Position numbers and translations under genes: made by a program
The notes under the pieces: model-generated
Database searches by the model: none
The model's input: the letters and a program-made list of their open reading frames with translations, nothing else
What the model was told of the DNA's origin: nothing
DNA from: Siphonodentalium dalli
Taxonomy: Eukaryota > Mollusca > Scaphopoda > Gadilida > Siphonodentaliidae
Direction of reading: 5' to 3'
NCBI GenBank assembly: GCA_032622095.1
Contig: CP136061.1
Coordinates: 236,115,815 to 236,179,814, forward strand
DNA: 64,000 nt
Shown here: positions 1-64,000 of the stretch, in pieces
Layout of the letters: every line of letters begins with the position of its first letter
How positions within the stretch are numbered: position 1 is the stretch's first letter

Positions 1-1083
1 ATGACCACACGAAGCAGAAGTATTTATCCACCAGTTGTCAACCAGTTTTCCCAGATCAGACCATTAATTTTTTTTTTGGCGAATTTTTTCAATGGTGTTT
101 TTGCTTTTGCTCACTCAAAATTTTTCGAGAACATCCATTCACTAGTATAGTTCCTGGACTTCCACGCTTCCAAAACAAATGTCGGTATATAGTTGAATCT
201 GTCAATGAAGCATAGGATTTGACAGAATTTTAAAAATCCATGTCGTTCTCAATATCCGCGCGAAATGAAGGGACCACTGTCGGTCCAGAAAGATCCGAAA
301 GGCACAGATGAAGATTCGACCAAACGCCGAGTTTCTGTGCAGTAAATATGCGTATTACTTAAGGAGTTCTGATGAGTTTTCGAGTGTGTATATTTATCTG
401 AGACTGATCAATTGGACTGCGAATGACATCGGAAATATGAATCCATAAGATATTCGAAATATTGTGTGCATATATATTATGAATATGTTTCAATTGAAAT
501 TAATTGAACATCCATCTCAGCATTCAGATTTGCGATCTCAAGAACGTGAATGAATGATAACGCGATTCCTTGATCACACGCACGTGAATGCTGCCGTTCG
601 CATGCATGCAGCTAATCGGATATTCGTTTAGTATTAACATGCTTGGAGTTTGTATATAGACCACACATGCCGCACGACACGGCGTATCAACGATTTGTTA
701 TAATCATGTTTATTGTACAGACGTTATGACTCGTTCCCACTCGAGTAGACCGCTCTTTAAAAAACTTCTCCAAATATGCCCGTTATTTCGTCAAAAACAC
801 TTCTTCAAATATCTCCGTTATTTAGTTAATAAAAATAATTTCTTATTTCATAATTCGCGCTATTTCGTCATTTCGATGCATTTTTTATTCCGCAATTTCG
901 CTGTATTTTCCTATTTCGCTTTTTCGTGGTATTTCATATTTCGATAATTCGCTATATTTGACATATTATGGGATATTGGCATGCCTCAACGGCTGGCGTG
1001 GCATGCCACATACCCTTTATCACTGAGGAATTTTAACTAATAGTTTTGTATTACTACAGAGTAACATTGGTCTGTATCAGGTG
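1..1083. other. AT-rich intergenic sequence, TTTCG-rich patch
   Basis: I see no coding signal or recognisable element. Between about 780 and 955 the plus strand repeats short TTTCG/ATTTCG words at irregular spacing, giving a low-complexity patch that keeps a chance open frame of 73 codons (phenylalanine and serine rich). That frame has no protein-like features and is not annotated as a gene. Confidence 0.5.
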
Positions 1084-2334
1084 TAAATTACCTGGTTACC
1101 AATTTGTTCTAGGTTGGGCCTGAATGGTGACTTCAACGACCAAACTATTAATTAGAGAGCTGTTAATATTTTGTAGAACATCCCTTGTCATAATGAGGTG
1201 CGAAAAAACTTAACCTGATAATTTTAACCCCTCCCCCGCCACACCCGCTGAAAGCAGGCAAATATTTGAATCGTTGTCTAAAATACGACATTTTTCACAT
1301 TAAATATTGTTTGGAAACTCAAACTGTCGGAAGAATCTCAACTGATATTTGGTGCCATTGATTCAGGTAAAATCGCCAAAACTCAAAGAAATCGACCATA
1401 CCACTTCATAGAAAACATTGTCTGAACTATACTCAATTAATATTTACATTTTGATTCGGGACCCAACTATCGGCGATAAACTAACACAAATGATTTCGCC
1501 ATCGAGAGTCATTGCAATTAATTCATATATAAGAATGACGTTGTGTGTTGTCAATTTGGATTAATATTCGTAAAATATAACTACTTTGAGCAAGATTATG
1601 ACAGCGTGTCACCTCTTAGGGCAATATTTCATACCATTATAATAACGTGGCTGCCAACATGGCGACCAGAAATTAACTTTGGACACTTTTTGAGTGAATT
1701 CGCTAGAAAAGACAATTTTACTGTTTTGGAAATGACTTAATTTTTCAAATAACATACTGATGCATCGTTTGACGAGTGACGTGTATGAGGTCACAGCCCT
1801 TCTCAATCCCTCAACAAAATGTAAGTTTAAAGAACGCATAATACTCTCCTTTGCAGTCTAGTTATTTTTACAGAGGAAATGTGCACATTAAAAGAAACTA
1901 GAGCCTTGAGTTGTGTTTGATCATATCCGGTGCATATGTTGGTTTAATTTTCAGGAGCACTATATGTTATGTTATATCAAACACGCAAAAATGAAATGAG
2001 ATTCTCCATTAAGTTCCATTATGTGCCAGACGATTGTTTTGCCAAAATTTCAGGATATGTCAAAATGGTTTATCTCAAAATCTGTCTGGAATTTCTTTTT
2101 GAAAAATGGGACAAACGATTATTATGATACAATTAAGAACAACCAACCCGTTGGAGATTATAACCCCCAAAAAATACTGTAGTCAATTTCCAACGTATGA
2201 GACACCAATTGATTACAAGCAATATCTTGGACCAGCTCGTAACACAGACCTAGAATCTACCCTCTAATTAATAGTCTGGTCGTTGAAGTCAAAATGAGGC
2301 TCAACCTAGAACAAATTGGTAACCAGGTGATTTA
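1084..2334. mobile_element. TIR element, 1.25 kb, non-autonomous
   Basis: Arms of about 74 bp at 1084-1158 and 2261-2334 are inverted copies of each other. They share runs such as ACCTGGTTACCAATTTG and TTCTAGGTTG, then GACTTCAACGACCA and ACTATTAATTAGAG. The roughly 1.1 kb between them has no transposase-like frame, so this looks like a non-autonomous DNA transposon or MITE-like element. The arms differ at several positions, so it is old. I found no clear target-site duplication, and the true outer ends may lie a few bases away. Confidence 0.6.
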
Positions 2335-3410
2335 GGCGTTAAAACAATGCGAAAATATCCATGAAACTACATAATCAAAATCCGCAAAAATCTGCTTTAT
2401 AATTCAAGATGGTGCCCATCATGGTTCTGAATAACGCATGTTGTCTTGAATACGAGCAGAACATGATAATGTTTGAATGTCTCCACTCATTTCCAATATT
2501 TAAGGAATAATTTCAAAATAGTTTTGTATTGAAAATGAACTCACTGCATGACCTGCTCACGATCGCACACCAACCATTCAGATCGTTGATTGGTTAAATG
2601 GGCATTATTCCCACTTTGTCTACTGCGAAATCCCTAATAAAATATTTTTAAATATAGGAGTGGAGTGGATCTCACATATTTAATCATTTTAAAACTGTTG
2701 TGTTGTTCTAATCACAAAATAATAATATTATGTCAGTTTAAACAACACTTCGCTCAAGATTGCCATTCTACTTTAATACCTAACAGAAAAAATCAATAAA
2801 ATTGACACTTCCTATAAAATTTAGAAACACGTTCATTCAGGTAATTCCTTCGCACATTGATATTCGTTCACTGTTATTCGGTGAATTTACCGGAAGTAAG
2901 CGACAGTGAAGATATCATTTTTGAATAACAAATGATGTCTTTACTGTCGGTCTATAGACACTAAATACGTATTTACGGCAATTTCCCACTATTTAATGGG
3001 GAAGCATAATTATACTAAACATTTGTCTCTATCGATCGTGATGTTGGTACTTTGTGAGCAATTACTATATATAATATGAAGTCTCATGGTCTCATTTTGA
3101 AAGTATTTCATTGAAAACAAAACATTTCTCCCGTTAATACATATCACACATGTAACTAAATTAATGACAATATATTCGAGGCGTTTGTCAATGCTAACCT
3201 CGAGATGATGTACAAGATTTTGGGCATTCCCTTCGTGTTATCGGCCGAAGGAGTAATCTGGTATATCAGTGTGTGTTGGGCGACAAATATTTGTCGTGCA
3301 GTTGAATCATTCCACTCATAAATCACTTCACTGCACACAGAAACCACTGTCATCAGACAGTAACTGACAATTTGAAAGGATAGTTTTAGTTATCTCTACA
3401 TAAGTATTTT
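2335..3410. other. AT-rich intergenic sequence, nothing recognised
   Basis: No exon-like frame, tandem array or inverted repeat was recognised. The minus-strand open frame at 3156-3353 has no protein-family character. Confidence 0.4.
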
Positions 3411-3533
3411 GTTATAATGAGATATTTTCTCGTTATAACATGATAGTTTCTCGTTATAGGGAGATGCATATGTCGTTATTTTGAGATCATATTTCGTTAT
3501 AACGAGATCGTAACTCATTATAACGAGATAGAC
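3411..3533. repeat. Palindromic minisatellite, TCGTTATAACGAGAT
   Basis: About six imperfect copies of a self-complementary word (core TCGTTATAACGA, with flanking GAGAT/ATCTC) spaced about 20-25 bp apart. Because the unit is itself a palindrome, the whole stretch can fold on either strand. It lies 80 bp left of the first Foldback-like element. Confidence 0.7.
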
Positions 3534-3620
3534 AAACTATTTCGGATGTCCAAAATCAGCCACCATAAGTTACTTATGTACGTCAATGATAACTGCTTTC
3601 TCTCCAAAAAGAGTGTCAGA

Positions 3621-3890
3621 CCGATTCTCCGAAGACCTATTACTACGAAGGCCCACAACTCCGAAGACCCGATTCTCCGACGGCCCACAACTCCGAAGTC
3701 CCGATTCTCCGACGGCCCATAACTCGGAAGATCCGATTCTCCGAAAGCCCATAACTCCGAAGGGCCGATTCTCCGAAGACCTATAACTCCGAAGGGCCGA
3801 TTCTCCGAAGACCTATAACTCCGAAGGCCCGATTCTCCGACGGCCCATAACTCGGAATGTCCGATTCTCCGAAGGTCCGATTCTCCGAAG
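3621..3890 (+). repeat. 15-bp tandem array, left arm of Foldback-like copy 1
   Basis: Eighteen units of 15 bp (270 bp). Two unit types are mixed: CCGATTCTCCGAAGG and CCATAACTCCGAAGG, sharing the 3' half CTCCGAAG. Since 15 is a multiple of three, all frames that escape a stop stay open and give five-residue repeat peptides (for example PILRR/HNSEG). These frames are a by-product. Confidence 0.9.
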
Positions 3891-4127
3891 ATTTTGTTTT
3901 ATCGGGGTATTATCGTTTACTAAATAGTGTACAGTCCAGTGGCGAAGCCAAGGGGTCCCAAAATTCCTACTGCCCCCATTAAACCTCTACTTGCTATTTC
4001 AGACAATATGGGCCCCTACCAAAACATGTCCAATGTCATGTAAACGCCCGGAAATCGTTCATGGGGCATCAAAATATTCAAACTTTTCCTACTGCCCCCA
4101 CCTAAATGGGAATCCTGGCCCGCCACT

Positions 4128-4865
4128 ATAAATATATAAGTGAGTAGATGGGCGCGAAGCGCCCGGGATGGTCGAAAGGGTCGAGTGAGCTTCTCCTTTA
4201 CCCCACGGTTTGTTGTTGTTGGAGATATGGCACACAGAAAATCGTCATGTCTGAACACGGCAAAAGCGGACACAATTGAATTAATGTTATCTTTTTGATT
4301 GAATTAATTTGGATGGATTATTTGGGGAAGAGCCCACGAGCTTTAATATGGGGTGTGAGGGGTGTCCCGGTGGGTCCCTTTAATATATGGTTGAGCTGAG
4401 CGTGTCATATGGTGCGCTGAAAAGGAACGGGGCCCGTGTTATAATTTAAAATAGTGTTAGTTTGTTAGTTATTTAAAAAAGAAAAAACAACCGCAAGGCA
4501 GAGCGTGTGATTCAATGTGATTCAATGCGCTATCATATCGCGATCCTGCTATAGCCAAATGCGCAGAGACAGTATGTTTTGGTTATTTCGTTGTTCTGTA
4601 TGGACCGCCCTACATCTCATAGCACGGGCGTAAGTGAAGACTCAGACAATTTTATGTGCAGAGTTATTTGGGTTTCGATAAATGAAGTAAATCTGATTGA
4701 TAATGTACAAGATAGACTTTAATTGTTTACGATATATGTGAATGGTTTTGTACAGAGATATATATGATTACATTCAATAGATTTTTTGGTTTTATATTTT
4801 TTAGGTAATTTCTTTATTTTGTTAAAATTATGTATACATTTAGTACATGTCAGTGTGTCCTTGAA
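4128..4865. mobile_element. 738-bp insertion with 9-bp target duplication
   Basis: CCCGCCACT stands at both edges (4119-4127 and 4866-4874), and the uninterrupted site with a single copy occurs in the sister element (reverse complement near 9352-9360). This is therefore an insertion into copy 1. No terminal inverted repeats are evident. The left edge is AT-rich (ATAAATATATAAG), which would suit a retroposon tail on the minus strand. It contains a GGGCGCGAAGCGCCC hairpin near 4149. No reading frame of interest was found. Confidence 0.75.
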
Positions 4866-5350
4866 CCCGCCACTGACTATACACCAGATACTATATCTAT
4901 AACGCATTTCTTTGAAGTATTTTCAGTCGCCAGAAAAAAGGGCGAGTTCTGCCCCTTTGGCCCCCGTTCGCCCCTGTGCATGTTAGGCTATTCTGACATT
5001 CTTGCAGCGTTTCGTTAGAATATTCCCGGTGCACACCAGTGGTGGAGCCAGGGTTCCCATTTAGGGGTGCATATTAATTAGCATATGTGGGGGATATATC
5101 ATGCATATGATATGCCGAAAGCATATCACGAAGGCCCGATTTGGGGAGCGCATGCATGGGAGGGGTCGCCCCCAATCGTTGGTCCGGGGGCTCCCCTGGG
5201 CAGGAACACTGAATATTTGAATGCCTAGGAGGGATTTCCGGACGTTTACATGACATTTGACATGTTTTTTGGGGGGGGGCGGTCTTCCCTAGGGCCACAT
5301 TGACTCCGCCACTGGACTGTACACTATTTAATAAGCGATAAAACATGATC

Positions 5351-5570
5351 TTCGGAGAATCGGACCTTCGGAGAATCGGCCCTTCGGAGTTATAGATCTT
5401 CAGAGTTATGGGCGTTCGGAGTTATAGGCCTTCGGAGTTATGGGCTTTCGGAGTTATGGGTCTTCGGAGTTATTGGATTTCGGAGAATCGGGACTTCGGA
5501 GTTATGGGCTTTCGGAGAATCGGGGCGTCGGAGAATCGGACCTTCGGAGTTATGGGTCTTCGGAGAATCG
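5351..5570 (-). repeat. 15-bp tandem array, right arm of Foldback-like copy 1
   Basis: About 14.7 units of the same 15-bp repeat as 3621-3890, in reverse orientation (CTTCGGAGAATCGG and CTTCGGAGTTATGG types). Confidence 0.9.
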
Positions 5571-5589
5571 CCACGTAACAAAAAAGAGC

Positions 5590-6385
5590 GTGGATGGACG
5601 TCCCGGATACCTAACAAACACATTTGAAATAAGCCAACGCCATCGACCGCCACAGCTTCAACGTATATTTGTATAAACTACATCTCTGCTATAACACAGA
5701 CAAATTATCATCCTAGTTATCAAGGCCGATGTATAGACTAAACCGGTGCACAATTTATTAAAACTTGAGCAGGCGCTCTACCTACATCCATACAGTATGT
5801 GCCACAACAGAAATAATTGAACTTTGCTGAATTATGTTCAAGTACAAACAGATTTAAAATCGAAGAACAATTTTCTTTGTTGCAGTGACATATAAGTTTG
5901 CGACAATTGTACTTGTAAATGAGTATGAGCCACACTGGACATGACACCCATCGATTTCTTGCACAAACTTTCATTCGAGCACCTCTATAATTCTGAACCA
6001 AAGCACCATAATTGTGTGCTGATTCTTAATCCGGCCAACACATTTAATCTTGCGTTAACAAGACAGTCTTCGACACCGATAAGATATATATTAGTTAAAA
6101 TTGGAACATAAAACACTATCACTTATATTTCCATCGTGATAAAGTGTATGTTTGAATAGTTTCTTCTAATTTACCATTAAAATTTTAGTCAAAGAAGGGA
6201 AGGATTTTTTTTTGTGAAATTGAGTTTTTGTATGAATATCCCCAAAAAAATCCATTAACTGAATATTTAAGAAATTTACAAATTTAACCAATTTCCCTTG
6301 TTATTACACTATTTCAGTATAGTATGTTGTCTATTATTTACTTATTCTTGCAAAGAATGTTGCTTTGCAGTTCCAGATAAGACAT
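5590..6385. other. Intergenic sequence, nothing recognised
   Basis: No support for a gene or repeat. The open frame on the minus strand at 5738-6001 has no recognisable domain or splice context. Confidence 0.4.
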
Positions 6386-6579
6386 ACACCATTTAGACGA
6401 ATTTCAATGTTACGTCAGTGTAAACAAATTAAGTCATGAATTGTTTTTAAATCGCAATTTCCAACTATTAATTTGAAGGACAACACCATTTAGACGAATT
6501 TCAATGTTACGTCAGTGTAAACAAATTAAGTCATGAATTGTTTTTAAATCGCAATTTCCAACTATTAATTTGAAGGACA
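6386..6579. repeat. Perfect 97-bp tandem duplication
   Basis: The block 6386-6482, starting ACACCATTTAGACG, is repeated without visible change at 6483-6579. Two exact copies imply a recent duplication, or an assembly artefact. Confidence 0.9.
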
Positions 6580-7208
6580 AACTCATGATATCATGTCTCA
6601 CTAATGTATGCTATAGGACTATAACAACACCTGTTTACCCTCACACTATGAGAGATATGTTCTAATTATATAAACAAAAAAATGGTTTAAAAAACAAGAT
6701 CTTTTGAGGCGGGTTTGCATTTGAGAGTTTGACAGAAAATATTTGCCAAAAAATGCACTGCATTGTCTAGCTTAGGAATCAGCTAGGGTCTATATTCTGA
6801 CTGTTATCTGAAATAATGACTGTCTGCGAGAAAATAAATCAAACATTTTTCATTACATATTTTTTTTGTAGCCATTGGTGCCATTTGGCTCTCAATTTGG
6901 GTAATTGTTTGTTTTTTGTTTAGTTAGGGTTTAACGTCGTTTTAGCCATAAGGCCATATCACGACTGAGATAAATTGAATCAATATTTAGCGGAGCAACT
7001 GTGAGTAGATTTAACTGTGAATTAGACTAAAATATAACAAACTATTTACAAATAAAAGCACCCAAAATCAGTACGAGAGTTCTTGATTTGGGGTCAAATG
7101 GGGTAAATGGTGGACTTCCAGCAAAATAGGTTTCCCGGTGACCGTATCCCGAGCAATATGGCTTATTTCAGTGGAAATCTCATCATCGTCACTGTGAACC
7201 TCCCTTAC
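6580..7208. other. Intergenic sequence
   Basis: No gene is supported. The stretch around 6915-6980, with TTTAACGTCG and CCATATCACGACTG, resembles dispersed invertebrate repeats as I remember them; I cannot confirm this from one copy. Confidence 0.35.
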
Positions 7209-7386
7209 TTTTCATTTTCATGTTCTAAGCTTTTACCGTCTGTGCAGTCTGATTGCACTCGGCTTTTCATTGTGCATATGGACTTCACATTGGTTGTTTG
7301 TTCTTCGCCTCCGAAATTATTCACGGCTGTTGGACATTGCCTTCTTTTCGAATTTTCTCTGATAAAGACAGGACTGTCCCATGAAT
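7209..7386 (-). CDS. Candidate internal exon, unknown protein
   Basis: On the minus strand a pyrimidine run ending in TTTTTTTTAG precedes position 7386, and a good donor (AA|GTAAGG) follows position 7209. The 178 bp between them are open in one frame and would add 59 residues, hydrophilic and with several cysteines and charged residues (for example RENSKRRQC and GEEQTTNVK). The exon would begin after one base of a codon and end after two. I recognise no domain. Chance splice signals are common in AT-rich DNA and no partner exon was found, so this is a weak call. A 112-codon frame on the opposite strand over the same bases is hydrophobic and less convincing. Confidence 0.3.
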
Positions 7387-7557
7387 CTAAAAAAAAGAAA
7401 GATATATTTTGTATTGTGCTGACATTGATGTCCAGTTTTGCTTGATATTTACTGGTCTGCAATCGTTGATATTTATCAAATTATTATTAGTTATGGCTGT
7501 TTTTCTTATGCCAATCAACACCAGGAATGGCAGTAAAATGAGCCAATATTTCTGACC

Positions 7558-7880
7558 ATGGCAGGAAGCAACGAGTCTAAGGAGGAACTATCGGAAATTA
7601 ACTTGATCTGGGGATGCAGAAATAAGTGATGAACAATCGCGCCTCGGAATTAGGTTGTCGGGCGTCATATACGAGCGAGAAAAACAGAGCGAAGGGTGGA
7701 GTTGTTCAGAATGCAAATTCGGATTCTTCTGACAAAAGGGACGTCAATCTTGATTACCGTCGGGAAATGGATGAGCTCAGTAGAAGGGTTGAGAAGATGT
7801 TAAAATGGAACGGTTTAATACGCCCGTTTGAAGGAGACATATCTGAGGTGAATTATGCGGAAAATGATGATGAGGATTAG
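7558..7880 (+). pseudogene. Possible coding fragment in two frames, unknown
   Basis: An ATG in a strong Kozak setting (GACCATGG at 7555-7562) opens a hydrophilic 23-codon frame that stops at about 7629. A second frame, ATG at 7626, overlaps its end and runs 84 codons to 7880 with an acidic tail (ENDDED) and a helical, charged middle (REMDELSRRVEKMLKW). Both pieces have protein-like composition, unlike their AT-rich surroundings. They could be one frame broken by a shift, or two parts of a spliced gene. I recognise no family. The frames may also be chance. Confidence 0.3.
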
Positions 7881-8602
7881 TGGCGACCGAAAATTAGAAA
7901 GCCCTAAAAAACAAAAAAATTCAAATCTGGTATCGACATCAAACGAAGTGATAATGTATTGATGCCGCAAATGTTCCCACACAATACGTTCCGGTTTGAG
8001 TATATAAACTCTGGTACATAATTTTCTGATTTAACTTTTCAGCAAATATCTGCAGGCGAGTTGAAAATAATTTCTCGATCTGACATCTCAATCGAGTGCA
8101 GGGGTCGGCTATCTTTGTTGAAAAAGAAAACTTACTTCCAGTCTATCTAGTATATGAGTGGAAGCCTTACTCAATGTGTATGCCGATTGGCTCAGGCGTA
8201 TATAATTGGGTTTGAATAGCTGGTCTGATGATTCACAACAAATTGAAACACAAATTTTAGCGAAATTTGTGAAAGCAAAGGATAAATTCGTAGGTTCGAA
8301 AACCGAACCTTCGTAGTTTGTTGGGAACATCGGCGGTAACAATAATCTGTGATTTTGTTCTATATGTATAAATGTAATATATGTTCACATACCGGTTCAC
8401 ATACAGCAACCATTCGTGGCAAGGAAAAGCATGTGGAACATATTTGTGCCACTTGCTGGCAGAATAAACAAGAAAGGAGTTCTCACCCGGAATGTTCTCA
8501 GGCATGTCCGTCACAAAGCTGACTATACCTTACTCGAATTTAAATTCGCGCAGTACTATTTTTCGCTCTGTATGAATTCGGGCATATTAAATTCGCGCAC
8601 CT
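7881..8602. other. Intergenic sequence, nothing recognised
   Basis: No exon or repeat unit seen. The open frame that begins at 8416 only becomes long by running into the 15-bp array of the next element. Confidence 0.4.
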
Positions 8603-8627
8603 ATCTGCGCGGTTACGTAGCGTTTTT

Positions 8628-8873
8628 CCGAAGACCCATAACTCCGAAGATCCGATTCTCCGAAGGTCAGATTCTCCGACGCCCCGATTCTCCGAAAGCC
8701 CATAACTCCGAAGTCCCGATTCTCCGAAATCCCATAACTCCGAAGACCCATAACTCCGAAAGCCCATAACTCCGAAGGCCTATAACTCCGAACGCCCATA
8801 ACTCCGAAGGTCTATAACTCCGAAGGGCCGATTCTCCGAAGGTCCGATTCTCCGAAGGTCCGATTCTCCGAAG
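8628..8873 (+). repeat. 15-bp tandem array, left arm of Foldback-like copy 2
   Basis: About 16 units of the 15-bp repeat in the CCGAAG orientation, mixing the GATTCTCCGAAG and ATAACTCCGAAG unit types. Confidence 0.9.
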
Positions 8874-9583
8874 ATCATGTTTTATCGCTTATTAAATAGT
8901 GTACAGTCCAGTGGCGGGGTCAATGGGGCCCTAGGGAAGACCGCCCCAAAAAACATGTCAAATGTCATGTAAACATCAGGAAATCCCTCCTAGGCATTCA
9001 AATATTCACAGTGTTCCTGCCCAGGGGAGCCCCCGGACCAACGATTGGGGGCGACCCCTCCCATGTATGCGCTCCCCAAATCAGGCCTTCGTGATATGCT
9101 TTCGGCATATCATATGCATGATATATCCCCCACATATCCCCCACATATGCTAATTAATGTGCACCCCTAAATGGGAACCCTGGCTCCGCCACTGGTGTGC
9201 ACCGGGTATATTATAATGAAACGCTGCAAGAATGTCAGAGTAGCCTAACGTGCACAGGGGCGACAAGTTCTTCCCCGTTCACCCCTGTACATTTTACTCT
9301 GGCATCGCATGGGCCAACGTAACGTTATAGTATCTGGTGTATAGTCAGTGGCGGGCCAGGATTCCCATTTAGGTGGGGGCAGTAGGAAAAGTTTGAATAT
9401 TTTGATGCCCCATGAACGATTTCCGGGCGTTTACATGACATTGGACATGTTTTGGTAGGGGCCTATATTGTCTGACATAGCAAGTAGAGGTTTAATGGGG
9501 GCAGTGGGAATTTTGGGACCCCTTGGCTTCGCCACTGGACTGTACACTATTTAGTAAACGATAATACCCCGATAAAACAAAAT

Positions 9584-9870
9584 CTTCGGAGAATCGGACC
9601 TTCGGAGAATCGGACCTTCGGAGTTATGGGCCGTCGGAGAATCGGGCATTCGGAGTAATAGGTCTTCGGAGAATCGGCCCTTCGGAGTTATAGGTCTTCG
9701 GAGTTATAGGTCTTCGGAGAATCGGCCCTTCGGAGTTATGGGCTTTCGGAGAATCGGATCTTCGGAGTTGTGGGCCGTCGGAGAATCGGGTCTTCGGAGT
9801 TGTGGGCCGTCGGAGAATCGGGTCTTCGGAGTTGTGGGCCTTCGTAGTAATATATATCTTCGGAAAACCG
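9584..9870 (-). repeat. 15-bp tandem array, right arm of Foldback-like copy 2
   Basis: About 19 units of the 15-bp repeat in the CTTCGG orientation. The outermost units are the most diverged (CTTCGGAAAACC). Confidence 0.9.
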
Positions 9871-9889
9871 GTCTGACACCATCTGCGCG

Positions 9890-10420
9890 AATTCAAAACT
9901 GACAAACATATTTTCGTAAAAGTCTTGTATCTGATGACAGTTTCAGTTCCTATTGTCGTTTTTGAAGATAAATGCGTATTAAACACGATCACAGCGGATT
10001 TTCATCTTGTAGACCATAACGGCATCATCATTTTGTTGCAATGATGGATGTTTATATGCTCCAAATAATTATTCTGATATTGAAATAGTAATGGACTGGA
10101 CATCAATGAAATGAACTCAAAAACAGAAAACCACGACGGCGAAGGAAACTGGCTTAAGAAAAATCAACACTTGGGTGCGGGTTGTGATAACATAACTATA
10201 TAACTCAGACTGTGTGGTCACGCTGCCATGCATTCCAGTGTGGTGAATAGGGGACGTGCATTCATGCACATGAAATCTAGAATATGTGTATTTCTTACAA
10301 GCATTTCAGTACCGTCGACGTTACCATGATTTGTACGTCGCTTGGCATTGAGTAAAGGTTTTTAATTTTTTATATTGGTTGATGGTCTATCTCTTTGTAA
10401 ACATGTGCTATATAGTTACC
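9890..10420. other. Intergenic sequence, nothing recognised
   Basis: No coding or repeat structure recognised. Confidence 0.4.
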
Positions 10421-10865
10421 GGGGTATAAAATATTATATATGAATCGAAGACCCCTGTCCGGAAATGCTTCTATCGATTATTATTGTTTATATTTCGAAT
10501 ATGTTCTGGTCTAAAAACGTGTGGTTGTTTAGCTATAAGGAACAATAGTGGTTACTGTTAACAGCAACCAGAAACTCATTGTGTAATTTTGTAACAAATA
10601 CACGTTAATTAGACTCATTAACTATGGAATAAAACAATAGAAACAATCAATCTGGGACATTTGACGTTCGGAGCGTAGCTAATGGAACACCATAATGATC
10701 TCTATCGCTATAGGGTATAACTTGAATGGTCTGTTAAAAAAATAGAACAATAGTGTCCCATTTAATCATCTCATTTTAAAATAAACTATTCGAAATGAAT
10801 CAATATTATTTGATAGAAGCGTTTCCGAACAGGGGTCTTCAATTCATATTTATTAGTTTATACCC
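10421..10865. mobile_element. MITE-like element with 55-bp inverted ends
   Basis: Arms at 10421-10477 and 10811-10865 are inverted copies sharing GAAGACCCCTGT, CGGAAA and GCTTCTATC. A looser match (ATAGTT/AACTAT) extends about 8 bp further out on both sides. The interior of about 330 bp is AT-rich and non-coding. No certain target-site duplication. Confidence 0.65.
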
Positions 10866-11647
10866 ACGAAACTATTTCAAAATTGTTATATGAAGAAATA
10901 ATCCATCTTAAAAAATAAATATAGGTCTACATGTACAGGCTTAATTAATCTACTCAGTGCCCAACGTTTTTCGTAATGTATGTAACTCATCAACATAACC
11001 CTCTTGTTTTCCTGTGGTATATTTTATATTCAGAGTCGTACTATTTTACGCTGTTTTAAATTCGCGCACCGACTGGTGTAAGGTATATGATAGTTCAAAA
11101 CCTTCGAAATTTAGAAAATTTAACCCGCTAGCGTATTGTTTCTATCCAGAGTATTTGTTAAAACTTTATGGTGCGCATGAGAACGTCAATGGCGACTCGT
11201 TTCATAGTCCAGGCACATTAGGGTTCACTATAGGGAAGAAAACGGGTAAAGCTGTTTTTTTTCCAAGAATTAATAAGATGTTTATGTACAACATGGCAAA
11301 AGTCCCCTAGAATCCAAGTTGAGCTTTTTGAGATATCATAATGTTCAAATTCCATCAGGGCCATATGCGAATGCCGTCATATAGCTTACTGCCAGTCGAT
11401 ATTCCGTAGTTGTGGTGACATTTATTACCACATATGCATTCTGCTTAGGCTCACACTAGCAACTTTTATAATTGTTTAGTTTGTTAAATCTACCATAGTA
11501 TCAGTCATACGCATTTTTATATTTCGGGTGCGACCCTATAGCAACAGTTACCACTCCTGTAAGTAAGAAAAATATGGTATTTTTCAGTCGGATCCACAGT
11601 AAAGACAACTACTATAACTGTTTTCAACGTAAAAGTGCTATACTTGG
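10866..11647. other. Intergenic sequence, one unassigned open frame
   Basis: A 98-codon plus-strand frame (11014-11310, no ATG at its start) has a mixed, fairly protein-like second half, but no domain, splice or repeat evidence supports it. Otherwise nothing is seen. Confidence 0.35.
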
Positions 11648-11730
11648 TGGAAGTGGTAGCCCAGCAGTTAGAGTGTCGGACTTGTAATGGTGTCAACGCA
11701 CCGGCATGAGTTCGTGCCCCGCCGGTGGAC
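11648..11730 (+). repeat. tRNA-derived SINE head (tRNA-Thr-like)
   Basis: The stretch reads like a degenerate tRNA. A box-A-like segment (GGTAGCCCAGCAGTTAGAG) leads to an anticodon arm CGGACTTGTAA with loop CTTGTAA, anticodon TGT (Thr), and then a box-B-like GAGTTCGTGCCCC. An extra roughly 9-base stretch before the T arm breaks the normal fold, so it is not a working tRNA gene. Non-tRNA sequence follows directly, as in a SINE. The element may extend to about 11990; its 3' end is not clear. Confidence 0.6.
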
Positions 11731-12525
11731 TATCGTCTCCACAACAGTGGATTGGTCAGATTAAGCGGTGAGTGTGCTACATGTAGCCACACGCTGTCTC
11801 AAATCTCGCGCGAGGTTGTGACCCAAGGTCACTTGTACTGTGCTCGCTTCGTCGTACCTGGACGAGAATTAGGGACCTGGTTGTTGGTTATGTGTAAGCC
11901 GCTATTGTGAGGCGCCTATACAAATGCATGGCTATGTGCAGAAGACTCGACATTACTCAACAGCTGGGGTAATAGTGTGAAACGCTTATAGACCTTGAGC
12001 TACCATATGGCCACCCTCCCCCCTGTGCGGATTTTTGCCGACTATGTTTTTCCGATAGAGGGATATATTTCACACATTTTTCTGCTTGTTTGCCACTCGG
12101 GCGTGGGGGATTTTTCATTTTATAGCGATTTTTATAAAACTACTGTGATTTTTTGCGATAAAATCCTTTTTGGGGGTAGGGGAAATATTTCTCTCAAAAT
12201 TAATACTAAAACTGTATGTATCTTCTCAAACTCAGTTTCATTCGAACTGAATATAATAAGTGTCTGCGTAGATAGCGTCACATGGGCACCTGACTCGATA
12301 TTTTTCTTAAAGTGACACCGATGATAAGATTTTTCGTTTATTTTGAAGATATATCTGAAAAAGTACAGTGTGTGAACTTACGCATATATAACGTGATTAA
12401 ACTATGAACAATACCGATGTTTTCATTATTTTCCACGAGAACATAGACCAGGGCAGTTTTCTATAACATTCCCCACGAGCACATGGATGCATATAGGTAG
12501 TCAATGTTCACATGTTTCGAGGCCA
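11731..12525. other. Probable SINE body and intergenic sequence
   Basis: The first 250 bp may be the body of the SINE whose head is at 11648. The rest is AT-rich with no gene support. The 106-codon plus-strand frame at 11995-12315 is hydrophobic and has no family resemblance. Confidence 0.35.
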
Positions 12526-15500
12526 TTGAATCCAAGATGGCCGCCAAAATTGAATATCTGACTTGATAAATTTTAATTCGCAATCACTCGGGCAGTTTAT
12601 GAGATATTAAGTCGTGCGATATGTTATTCTATTGATAATTGAGTAGTCCTTATTTATAGGTATTAATAAATTTCATATATTCAAAATGGCCGCCAAAATG
12701 GCCACACGAAGTAGAAAGTATGACTATTTTTCACTCATATCTTCTAGATCAGTTTCTGCTGTTTGGAACTGGTTGAGGATTGTGACTTGATTTTGTATTT
12801 TTATATTAACTAATCATTGGGCTAATGAAAAAAGCAATTATTGGGATCATAGCCCCCTCCGATCCCTCAAAAGTTTGATTTTACAGAATGGGGTATAAAA
12901 TTTCACACAAAAATCACAATTGGGTTTCTGGTTAAATTTCAACAAAGAATGAGCACAACTGTGGAATGTAAGTGAGGAATACCATTATACATGGATACTC
13001 CAATTCATAGGAACAAAAGTTGTTACTTTGGATCAAAATGGCCACCAAAATGGCCGCCAAAATATGGAAAATGGTAGATATTGCCCCAGTGTGCCCTGGA
13101 ATCGCTTACAATTTGTGGTTGATGAATGAAATTTGTTATTCTGCCTTCTATACATTGAATACTAACATTGTTACTAACTATTGTAACAAAGACATTACCA
13201 GAAATATTGGATTTCACTCTCACAAACGTGACATAAATATCGGCAAAAATTCTCTTCTCAGGTTTGAACCATTTTTTGCAAGTAAACTGTAACTATCTTT
13301 GGCATGAAAGGTGTTAATTGTTTTGATCTATCTTAAATGTGTCGCATTGAGGTGTTTAATGACCAAATTACTCAAGGTGGCTTCCAAAATGGCAACTAAA
13401 TTGGGTAAAAAGTTGATTTTCACATATATCCGGAACATAATTATCTGCTGTTCCGAAAAGGTAGCAAAGTGTGACTAGTGTTAGTTTATCGACTGACAAC
13501 TACATGTTATATTCTGGTTGACACTGTATATGAGGCACGATCATTTAATTTTAAAATTTGCAGTGTACAATTGTGCCGAAAACGTCTTTTGGGATTCTGG
13601 CCAAGTTTTCGAAAATAAATGGGCACAACTTTGAAACGGAACTCAGAGGGACCATAATATGTGGCTACTCTTGCCCATTAGCATAAACATTTATCAGCTG
13701 TTATCAGGAAAATCGTTAAACATTTCCTCCATTGTGCATTAACGCCACCAAGGAGGACTCTGATGTGATCTGTATATCAAGTAACATATCATTGAGTTAT
13801 TGTGGAAAGCGATAGCCACCCAAGGTACACATGTACAACCAACCAGGGCCATACAGTCACTCCAAATACAAATAAACAACACACATATGACAATATAGTC
13901 GCTCACTTTATAAACATACACCTCACACATCACCACACAGCCATACTTGTGTATATCCCTGCACACCACACATGACCATACATCTGCCAATAACAATGCA
14001 TGCACACCAGGTATACCTCCTACACCTGACACATGACCGTATCGTCACTATATGTATACATATTCACCACATTCATGATCACACAGTCAATCATTGTATA
14101 CCTATTGACCTCACCATTGGCCATACAGTCACTCCATGTGTACCTATGTTCCACACCCATGGCCAAATAGCCACTCAAGATATACATATACACCCCACCC
14201 ATGACCATAGAGTCACTCCATGTATACATATGCACCTCACAAATGGTCATATAGTCACACGTGCTATGCATATACCCCTCACACATGACCATACAACCAC
14301 TTGGCGTATACCCGTACACATAACAAATGACAATGAGTCACCATACACGCACATCAGGTATACTCCTACACCAGACCCATTTCACTCCATGTATACATAT
14401 TCACCACATTGGTGATCACATGGTCACTCCTTGTACACCTATTCATTTCATTAATTGCCACACAGTCACTCCCTGTATACATATTCACCATACCCATGGC
14501 CATATAGCCACTCGATTTATACATATGCAACACACACATGACCATAGAGTCACTCCATGTGTACATATACACATCACCAATGACACTATATTCCTTCCAG
14601 GTGTACCAATACTTCTCACACATGATCAGTTATACATTCCAGACTTGTATATACACCCCACACATGACTATTCAGTCACTCGCTGTGTACTCATACACGC
14701 CATCCATGATCATACAGTTACTCCCTGTATACCTATACATCCACCAGTGACAATATACATCCACGACATATATAAATATACATCCCACCCATTACCACCA
14801 TGGCACTCCCTATATGCCTACACGCTCGCCAACGACCACCCAGCTATACTCAGGCATGTATATCCATGACCGTGCTGTCAGTCCATGTACACCTATACAC
14901 ATTACACATATTCATCCAACCACTCCCTATTTGTCCATATACCCCACAGATGATCACAATTCATGGACAACACATATTCATCCAACCACTCCCTATTTGT
15001 CCATATACCCCACCCATGATCACACAGACAACACATGTATACATGTTCACCCACATGTGACAATGCAGCCACCAAATATACACATATTCATCCCACCCAT
15101 GACCATAGTCACTCCATAAATACATAAACAACACATATATGACATTGTAGCTACTCCCGTTATATCCACACACAATATCATTGTCCGTACAGCCACATCG
15201 TGTTACCCGTACATCCACACATAACCATACAACCATACAGTCACTCCATGTAAACATATTCAGCTCACACATTACCATACAGCCACTACTTGTATATATA
15301 TATATATATACATCTCACAATGGACATCCCCCTCACGATCATATAGACATTCCTTGTGTATTTATTCACATCATTCATGACCATAAAATAACTCCATGTA
15401 TACCTATTCACCTCACCTATGACCATGCAGTAACTCACAGGCTACCACATTGACATCCCTCTTGTATCAAGGTGATAAATTTTATCCCAATGAGCCAAAA

Positions 15501-16663
15501 TAGCCAGAATAGCCACCACATATTATGGTTCGTCTTAGTTCCGTTTCAAAGATTCAAAGTGGCCAGAATCCCAAAAGAGGTTTTCGGCAAAATTCAATAA
15601 GCAACTTTAAAATGAATTTGTCTTGCCCCATAAGGAACTGGGACAACCAACAATATTTAGTAGTCAGTTGATTACCTAACATGCATACTAACCAAGTAAG
15701 TTACAATTTGCTAACTTTTCGGAACAGCAGACAATATTGTTTCGGATATATGTGAACAGTGAACTTTTTACCCAAATTGGTTGCCATTTTGGAAGCCATC
15801 TTGAGTAATTTGCTCTATAATGACCTTAGTGTGACACAGTTACATTAGACCAAAACGATAAACACCGTTCATATCAAAGTTAGTTACAGTTTACTTTTAA
15901 TAAAAATGGTCCAAACATGAAAAGTAAATTTTTGCCGATATTTAAGTCAAGTGTGTGAGAGTAAAATCCAATATTTCTGGTAATGTCAGTGGTTGCAATA
16001 CTAAAAATTAACCAAGGTCAATCAGACATGTTAGTTTTCAATGGATATAAGGCAGAATAGCCAATTTCATTCATCAACCACAGATTGTAAGCGATTGCAG
16101 TGAACGGTGGGGCAATATTTACAATATTTACAATTTTCCATATTTTGGCGGCCATTTTGGCGGCCATTTTGATCCAAAGTAACAATTTCTTGGAATATTC
16201 ACGGGTAATGGTATGTCTCACTTACATAACACAGTTCTGCTCATTCCTTGTTGAAATGTGACTAGAATCCCAATTGTGATTTTTTGTGAAAATTTTGTAC
16301 CGCTTCCTGTAAAGTCAAATTTTTGAGGGATCGGGCCTAGGAACCAAAGAATTTCTTATATCATTGCCCCAATGATCAGTTAATATAAACAATACAAAAT
16401 AAAATCACAATTCTCAACCAGTTCCAAACAGCAGAAACTGATATAGAAGATATTAGTGAAAAAGTGTCACATATTCCACTTCCGGTGGCCATTTTGGCGG
16501 CCATTTTAAATATATGAATTTATTCCTACAAATAAACAAGGAGTACTCAATTATCAATAGAATGGTATATCGCACGACGTAATACTTCATAAAATTCCTG
16601 AGTAATTGCGAATTGAAATTTACCTGGTTAGATATTCAATGTTGGCGGCCATCTTGGATTCAA
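12526..16663. mobile_element. 4.1-kb element: 1.2-kb inverted arms around a minisatellite
   Basis: The left arm (12526 to about 13710) and right arm (about 15465 to 16663) are inverted, diverged copies. They begin TTGAATCCAAGATGGCCGCC and end with its complement, and matching blocks run through the arms. Shared blocks include the GGCCGCCAAAATGGCC runs, CAGTTTCTGCTGTTTGGAAC and its counterpart, and GGGATTCTGGCCA near the inner ends. The core (13745-15445) is a 42-bp tandem array. No transposase frame is present. It may be one very large foldback-type element or two repeats that met head to head over a satellite. Confidence 0.75.
13745..15445 (+). repeat. 42-bp minisatellite, about 40 diverged units
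   Basis: Units follow the pattern CCATACAGTCACTCC, then TGTATACCTATACAC, then CCACCCATGA. Spacing is 42 bp with much substitution and some short indels. Because 42 is divisible by three, several frames on both strands stay open for 85-180 codons. On the plus strand they give 14-residue histidine-rich repeats (HDHTVTPCIHIH type). I regard these as by-products of the unit length, not genes. Confidence 0.85.
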
Positions 16664-17290
16664 AGACCGATAACTCTATAAAGCCCCCATCGCCAGATGG
16701 CAAACAACCGGCAAATTGAAGGACTGATATAGTTCTACAAAGATATCATAACCACCAAAAATCCGCATAAGGGGGGGGGGGGTCTATGTATCCTCTATAG
16801 AAATTGTTTACTGACAATGTGTTGATTTGTATGAGTAAATAAATTATTAGCCGACAAGAAATCACTAAGTTCCAGATATTTAGTTGATCGTTTGACCGAT
16901 TTTTAATGATAGTAAACTGTATGGGTGGTGAATTTAGAGACACATGTCGGCCATTGCTACTGAGCCGGATCAATCCTGAAAAATACGCTCTCCGGAGACA
17001 ATATTCGGTGGTTAAATTTTATCAAATGCAACGTGTATGAATATTTCTGATGGGAGTTTGTGGTATTTATTGACAGATGAATTCTTTGCCGATCCATCCG
17101 TGTATATATCGTTATCATTACTGGGGTGAATGGGCTAAATTTGTGCGACTCCCGAGCGATGGTGAAACGTTGAATTTCTACAGTGCCCCTTGTCTATATA
17201 ATGTTCCATTAACGCGAAGAAGGCGCGTATATAGTGGCGGCGTATATGGGCAGTGCAAAAGGGGGGCGGACAGCGGAGCGCGTTACAGGC
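16664..17290. other. Intergenic sequence with a poly-G tract
   Basis: No gene seen. A run of about 12 G lies near 16769-16781. Confidence 0.4.
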
Positions 17291-18758
17291 CCCAGAGCCG
17301 TAATTTCGCTAAAATCCGGATTGAGAATCCAAAGCCGATTACGGGGGGCGGAGCTAATTTCGGATTCTAGGTCAGATTTTGAAATCCACGTGGTCTCCGA
17401 AACTCTCCCCCAGCGTCAAACATGGCTCATGTATTTGACACAAGTATCATTTGTATCTTATATTTATAAAGTGCATGTTTGTTGTGAAAGTCATGCTGTT
17501 CTTCTATGTGTGTATACACGGCACATAATTTGCTGCCAATCCGACTTAATCGCATCTTTTTTTCAAGTTAAAGTGTGTTTATTGATGATGGCAAGCATAT
17601 CTAAACATGACAGCTCTAGGCCTCCTGAATCAAATTCCGAAAATGTTGTGAAGAACACACGGAACTTGTCAGTTGAACAGGGACGTGACGACAGGGGTTG
17701 ATTGGGTGTCTCGACCCCCACCCCGAACTTTGGTACAATTTGCTAAGCTGTGCAGTCATTCCTACGTGAGGAAAATCAGGATTATTTTGACTAACTGTTT
17801 CAAATCATGATACGTACAAGCCAACAAACGCAACAAACAAACCCGATTTTAAATAAATACATATACAAACTTATGACTAACTCGAGAGAGGGGGTGTCCA
17901 GTGATCTGTATATATGTTCAACTTGTTTTGGTAGTCATGTTGCTTTGTCATTACTAATTATTTATTTTTTCAGTGTAATAACATATGGGAGAGGGGGTAC
18001 CCTTAAGTGAGTCAGTACTTGTCCCCCAATTCCTTTGTATGTATAAACAAATGTATGTGTTATATATCATGTGTTATCTAAATTTGACATATATTTGAAA
18101 TAAATATATCTAAACTAAACTTTGGTACATTCCAGCAGTCGGAAATTTCATGCATGACACAACATTAGTTGGACATTAATTTGACACCATATATAGGTTG
18201 GCATTGTTCTCATTGTTTGATTTTTTTCAACCAGTAAAAGTTGGTAATTTTCCAATCTTAGTGTTTGTCAGATTGGATATTTCCAAGGAGAGCAAATTGA
18301 ATTCTGCGAACCTGTGAGATTGATGTTTGGTTCAATGGGGGGGGGGTGCAGTTGGCCGGAAATTTGAGGAAACTTCTAGCCACGTCCCTAGAAAATGTGT
18401 CTGTTGTCTATACTGAGACTATTGCGCAAAACGACTGCATTTAACGAAACAAAACATGTTAAAATTGCTATAACTTTAAGACTAGATGATAGTACATACG
18501 TGTATCTGATAATCCATCGATACCATATAATCCTACTATTTCTTGAATAAGAAGAAACATTATAATAACGAACACAGCAGAAGACATATCCATGCAGGTT
18601 CATATGAATTCGGTCAATGGTGACGTATCCGCCGAATTCGAAATCGACATGCGTTCGGGCGGTATTTTAAGGATGGAATTATGAAATGGACATATGAAAG
18701 TGACAATCAACAATGATTTGCCATCAACCGAAGTGCTCCCCCAGCGTTACTATCAATA
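17291..18758 (+). repeat. Dispersed repeat family P, copy 1 (3' truncated)
   Basis: This copy is homologous, in reverse, to 18754-20600 and, directly in its last part, to 20601-21235. It starts CCCAGAGCCGTAATTTCGC and stops at ACTATCAATA, about 160 bp short of the end seen in the third copy. It carries a G10 tract at about 18337-18346. Frames over it are short and differ from the same region of copy 2, so no protein is assigned. Confidence 0.8.
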
Positions 18759-20600
18759 AAACATAAGAATCCGTCTCTTGTGTACAAATTATTGCAGAAT
18801 ATAAACGATCTATATCAAAGAATTTTAAATGCGGAGACAAATTTGTTTTATTGAATGTAAACTGGGAGAATATTACAGAAATTAGCCAAATAATAACGCT
18901 ATTGATAGTAACGCTGGGGGAGCACTTCGGTTGATGGCGAAGCAATTGTTGATTGTCACTTTCATATGTCCATTTCATAATGCCATCCTTAAAATACCGC
19001 CCGAACGCATGTCGATTTCGAATTCGGCGGATACGTCACCATTGACCGAATTCATATGAACCTGCATGGATATGTTTTCTGCTGTGTTCGTTATTATAAT
19101 GTTTCTTCTTATTCAAGAAATAGTAGGATTATACGATATCGATGGATTATCAGATACACGTATGTACTATCATCTAGTCTTAAATTTATAGCAATTTCAT
19201 GTTTAACACCCCCCCCCCCCCCCCCCCCATTGAAATATCCAATCTGACAAACACTAAGATTTTAAAATTACCAACTTTTACTGGTTGAAAAAAATCAAAC
19301 AATGAGAACAATGCCAATATATGGTGTCAAATTAATGTCCAACTAATAGGATAATAGGATAATATTTTATTTCACAATACAATACAATATACATTAATAC
19401 AATATAATATATAAGTTAATTTATATGTGTACAGTATTGTGTGGAGTGCCGTGGCCTATAATGGCCGTCTACCCGGCACCCCTGAATGACAAAATACAAT
19501 CAATAATGGCTATATACAGAATTTAAATATTTCACTATAATTAGATTAGATTAATATATAAATTGGATTTATATATTGATATGGATTCCAGCGAATAAAC
19601 AAATAGGTTTCAGTTGTGTGGATATAAATGGATATGAATGAATATGCAACGGTCAATTTTCTCAATAACAAGTTTTGAAGTATGTTTTGGCTGCATTTAC
19701 TAATGTTGTGTCATGCATGAAATTTCCGACTGCTGGAATGTACCAAAGTTTAGTTTAGATATATTTATTTCAAATATATGTCAAATTTAGATAACACATT
19801 ATATATAACACATACATTTGTTTATACAATATACATACAAAGGAATTGGGGGACAAGTACTGACTCACTTAAGGGTACCCCCCTCTCCCATATGTTATTA
19901 CACTGAACAAATAAATAATTAGTAATGGCAAAGCAACATGACTACCAAAACAAGTTGAACATATATACAGATCACTGGACACCCCCTCTCCCGAGTTAGT
20001 CATAAGTTTGTATATGTATTTATTTAAAATCGGGTTTGTTTGTTGCGTTTGTTGGCTTGTACGTATCATTATTTGAAACAGTTAGTCAAAATAATCCTGA
20101 TTTTCCTCACGTAGGAATGACTGCACAGCTTAGCAAATTGTACCAAAGTTCGGGGTGGGGGTCGAGACACACAATCAACCCCTGCCGTCACGTCCCTGTT
20201 CAACTGACAAGTTTCGTGTGTTCTTCACAACATCTTCGGAATTTGATTCAGAAGGCCTAGAGCTGTCACGTTTAGATATGCTTGCCATCATCAATAACAC
20301 ACACTTTAACTTGAAAAAAAAAGATGCGATTAAGTCGGATTGGCAGCAAATTATGTGCCGTGTATATACACATAGAAGAAAAGCATGACTTTCACAACAA
20401 ACATGAACTTTATAAATATAAGATACAAATGATACTTGTGTCAAATACATGAGCCATGTTTGACGCTGGGAGAACATTAAACATAGTTTCGGAGACCACG
20501 TGGATTTCAAAATCTGACCTAGAATCGGGAATTAGCCCCGCCCCCGTAATCGGCTTCGGATTCTCAATCCGGATTTTAGCGAAATTACGACAAATTACGG
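18754..20600 (-). repeat. Dispersed repeat family P, copy 2 (inverted)
   Basis: Reverse-oriented copy, joined to copy 1 through the shared word CAATA (18754-18758). It has the family's full terminal end (CAATAAAACATAAG), a 351-bp insertion (19348-19698), and a C20 tract at 19209-19228 where copies 1 and 3 have G10 and G16. Sequence on both sides of that tract is missing relative to copy 1. A plus-strand frame ending at 20388 gives protein-like residues (SDWQQIMCRVYTHRRKA), but the same place in copy 1 is shifted. Confidence 0.8.
19348..19698 (-). mobile_element. LINE-tail insertion with 6-bp target duplication
   Basis: ACTAAT flanks the insert (19342-19347, 19699-19704), and copy 1 of the host repeat shows the empty site (near 18163-18175). 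Read on the minus strand the insert ends in GAAATAAAATATTATCC followed by a short ATTATCCT repeat, like the 3' end of a non-LTR element. The end of the large LINE at 30997 is similar (GCAATAAATCATCTTATC). A hairpin (GTGCCG...CGGCAC) lies upstream of the tail. It is probably a 5'-truncated LINE copy or a SINE borrowing a LINE tail. Confidence 0.75.
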
Positions 20601-21235
20601 CAAATTGAATTCTGCGAACCTGTGAGATTGATGTTTGGTTCAATGGGGGGGGGGGGGGGGTGCAGTTGACCGGAAATTTGAGGAAACTTCTAGCCACGTC
20701 CCTAAAACATGTGTCTGTTGTCTATACATAGACTATTGTGCAAAACGACTGCATTTAACGAAACAAAACATGTTAAACATGAAATTGCTATAACTTTAAG
20801 ACTAGATGATAGTACATACGTGTATCTGATAATCCATCGATACCATATAATCCTACTATTTCTTGAATAAGAAGAAACATTATAATAACGAACACAGCAG
20901 AAGACATATCCATGCAGGTTCATATGAATTCGGTCAATGGTGACGTATCCGCCGAATTCGAAATCGACATGCGTTCGGGCGGTATTTTAAGGATGGCATT
21001 ATGAAATGGACATATGAAAGTGACAATCAACAATGATTTGCAATTGCTTCGCCATCAACCGAAGTGCTCCCCCAGCGTTACTATCAATAGCGTTATTATT
21101 TGGCTAATTTGAGTAATATTCTCCCAGTTTACATTCAATAAAACAAATTTGTCTCAGCATTTAAAATTCTTTGATATAGATCGTTTATATTCTGCAATAA
21201 TTTGTACACAAGAGACGGATTCTTATGTTTTATTG
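20601..21235 (+). repeat. Dispersed repeat family P, copy 3 (partial, direct)
   Basis: Direct repeat of 18294-18758, continuing through the full 3' end (TTATGTTTTATTG at 21223-21235) that copy 1 lacks. G16 tract at 20645-20660. Confidence 0.8.
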
Positions 21236-21994
21236 TGTTTTTAAACTCTGAGGTGGCGAAATCTCGGTTTGTTTACATTACGAACATTTGAGTCCGTAAT
21301 CGGAATCCGAATCCCAATCGGATTACCACGAAATTGAGATTACGGTCTGTTCGTTTACTGATTCTGCCAATTTCTGGTCTGTTCTTTTGCCGAACCAAGT
21401 CGTACGGGGACCAATCTGTAATCTGAATCCAGAATCTGAATCGGATTTTAGCGAAATAACGCCTCTGGGTACGTGTTTTGGCTTCTAATTATTCTCACAG
21501 TACTATAAAAATGTTATGAGATGGTATTTTCAATAGCATATATATTTCCAATCACATACAGCAGACTCGTTTTATCAGACGGTTTGATGTTGTCGAGAAA
21601 AAGAAAGCGAATGTATGAAAACTCACATGTAAATAACGCGCTTTTCCAGTTCACTGTGTATGTTCACATATACTAACTAATATTCACGCATGATTTGTAC
21701 GTGGTATGTTTTCCCACTGCTCTAACGGTTCTATACGTATATAACATGTTGCCACTTTGGCGATACTTGTCACAAAAAATCGAGTTTTTTCTAGCATGTT
21801 GGTGTACGGCAGTATGCTGGGAAGTGTACTGCAGTATGCGAGTTTGGTCAATAACCAAGTGTACTGCAGTATGTCCTAATAGTTGTATTACACACAATAT
21901 GGGCGCGTATTGACACAATCATTGTCTCTTATGAGGTATTCACAATGAGTAAACGCCTCATTGTTTCTCATTTCAGCCCTAAAGATATCCAACG
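21236..21994. other. Tail of the palindrome region and intergenic sequence
   Basis: GGATTTTAGCGAAATAACGC and CTCTGGG end at 21469, inverted relative to the start of copy 1 at 17291, so the complex has TIR-like outer ends. From 21470 to 21994 I see nothing except a good splice acceptor (TTTCTCATTTCAG, ending about 21975). Confidence 0.5.
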
Positions 21995-22183
21995 ATGTTT
22001 AAATGCTGTAACTGCGATTTCGAGGCAAATACATTTGGCGAAGCTGTTGGACACGCAACACAGAAACATAAAAATAAAAACATCGAAGTAAAACAAAAGT
22101 CCCAACAAACAACCACCATACTGTCGTTTCCCATCATTCCTGAGCTTTGTCGTGAGCAGTGTCGACGTATTACCGATTTTTGA
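21995..22183 (+). CDS. Candidate exon, single C2H2-like finger
   Basis: A pyrimidine-rich acceptor (TTTCTCATTTCAG, about 21963-21975) stands 20 bp before an ATG. The 62-codon frame begins with a finger-like module: residues C4/C5 and C7, then H20 and H25 (CDFEANTFGEAVGHATQKH). A lysine-rich stretch follows. GTGAGC near 22150 could be a donor, so the frame to the stop at 22183 may not be the real exon end. C2H2 fingers of this type bind DNA, RNA or protein. The closest neighbour is another zinc-finger sequence at 22715-23228 on the opposite strand. Moderate to weak call. Confidence 0.35.
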   Translation: MFKCCNCDFEANTFGEAVGHATQKHKNKNIEVKQKSQQTTTILSFPIIPELCREQCRRITDF

Positions 22184-22714
22184 AGTTTGTTAATTATTGG
22201 CGATCTGTCCCACAAGTAGCAGAACCACGTGATCAAAACGGACAGATTGTGGGTGTAAGATGGATAACTCTAAAATCAAGGTTATTATTGTTGATCTGAT
22301 CGGATTGAGTACCTTTAAGACAACAAACTGAAAACGACTACTGATTTTGTTTTCCAACAACAGTGTAAGTTGGTTTAGTTGGAATATTTCGAAAACTGGA
22401 GGCACAGGTACCTATATTTGTCGAAATATTCAGACTAAACCACATTTAGACTATGGTTGGAAAAGAATCAATATCGAGCGTTTCTCTTGGTTTGAAATAT
22501 TGGTGTTCAAGATTGAACACCAAAAATGAAATAAACAACTCAACGTTCCTGGATATGTGTTGATATAAGAGACAGTCTTTCTGTCAGTCAATCCCAATAT
22601 GATCAAACCCGTGCATGAGTATACTCGTGACTATCAATTGAGAGATAAAAAGAATAAATACTATCAAATGGATCAACTGTATTTGTGCATCAGTTTTTAC
22701 TTAGCGCTTCGTGC
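22184..22714. other. Intergenic sequence with two hairpins
   Basis: An imperfect hairpin with arms of about 20 bp lies at about 22370-22441 (GGTTTAGT...TTTCGA against TCGAAATATTC...CTAAACC). A perfect one lies at 22500-22523 (TTGGTGTTCA AGAT TGAACACCAA). No gene is seen. Confidence 0.5.
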
Positions 22715-23228
22715 TTATTCAAACTTGATCACCACCTGTAACATTTCTGACACCCCCTGCACTGGTATCGAACAAACATCACAAGAGTATTCTGGCACAT
22801 CTGCATCTGCATGGCATGTTTTATTGTGCCTATTCAAAGACCCAGGTGCCTTGAAGTTTTTCTTACATAGTTTACACTGGTCGTTTGCGATTCCAGCATG
22901 CGATGCTTTGTGGTAACGTAACTTTGACGGTTGGCAGAACCCCTTACCACATACGTTACACGTGTGTTCAAACTGCTTTGTATGTTGCGATTTTTCATGC
23001 AGCTTTAGCGCACATAGTCTGCTGAAAGATTTTCCACAATAATCACACAAGTGGGAGCTTTCTTGTTCTTGATCCGGATTATCTGCTGCAACTGGTGGTC
23101 TGTGTTTGTTTACATGTCTTCTCAGAGTATATAGTCTGGTTGTGCTATATAGTATACGTACATTCCGAACATGCGTACTCTGTTGTCCGCTTGGGAGCAA
23201 CATCCACCGATTCGTCCGACGGTGACAT
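22715..23228 (-). pseudogene. C2H2 zinc-finger protein sequence, frameshifted finger 1
   Basis: Minus-strand coding sequence with four C2H2 fingers. An ATG at 23228 opens a frame that reaches the first cysteine pair of finger 1 (TTEYACSECTY). A 7-bp excess near 23146-23156 then shifts the frame, and the second half of finger 1 (STTRLYTLRRHVNKH) continues in the lower frame. Fingers 2 to 4 follow intact: CDYCGKSF...HEKSQH, CNVCGKGF...HKASH, CKLCKKNF...HNKTCH, each C-x2-C-x12-H-x3/4-H. A half finger (YSCDVCS) precedes the stop at 22715; ACAGGTGGTG just before the end could be a donor. C2H2 arrays are usually nuclear DNA-binding proteins. The shift suggests a pseudogene, but an unspotted splice junction or a sequencing error could also explain it. 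Confidence 0.75.
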
Positions 23229-23305
23229 TATTACGCCACCTAGTGTGGTGTTTCTAGCATTTGTTTTTTTTTATATCGCATGGAGTACAGGGCGAATGTA
23301 TTCTT

Positions 23306-23825
23306 GGAGATTGTTTGTACCTTACTCAATCGTACCGATATAATCACGTAGATGCCGAAATTGTAAAGTTAACGCCAGCGGTGTATAATACGTTTATGAA
23401 AATATGATAAATCCTATCGATAGAGTCAGGACAGGCTCAAATTGTAAACTTAAAGTCACCGGTGTAATAATATCTTGTTGAAAATATAAATAATCTGATA
23501 GCCTGAAAATATTGTATAACCTATTGGGAGCCCATAATAAATGGGAATAACCTATTGGGAGCCCCTGCATGTAGTGAACTGAATTGTGGGTATTTTATGG
23601 AGATTGTTTGTACCTTACTGAATCGTACCGATATAATCACGTAGATGCCGAAGTTGTAAAGTTAACGACACTGGTGTATAATATGTTTATGATAAATCGT
23701 ATCGATAGAGTGAGGACAGGCTCAAATTGTAAACTTAAAGTCGAAAATATAAATAATCTGATAGCCTGAAAATATTGTATAACCTGTTGGGAGCCCCTGG
23801 TGTAGTGAACTGAATTATGGGTAAT
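23306..23825. repeat. 293-bp tandem duplication, two copies
   Basis: GGAGATTGTTTGTACCTTAC starts both copies (23306 and 23599). The copies differ by point changes and by about 65 bp deleted from the second. The phrase CCTATTGGGAGCCC also repeats locally at the end of copy 1. Confidence 0.8.
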
Positions 23826-24129
23826 TTTAATTGGAGTGCGCATGTCTGTTTTTTTTTGTAGTAACCGCCATCTTTTATCTTTGGAATTATCGGCGTGTTT
23901 TATGAAAATGTCACCAAGATTTCTCCACTCGATTCTTTTAAAATGCACCCTAATCGGTCAAATTCTTTTGATAATTCTATCTAAATACATCTTAGCTACT
24001 ATTCGGATCTGCTTTCCCGGTCGAAAAAGGTTTAGTTTGACCAAAGCGGCTATTGACAAAAGTTTGTTTATAAAATAGCGTACTCGATAAACCCGGCCGT
24101 AGTACGGCCGTACTAGTAGGCGTAGATGG

Positions 24130-24500
24130 TTATCGAAAACAAATTCAATTTCTTCCATCTAAAAGATAATTACGCGCTGGACTCTGTCATTTTAAGAATA
24201 TATAAGTATTACACACAGACACACGAATTCTCAACTCAAAATTTTGAAAAATGACAGTTTTGTCAACATAAATCGATTTTATTTGCAAATCCCATGTTAT
24301 TAAAATTTAACTTATTGTTAAATTTTATCATCGAAAAAAATTCATTTCTTCCACCTAAAACATAATTATGTGCTGTATCCTATCATTTTAGGAATATATA
24401 CGTATCCCACTCAAACACACCAAGTCTCAGCTTAAAATTTTGAAAAATAAGAGATTTATCAACATAAATCGATTTGTATGGCAGATCCCATAAATTTTAG
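24130..24500. repeat. 198-bp tandem duplication, two diverged copies
   Basis: Copies start near 24130 and 24328. Shared landmarks are TTTCTTCCA, CATTTTA(A/G)GAATATATA, AAAATTTTGAAAAAT and CAACATAAATCGATTT. Non-coding. Confidence 0.7.
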
Positions 24501-25474
24501 GGCCCTTCAAATGTTTTCTGAGCTGTTCCATATTGGCACCAGAGTCCATATTTGACTGGTTCTACATGATAATTGTGCAACAGTACAGTCGCGTTACTTT
24601 ATACGTCAACATTGGTCATTATCACTCGACAAATTTATTTCGGTCTATCGTATCAACCCCTATTTCCCCCGCGTAGCCTGACTAAGTGTCAACATTGGTC
24701 TTTATCGCTCCACTAATTTGTATCATTTCATCGGTATGAATTCCATATCCAATTATCCACATATAACCAACCCAATCTCTAATCCCAGTCCAATTTATTT
24801 ATTTTTTTCATCGCTATAGTCACGTTACGAAATATTTTATTGAGTGATACTTGTACTTATATGTCTATGGTATTACTATAGTATACCGTATACGTATATC
24901 AATTGCTATTCCTTTCTATATAATTCTGGTGCCATCTATAGAGATAGAGATAATTTCCGACCCCCCCGGAGGGGGGCCCCCCCAATTTTATATCATTGCT
25001 GCTTTAGTACAGTCGCGATGCATTACATGGCAACATCGCTCCACTAATTTATGTCAGTTCATCGGTACGAACCCCTTTTTCTCCGAGTCCATATAACCAA
25101 ACCAACATCTTATCCCGGCCTAAATTATTATTTTTACTTTCATCGGTATAGTTGTGTTACATACATATTTTTTATCATTTGATTCTAATTTGTATTGTAC
25201 CACTATAGAAGTCCATAAATTACTATTCTGGCACTATATAGAGATGACTAAAATTCTGACACCCCCCCCCCCTATTTTATAACCTTGTTGCAACAGTAGA
25301 GTTGAGATGCATAATATGTCAACATTGGTCGTTATCGCTCTACAGATTTATATCGGTTCAACCCTTAGTTCCCTGTAATGCCCACCCCTCCCTCAATTTA
25401 TTTTTTCATTTGTATTATAGTCTCGTTACGTACACATTTTTCTTTTATAACTTTTGCTTCAACGCGCCGAGTTC
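24501..25474. repeat. Diverged tandem repeats and C/G tracts before the gap
   Basis: Three diverged blocks share ACAGTCGCG-like starts, GTCAACATTGGTC..TATCGCTC and ATCGGTA..AACCCC (about 24584, 25010 and 25296). A C7-GGA-G6-C7 run at 24961-24983 can fold on itself, and a C12 run lies near 25262. Such tracts may have caused the assembly break that follows. Confidence 0.55.
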
Positions 25475-25574
25475 NNNNNNNNNNNNNNNNNNNNNNNNNN
25501 NNNNNNNNNNNNNNNNNNNNNNNNNNNNNNNNNNNNNNNNNNNNNNNNNNNNNNNNNNNNNNNNNNNNNNNNNN
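25475..25574. other. Assembly gap, 100 N
   Basis: Exactly 100 N, the customary placeholder for a gap of unknown size. The tandem array on its right probably continues into it. Confidence 1.
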
Positions 25575-28500
25575 CTGTGACAAATGGAACCGACTGAAAT
25601 GAAGTATATGGTGCTAAACATATTAAAATGGTGACTAGGTGTGTTTTTTTATTATTGAGTTATAACATGTAAATTGCCTTTTTACGAGACATAAATCCCA
25701 TTTTGAGCTCTCTTGGGATCCCATGACAAATATCGTGTCTGTGCTACCATGCGTGTCAATTAGCTTAACCGTTTCAAAGAAAAAAAAATCATTTTTGATG
25801 TTTTTGGTTTGCCGGAAAATATATTTTTTGCCACACAGCTTGGAATCGGCGACGACCTAACGTCGCCTACTTATTCTCCGTTTTCTTCAACCCCCTGTCA
25901 CGGCCGCATCCCTGCCAATTTTGCGTTGGAATTCATTGTTGATACCCTTGCCTTTTTACGAGACATAAATCCCGTTGTGAGCTCACTTGGGATCCCATGA
26001 CAAATATCCGGTCTGTGCTACCATGCGTGTCAATTTGTTTAACTGATTTAAAGAAAACAAAATCATTTTTGATGTTTTTGGTTTGCCGGAAAATCAATTT
26101 CTTGCCACGCGACGACATATCGTCGTCTACTTATTCTCCGTTTTCTTCAACCCCGTCTCACGGCCGCATCCCTGTCAATTTTGTGCTTGATTTCAGCTCG
26201 AATATTTCTAATGCATCCCTTATATTGATAGCACAGCACCAGTCAGGTTAACGCGCCTCAATTTGTATGGATACCGAGCCTGGAACGGTCTGGAACGACC
26301 TAGAATGGAATTTCGTCTACTTTTCTCCCCCATCTTTCAACCCCTCCCCAACGCATATCAGATGATTCGCCCCGTTCGTCATACCTACCGAAAATACTCC
26401 TGTGACAAATGGAACCGACGGAAATAAAGAATATGGTGCTAAACATATTAAAATGGCGACTAGGGGTGTTTTTTATTATTGAGTTATAACATGTAAGTTA
26501 CATTTTTACGAGACATAAATCCCGTTGTGAGCTTTCTTGGGATCCCATGACAAATATCCTGTCTGTGCTACCATGCGTGTCAATTAGCTTAACCGATTTA
26601 ATGAAACAAAAATTCATTTTGGATGTTTTTGGTTTGCCGGAAAATCAATTTCTTGCCACGCGACGACATATCGTCGTCTACTTATTCTCCGCTTTCTTCA
26701 ACCCCCTCTCACGGCCGCATCCCTGTCAATTTTGTGCTTGATTTCAGCTCGAATATTTCTAATGCATCCCTAATATTGATAGCATAGCACCAGTCAGGTA
26801 AACGCGCCTCAATTTGTATGGATACCGAGCCTGGAACGGTCTGGAACGACCTAGAATGGAATTTCGTCTACTTTTCCTCCCTATCTTTTAACCCCTCCCC
26901 TACGCAGGTCAGATGATTCGCCCCGTTCGTCATACCTACCGAAAATACTCTTGTGACAAATGGAACCGACGGAAATGAGGTATATGGTGCTAAACATATT
27001 AAAATGGCGACTAGGAGTGTTTTTTATTATTGAGTTATAATATGTAAATTGCCTTTTTACGAGACATAAATCCCATTTTGAGCTCTCTTGGGATCCCATG
27101 ACAAATATCGTGTCTGTGCTACCATGCGTGTCAATTAGCTTAACCGTTTCAAAGAAAAAAAAATCATTTTTGATGTTTTTGGTTTGCCGGAAAATAATTT
27201 TTTTGCCACACAGCTTGGAATCGGCGACGACATAACGTCGCCTACTTATTCTCCGTTTTCTTCAACCCCCTGTCACGGCCGCATCCCTGCCAATTTTGCG
27301 TTGGAATTCATTGTTGATACTCATAACGAACCCCTTCCGTCGATAGCGTTGCATTTTTCCGAATAAAGTGTCTCGTTGCCTGGATATCGAACCCGGAACG
27401 GGCCGGAACGACCCAGAACGGATGGAAAAACGGCGAATTTCGAGTGACAATGCAAATTGTACTCGGGAGAAAAATATTTCAGGAATTTTTTTTTTCGACC
27501 GCATCCCTGTCAATTTTGTGCTTGATTTCAGCTCGAATATTTCTAATGCATCCCTTATATTGATAGCATAGCACCAGTCAGGTAAACGCGCCTCAATTTG
27601 TATGTATACCGAGCCTGGAACGGTCTGGAACGACCTAGAATGGAATTTCGTCCACTCTTCTCCCTATCTTTCAACCCCTCCCCTACGCAGGTCAGATGAT
27701 TCGCCCCGTTCGTCATACCTACCGAAAATACTCCTGTGACAAATGGAACCGACGGAAATAAAGAATATGGTGCTAAACATATTAAAATGGCGACTAGGGG
27801 TGTTTTTTATTATTGAGTTATAACATGTAAGTTGCCTTTTTACGAGACATAAATCCCGTTGTGAGCTCTCTTGGGATCCCATGACAATTATCCTGTCTGT
27901 GCTACCATGCGTGTCAATTAGCTTAACCGATTTAAAGAAACAAAAATCATTTTGGATGTTTTTGGTTTGCCGGCAAATCAATTTCTTGCCACGCGATGAC
28001 ATATCGTCGTCTACTTATTCTCCGTTTTCTTCAACCCCCTGTCACGGCCGCATCCCTGACAATTTTGTGCTTGATTTCAGCTCGAATATTTCTAATGCAT
28101 CCGTTATATTGATAGCATAGCACCAGTCAGGTAAACGCGCCTCAATTTGTATGGATACCGAGCCTGGAACGGTCTGGAACGACCTAGAATGGAATTTCGT
28201 CTACTTTTCTCCCTATCTTTCAACCCCTCCCCTACGCAGGTCAGATGATTCGCCCCGTTCGTCATACCTACCGAAAATACTCCTGTGACAAATGGAACCG
28301 ACGGAAATGAAGTATAAGGTGCTAAACATATTAAAATGGCGACTAGGGGAGTTTTTAATTATTGAGTTATAACATGTAAATTGCCTTTGTACGAGACATA
28401 AATCCTGTTGTGAGCTCTCTTGGGATCCCATGACAAATATCCTTCTGTGCTACCATGCGTGTCAATTAGCTTAACCGATTTAAAGGAGAAAAAAAATCAT

Positions 28501-29375
28501 TTTGGATGTTTTGGTTTGCCGGAAAATCAATTTCTTGCCAGGCGACGATATATCGTCGTCTACTTATTCTCCGTTTTCTTCAACCCCCTCTCACGGCCGC
28601 ATCCCTGTCAATTTTGTGCTTGATTTCAGCTCGAATATTTCTAATGCATCCCTTATATTGATAGCATAGCACCAGTCAGATAAACGCGCCTCAATTTGTA
28701 TGGATACCGAGCCTGGAACGGTCTGGAACGACCTAGAATGGAATTTCGTCTACTTTTCTCCCTATCTTTTAACCCCTCCCCTACGCAGGTCAGATGATTC
28801 GCCCCGTTCGTCATACCTACCGAAAATACTCCTGTGACAAATGGAACCGACGGAAATGAAGTATATGGTGCTAAACATATTAAAATGGCGACTAGGAGTG
28901 TTTTTTATTATTGAGTTATAACATATAAATTGCCTTTTTAAGAGACATAAATCCCATTTTGAGCTCTCTTCGGATCCCATGACAAATATCGTGTCTGTGC
29001 TACCATGCGTGTCAATTAGCTTAACCGTTTCAAAGAAAAAAAAATTCATTTTTGATGTTTTTGGTTTGCCGGAAAATATATTTTTTGCCACACAGCTTGG
29101 AATCGGCGACGACCTAACGTCGCCTACTTATTCTCCGTTTTCTTCAACCCCCTGTCACGGCCGCATCCCTGCCAATTTTGCGTTGGAATTCATTGTTGAT
29201 ACTCATAACGAACCCCTTCCGTCGATAGCGTTGCATTTTTCCGAATAAAGTGTCTCGTTGCCTGGATATCGAACCCGGAACGGGCCGGAACGACCCAGAA
29301 CGGATGGAAAAACGGCGAATTTCGAGTGACAATGCAAATTGTACTCGGGAGAAAAAAAATTCAGGAAGTTTTTTT
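25575..29375 (+). repeat. Tandem array, 550-bp and 800-bp unit types
   Basis: The phrase TGTGACAAATGGAACCGA recurs at about 25576, 26401, 26952, 27735, 28284 and 28833, giving units of 825, 551, 783, 549 and 549 bp plus a last partial unit. Short units read CACGCGACGACATATCGTCG in the middle. Long units read CAGCTTGGAATCGGCGACG and carry an extra block (near 27319-27490 and 29200-29375) with CGATAGCGTTGCATTTTTCC. Every unit holds CATCCCTG(T/C)CAATTTTG and GGAACG repeats. The short open frames in each unit are shadows repeated with the array. Confidence 0.85.
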
Positions 29376-29638
29376 TTCGAAACGTTAGTTAGGTCGAGTT
29401 TGATGCTCTCCATCAACGGTTTTTTTTTTTCAGTCTGCCATTGTTCGTTCCGGAACGACTAGGAACTTCCACCCTCGTTCCGGACTTTCGGACCCCCGGA
29501 ACGACCGGAAAAAATAATTTGCCGCCAAAACGGTTTGCAGTTTGTCACACTTATTTTTCGAGTTCTTTCAGATTCCGTCGAGACCCCGAAGTTGGAAGTT
29601 CTGTATATACTTCCTTGGTTACACCATGGAAGTATAAT
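29376..29638. other. Array edge, GGAACG-rich sequence
   Basis: GTTCCGGAACG, CGTTCCGGACTTTCGG and CCCCGGAACGACCGG lie close together (29446-29510), echoing the GGAACG motifs of the neighbouring array. No gene. Confidence 0.4.
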
Positions 29639-29864
29639 AATAATAGAGAAAAAAAATTTAAAATCGTGAAAGGGCGATAACTCTGTAATTAAACGTTGGA
29701 TCGAAATTCGGACACTTTTATTTACAGAAGCTCTTAGATGCCTACATTTCCTAGAAAATTCGCGTTTCTACTACCATTATTTTTCTCACTATTTCCAATT
29801 AAGCGGAAAACGACCCAACAGAAATACAATATACTCCCATATTAAAATATGGAAGTATAATAAT
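29639..29864 (+). repeat. Direct repeat D, copy 1 (left of the LINE)
   Basis: Nearly the same 225 bp recur at 35810-36037: CGTGAAAGGGCGATAACT, TTAGATGCCTACATT, CGCGTTTCTACTACC and a terminal palindrome CCATATTAAAATATGG followed by AAGTATAATAA. TAA-rich runs bound both copies. Confidence 0.8.
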
Positions 29865-30996
29865 ATACCTGCGGAAACTGTTTGTTATGGTTAGCATAAG
29901 TAATATTGGTATTCCTGATTTCAATGGACCTGTTTCTATGCGAAAATACCATTACCGCGACAATAGGTGACTTGGTCATAAAAGTGCAGTATCTCAGTCA
30001 GTTTTTGAGCTAGAGAGTTGCGACCGGTGTCATTGAGTTCGTCTTTGAGAGATATACACGATAAGTATATTTGCGTGTGAATATCCACTCATGACCTCGA
30101 AAAAATGGCCATATCTCAGCTGTTCGTGAAACTATTTTTGTCCAATCTGACATCGTTGTATTCGCCTCGATATTCCCCGTCAAATGACACCAACGCAAGG
30201 ACGCGCATTCCCACTATTGAAGATCCCCCGAGTCCTGCCGACCCGATTCGGGTATCTTCGGGGGATCTTCAAATTCGGGGTTCTAGCTCGGTGAATGTTC
30301 TTTGCTGTTGTTTTTGTTATTGTTGTGTGATTTATTTTACTTTACAATAGCATGATCGACGGCGAATTAACAATTAATTAATTATTGAATTGATAATTAA
30401 ATATAACAAATTATAAATCATATAAAATATTTAGAAATAGAAATATTTTGTCTTCAATACATTTGTTCGATTTGACATTTTGTTGTTGTTGTTGCTGTTA
30501 TTTTGTTTAATACTTAATATTGCTGGGTTTTAATTTTTATTATGTTATGTCAATCGTGAATTAATTCTTTTTAACAACATTCAGACGATTTAATTTATAA
30601 TAAATTAATATAAACTTCACTGTCTTCAGCAAGTTTAGGTCACTATAGGTCAGCTGAAACCAAAATAAATCAAGACCAAACGTTGCGAAAAACGTAACAA
30701 AAAAACATTCATTACAAATAATAAAATAGACTTTGAAAAAATTCAGGCCAACACCAAGTACTTAATCATTTCATCTCCTGGTAACCGCACTATCAAACAT
30801 TAGCAGCTGATACAGTGGGTACACCTTTCACATTTCAGTTCGGTCGTGGTGTTGTGGTGTTTGTCACTTCAACATGGCGAAATCTGGTCATGAAACTTGA
30901 CATGTATGGATTAGAGTTATATCCCGTAGTTCTGTTCGGAGCGCCGAGTAGAATACATCCAAATGTCAAATCGAATAATGCCGAACACATTCGGTA
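29865..30996. other. Sequence between repeat D and the LINE tail
   Basis: A foldable island at 30216-30271 contains ATTGAAGATCCCCCGAGT, an inner CCCGATTCGGG and the inverted TCGGGGGATCTTCA. GCCGAACACATTCGGT (30978-30993), a small hairpin, directly abuts the LINE tail. I see no gene. Confidence 0.5.
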
Positions 30997-33900
30997 AGAT
31001 AAGATAAGATAAGATAAGATGATTTATTGCAATACACCAAATGGAGGCAGTTGCAAATAACAGTTAATACATGAAAAGTTACACATTAAAATAAAATACA
31101 TTTAATTATGCATATGTACGATAAATGATCATTAGTATTATAAATTAATACTTTCAACTTTTATTTCCCCATATTGACATTCTGTCTTTTTAGAAAGAAT
31201 AACCGGATCATGTTGCACACGGAATTGATTATTTGTTTGTCTTTGTTTTTCATTATAAAGATGAACTTATTATCATCACTCATGTTTATGAAATCTATGC
31301 TATACTTTTGAGCAATATTAAACAAGTCTTTTCTAGAGTCAGCGTACGCACTGCATTCCATAATAAAATGTTTTTCTGTTTCAACTTTACGTTCATCACA
31401 CATGTGACAAATTCGGTCTTTTAATGGCGTCTTCGGTTGCGTGTGTCGACCCTTTTCTATAGCTAAAATATGATTGCTAACACGTAGTCGAGTGAACATC
31501 TCTCTTGCCGCGGACGATCGAACGTGCCTCAGGTACGGTTCTATGTCATAATTGTCTTTAAAAGTTCTGTAAGTTCGCAATTTATTAGCACCACCTGGTC
31601 TGTCGTCATCGAAAATGTCTTTTTTGAACTTATTTATATGTTCTGATTTTAACCTTTAAATTATTAGTTTGTCTGTCACTCTTACTGTTGTATTAGATTG
31701 TGATATATTGATACCACTTTTGACTAACTGTGCGTCCCAAGTTGATTGATTAGACATGAGGGATTCCCTAAAAGAATCATGCATTAAAGTTCTTGATTTT
31801 AATGCACGCAGTTTAGTTAGATATTTATACATATTACCAATAGCATTAATTGCTATGGGATATCGACCCAGTTCAGCCCTCGAAGCATGATTTGAGGCCT
31901 TTTTATTCAACCTGAGTATATTCTTACAAAATTTCAAGTGTGTTTGCTCAAGTGGGTTAGTGTCAATAAATGGATTTTTTAACTCGGATGCCCATATTTC
32001 AGAACCATACAGCAATATAGGCATTATTAATTTGTCAAACAACTTACATTTAGTATTGAGAGACAATTCTATATGTGAATTCAGTGAGCTCGTCATGAAA
32101 AACATAGCCTTAGAAGCTCTCCCACTTAAATTTTCACAAGCTTTCGACATTTTACCGTCAGAAGTGAAGACGAGACCTAAGTATTTATATTCGTCAACTC
32201 TTTCTAGCAACTCATTGTTGATATAAAATGTATTGTCTATATTTAACTTCCGCTTATTTGATTTAAATATCATGCATTTTGTTTTGTCTGCATTAACTGT
32301 TAGATTATTTTGAAAACTATATTTTTCCAATTCATGCAAAGAATTCTGCAAACCATCAGGCGTTTCAGATAGTAAAACGAGATCATCAGCGAAAAGTAAA
32401 TGCGTAATCGGACGATTGTTCAAATAGCACGGGTTAGACATGTTAGTTAATTTGCCGCCAATATCGTCTATGAATATTTTGAAAAGAGTGGGTGATAGGG
32501 AGCACCCCTGCCTTACTCCTATTTTCGACAATAAAGCGGGACCAAATCCTACTGAAGTTTTAACGGAATAATAACTTGACTTATAAATAGACTGTAAAAT
32601 CGCGAGTGTCGACCCGTTAATGCCAATACCTCGAAGTTTTCTAAATAAAATAGACCTATCTACAGAGTCGAACGCTTTCTTGAAGTCTACAAAGGCCGTA
32701 TACAGAGGTTTTTTCATATCTTTGTACTTATTGACTAACGTACGCAGGACGAATGCACTGTCGACTGTACTGCGATTTTTTCTAAATCCGAATTGATTAT
32801 CGCTTATTAGTTCGTTTTTTTCTAAATAATTGTCTATTCTAGAATTAATAATTTTATTGAACAGTTTTCCAAAATTACTACTCAGAGCGATTGGTCTGTA
32901 ATTGTTTGGATCATGTCTGTTTCCTTTTTTGTACAATGTTTTAATAAATGAATGACTCCAACATAACGGATAATGTCCTGACTTCAAGACATGGTTAAAA
33001 AGTTTTGTCACATCATCTACTACCAATGGAATAACTGTTTTTAGTAATTCGTTTGGAATGTTATCTAAACCCGTCGCTTTTCTATTTTTTAATTGCCTGA
33101 TTGCATCAAGTACTTCTGTTGCAGTTATGTCACTATTGTTTATGTCTATAAGATGATCATTGTCTTTCGACGCTTGATATTCAAAGTTCGTTTCACGGGT
33201 ATCGCAGCAAAGTAATTTATCAAAGAAATCGACCACATCATCAGGGTGAAGGTCGTCGGACTTTTCTTGTGCTTTGTTAATACGTAAACTTTTGATTATA
33301 TTCCAGTATACCGATGGGTCACAACTTTCGAGCTTATCTATTTTTTCAGACATTTGTAGCCGAAATAATTTAGCCTTATGCTTCGTTTCTCTTTTATATA
33401 ATTTCTTGGCATTGAAAAACTTTAATTGTAGACTTTTGTCTAGAGGATTCTTTTTCATTTCGCTGACTATATTCTCCATAATTCTTTTCAAATCTTTACA
33501 ACGTTGATCAAACCATATTCGTTTTCGTTGTTGCTTCCGATGTTTTATTTTTACAACTTTTGTCGCAGTCTGATTGATAAATTTGAATATTTCACACATA
33601 TCATGAGTTGCATTTTCAGTTCCGTTCAAATTCTCCGGATAGGCTCGTAGTCTGAAATTCATCAGACGTCTCTGTATATGTGGCTCATATAACGCCATAT
33701 TTGCTTTGTCAGAACTATCGTCGCACCAGTGCACCCTAACAGTTCGATCGGTGTAGTTATATTTTAGTTTTTGTGTTTCGAATTTACAAACTCTAAAGTT
33801 TAAATGCACCGAGAGTTGACTGTGATCTGAAAATTCTGTTGGGGGTTTTACACAAAAGTAGGTAACGTCAGATAAATATTTCTCATTTGTTATTATATAA

Positions 33901-34650
33901 TCTACTATGCTAGCTCCGTTGTATTGGTAGCTGGTGAAATTGCCAAGAGAATCTCCAAACATTCTGCCGTTCACTATTCTCAATCCACTGGACTTACATA
34001 TATTCAAGAGTTGTGTCCCAAAATCATTGCAAGTTTTATCAAGACTAGCCCTTTCTTTCACTGAATCAATCGTATAGTTATCGTGCACTACAACGTGCTT
34101 GTCGTCATCGTGTGCAACATAATCTGGCTTCCCTCCGGTTCTAGCATTGAAATCTCCCCCAAGAATAACCAATTGATCAGATTTCAAATTCGTAAGTTTG
34201 TTTGCGAGATCACTATAAACCCTTTCTCGTTTGTCGCTAGAATTTATCGGGGATATATAAACAGAAATGAAAACGATGTTTTTCTTCAATCCCAACATTT
34301 TACCTTCAAACTCAACCCACAATGTCGTATCGTCAATTCGCTTAACGGATTTAATATAGCTTTTATATATAGATTTACAGTAAAACGCAATTCCTCCCCG
34401 CGCCGTCTTTTCTTTTCTACAAAGATCAACACAATGATACTCTGGAATTTGGATGTTTGCGATATCCGTATACCAAGTTTCTGTTAAAGTAATAAAATCA
34501 TAACGATTTACAAGCTTAATAAAATCAGAGTCAGTTAATTTTCTAGCGAGTCCTTGAATATTCCAAACAGTGTAGCAAATATTTTTGATATCATGCTTAT
34601 AAACCATTTCTGGTGTAAATCTAGGAGTAAATCCAGGAGGTCATCGGAGA
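30997..34650 (-). mobile_element. Non-LTR retrotransposon (LINE), nearly full ORF2
   Basis: Minus-strand element: ORF2 (34607-31161), a 3' UTR of about 140 bp, and a tail of ATCTT repeats (plus-strand 30997-31020, AAGAT repeats) just after GCAATAAATC. The microsatellite tail in place of poly(A) suggests a CR1/L2/Jockey-type lineage, but I cannot assign the clade. No ORF1 is visible upstream (34608-35190 has no suitable frame), so the copy is 5' truncated or the family lacks ORF1. No target-site duplication was found. Confidence 0.85.
31161..34607 (-). pseudogene. LINE ORF2: endonuclease / reverse transcriptase, one in-frame TAA
   Basis: The protein would nick target DNA and prime reverse transcription of the element's RNA there. 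Residues 1-270 form an APE-type endonuclease: N16 (WNIQGL), E43 (LTETW), D152/N154 (GGDFN), and SDHS at 260-263. Residues 500-830 form the reverse transcriptase: D641 in block A (FVDFKKAFDS), RQGCSLSP at 699-706, catalytic FADD at 739-742, and YLGLVFT. TAA at 31656-31658 stops it after residue 983. The same frame then continues for 164 residues with a CCHC knuckle (CHMC...H...C; C-x2-C-x9-H-x4-C), the usual C-terminus. So a single nonsense codon separates this copy from an open frame of about 1,148 codons. The ATG at 34607 is the first after an in-frame TGA. Plus-strand frames inside it are shadows. Confidence 0.95.
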
Positions 34651-35809
34651 CAAATCTAAGGACACATGTAAATGAATATTTAGTTAGAATCGCACCGCGA
34701 TTGACGCACAAAGAAGTTAATTAATTGGATTGACCTTTCTCTCAAACTTGTGTAGGCCTATATCTATACATATACATACATATATATATATACACACACA
34801 CATATATATATACACTGCATTATACATAGGATAATTAGGATCCAAAGTAATAATTATAATCCGAGATGCATGTATCATATAAAACGCCGTTATTCGTCAA
34901 AGTTGTTAGTTCACAGTAGATGAAATTACTTTTATGTGATGTACAGGCACAAGTTCAAACAACAATATTCATCAATATTCTAAAGTAGCTCGACTTCGAA
35001 TCAAAGACAATTCCATTTACATATCTGAGATTGTTCTACTAATAACATTTGAAAAATTGAAAAGCTGTTCACTTAATAAAATCAAACCACCCCGTAAAGA
35101 ATTTGTTTCTGTTTCATCTGATGAATTTCTGCATATGTTCCTCGCTGCAGTCATGGCCTCCAATTGGTTTTCTGAACGTTGATGATTTGACGACTCGGGG
35201 GATCTTCAATCGTGGGGATCAGACAAATTGCGACACCAAGCCCATTTGTCTGCGTTAACGGGTTCTAAACTTGCATGAGTTTCAATTTTGGGCACCTCAA
35301 TCTGCATGCATCTAGCCAATTTTTGCACAAAGATGCCCAAATTTCGCGTGCATCCTCGGTCGTGCATATAGACCGCTGATTCATCACAGCCTCTTCCATC
35401 CGAGCATCAGTTTGGGAGGAGTTGTGTGCACAAGGAATTTTACGTCATTTTTGAACATTCAGGGGCGGGTAACTCGGTCAATTTTGGACGGATTTTAACG
35501 ACATTGAACACACCTCCCCACGCCGCGGCCAATAATCTGACAACGGCCATTTCGTATAACTGAACCACGCTTATGTTGCCCTACACCATAGTATTTGTCC
35601 GGTTCCGCTACCTCAATGCGTTCCAGATATATCTACAATTGTCGATAAATGTGAGAGGTCGGTTTAAGGGCAGTAACTCCATAAATCAAGCACGGACAAA
35701 ATTATAAATGCCTTAACGGCCATGTAATGTAGAATTTGTACACACGCCGAAAATTTCATCGTTCTACATTTAGCGGTTCCCGAGATATAAGGGTACAAAT
35801 TTACTAGGA
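34608..35809. other. LINE 5' flank: TA/CA microsatellite and old repeat
   Basis: A (TATACA)/(TA)/(CA) microsatellite spans 34762-34816. ACTCGGGGGATCTTCAAT at 35193-35210 is the exact complement of 30216-30233. From about 35260 to 35809 the sequence has the feel of an interspersed repeat (GGGCAGTAACTCC, CCCGAGATATAAGGGTAC), ending in a TAA-rich run where repeat D begins. No gene. Confidence 0.45.
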
Positions 35810-36037
35810 ATAATAATAATAAGAGAAAAATTAAAAATATCGTGAAAGGGCGATAACTGTAATTAAACGTTGGGCCGAAATTCGGACGCTTTTATTTGCA
35901 GAAGATCTTAGATGCCTACATTCCCTAGAAATTTCGCGTTTCTACTACCATTATTTTTCTCACTATTTCCAATTAAGCGAAAAACGGCCAAACAGAAATA
36001 CAATATACTCCCATATTAAAATATGGAAGTATAATAA
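35810..36037 (+). repeat. Direct repeat D, copy 2 (right of the LINE)
   Basis: Second copy of 29639-29864 with point differences and small indels. Both end in CCATATTAAAATATGG then AAGTATAATAA. Confidence 0.8.
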
Positions 36038-37074
36038 AGCTCCAATGTTGACCAATTTCGAACATATTAGTAACCATACGCGAGATGTTCCCATTCATTT
36101 AGAATCTCGTAGTCGCGTTATCGAATACATTCTTTACTCGATGTCACGTCCACATCACTTTAATTAGAAACCCGTTGAATCGATTTCCACATGGTCCATG
36201 CAAGTCAATCGGCAACTTTTGGTACCAACTGCATATATACTATAGTTAATTCGACTCGTTGAAACAATATAGGTTTATTGAACGCTGGTTGTTTTTCTCC
36301 AACTCGGACCTGTGAAATGAATTTAGATACCACCATTTTCTGACCAGCTATAAGATAACTAAAACATGTACATATAGCTATTTACTATTTAGTCCAATAT
36401 TCCTCAGAGAATATAGATGGCCTGGTTATAATTGATCAGCAATTCCCATGCAATTCGCACGACAATGATATTACACATGCGATGTAACTTGCCGTACAGA
36501 GCGTTTAATTTCCCACTAAAACAAATCGCGATTTGGCCAATTACGGTAAGAAAACGTACCGCCATGTTGTTTGTTGGTCCCCTCTGTGTATGAACCCATT
36601 CGATCGTGGAATTGTGAGAAATTTCCCTTTAACATCTCGTGATCGACATTATTACGTGCAGTAACTTGGTATCATCGAAAGCAACACCACAGCACGGTCG
36701 CCGATATTTGTTGATAGTTCGTCAATCCTATTATTTAGATGGGAACTATCTCGCAATCCTCCTTCATTATAGACTAAGTTGTATACTATTGTCGTATAAA
36801 GTATCACGCTGCCCATAGACAACGCTAGACATCACCTGATGGAAATGCTTCTCGGTTCTGTAGCAATAATACTATTTGATACAATGTCGTATCTCGGATT
36901 TTCTGACACACTATATATCTACGCATTTTTTCAAACGGATGTATGACGTGGTCCATTGCTAGTTTCAAATCGATTCGAAATATGTGCTAACAGTTTTGAG
37001 CTTTTAGTTGCACCCGAAGGCGTGTATGGAAGAAGGCACGCCATTATATTTTAGAAATATCATCGATCATATTG
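36038..37074. other. Upstream region of the PAN-like gene
   Basis: Nothing recognisable as a repeat or gene. It would be the promoter-distal region of the gene beginning near 37100, if that gene is real. Confidence 0.35.
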
Positions 37075-37082
37075 TATATATA
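37075..37082 (+). promoter_or_regulatory. Candidate TATA box
   Basis: TATATATA lies 108 bp before the ATG at 37183, so a start site near 37105 would give a 5' leader of about 80 bp. In AT-rich DNA such a match is weak alone; it gains value from the signal-peptide exon just downstream. Confidence 0.35.
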
Positions 37083-37182
37083 GGAGATGATTTATGCACA
37101 CGGCCTTTACATCGCCGGCGTCCTCCGAGTCGGAACAGATCGCTGATGACACAGACTAACCGTGGTCAATTCGCCTTCTGAA

Positions 37183-37498
37183 ATGTGTGCGTGGAAGCTA
37201 TATCTGAATCTGAAACGTATATTGAAGAATGTTATTATTTTGTCATGTATACTTGTCGGTGTGATGAAAGCCAATTCTGCTGAGTTTGAACAGCGAGTCA
37301 TTGCAGATGGGGACCTGATTACGGGAACCCTGCTTGTCTCTGAAACAGTTTGTGGCACAATAGGATGTGGATCGGCTTGCAGTATCAAACAAGGATGTTC
37401 TACGTTCGGTTTCAACTCCCGAACACACCAGTGTCTGTTGTTCAAGGCTGGAGCGACTGGGGCCATCCTCGCGAAGACGCCGGACTGGGAAATCTTCA
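37183..37498 (+). CDS. First exon of a secreted PAN/apple-like domain protein
   Basis: The ATG at 37183 opens a frame with a basic start, a hydrophobic core (NVIILSCILVGVM) and a likely cleavage site after ANSA (about residue 32), so a signal peptide. The following 70 residues hold four or five cysteines in the spacing of a PAN/apple-like module (ETVCGTIGCGSACSIKQGC then FGFNSRTHQC) and end at DWEIF. A strong donor (CA|GTGAGT, GT at 37499-37500) cuts in phase 1, usual between extracellular modules. The frame reads on only to a TAG at 37510. PAN modules bind proteins or sugars outside the cell; in invertebrates they often precede lectin-like domains. I found no second exon before the MITE at 37677 or convincingly further on. 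It could be a lone exon or a gene continuing beyond the window. Confidence 0.6.
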
Positions 37499-37676
37499 GT
37501 GAGTATATTTAGATTATACCGGAAATATGTGTACGTTCAGCTGTTACATTACTTCATGTTATGCATAATTATGTCACTATGTATGGGTTGATGCAACAAT
37601 ATATGAATCGGCTGTCCGTCTGCAGACGCAACTTTATCCGAGCTCTTATTCCCACATTTTCAGTAAATTTCTTTAA

Positions 37677-38070
37677 CCCTTTACCCAACAAAACGGCCAA
37701 AACCGGCCAAATAAAGCTTCAACAGCCTAAAATATCTTCGGTCTGTCTCAATAGAACCATACAAATATGGATATCATTGGAACCGGCTCCTTGACCACAT
37801 TGTGATAGTTACAGCTATGCCCTGTGCCAATGCATTCTCTTATATATGCGAGTCGACCATAGGTCGCCTCGCATATATAAGAGAATGCATTGGCCTAAAA
37901 AATATCTTTTTTTAACACTTTTTACCATTTTTTCTTACATTCTTTAACAATTTTATATAATTTTTAATGTCTTAAGCCAATGCATTCTCTTATATATGCG
38001 AGGCGACCTATGGTCGACTCGCATATATAAGAGAATGCATTGTCACAGGGCCCTTCTGTTGGGTAAAGGG
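37677..38070. mobile_element. piggyBac-type MITE, TTAA-flanked, with paired hairpins
   Basis: The ends CCCTTTACCCAACA and TGTTGGGTAAAGGG are perfect inverted repeats, and TTAA flanks both (37673-37676, 38071-38074). This is the signature of piggyBac superfamily insertion. The element is 394 bp and has no transposase. Inside are two long hairpins: arms 37827-37852/37868-37893 and 37977-38002/38018-38042 (AATGCATTCTCTTATATATG core). The second hairpin is the reverse complement of the first including its loop. It sits in the presumed first intron of the PAN-like gene. Confidence 0.85.
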
Positions 38071-38074
38071 TTAA

Positions 38075-39365
38075 AGTTTGGCACATATACTTAGTACCAT
38101 GGGAGCCTGTTCGCCTGCGATTATGAGGACCGTCCGATTTTTTTTGGTGGAGTTGCTCAAGATTCATAATTTTGTTCGAACTTGGAACAGGTATTAATAC
38201 CATGGGAACATATGCACCTGTGATTATGAGGCCCGATAGACTTTCATTGTGGCGTTATCCCCCTTTTTGTCTTAAAACGTTTCTCAACTCACAAATGAGT
38301 ATGCCAATCTGTCTATCTATGTGTGCACCCGACTTACCTTTCCAGAGCATAACATGAGTTCGTAAAAAATTCGGCCACTGGCTGCCAGAGTAGGTATCCT
38401 TAGTCCTATTGCGACAACACACCTCTAGTCTTATACCAGGGTTTACAATACCAGAGTGAATTGGGCACACGTGTAAACTGTGTGCTTTTACCCTGGTATT
38501 ATGCTGTTTGTGTTTTACCAGAGTGTTTTATAATGGTTACATACCGGGTACATTATTAAACGATATTTACACTCGACATCGGCGCCCCTCATTGTAATAT
38601 ACTGGACAACTGATTAAAGTATAATAGTGGCTATACTAGAATGAAATAGGCTGACATATACTAATGACGCCAACATATATTGTCATCTTTCGTGTGATTC
38701 TAATCGTTTCAGCAATATTTGGCAAGGTACACACAACCGCCGCTGGTTAAATTGTCCCGCTCATTTGCTATGATGTTGGTGGGTCCTGTTGAATTGTGAT
38801 AGGGCAAATTGATGATGTTAAGAATAAGTACTGTTCTTTTTTCGACAGTTGCAACTTTCGCGGTCTTTGGCTAATCCCAACGTTTGAGAACAAACAGGAA
38901 TAGATGTATCAATCATGGTCGGCTTGCAACAAATAACACATCCATTAAAATATTTTTCAATATACATCATGATACCCCTGACCCTACATGGTCACTGACT
39001 CTTGTTCTACATGGGTCATTGTCCCTGGTAACTATAACGCGTGTTGTGAGCATCGGAAAACCCATGCATAGCCTAGTAAATATGTGGTCAATCATGCCAT
39101 TACGTGGTTCTGATGCCAGAACTAGAATATTCACAGTTAAAGGGGGCATTCTCTTTTTTATGTGATGGACCATAACTTTTTCCAAATTCCTCACACATCC
39201 CACCATTAAGCCCCCCACATCGTGCCCCCGAGTTGGACTTATCCATATACTTTCTTGTTCCAGTAGCCATCCTTGGTGTATCGCTAGCAATTAACTTTAC
39301 CCTAATAAATATAATAAACCTAATAAATGTCTATAAAGCATAGACACGTGCACTGGTATCTTTCT
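38075..39365. other. Presumed intron or intergenic sequence
   Basis: No further exon of the PAN-like gene could be supported. GTTTTACCAGAGTGTTTTATAA-like phrases (38513-38532) and TTTACCCTGGTAT (38489) anticipate the TACCAGG motifs of the tandem repeat at 39366. Overlapping frames on both strands near 38884-39290 are not convincing. Confidence 0.4.
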
Positions 39366-39760
39366 TTACCAGGAATTACATGGGTAATATACCCCTGTAA
39401 GTGAAATTCATTGTGGTATATCCTATTAAATCCAGGTAATATCTTGGTATATCTTGGTTTACCACGGTTTTTCATGGGTCATATAGCCCGGTAAGTGAAA
39501 TGTACTGTGGTATATCTTGGTAAATCCAGGTAATATCTTGGTATATCTTGGTTTACCACGGTTTTTCATGGGTCATATAGCCCGGTAAGTGAAATGTACT
39601 GTGGTATATCTTGGTAAATCCAGGTAATATCTTGGTATATCTTGGTTTACCAGGGTTTTTCATGGGTCATATACCCCGGTAAGTGAAATGTACTGATGCA
39701 TATCACAGTGAGTCCAGGTAATACACTAGTTTTTCCTGGTATATGCTGGTTTACCAGATT
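39366..39760. repeat. 94-bp tandem repeat, about four copies
   Basis: TTCATGGGTCATATAGCCCG recurs at 39471, 39565 and 39659 (94-bp period). Each unit also holds inner repeats of GGTATATCTTGGT. The two central copies are almost identical; the outer copies are diverged, the usual pattern of unequal exchange. Confidence 0.9.
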
Positions 39761-39926
39761 GTTTTATAAGGGGGACTACCGCGTCAATTATATTACCAAA
39801 GAGGGATCAATGTGCAACGTCCGGTTATTGCAGACCATCGGATCCGAGAACCAGTCACTTCCTGAATCACGTTGACGCACAACCGAAAATCAATTTAGAC
39901 CGAAAATAAAACACAAAATCGTTATA

Positions 39927-40170
39927 ATTCACCTCATTGAGTCTATCAGATGGCGGATTTAGAAACAATAGATAGGAAACTTAGAGGCCGTCCTACAGAT
40001 ATATTTAACCTCCAGAGGAAGAGGATCGAACAGTACACAACAATGTGTGAAATTCACCTCATTGAGTCCATCAGGTGGCGGATTTAGAAACATTAGATAG
40101 GAAACTTAGAGGCCGTCCTACAGATATATTTAACCTCCCGAGGAAGAGGATCGAACAGTACACAAAGTAA
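39927..40170. repeat. 125-bp tandem duplication, two copies
   Basis: ATTCACCTCATTGAGTC starts both copies (39927 and 40052). They share GGCGGATTTAGAAACA, GGCCGTCCTACAGATATA and GAGGATCGAACAGTACACAA, with only a few differences. Confidence 0.85.
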
Positions 40171-40547
40171 AGTTTGGAATTATGGGTCATATAAATTATA
40201 TCTGCTCTTGAGGACATATCGCCCACCAACTACGAAGAAATTTTGTCGGGGACTTTATGTTAAATCTTTAATCTAAAAAAATGAAAATCTATACAATGAC
40301 GTATTTTTCAGATATCGTGTGCGTAATATGTCACAACAAATTATTAGGTCAGGCAAAAATGGACATAGGTGTCGTCTCGAGTGTGAATTTGTGAGACATA
40401 CATTTTTGGTTAGCATTAACACTTAACTTTCGGAATCCATGTTGGATTTGTCAGAGGCGGACTTTGTTCTCACCGCGTAGTTGTCTTGAGGCACCCGAGT
40501 AAAGCAATCAGTATTTATTTTAATAAAGCCGACTGACTGAACATAAT
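40171..40547. other. Intergenic sequence, nothing recognised
   Basis: No gene or repeat identified. Confidence 0.4.
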
Positions 40548-42336
40548 GGCCGGATTCGTCATCTCTGGTTTAAACCTCCGAGTTTAAACCTGGTTTAAAC
40601 CTACATTGGCGGTCCAGCCAAACCGGGTCTAAGTGGGCGTTTTTGTCGTTCAGTTGCCAGCTAATTGGCAACTCGAATCGGTGATATGATTATGCAATCA
40701 AACTACCCTCTTAACAATCGAACCAAAAAGATAGGCCGATATAATGGTTATTGACAAGTCATAAATTATCGTGACCGCGTGCACGCTCAATGGATTTATT
40801 CATTGAGAAACAAGTATCGCTCATTGACTATTAATCCGATCTCATTCTTTGTTCAAATCAATTTAACAAAGGGCATGTCTCTCAACACGAGTTTCACGCT
40901 CTGTTCATCACTTTGTTTATGATAGATTTCTGCAAGATGCTTCACCCGCAAAGACAAAATTTGGTGTATTTACATGTATATCTGTATATATTAAAGGGTA
41001 CAGGAGCTGTCTATATGTATGTCCGTTTGTCTGTTCGCAAATGTTCTCCAATACCCCTGGACCGATTTCAATTAAATTAGGTGTGGTGATAACATTGTGT
41101 TAAATTGAGTAAGGAGTCGAATCTAAAAAGAAACAAAATATAAAATTTAAATTAACATTTGTTTGTTTTAAATTTAATTAAATATTTTTTTGAATTAAAA
41201 TGTTCAAATGATCAAAATGTGCGCAAAGCCCCTCTGGCGTTGATTAAGTCTCCATAATCGAGTCAATCCTGGATCAAGAGGTCAGTCAAGTAAAGGCAAT
41301 TTGCTTATGAGTGCACACCCTAAGCGGCATCTGAACTGTTGGAAGTGGGCAACCATGCAGAGGGACAGCTTTTAATAAAGATATATATTTAATGCGTTGA
41401 TTGTGTCATAAATTTTCCGTCATACAGAAAATCAAAAAGATTCCCAAGTTTTGAACTGGTAGAATATTATGGGAATTTATAGGCGTAGCCAGAGTAAAGC
41501 TTTGTGGCATGATCTACATTAAAATAAGTTATCAAATTTGACTCATATAGCAATATACGTTTAGGATTGCAAACTATGTGTATAGCATATCTGGTCATGC
41601 AGTACCATCGTTTTGGTTTCAAAATTAAAACGCTGAACCCTTCAAATGAATGCGTAGAAAACACCAGTATTTGTAATTGCCACAAGCCAAACAAAAAAAC
41701 CACAAGATAGTTGTAAAAATCATATAGTTAGGAATATGTCCATATCTGAGCAAAGCTCGCGTGCGAATAAATCAACTGTGACACGATAACACCAGTCGGC
41801 AGTCGCCACGTAGAAACGCCCTCACTCGAGATTATTTACAGCTCCACCCTTTGACTGATTGTTTGACAATTCTAAACCGCGATAAAGAAAAGACGGATTC
41901 GTCATCTCAAGTTTAGCCTCGATAAAGCTGGTTTAGCTGGACCACCGAATTAGATGGTTTAGTTGCCGGTTTAAGCTTATAAAACGCAAAAACAATATTG
42001 AAATTGACAAAAACTTATCCCCATACGCTTTATATGTGTGAGTGCTTCTCGCTTATAAATTTCCAATCAAAATATGACCGCTGTCGTAATTATTGATTTT
42101 CGCAATCAATAAAATGAGGCGGTCCACATTAGGAAAGTACGTTTAATTATCTCGACGATACAGAGACACTACTGCTAAACCAGTGGTCTGGCTAGACCAG
42201 GTTTAAACCAGAGATGACGAATGCGTCACTTAGACCTGCGGTCTCAGGTTTAAACCACGGATTTTGCTGACTCACGGCGGTTTAAACCTAGAGGTTTACG
42301 TAGACCAGGTTTAAACCTGAGATGACGAATCCGGCC
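40548..42336. mobile_element. TIR element, 1.79 kb, GGCCGGATTCGTCATCTC ends
   Basis: GGCCGGATTCGTCATCTC at 40548-40565 is matched exactly by its complement at 42319-42336, and GGTTTAAACC follows inside both ends. Subterminal TTTAAACC words repeat several times (40569-40601, 42249-42316). No transposase frame is seen. It carries a related smaller element at 41892-42227. A stretch at about 41010-41085 (GTCCGTTTGTCTGTTCGC, CCCCTGGACCGATTTCAATT) resembles another dispersed repeat. No target duplication is apparent. Confidence 0.75.
41892..42227. mobile_element. Nested 336-bp MITE of the same TIR family
   Basis: GACGGATTCGTCATCTC (41892-41908) pairs with GAGATGACGAATGCGTC (42211-42227), one mismatch. 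These ends are the same sequence as those of the enclosing 1.79-kb element, so one family member lies inside another close to its right end. Confidence 0.7.
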
Positions 42337-43828
42337 CAAATATTTACACATTTCGACAAGAGGCTTTCGTCCCATTTGGATACATGAGAATGGGGTGATG
42401 ACCAGAGTAAAGTAATACATGCATGGGGTTGGAATTGCTCCACGTAGCCGACTCCACTTTCGATCTTCTGTCTGGTTCACTTCCGATGCACTCCGGTTCA
42501 CTCGTGATATTTTAAAGTTTGGCCGCCTTGAATTTCGCAAATGTATTCACCAAGGTAAGAGAATATACCGTTATTAAATATACCTCCCATACAACACCAG
42601 CTGTCCATGAGATTTGATATTTCCAACACAAAGGGCACCAATTTGCCAAATTAATCGTAGACATTTGAGTGTCAAATTTCCATTGGACCCCATAGTAAAT
42701 TTGAACACACTGTTCTGTTAAAAAAAACGAATCATTCGATACTGACACGACAATGCAAGGTTTTAGTAGACCAAAGTGTGTTGTCTCCCCGACTGAGAGT
42801 ATATATATGACCTTGGAATCATAATATGTTGCAGTTCACCACAGATAAAATCTGTTCACTTCCAAAACATAAGACCCAGTTCTTTGCCGATCATCAATTT
42901 CCTGCATATTCATAGTTTACACTTCGAGCAGAGTGAGACGAGAGATTCTTAATTTTTGACCACTCCAAAAGTCGAAAAAGCTTATATTGATCTCAATTTG
43001 AAAGAATTATGTATGTGTTATGAAACATGTATGTTTAAAATCAGCGCAAGTATCTGTAAAGGCATCGTGCGATGGGAGATCATGGGATACACGTATAGTG
43101 GAAATAATGGCGGGGCAATGGTGGAGATAACGGGAAGGGGGTAGCGGGCGTGTGACCACCCAATACAGATAAACATATAATTATAACACTACAAACGCTT
43201 TCAGTATGCTGTATAATAGTTCACATATAGGCTCCAATACTGAACAATTTTCCATGGGTTTAGCCCCCTCCTTTAACACCCCCACCAATAGGACGAAGAC
43301 ACATCCCACGCTTGCTTCCACATTGATAGGAAATTAATTTGATTCACTATGGCTTGTCTTGAAAGTGCAAACTACATGTATGTGGCTGTAAGTTGGAATG
43401 GTGTTCCTCGTCCATATATATGGCATCGGAGACCTATTGACATGCAGGTGGAAAGTGTTTGAGATTTTTAAATTTAAGTTAAGAGATTGATTTTGGAGAT
43501 CCTTGCAACCATTCACAATCGCATTCAGTGGGCTCCAAGATGATTAAATCACGTTCGGAATTTCTAAAAAACAAAAAACAAAAACAAAAATAATTATGAC
43601 GGATTGTGGATTGAACTTTGGACCAAACGCCACTCCAACTCCTAAGCGACATCGTATACCCAAAAAACACTCAGAATGTTTAAACTTTGTATGGTGGCGG
43701 AGTTGTTGGTGCTAAGACTGTCTTTTTCTCCATTTTATAAGTGCAACAACCTATTCTTGTTTTCAGTTTATACGAATGGTTTTTGCATATGATGACATTT
43801 CGTGTGGATAAATATCGGACTCTGAGCC
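42337..43828. other. Intergenic sequence, nothing recognised
   Basis: Several chance frames on both strands (for example 42250-42540 minus, 42956-43144 plus) lack domain or splice support. A short A/C-rich run (AAAAACAAAAAACAAAAAC) lies near 43566-43590. Confidence 0.4.
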
Positions 43829-43907
43829 GTCCGATTTTGCCTATGATGGAACACCTCCTGTGTACTCAAATCTGTATAAGTATATATAGTCAGAGGCAAA
43901 ATCGGAC
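43829..43907. repeat. Hairpin with 14-bp perfect arms
   Basis: GTCCGATTTTGCCT at 43829-43842 and AGGCAAAATCGGAC at 43894-43907, loop of 51 bases. It could be the remains of a very small MITE. Confidence 0.75.
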
Positions 43908-44047
43908 ATCAAGACACAAACATATAAGGAAGTTACTCAGAGTTACTTTTACATTAAACGTTTGTTCCACACATACTAAAAATAGTTATTTGAATTATGT
44001 TTACCGTCATTATTTCATTTGTTTTACAAATTATGCAACATCAAAAA

Positions 44048-44167
<120 letters not shown>

Positions 44168-44300
44168 CTAACAACACTAACGACCTTAGGGAGACTGTTG
44201 AAATAATCCGACCTTAGGGAGACATCTCGATATATCATTTTCTATGCATTTTCATAGCTTCTGTGTGTGGTTAGAGCATTTGGTATTAATCGAAAAACCA
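44168..44300 (-). repeat. Inverted fragment of the satellite unit
   Basis: Reverse-complemented, this stretch reads TTAATACCAAATGCTCT, GAAAATGATATAT, GAGATGTCTCCCTAAGGTCG and GGATTATTTCAA, the same order as in each satellite unit to the right. It is diverged from them. Confidence 0.75.
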
Positions 44301-44351
44301 TCAATTATATCATTTGTGATGACTATTATAATATTTAAAAATATATACCAA

Positions 44352-44461
44352 GTGTCCCCCTAATACCGTCTCCCTAATGTTTGGTCATTTTACATACAAC
44401 ATGAACCATATTAGGGGGACATATACAATAAATACCACTACATGCGGTATTAGGGGGACAC
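44352..44461. repeat. Inverted repeat GTGTCCCCCTAATACCG
   Basis: GTGTCCCCCTAATACCG (44352-44368) and its exact complement at 44445-44461 enclose 76 bp, which hold two more partial copies (TCTCCCTAATG, ATTAGGGGGACATA). It resembles a minimal TIR element placed beside the satellite. Confidence 0.7.
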
Positions 44462-47400
44462 ATATTAAAAATCAAAGTTATGGAGATACATAATATGAAC
44501 TTTATATTTTGAAGCCATATTCTTGCAATAGTCTTACGAAATGACTAGATATAATTTAAGATGCTAGCATACGCGAGAAATTTAACCCTCAATACACGAA
44601 TGCGGGACCTGGTTTAATCTTTGTAAAACGCTATATCAGTACATGGCATTGGTTATAATAATCAAAGGCACGGGCGGCGTTCGTTGCAGAAATATCATAT
44701 GTGTTCAAATCCCAACCAACAGAAGGAATATTAAAAAATATATAGTTTTGATCATATGCAAACATAATCAGCGCGTAAATAGTATATTGTCCTCAATGTG
44801 CACTATGGTGGCGTAAAAAGCAGTCTGCTCATGTTACAGAAGTTTTGCTTTTGTTTACACAACACAACGCAAGTATAGTAGTTGACCACACCAAAATTAT
44901 ATAAACGCTCTTTATTATTTCCATATAAGGAACAAATAACGCTCTTTATGTTTACCATATCCGGATCTAAACAAAAGCAAGGAAACGTAACGGTTTTTCC
45001 CTTTCTTTACATAATATGCGCAAAACACAACGCAATCATATTGGTTAATCACACAAACATTATATAAACGCTCTTCATTATTTCCATATAAGAAAAATAG
45101 TAACAAACAAGGCTCTTTATGCTTACCATATCCGGATCTATACAAAATTCAGGAAACGTAACGGTTTTTTCCTTTTGTTTGCACAACAAACTGAAAACGA
45201 TGAACAATAACATACTGTTTATGCCATATTTCTGTATGATATAACAACAACTTCTGCCTATATTTTACTATTTCTGTTTACGGGGGTTTTTGACGGAGCT
45301 GAATATTTTAACAGCATACCCACCGCCAAAGACAGCCCGTATCTTTAATATGAGCAATAAAAGATGTTTTTTTATTAATACCAAATGCTCTCACCATACC
45401 CTGAAGCTGCACGTTGCATGGAAAATGATATATTGAGATGTCTGCCTAAGGTCGGATTATTTCAAGAGTCTCCCGAATGTCGTTAGGTATATGTATATCA
45501 TTACATGGTATTGGTTATAATAATTAAAGGCACGGGCGGCGTTCGTTGCAGTACTATCCATATGTGATCAAATCGCCACCAACAGATGGAATATTAAAAT
45601 ATATATAGCTTTGTTGAGATGTCTCCCTAAGGTAGGATTATTTCAAGAGTCTCCCTAATGTCGTTAATTTTGTTAGCTATATGTATATGTATATCAGTAC
45701 ATGGCATTGGTTATAATAATTAAAGGCACGGGCGGTGTTCGTTGCAGAAATATTAATATGTGGTCAAATCGCCACCAACAGATGGAATATTAAAATATGT
45801 ACAGTTTTGTTCATATGCAAACGTAATCAGCGCGTGAATAGTGTATTGTCCTCAATGTTTACGATGATTGCGTAAACAACAGCATGCTCGTGTTACAGAA
45901 GTTTTGCTTCTGTTTACAAAACACAACGCAATCATATTGGTTAATCACACAAACATTATATAAACGCTCTTCATTATTTCCATATAAGAAAAATAGTGAC
46001 AAACAACGCTCTTTATGCTTACCATATCCGGATCTATACAACAGTCAGGAAACGTAACGGTTTTTTTTCCTTTTGTTTGCACAACAAAGTGAAAACAATT
46101 GACAATAACATACTGTTTATGCCATATTTCTGTATGATATAACAACAACTTCTGCCTATATTTTACTATTTCTGTTAATGGCGGTTTTTGACGGAGATGA
46201 ATATTTTAACAGCATACCCACCGCCAACACCGCCCGTATATCTTTAATATGAGCAATACAAGATGTTTTTTTATTAATACCAAATGCTCTCACCATACCC
46301 AGAAGCTGCACGTTGCATGGAAAATGATATATTGAGATGTCTGCCTAAGGTCGGATTATTTCAAGAGTCTCCCGAATGTCGTTTCACGTTGTTAGGTATA
46401 TGTATATCATTACATGGTATTGGTTATCATAATTAAAGGCACGGGCGCCGTTCGTTGCAGAACTATTCATATGTGATCAAATCGCCACCAACAGATAGAA
46501 TATTAAAATATATATAGCTTTGTCGAGATGTCTCCCTAAGGTCGGATTATTTCAAGAGTCTCCCTAATGTCGTTGATTTTGTTAGCTATATGTATATGTA
46601 TGTCAGTACATGGCATTGGTTATAATAATTAAAGGCACGGGTGGCGTTCGTTGCAGAACTATTAATATGTGATCAAATCGCCACCAACAGATGGAATATT
46701 AAAATATATATAGCTTTGTCGAGATGTCTCCCTAAGGTCGGATTATTTCAAGAGTCTCCCTAATGTCGTTGATTTTGTTAGCTATATGTATATGTATGTC
46801 AGTACATGGCATTGGTTATAATAATTAAAGGTACGGGCGGTGTTCGTTGCAGAAATATTAATATGTGGTCAAATCGCCACCAACAGATGGAATATTAAAA
46901 TATGTACAGTTTTGTTCATATCCAAACGTAATCAGCGCATGAATAGTGTATTGTCCTCAATGTGTACGATGATTGCGTAAACAACAGCATGCTCGTGTTA
47001 CAGAAGTTTTGATTCTGTTTACATAACACAACGTAATCATATTGGTTAATCACACAAACGTTATATAAACGCTCTTCATTATTTCCATATAAGAAAAAAA
47101 TAGTAACAAACAACGCTCTTTATGCTTACCATATCCGGATCTATACAAAAGTCAGGAAACGTAACGGTTTTTTCCTTTTGTTTGCACAACAAAGTGAAAA
47201 CAATTGACAATAACATACTGTTTATGCCATATTTCTGTTTGATACAACAACAGATTCTGCCTATATTTTACTATTTCTGTTTATGGCGGTTTTTGACGGA
47301 GCTGAATATTTTAACAGCATACCCACCGCCAAAGACAGCCCGTATCTTTAATATGAGCAATAAAAGATGTTTTTTTATTAATACCAAATGCTCTCACCAT

Positions 47401-47813
47401 ACCCTGAAGCTGCACGTTGCATGGAAAATGATATATTGAGATGTCTGCCTAAGGTCGGATTATTTCAAGAGTCTCCCGAATGTCGTTTCATGTTGTTAGG
47501 TATATGTATATCATTACATGGTATTGGTTATAATAATTAAAGGCACGGGCGGCGTTCGTTGCAGAACTATTCATATGTGATCAAATCGCCACCAACAGAT
47601 GGAATATTAAAATATATATAGCTTTGTCGAGATGTCTCCCTAAGGTCGGATTATTTCAAGAGTCTCCCTAATGTCGTTAATTTTGTTAGCTATATGTATA
47701 TGTATATCAGTACATGGCATTGGTTATAATAATTAAAGGCACGGGCGGTGTTCGTTGCAGAAATATTAATATGTGATCAAATCGCCACCAACAGATGGAA
47801 TATTAAAATATGT

Positions 47814-50800
47814 ACAGTTTTGTTCATATGCAAACGTAATCAGCGCACGAATAGTGTATTGTCCTCAATGTGTACGATGATTGCGTAAACAACAGCATGC
47901 TCGTGTTACAGAAGTTTTGCTTCTGTTTACATAACACAACGCAATCATATTGGTTAATCACACAAACATTATATAAACGCTCTTCATTACTTCCATATAA
48001 GAAAAATAGTAACAAACAACGCTCTTTATGCTTACCATATCCGGATCTATACAAAAGTCAGGAAACGTAACGGTTTTTTCCTTTAGTTTGCACAACAAAG
48101 TGAAAACAATTGACAATAACATACTGTTTATGCCATATTTCTGTATGATATAAAAAACAACAAATTCTGCCTATATTTTATTATTTCTGTTTATGGCGTT
48201 TTTTGACGGAGATGAATATTTTAACAGCATACCCACCGCCAACCCCGCCCGTATCTATAATATGAGCAATAAAAGATGTTTTTTTATTAATACCAAATGC
48301 TCTCACCATACCCAGAAGCTGCACGTTGCATGGAAAATGATATATTGAGATGTCTGCCTAAGGTCGGATTATTTCAAGAGTCTCCCGAATGTCGTTTCAT
48401 GTTGTTAGGTATATGTATATCATTACATGGTATTTGTTATAATAATTAAAGGTACGGGCGGCGTTCGTTGCAGAACTATTCATATGTAATCAAATCGCCA
48501 CCAACAGATGGAATATTAAAATATATATAGCTTTGTCGAGATGTCTCCCTAAGGTCGGATTATTTCAAGAGTCTCCCTAATGTCGTTAATTTTGTTAGCT
48601 ATATGTATATGTATATCAGGACATGGCATTGGTTATAATAATTAAAGGCACGGGCGGTGTTCGTTGCAGAAATATTAATATGTGGTCAAATCGCCACCAA
48701 CAGATGGAATATTAAAATATGTACAGTTTTGTTCATATGCAAACGTAATCAGCGCATGAATAGTGTATTGTCCTCAATGTGTACGATGATTGCGTAAACA
48801 ACAGCATGCTCGTGTTATAAAAGTTTTGCTTCTGATTACATAACACAACTCAATCATATTAATTAATCACACAAACATTATATAAACGCTCTTCATTATT
48901 TCCATATAAGAAATATAGTAACAAACAACGCTCTTTATGCTTACCATATCCGGATCTATACAAAAGTCAGGAAACGTAACGTAAAGTTTATGCCATAGTT
49001 CTGTATGATATAACAACAAATTCTGCCTATATTTTACTATTTCTGTTTATGGCGGTTTTTGACGGAGCTGAATATTTTAACAGCATACCCACGGCCAAAG
49101 ACAGCCCGTATCTTTAATATGAGCAATAAAAGATGTTTTTTTTATTAATACCAAATGCTCTCACCATACCCAGAAGCTGCACGTTGCATGGAAAATGATA
49201 TATTGAGATGTCTGCCTAAGGTCGGATTATTTCAAGAGTCTCCCGAATGTCATTTCATGTTGTTAGGTATATGTATATCATTACATGGTATTGGTTATAA
49301 TAATTAAAGGCACGGGCGGCGTTCGTTGCAGAACTATTCATATGTGATCAAATCGCCACCAACAGATGGAATATTAAAATATATATAGCTTTGTCGAGAT
49401 GTCTCCCTAAGGTCGGATTATTTCAAGAGTCTCCCTAATGTCGTTAATTTTGTTAGCTATATGTATATGTATATCAGTACATGGCATTGGTTATAATAAT
49501 TAAAGGCACGGGCGGTGTTCGTTGCAGAAATATTAATATGTGATCAAATCGCCACCAACAGATGGAATATTAAAATATGTACAGTTTTGTTCATATGCAA
49601 ACGTAATCAGCGCACGAATAGTGTATTGTCCTCAATGTGTACGATGATTGCGTAAACAACAGCATGCTCGTGTTACAGAAGTTTTGCTTCTGTTTACATA
49701 ACACAACGCAATCATATTGGTTAATCACACAAACATTATATAAACGCTCTTCATTACTTCCATATAAGAAAAATAGTAACAAACAACGCTCTTTATGCTT
49801 ACCATATCCGGATCTATACAAAAGTCAGGAAACGTAACGGTTTTTTCCTTTAGTTTGCACAACAAAGTGAAAACAATTGACAATAACATACTGTTTATGC
49901 CATATTTCTGTATGATATAAAAAACAACAAATTCTGCCTATATTTTATTATTTCTGTTTATGGCGTTTTTTGACGGAGATGAATATTTTAACAGCATACC
50001 CACCGCCAACCCCGCCCGTATCTATAATATGAGCAATAAAAGATGTTTTTTTTATTAATACCAAATGCTCTCACCATACCCAGAAGCTGCACGTTGCATG
50101 GAAAATGATATATTGAGATGTCTGCCTAAGGTCGGATTATTTCAAGAGTCTCCCGAATGTCGTTTCATGTTGTTAGGTATATGTATATCATTACATGGTA
50201 TTGGTTATAATAATTAAAGGTACGGGCGGCGTTCGTTGCAGAACTATTCATATGTAATCAAATCGCCACCAACAGATGGAATATTAAAATATATATAGCT
50301 TTGTCGAGATGTCTCCCTAAGGTCGGATTATTTCAAGAGTCTCCCTAATGTCGTTAATTTTGTTAGCTATATGTATATGTATATCAGGACATGGCATTGG
50401 TTATAATAATTAAAGGCACGGGCGGTGTTCGTTGCAGAAATATTAATATGTGGTCAAATCGCCACCAACAGATGGAATATTAAAATATGTACAGTTTTGT
50501 TCATATGCAAACGTAATCAGCGCATGAATAGTGTATTGTCCTCAATGTGTACGATGATTGCGTAAACAACAGCATGCTCGTGTTATAAAAGTTTTGCTTC
50601 TGTTTACATAACACAACTCAATCATATTAATTAATCACACAAACATTATATAAACGCTCTTCATTATTTCCATATAAGAAATATAGTAACAAACAACGCT
50701 CTTTATGCTTACCATATCCGGATCTATACAAAAGTCAGGAAACGTAACGTAAAGTTTATGCCATAGTTCTGTATGATATAACAACAAATTCTGCCTATAT

Positions 50801-53800
50801 TTTACTATTTCTGTTTATGGCGGTTTTTGACGGAGCTGAATATTTTAACAGCATACCCACGGCCAAAGACAGCCCGTATCTTTAATATGAGCAATAAAAG
50901 ATGTTTTTTTTATTAATACCAAATGCTCTCACCATACCCAGAAGCTGCACGTTGCATGGAAAATGATATATTGAGATGTCTGCCTAAGGTCGGATTATTT
51001 CAAGAGTCTCCCGAATGTCATTTCATGTTGTTAGGTATATGTATATCATTACATGGTATTGGTTATAATAATTAAAGGCACGGGCGGCGTTCGTTGCAGA
51101 ACTATTCATATGTGATCAAATCGCCACCAACAGATGGAATATTAAAATATATATAGCTTTGTCGAGATGTCTCCCTAAGGTCGGATTATTTCAAGAGTCT
51201 CCCTAATGTCGTTAATTTTGTTAGCTATATGTATATGTATATCAGTACATGGCATTGGTTATAATAATTAAAGGCACGGGCGGTGTTCGTTGCAGAAATA
51301 TTAATATGTGATCAAATCGCCACCAACAGATGGAATATTAAAATATGTACAGTTTTGTTCATATGCAAACGTAATCAGCGCACGAATAGTGTATTGTCCT
51401 CAATGTGTACGATGATTGCGTAAACAACAGCATGCTCGTGTTACAGAAGTTTTGCTTCTGTTTACATAACACAACGCAATCATATTGGTTAATCACACAA
51501 ACATTATATAAACGCTCTTCATTACTTCCATATAAGAAAAATAGTAACAAACAACGCTCTTTATGCTTACCATATCCGGATCTATACAAAAGTCAGGAAA
51601 CGTAACGGTTTTTTCCTTTAGTTTGCACAACAAAGTGAAAACAATTGACAATAACATACTGTTTATGCCATATTTCTGTATGATATAAAAAACAACAAAT
51701 TCTGCCTATATTTTATTATTTCTGTTTATGGCGTTTTTTGACGGAGATGAATATTTTAACAGCATACCCACCGCCAACACCGCCCGTATCTATAATATGA
51801 GCAATAAAAGATGTTTTTTTATTAATACCAAATGCTCTCACCATACCCAGAAGCTGCACGTTGCATGGAAAATGATATATTGAGATGTCTGCCTAAGGTC
51901 GGATTATTTCAAGAGTCTCCCGAATGTCGTTTCATGTTGTTAGGTATATGTATATCATTACATGGTATTGGTTATAATAATTAAAGGTACGGGCGGCGTT
52001 CGTTGCAGAACTATTCATATGTAATCAAATCGCCACCAACAGATGGAATATTAAAATATATATAGCTTTGTCGAGATGTCTCCCTAAGGTCGGATTATTT
52101 CAAGAGTCTCCCTAATGTCGTTAATTTTGTTAGCTATATGTATATGTATATCAGGACATGGCATTGGTTATAATAATTAAAGGCAAGGGCGGTGTTCGTT
52201 GCAGAAATATTAATATGTGGTCAAATCGCCACCAACAGATGGAATATTAAAATATGTACAGTTTTGTTCATATGCAAACGTAATCAGCGCATGAATAGTG
52301 TATTGTCCTCAATGTGTACGATGATTGCGTAAACAACAGCATGCTCGTGTTATAAAAGTTTTGCTTCTGTTTACATAACACAACTCAATCATATTAATTA
52401 ATCACACAAACATTATATAAACGCTCTTCATTATTTCCATATAAGAAATATAGTAACAAACAACGCTCTTTATGCTTACCATATCCGGATCTATACAAAA
52501 GTCAGGAAACGTAACGTAAAGTTTATGCCATAGTTCTGTATGATATAACAACAAATTCTGCCTATATTTTACTATTTCTGTTTATGGCGGTTTTTGACGG
52601 AGCTGAATATTTTAACAGCATACCCACGGCCAAAGACAGCCCGTATCTTTAATATGAGCAATAAAAGATGTTTTTTTTATTAATACCAAATGCTCTCACC
52701 ATACCCAGAAGCTGCACGTTGCATGGAAAATGATATATTGAGATGTCTGCCTAAGGTCGGATTATTTCAAGAGTCTCCCGAATGTCATTTCATGTTGTTA
52801 GGTATATGTATATCATTACATGGTATTGGTTATAATAATTAAAGGCACGGGCGGCGTTCGTTGCAGAACTATTCATATGTGATCAAATCGCCACCAACAG
52901 ATGGAATATTAAAATATATATAGCTTTGTCGAGATGTCTCCCTAAGGTCGGATTATTTCAAGAGTCTCCCTAATGTCGTTAATTTTGTTAGCTATATGTA
53001 TATCAGTACATGGCATTGGTTATAATAATTAAAGGCACGGGCGGTGTTCGTTGCAGAAATATTAATATGTGATCAAATCGCCACCAACAGATGGAATATT
53101 AAAATATGTACAGTTTTGTTCATATGCAAACGTAATCAGCGCACGAATAGTGTATTGTCCTCAATGTGTACGATGATTGCGTAAACAACAGCATGCTCGT
53201 GTTACAGAAGTTTTGCTTCTGTTTACATAACACAACGCAATCATATTGGTTAATCACACAAACATTATATAAACGCTCTTCATTACTTCCATATAAGAAA
53301 AATAGTAACAAACAACGCTCTTTATGCTTACCATATCCGGATCTATACAAAAGTCAGGAAACGTAACGGTTTTTTCCTTTAGTTTGCACAACAAAGTGAA
53401 AACAATTGACAATAACATACTGTTTATGCCATATTTCTGTATGATATAAAAAACAACAAATTCTGCCTATATTTTATTATTTCTGTTTATGGCGTTTTTT
53501 GACGGAGATGAATATTTTAACAGCATACCCACCGCCAACCCCGCCCGTATCTATAATATGAGCAATAAAAGATGTTTTTTTATTAATACCAAATGCTCTC
53601 ACCATACCCAGAAGCTGCACGTTGCATGGAAAATGATATATTGAGATGTCTGCCTAAGGTCGGATTATTTCAAGAGTCTCCCGAATGTCGTTTCATGTTG
53701 TTAGGTATATGTATATCATTACATGGTATTGGTTATAATAATTAAAGGCACGGGCGGCGTTCGTTGCAGAACTATTCATATGTGATCAAATCGCCACCAA

Positions 53801-56800
53801 CAGATGGAATATTAAAATATATATAGCTTTGTCGAGATGTCTCCCTAAGGTCGGATTATTTCAAGAGTCTCCCTAATGTCGTTAATTTTGTTAGCTATAT
53901 GTATATGTATATCAGTACATGGCATTGGTTATAATAATTAAAGGCACGGGCGGTGTTCGTTGCAGAAATATTAATATGTGATCAAATCGCCACCAACAGA
54001 TGGAATATTAAAATATGTACAGTTTTGTTCATATGCAAACGTAATCAGCGCACGAATAGTGTATTGTCCTCAATGTGTACGATGATTGCGTAAACAACAG
54101 CATGCTCGTGTTACAGAAGTTTTGCTTCTGTTTACATAACACAACGCAATCATATTGGTTAATCACACAAACATTATATAATCGCTCTTCATTACTTCCA
54201 TATAAGAAAAATAGTAACAAACAACGCTCTTTATGCTTACCATATCCGGATCTATACAAAAGTCAGGAAACGTAACGGTTTTTTCCTTTAGTTTGCACAA
54301 CAAAGTGAAAACAATTGACAATAACATACTGTTTATGCCATATTTCTGTATGATATAAAAAACAACAAATTCTGCCTATATTTTATTATTTCTGTTTATG
54401 GCGTTTTTTGACGGAGATGAATATTTTAACAGCATACCCACCGCCAACCCCGCCCGTATCTATAATATGAGCAATAAAAGATGTTTTTTTATTAATACCA
54501 AATGCTCTCACCATACCCAGAAGCTGCACGTTGCATGGAAAATGATATATTGAGATGTCTGCCTAAGGTCGGATTATTTCAAGAGTCTCCCGAATGTCGT
54601 TTCATGTTGTTAGGTATATGTATATCATTACATGGTATTGGTTATAATAATTAAAGGTACGGGCGGCGTTCGTTGCAGAACTATTCATATGTAATCAAAT
54701 CGCCACCAACAGATGGAATATTAAAATATATATAGCTTTGTCGAGATGTCTCCCTAAGGTCGGATTATTTCAAGAGTCTCCCTAATGTCGTTAATTTTGT
54801 TAGCTATATGTATATGTATATCAGGACATGGCATTGGTTATAATAATTAAAGGCACGGGTGGTGTTCGTTGCAGAAATATTAATATGTGGTCAAATCGCC
54901 ACCAACAGATGGAATATTAAAATATGTACAGTTTTGTTCATATGCAAACGTAATCAGCGCATGAATAGTGTATTGTCCTCAATGTGTACGATGATTGCGT
55001 AAACAACAGCATGCTCGTGTTATAAAAGTTTTGCTTCTGTTTACATAACACAACTCAATCATATTAATTAATCACACAAACATTATATAAACGCTCTTCA
55101 TTATTTCCATATAAGAAATATAGTAACAAACAACGCTCTTTATGCTTACCATATCCGGATCTATACAAAAGTCAGGAAACGTAACGTAAAGTTTATGCCA
55201 TAGTTCTGTATGATATAACAACAAATTCTGCCTATATTTTACTATTTCTGTTTATGGCGGTTTTTGACGGAGCTGAATATTTTAACAGCATACCCACGGC
55301 CAAAGACAGCCCGTATCTTTAATATGAGCAATAAAAGATGTTTTTTTTATTAATACCAAATGCTCTCACTATACCCAGAAGCTGCACGTTGCATGGAAAA
55401 TGATATATTGAGATGTCTGCCTAAGGTCGGATTATTTCAAGAGTCTCCCGAATGTCATTTCATGTTGTTAGGTATATGTATATCATTACATGGTATTGGT
55501 TATAATAATTAAAGGCACGGGCGGCGTTCGTTGCAGAACTATTCATATGTGATCAAATCGCCACCAACAGATGGAATATTAAAATATATATAGCTTTGTC
55601 GAGATGTCTCCCTAAGGTCGGATTATTTCAAGAGTCTCCCTAATGTCGTTAATTTTGTTAGCTATATGTATATGTATATCAGTACATGGCATTGGTTATA
55701 ATAATTAAAGGCACGGGCGGTGTTCGTTGCAGAAATATTAATATGTGATCAAATCGCCACCAACAGATGGAATATTAAAATATGTACAGTTTTGTTCATA
55801 TGCAAACGTAATCAGCGCACGAATAGTGTATTGTCCTCAATGTGTACGATGATTGCGTAAACAACAGCATGCTCGTGTTACAGAAGTTTTGCTTCTGTTT
55901 ACATAACACAACGCAATCATATTGGTTAATCACACAAACATTATATAAACGCTCTTCATTACTTCCATATAAGAAAAATAGTAACAAACAACGCTCTTTA
56001 TGCTTACCATATCCGGATCTATACAAAAGTCAGGAAACGTAACGGTTTTTTCCTTTAGTTTGCACAACAAAGTGAAAACAATTGACAATAACATACTGTT
56101 TATGCCATATTTCTGTATGATATAAAAAACAACAAATTCTGCCTATATTTTATTATTTCTGTTTATGGCGTTTTTTGACGGAGATGAATATTTTAACAGC
56201 ATACCCACCGCCAACACCGCCCGTATCTATAATATGAGCAATAAAAGATGTTTTTTTATTAATACCAAATGCTCTCACCATACCCAGAAGCTGCACGTTG
56301 CATGGAAAATGATATATTGAGATGTCTGCCTAAGGTCGGATTATTTCAAGAGTCTCCCGAATGTCGTTTCATGTTGTTAGGTATATGTATATCATTACAT
56401 GGTATTGGTTATAATAATTAAAGGTACGGGCGGCGTTCGTTGCAGAACTATTCATATGTAATCAAATCGCCACCAACAGATGGAATATTAAAATATATAT
56501 AGCTTTGTCGAGATGTCTCCCTAAGGTCGGATTATTTCAAGAGTCTCCCTAATGTCGTTAATTTTGTTAGCTATATGTATATGTATATCAGGACATGGCA
56601 TTGGTTATAATAATTAAAGGCACGGGCGGTGTTCGTTGCAGAAATATTAATATGTGGTCAAATCGCCACCAACAGATGGAATATTAAAATATGTACAGTT
56701 TTGTTCATATGCAAACGTAATCAGCGCATGAATAGTGTATTGTCCTCAATGTGTACGATGATTGCGTAAACAACAGCATGCTCGTGTTATAAAAGTTTTG

Positions 56801-57552
56801 CTTCTGTTTACATAACACAACTCAATCATATTAATTAATCACACAAACATTATATAAACGCTCTTCATTATTTCCATATAAGAAATATAGTAACAAAGAA
56901 CGCTCTTTATGCTTACCATATCCGGATCTATACAAAAGTCAGGAAACGTAACGTAAAGTTTATGCCATAGTTCTGTATGATATAACAACAAATTCTGCCT
57001 ATATTTTACTATTTCTGTTTATGGCGGTTTTTGACGGAGCTGAATATTTTAACAGCATACCCACGGCCAAAGACAGCCCGTATCTTTAATATGAGCAATA
57101 AAAGATGTTTTTTTTATTAATACCAAATGCTCTCACCATACCCAGAAGCTGCACGTTGCATGGAAAATGATATATTGAGATGTCTGCCTAAGGTCGGATT
57201 ATTTCAAGAGTCTCCCGAATGTCATTTCATGTTGTTAGGTATATGTATATCATTACATGGTATTGGTTATAATAATTAAAGGCACGGGCGGCGTTCGTTG
57301 CAGAACTATTCATATGTGATCAAATCGCCACCAACAGATGGAATATTAAAATATATATAGCTTTGTCGAGATGTCTCCCTAAGGTCGGATTATTTCAAGA
57401 GTCTCCCTAATGTCGTTAATTTTGTTAGCTATATGTATATGTATATCAGTACATGGCATTGGTTATAATAATTAAAGGCACGGGCGGTGTTCGTTGCAGA
57501 AATATTAATATGTGATCAAATCGCCACCAACAGATGGAATATTAAAATATCT
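47814..57552 (+). repeat. Higher-order block 1: A-B dimers of 1,767 bp
   Basis: Order A B A B A B A A B A B. Homologous points lie 1,767 or 1,768 bp apart (1,761 once, where a 6-bp TATGTA unit is missing near 52997). One B is skipped at 53110-54928, where two A units follow each other. Dimers are nearly identical over their whole length, whereas A and B inside a dimer differ. Confidence 0.9.
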
Positions 57553-60500
57553 ACAGTTTTGTTCATATGCAAACGTAATCAGCGCACGAATAGTGTATTG
57601 TCCTCAATGTGTACGATGATTGCGTAAACAACAGCATGCTCGTGTTACAGAAGTTTTGCTTCTGTTTACATAACACAACGCAATCATATTGGTTAATCAC
57701 ACAAACATTATATAAACGCTCTTCATTACTTCCATATAAGAAAAATAGTAACAAACAACGCTCTTTATGCTTACCATATCCGGATCTATACAAAAGTCAG
57801 GAAACGTAACGGTTTTTTCCTTTAGTTTGCACAACAAAGTGAAAACAATTGACAATAACATACTGTTTATGCCATATTTCTGTATGATATAAAAAACAAC
57901 AAATTCTGCCTATATTTTATTATTTCTGTTTATGGCGTTTTTTGACGGAGATGAATATTTTAACAGCATACCCACCGCCAACACCGCCCGTATCTATAAT
58001 ATGAGCAATAAAAGATGTTTTTTTATTAATACCAAATGCTCTCACCATACCCAGAAGCTGCACGTTGCATGGAAAATGATATATTGAGATGTCTGCCTAA
58101 GGTCGGATTATTTCAAGAGTCTCCCGAATGTCGTTTCATGTTGTTAGGTATATGTATATCATTACATGGTATTGGTTATAATAATTAAAGGTACGGGCGG
58201 CGTTCGTTGCAGAACTATTCATATGTGATCAAATCGCCACCAACAGATGGAATATTAAAATATATATAGCTTTGTCGAGATGTCTCCCTAAGGTCGGATT
58301 ATTTCAAGAGTCTCCCTAATGTCGTTAATTTTGTTAGCTATATGTATATGTATATCAGTACATGGCATTGGTTATAATAATTAAAGGCACGGGCGGTGTT
58401 CGATGCAGAAATATTAATATGTGGTCAAATCGCCACCAACAGATGGAATATTAAAATATCTACAGTTTTGTTCATATGCAAACGTAATCAGCGCGTGAAT
58501 AGTGTATTGTCCTCAATGTGTACGATGATTGCGTAAACAACAGCATGCTCGTGTTATAAAAGTTTTGCTTCTGTTTACATAACACAACGCAATCATATTA
58601 GTTAATCACACAAACATTATATAAACGCTCTTCATTATTTCCATATAAGAACAATAGTAACAAACAACGCTCTTTATGCTTACCATATCCGGATCTATAC
58701 AAAAGTCAGGAAACGTAACGGTTTTTTCAAGCTGCACGTTGCATGGAAAATGATATATTGAGATGTCTGCCTAAGGTCGGATTATTTCAAGAGTCTCCCG
58801 AATGTCATTTCATGTTGTTAGGTATATGTATATCATTACATGGTATTGGTTATAATAATTAAAGGCACGGGCGGCGTTCGTCGCAGAACTATTCATATGT
58901 GATCAAATCGCCACCAACAGATGGAATATTAAAATATATATAGCTTTGTCGAGATGTCTCCCTAAGGTCGGATTATTTCAAGAGTCTCCCTTATGTCGTT
59001 AATTGTGTTAGCTATATGTATATGTATATCAGTACATGGCATTGGTTATAATAATTAAAGGCACGGGCGGTGTTCGTTGCAGAAATATTAATATGTGGTC
59101 AAATCGCCACCAACAGATGGAATATTAAAATATCTACAGTTTTGTTCATATGCAAACGTAATCAGCGCGTGAATAGTGTATTGTCCTCAATGTGTACGAT
59201 GATTGCGTAAACAACAGCATGCTCGTGTTATAAAAGTTTTGCTTCTGTTTACATAACACAACGCAATCATATTAGTTAATCACACAAACATTATATAAAC
59301 GCTCTTCATTATTTCCATATAAGAAATATAGTAACAAACAAAGCTCTTTATGCTTACCATATCCGGATCTATACAAAAGTCAGGAAACGTAACGTAAAGT
59401 TTATGCCATAGTTCTGTATGATATAACAACAAATTCTGCCTATATTTTACTATTTCTGTTTATGGCGGTTTTTGACGAAGCTGAATATTTTAACAGCATA
59501 CCCACCGCCAAAGACAGCCCGTATCTTTAATATGAGCAATAAAAGGTGTTTTTTATTAATACCAAATGCTCTCACCATACCCAGAAGCTGCACGTTGCAT
59601 GGAAAATGATATATTGAGACGTCTGTCTAAGGTCGGATTATTTCAAGAGTCTCCCGAATGTCGTTTCATGTTGTTAGGTATATGTATATCATTACATGGT
59701 ATTGGTTATAATAATTAAAGGCACGGGCGGCGTTCGTTTCAGAACTATTCATATGTAATCAAATCGCCACCAACAGATGGAATATTAAAATATATATAGC
59801 TTTGTCGAGATGTCTCCCTAAGGTCGGATTATTTCAAGAGTCTCCATAATGTCGTTAATTTTGTTAGCTATATGTATATGTATATCAGTACATGGCATTG
59901 GTTATAATAATTAAAGGCACGGGCGGTGTTCGTTGCAGAAATATTAATATGTGATCAAATCGCCACCAACAGATGGAATATTAAAATATGTACAGTTTTG
60001 TTCATATGCAAACGTAATCAGCGCACGAATAGTGTATTGTCCTCAATGTGTACGATGATTGCGTAAACAACAGCATGCTCGTGTTACAGAAGTTTTGCTT
60101 CTGTTTACATAACACAACGCAATCATATTGGTTAATCACACAAACATTATATAAACGCTCTTCATTACTTCCATATAAGAAAAATAGTAACAAACAACGC
60201 TCTTTATGCTTACCATATCCGGATCTATACAAAAGTCAGGAAACGTAACGGTTTTTTCCTTTAGTTTGCACAACAAAGTGAAAACAATTGACAATAACAT
60301 ACTGTTTATGCCATATTTCTGTATGATATAAAAAACAACAAATTCTGCCTATATTTTATTATTTCTGTTTATGGCGTTTTTTGACGGAGATGAATATTTT
60401 AACAGCATACCCACCGCCAACACCGCCCGTATCTATAATATGAGCAATAAAAGATGTTTTTTTATTAATACCAAATGCTCTCACCATACCCAGAAGCTGC

Positions 60501-62430
60501 ACGTTGCATGGAAAATGATATATTGAGATGTCTGCCTAAGGTCGGATTATTTCAAGAGTCTCCCGAATGTCGTTTCATGTTGTTAGGTATATGTATATCA
60601 TTACATGGTATTGGTTATAATAATTAAAGGTACGGGCGGCGTTCGTTGCAGAACTATTCATATGTGATCAAATCGCCACCAACAGATGGAATATTAAAAT
60701 ATATATAGCTTTGTCGAGATGTCTCCCTAAGGTCGGATTATTTCAAGAGTCTCCCTAATGTCGTTAATTTTGTTAGCTATATGTATATGTATATCAGTAC
60801 ATGGCATTGGTTATAATAATTAAAGGCACGGGCGGTGTTCGATGCAGAAATATTAATATGTGGTCAAATCGCCACCAACAGATGGAATATTAAAATATCT
60901 ACAGTTTTGTTCATATGCAAACGTAATCAGCGCGTGAATAGTGTATTGTCCTCAATGTGTACGATGATTGCGTAAACAACAGCATGCTCGTGTTATAAAA
61001 GTTTTGCTTCTGTTTACATAACACAACGCAATCATATTAGTTAATCACACAAACATTATATAAACGCTCTTCATTATTTCCATATAAGAACAATAGTAAC
61101 AAACAACGCTCTTTATGCTTACCATATCCGGATCTATACAAAAGTCAGGAAACGTAACGGTTTTTTCAAGCTGCACGTTGCATGGAAAATGATATATTGA
61201 GATGTCTGCCTAAGGTCGGATTATTTCAAGAGTCTCCCGAATGTCATTTCATGTTGTTAGGTATATGTATATCATTACATGGTATTGGTTATAATAATTA
61301 AAGGCACGGGCGGCGTTCGTCGCAGAACTATTCATATGTGATCAAATCGCCACCAACAGATGGAATATTAAAATATATATAGCTTTGTCGAGATGTCTCC
61401 CTAAGGTCGGATTATTTCAAGAGTCTCCCTTATGTCGTTAATTGTGTTAGCTATATGTATATGTATATCAGTACATGGCATTGGTTATAATAATTAAAGG
61501 CACGGGCGGTGTTCGTTGCAGAAATATTAATATGTGGTCAAATCGCCACCAACAGATGGAATATTAAAATATCTACAGTTTTGTTCATATGCAAACGTAA
61601 TCAGCGCGTGAATAGTGTATTGTCCTCAATGTGTACGATGATTGCGTAAACAACAGCATGCTCGTGTTATAAAAGTTTTGCTTCTGTTTACATAACACAA
61701 CGCAATCATATTAGTTAATCACACAAACATTATATAAACGCTCTTCATTATTTCCATATAAGAAATATAGTAACAAACAAAGCTCTTTATGCTTACCATA
61801 TCCGGATCTATACAAAAGTCAGGAAACGTAACGTAAAGTTTATGCCATAGTTCTGTATGATATAACAACAAATTCTGCCTATATTTTACTATTTCTGTTT
61901 ATGGCGGTTTTTGACGAAGCTGAATATTTTAACAGCATACCCACCGCCAAAGACAGCCCGTATCTTTAATATGAGCAATAAAAGGTGTTTTTTATTAATA
62001 CCAAATGCTCTCACCATACCCAGAAGCTGCACGTTGCATGGAAAATGATATATTGAGACGTCTGTCTAAGGTCGGATTATTTCAAGAGTCTCCCGAATGT
62101 CGTTTCATGTTGTTAGGTATATGTATATCATTACATGGTATTGGTTATAATAATTAAAGGCACGGGCGGCGTTCGTTTCAGAACTATTCATATGTAATCA
62201 AATCGCCACCAACAGATGGAATATTAAAATATATATAGCTTTGTCGAGATGTCTCCCTAAGGTCGGATTATTTCAAGAGTCTCCATAATGTCGTTAATTT
62301 TGTTAGCTATATGTATATGTATACCAGTACATGGCATTGGTTATAATAATTAAAGGCACGGGCGGTGTTCGTTGCAGAAGTATTAATATGTGGTCAAATC
62401 GCCACCAACAGATGGAATATTAAAATATCT
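57553..62430 (+). repeat. Higher-order block 2: A-C-B' trimers of 2,439 bp, two copies
   Basis: 57553-59990 and 59991-62430 are near-identical trimers. They share private variants such as TTCGATGCAG (58400 and 60839), TTCGTCGCAG (58877 and 61317) and GTCTGTCTAAGG (59621 and 62061). This is younger than block 1 homogenisation, or independent of it. Confidence 0.9.
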
Positions 62431-62875
62431 ACAGTTTTGTTCATATGCAAACGTAATCAGCGCGTGAATAGTGTATTGTCCTCAATGTGTACGATGATTG
62501 CGTAAACAACAGCATGCTCGTGTTACAGAAGTTTTGCTTCTGTTTACATAACACAACGCAATCATATTGGTTAATCACACAAACATTATATAAACGCTCT
62601 TCATTATTTCCATATAAGAACAATAGTAACAAACAACGCTCTTTATGCTTACCATATCCGGATCTATACAAAAGTCAGGAAACGTAACGGTTTTTTCCTT
62701 TTGTTTGCACAACAAAGTGAAAACAATTGACAATAACATACTGTTTATGCCATATTTCTGTATGATATAACAAAACATTCTGCCTATATTTTACTATTTC
62801 TGTTTATGGCTGTTTTTGAAGGAGATGAATATTTTAACAGCATACCCACCGCCAACACCGCCCGTATCTATAATA

Positions 62876-63389
62876 CAAGAAAACTAAGATGCATGCATCA
62901 GGTCGGCCGTGAACTATCTACCATAGAATTGTTGTAGCTATCGATTATACATTTTGAAACACCTGTCTGTATGTATGTATGTATGTATGTGTGTATGCGG
63001 GAATGCATGTGTGTATGTGTTATAGACTCTAACACTGCTCGAATTTGGTATTTAACGTGTCAACTTGACCTCGCTCATAGGCATGTTTCTGGACCTTGAC
63101 CGATCCGACTAGAAATTTGTGTGTAGGACTACTTCGATCCCGGGAGCAATATGGACGGGTCCAATTTCACGTGGGACCATGTTCTCGAACGTGCTGATAT
63201 AGGCATGTTTCTGGACCAATTGAACAATAGTTTGGCCAGACGCTGTATATACTGGGTACTGTCCAGATGGAGGCGATCACAAAAAAAATCCCTAACTAGC
63301 CCGAACGAAGTCGAGTACATCAGCTAGTTTAATATATATTTTGGACATTTGTCTGTCTGTTTGTCTGTTAGCTATGGCCGGGAAAACTG
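62876..63389. other. Satellite flank: microsatellite and possible Helitron-like tail
   Basis: A (GTAT) microsatellite lies at 62966-62998. CCCGAACGAAGTCGAGTAC, then ATCAGCTAGT (about 63299-63329), resembles the hairpin-plus-CTAG 3' ends of Helitron-like elements. The hairpin is weak here. GCATGTTTCTGGACC occurs twice (63081 and 63202). No gene. Confidence 0.35.
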
Positions 63390-63785
63390 CCGGACAGATT
63401 TGACGAAATTTGATACCTAGGGGAAATTATTTCCAGGGAGTATTTTGGACGGGTCAAATCTTGATCCCGACCTGACTTTGACATTCAAAAAGATCAATTC
63501 AAGGTCAAATCTGGTAAAACGGAAGTATTTCAACGAAATTTGATACCTACTGTTACTTTTGTCCCAGGAGTGTTTCGGGTGGGTCAAATCATGACCCTGA
63601 CCTGATCTTGACATTCAAAATTGTCAATTCAAGGTCAAATCGGGTATAAAGCCGGGCGGATTTCGACGGGTACTTTTGTCGTGACTTTTGTCCGGGGAGT
63701 GTTTTGGACGGGTCAAATCGTGACCCCGACATGACCTTCACCTTTAAAATAGTCAATTCAAGGTTAAATCGCGCATTTCTCCGAA
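63390..63785. repeat. 130-bp tandem repeat, three copies
   Basis: GGGTCAAATC recurs at 63451, 63581 and 63710. Each unit holds GACATTCAAAA or a variant, TCAATTCAAGGTCAAATC and a (C/G)AGGGAGTRTTTYGG-like phrase. Related single phrases extend leftwards to about 63150 (GGACGGGTCCAATTTCACG). Overlapping minus-strand frames are by-products. Confidence 0.85.
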
Positions 63786-64000
63786 AATCAGAGGGGAACA
63801 TCCCGGACGAAGTGGGGTCCACGAGCTACTATTATATATTTCTAGATTTAGTTACAAACTAAATACCTGTATATTGTACAAAGAAATGTTTGACAAATAT
63901 ATCTGTATCAATATTAACATACGGGTCATTAAAATAGATACGACGAAACAAATTTTGAAGGGTGCATGTATCAGGTAAATTTTTATATTTCAAATGATGA

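What the first reader, a model, noticed from the sequence alone, without database searches (positions are those of the whole stretch)
3614..9880. Two opposite copies of a Foldback-like element with 15-bp arrays as inverted ends
Seen: both copies (3614-5580, 8612-9880) have inverted arrays of a 15-bp unit as their arms. The second has a perfect 9-bp duplication ATCTGCGCG on its flanks; the first has AAAAAGAG. Known: Drosophila Foldback elements have long terminal repeats made of short tandem units and 9-bp duplications. Inferred: a family of the same architecture outside insects, perhaps unnamed. The arms allow large hairpins in each copy and pairing between copies.
Basis: partly seen in the sequence, partly recalled or inferred. 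Interest (0 to 1): 0.75.

Follow-up and report, generated by a model that had tools for sequence, protein, structure and literature searches.

The report
Recently active foldback-like DNA transposon family
The two segments are copies of one young, apparently non-coding jumping element whose ends are long inverted arrays of a 16-base unit; it is a new family of an already known foldback-like kind, and its enzyme is not yet proven.

Summary
The finding is real. Both segments belong to one high-copy DNA transposon family in this unnamed 2.2-Gb genome. Of 41 copies read, 39 are complete, and all 39 have array units at both ends. The unit is 16 bp, not 15. The ends are GGTGTCAGACCG and CGCTACGTAACC, asymmetric outside the arrays. 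Of the 39, 31 have exact target-site duplications: 21 of 8 bp, 9 of 9 bp, 1 of 10 bp. Three insertions have an uninterrupted paralogous empty site. The exact termini occur 922 and 924 times genome-wide (reversed-pattern control 0). Twenty-five subfamily-A interiors lie within 1.3% of consensus, so the burst looks recent, although sampling favoured close matches. 'Satellites beside an unrelated core' is refuted. I found no transposase in a copy (open frames checked in the two longest), so copies probably move in trans. The anatomy matches Tm1 (Mutator/Phantom, nematodes) best. One tandem cluster puts an exact right terminus 2.1 kb from a MULE transposase domain in the fitting orientation, but its left end was not found. 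Merlin (GG ends, 8/9-bp duplications) is the main rival. Verdict: a new family of a known kind, superfamily probably Mutator, not certain.

The parts
3606..3613 (.). target-site duplication AAAAAGAG, left of copy W1
3614..5580 (+). copy W1 (subfamily B, oriented with the GGTGTCAG-type end at left; outermost GG and CC absent)
3614..3889 (+). W1 left terminal motif plus array of about 16-17 units of 16 bp
3890..5350 (+). W1 interior (the family interior is 713 bp in subfamily A)
4128..4865 (.). W1-specific stretch not in the interior consensus; origin not determined
5351..5580 (-). W1 right array (about 14 units, inverted) plus right terminal motif CGCCACGTAACA
5581..5588 (.). target-site duplication AAAAAGAG, right of copy W1
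8603..8610 (.). target-site duplication ATCTGCGC, one side of copy W2
8611..9880 (-). copy W2 (subfamily A), opposite orientation to W1
8611..8872 (-). W2 right arm: GGTTACGTAGCG end motif and about 16 units
8873..9584 (-). W2 interior, 712 bp, 0.84% from the interior consensus
9585..9880 (-). W2 left arm: about 18 units and end motif CGGTCTGACACC
9881..9888 (.). target-site duplication ATCTGCGC, other side of copy W2

Best explanation
W1 and W2 are two independent insertions of one non-autonomous, foldback-like cut-and-paste DNA transposon family. Shown: fixed, asymmetric terminal motifs (GGTGTCAGACCG / GGTTACGTAGCG read inward) outside long inverted arrays of a 16-bp unit; insertion into unoccupied sites with an 8- or 9-bp duplication; many copies; little divergence among those sampled. 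Inferred: the copies are moved by a transposase supplied in trans; the arrays are repeated binding sites for it, as shown for the long ends of Galileo (PMC3688188, passages read); it cuts at the GG/CC ends and joins with a stagger of 8-9 bp; unit number drifts by slippage or unequal exchange in small blocks while the order of units is inherited. Most likely the enzyme is of the Mutator (MULE) superfamily and the element close in architecture to Tm1/Phantom; that last step is probable, not proven.
For: Copies: 40 scored matches among 1151 candidates to the interior; exact left terminus 922, exact right terminus 924, reversed-pattern control 0; of the first 100 left ends listed (all on C1), 76 have a convergent exact right end 0.9-3.7 kb away (paired by hand). 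Ends: GGTGTCAGACCG in 36 of 39 and CGCTACGTAACC in 37 of 39 complete copies. Duplications: exact 8 bp 21, 9 bp 9, 10 bp 1 of 39; as distinct sites 18, 9 and 1 of 28 exact. Control: among 1482 ordered pairings of flanks of different copies, 8 had no mismatch, the number of ordered pairs among copies with shared flanks, L010/L025/L031 and L041/L002. Empty sites for three insertions: L036 in L018, L033 in L036, L028 in L034 and L042. Youth: 25 subfamily-A interiors 0.14-1.28% from consensus. Arms: left and right arrays keep different, conserved unit orders. Mutator: asymmetric ends outside arrays of 13-15-bp units and 8-10-bp duplications are the published anatomy of Tm1; MULE duplications are 8-11 bp; MULE domains at C1:214712637, 214717712 and 214722793, minus strand, each lie 2,076 bp inward of the 26-base right-end match at 214714997, 214720072 and 214725153.
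Against: I found no transposase in any copy, but open frames were listed only for the two longest (L011; L048) and no domain search was run on the copies. The MULE link rests on one tandem cluster, so effectively one event; by my arithmetic about 0.03 such coincidences within 2.5 kb are expected among about 14 MULE loci and 97 right-end loci on the listed part of C1, before allowing for the several comparisons made. No array unit and no left end lies in the 1,201 bp fetched there (C1:214711150-214712350), and a MULE element nested in or beside a copy is not excluded. Compared by hand, none of the 150 listed MULE matches (of 813 candidates) lies within 10 kb of the 40 copies, just as for Merlin. 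Duplications are mainly 8 bp, while Tm1 and most MULE groups are mainly 9. GG ends with 8/9 bp fit Merlin too. The copies read were the best matches to W1's own interior, so divergence is biased low and decayed or unlike copies are under-sampled; 24 of the 100 listed left ends have no exact partner.
Confidence: 0.6

Rival explanations
1. The same non-autonomous foldback-like element, but mobilised by a Merlin (IS1595/IS1016-type) transposase.
For: [quoted passage not shown] this family has GG in 37 and CC in 38 of 39 copies and 8/9-bp duplications; the genome holds 62 Merlin-domain matches among 77 candidates.
Against: None of the 62 Merlin matches lies within 10 kb of the 40 copies, and the two that fall in the listed part of C1 are not within 10 kb of a listed terminus (compared by hand); only 100 of 922 and 100 of 924 termini are listed, and the same test on the 40 copies is negative for MULE. 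The one Merlin frame fetched (L047, 564 aa) showed no family ends, and its inverted repeats were short and imperfect. No Merlin with arms that are arrays was seen in the listings.
Confidence: 0.2
2. The same element mobilised by another superfamily (P/Galileo-like, hAT-like or undescribed).
For: Galileo shows that foldback-like ends arose in the P superfamily as well (PMC3688188, PMC4079207; passages); an 8-bp majority would fit hAT or P (recalled).
Against: A 9-bp minority (9 of 28 distinct exact sites) is not typical of hAT or P (recalled); no hAT or P search was made.
Confidence: 0.15
3. Satellite arrays adjoining an unrelated core, or segmental duplication rather than transposition.
For: A few copies share flanks (L010/L025/L031; L041/L002; L013/L014), so some copies did move with larger segments.
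Against: 39 of 39 complete copies have units at both ends inside fixed end motifs, 28 distinct exactly duplicated sites exist, and three insertions have empty sites.
Confidence: 0.02

Closest known systems
Tm1 (Mutator/Phantom foldback-like family, root-knot nematodes; PMC3169594, passages read)
   Same: Arms made of short tandem units (13-15 bp there, 16 bp here), unit number differing between arms and copies, short asymmetric end motifs outside the arrays, duplications of 8-10 bp, non-coding members.
   Different: Unit and end sequences differ; duplications here mostly 8 bp, there mostly 9; Tm1 has a known transposase-coding member, here none is proven.
Drosophila Foldback (FB/NOF)
   Same: Long inverted ends built of short tandem units; non-coding copies (recalled; foldback structure as described in PMC4079207, passages).
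   Different: Duplication 9 bp there (recalled), mostly 8 bp here; no NOF-like gene was searched for here.
Galileo (P superfamily) and Tetris (Drosophila)
   Same: Foldback-like long ends with internal tandem repeats; Galileo arrays contain extra transposase-binding sites (PMC3688188, passages); Tetris duplications 8-10 bp (PMC4079207, passages).
   Different: Much longer units in Tetris (about 220 bp); different hosts and ends.
Merlin superfamily
   Same: Terminal GG, 8- or 9-bp duplications, some with internal tandem repeats (PMC8101967, passages).
   Different: No Merlin with arms that are arrays seen in the listings; no Merlin gene found inside this family.
TU elements of the sea urchin
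   Same: Inverted ends with short tandem units and 8-bp duplications (recalled only; two searches listed no readable source).
   Different: Not comparable here.

Membership tests
Foldback-like elements (architectural group) | Long terminal inverted repeats composed of short tandem repeats | tested here: met
   array units at both ends of 39 of 39 complete copies; one arm is down to about 4-5 units in a few (L030, L043)
Foldback-like elements (architectural group) | Transposition with target-site duplication into empty sites | tested here: met
   31 of 39 exact duplications; empty sites for 3 insertions
Drosophila FB family | 9-bp duplication (recalled) | tested here: not met
   8 bp in 18, 9 bp in 9, 10 bp in 1 of 28 distinct exact sites
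Drosophila FB family | NOF transposase in the complete member, sequence relatedness to FB | not tested
   no NOF search made; no Repbase or Dfam
Mutator (MULE), Tm1/Phantom-like | Duplication of 8-11 bp (Phantom 8-10) | tested here: met
Mutator (MULE), Tm1/Phantom-like | Member with the same ends encoding a MULE transposase | tested here: inconclusive
   MULE domain 2,076 bp inward of an exact right terminus in a tandem cluster on C1; no unit or left end in the 1,201 bp read
Mutator (MULE), Tm1/Phantom-like | FLYWCH finger or other Phantom domains in the transposase | not tested
   the transposase frame could not be fetched
Merlin | Terminal 5'-GG and 8- or 9-bp duplication | tested here: met
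   GG in 37 of 39, CC in 38 of 39 copies; lengths, with one 10-bp site
Merlin | IS1595-type DDE transposase in a member with the same ends | tested here: inconclusive
   62 matches in the genome, none within 10 kb of the 40 copies (by hand); only the first 100 of 922 and of 924 ends are listed

The most novel reading that the evidence does not exclude
A foldback-like family driven by a Merlin-type transposase, which would make foldback ends an architecture evolved at least three times (Mutator, P, Merlin).
Probability: 0.15. Interest if true: 0.5.

Novelty: new member of a known kind. Interest (0 to 1): 0.33.

Why it matters
A young family with about 900 exact copies of each terminus, fixed ends and arrays of traceable unit order is a good natural series for asking what repeated end units do: whether unit number affects mobility, and how array length changes between transpositions. 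It also gives examples of rearrangement at foldback ends (L039, L022, a back-to-back pair of right ends). As a class of thing it is ordinary.

Tried and rejected
Merlin was my first assignment, from the GG ends and 8/9-bp duplications; I lowered it after reading the Tm1 anatomy and after the MULE co-location. Long copies as autonomous candidates: L011 (3.5 kb) holds a nested second foldback-like element; L048 (3.64 kb between exact ends, the longest pair listed) holds an insertion of about 2.6 kb, longest open frame 131 aa; L013 and L037 hold other inserts that were printed but not scanned for domains. Rfam gave nothing on the two elements and nothing at gathering score in the window; two sub-threshold miRNA-family matches lie elsewhere (bases 1-60000). 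Copies without an adjoining duplication: L022 has its GAAGTAGT 9 bp further on, after a short inverted filler; L039 has GCTGATAT beside a second, inverted right end; L019 stays unexplained. L044 also had matches spanning its joined flanks (in L045 and in the window), which I did not examine. L014 and L015 were left out of the counts of complete copies for lack of a left end; L001 and L003-L007 were replaced by longer fetches of the same places (L041-L046) and L008 by the window. Eight complete copies (L011, L012, L013, L030, L037, L043, L044, W1) were outside the interior alignment because of interior length or an undelimited interior. Repbase and Dfam not available; host not named; no unbiased genome sample.
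Full report
WHAT IS THERE. The segments at 3614-5580 (W1, plus orientation) and 8611-9880 (W2, minus orientation) are two copies of one element. Each has an interior (712 bp in W2; 1,461 bp in W1, which holds an extra stretch at about 4128-4865) between inverted arrays of a 16-bp unit. Two unit types dominate, NCCGATTCTCCGAAGR and NCCATAACTCCGAAGR; unit positions 8-13 are 93-100% fixed over 1,154 units. The arrays are far beyond chance.

THE FAMILY. The interior query 3900-4110 gave 40 scored matches out of 1,151 candidates in the window's own genome (2.23 Gb, 9 contigs). I read all 40 places (one is W1) and W2, 41 copies in all: 39 are complete at both ends, L014 and L015 are not. The left end is GGTGTCAGACCG in 36 of 39 and the right end CGCTACGTAACC in 37 of 39; the departures are single copies, W1 departing at both ends. 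Median length is 1,263 bp, range 925-3,547. Genome-wide the exact 26-base left end with first unit occurs 922 times and the right end 924 times; the reversed-pattern control gives 0. Of the first 100 left ends listed, all on C1, I could pair 76 by hand with a convergent exact right end 0.9-3.7 kb away; 24 have none, at least one of them (L032) because its right end has one substitution.

TRANSPOSITION. Directly outside GG...CC, 31 of 39 copies have an exact duplication: 21 of 8 bp, 9 of 9 bp, 1 of 10 bp; 4 more have one mismatch; W1 has its 8 bp offset by the missing terminal dinucleotides; L019, L022 and L039 have none in place. Reduced to distinct sites the exact ones are 18, 9 and 1 of 28. 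Three insertions have paralogous sites among the fetched sequences, 83-89% identical, that run through the insertion point without a gap and lack the element and one copy of the duplication. Some copies share flanks (L010/L025/L031, L041/L002, L013/L014), so part of the spread is by duplication of, or transposition with, surrounding DNA.

AGE AND ARRAYS. Interiors of 25 subfamily-A copies lie 0.14-1.28% from their consensus (three of them, L010, L025 and L031, share a site); six further aligned copies (L009, L041, L042, L045, L046, L002) are 8-27% off, at least partly because their middles are a different sequence; eight complete copies were not in that alignment. Sampling by best match to W1 makes the divergence a lower bound. 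Coding the units as letters shows that left arms share one order of units and right arms another; copies differ by loss or gain of small blocks. So the two arms are not kept alike, and unit order is inherited through transposition. The interior itself is built of two diverged modules in inverted orientation, both with CAGTGGCG-type ends (210 and 306 bp; 63 of 79 columns identical in the best stretch). As single-stranded DNA, window 8613-9881 (W2 without its first two bases and with one flanking base) folds into one long hairpin-like structure (-401.9 kcal/mol; no shuffle control at this length).

HOW IT WORKS. I found no transposase in a copy: open frames were listed for the two longest, the typical interior is only about 0.7 kb, and no domain search was run on the copies; so the family most likely moves in trans (inference). 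The arrays are probably repeated transposase-binding sites (inference by analogy with Galileo, PMC3688188, abstract and passages). The asymmetric end motifs outside the arrays, the short units and the 8-10-bp duplications are the anatomy published for Tm1, a Mutator/Phantom family (PMC3169594, passages). The Mutator reading gained a lead late: MULE domains (150 scored of 813 candidates) include three in a tandem cluster of about 5.08-kb period on C1, each 2,076 bp inward of the exact right-end match of this family and on the strand that reads inward. The 1,201 bp I could still fetch there, reaching 3.9 kb from the terminus, contain no array unit and no left end (read by eye; unit core with one mismatch, 0 matches), so the element is not closed. 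Because the cluster is a tandem duplication this is one event; I estimate about 0.03 expected by chance on the listed part of C1. Merlin fits ends and duplications as well (PMC8101967, passages), and 62 Merlin matches exist, but none within 10 kb of the 40 copies; the same is true of the 150 MULE matches (both compared by hand). The one Merlin frame fetched (L047) showed no such ends.

COMPARISON AND NOVELTY. It works like a foldback-like element. It is not shown to be a member of the Drosophila FB family: the 9-bp rule (recalled) is not met and NOF was not tested. It most resembles Tm1. I saw no description of it in the listings of seven searches of the open paper library; of papers I read passages of five (PMC8101967, PMC4079207, PMC3169594, PMC3688188, PMC6446971). 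Subscription papers, Repbase and Dfam were not seen. I file it as a new family of a known kind.

Noticed in passing
L011:about 4171-6398: Inside one copy lies another foldback-like element whose inverted ends (TGGGTCCCAGTATG...CATACTGGGACCCA) are arrays of a 21-bp partly palindromic unit (CTCCTAATTAGGAGATAGTAT).
   Followed up: partly
window 3411-3531: Just left of W1, 5.7 copies of a 21-bp unit (GTTATAACGAGATAGTTTCTC) of the same design (palindrome plus short spacer) as the 21-bp arrays nested in L011.
   Followed up: no
L039:2440-2700: A second right end in inverse orientation 227 bp from the copy's own right end, with the copy's missing duplication GCTGATAT beside it and host sequence repeated inverted: a rearrangement at a foldback end.
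   Followed up: partly
G000:C1:156153150-156153207: Two exact right ends of opposite orientation with 6 bp between them.
   Followed up: no
G000:C1:214712637-214728505: Tandem cluster with period about 5.08 kb: three MULE domains (330-aa open frames) and four exact right termini of this family: best lead to the transposase source.
   Followed up: partly
L047:1528-3219: Merlin-type transposase-like open frame of 564 aa with a long extra C-terminal part and no clear inverted ends found nearby; possibly domesticated.
   Followed up: partly
window 31161-34640: LINE-type endonuclease and reverse-transcriptase frame of 994 aa followed by a further 164-aa frame.
   Followed up: no
window 46334-62440: Repeated pairs of a 196-bp unit recurring about every 0.7-1.1 kb over 16 kb, a higher-order tandem array.
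   Followed up: no
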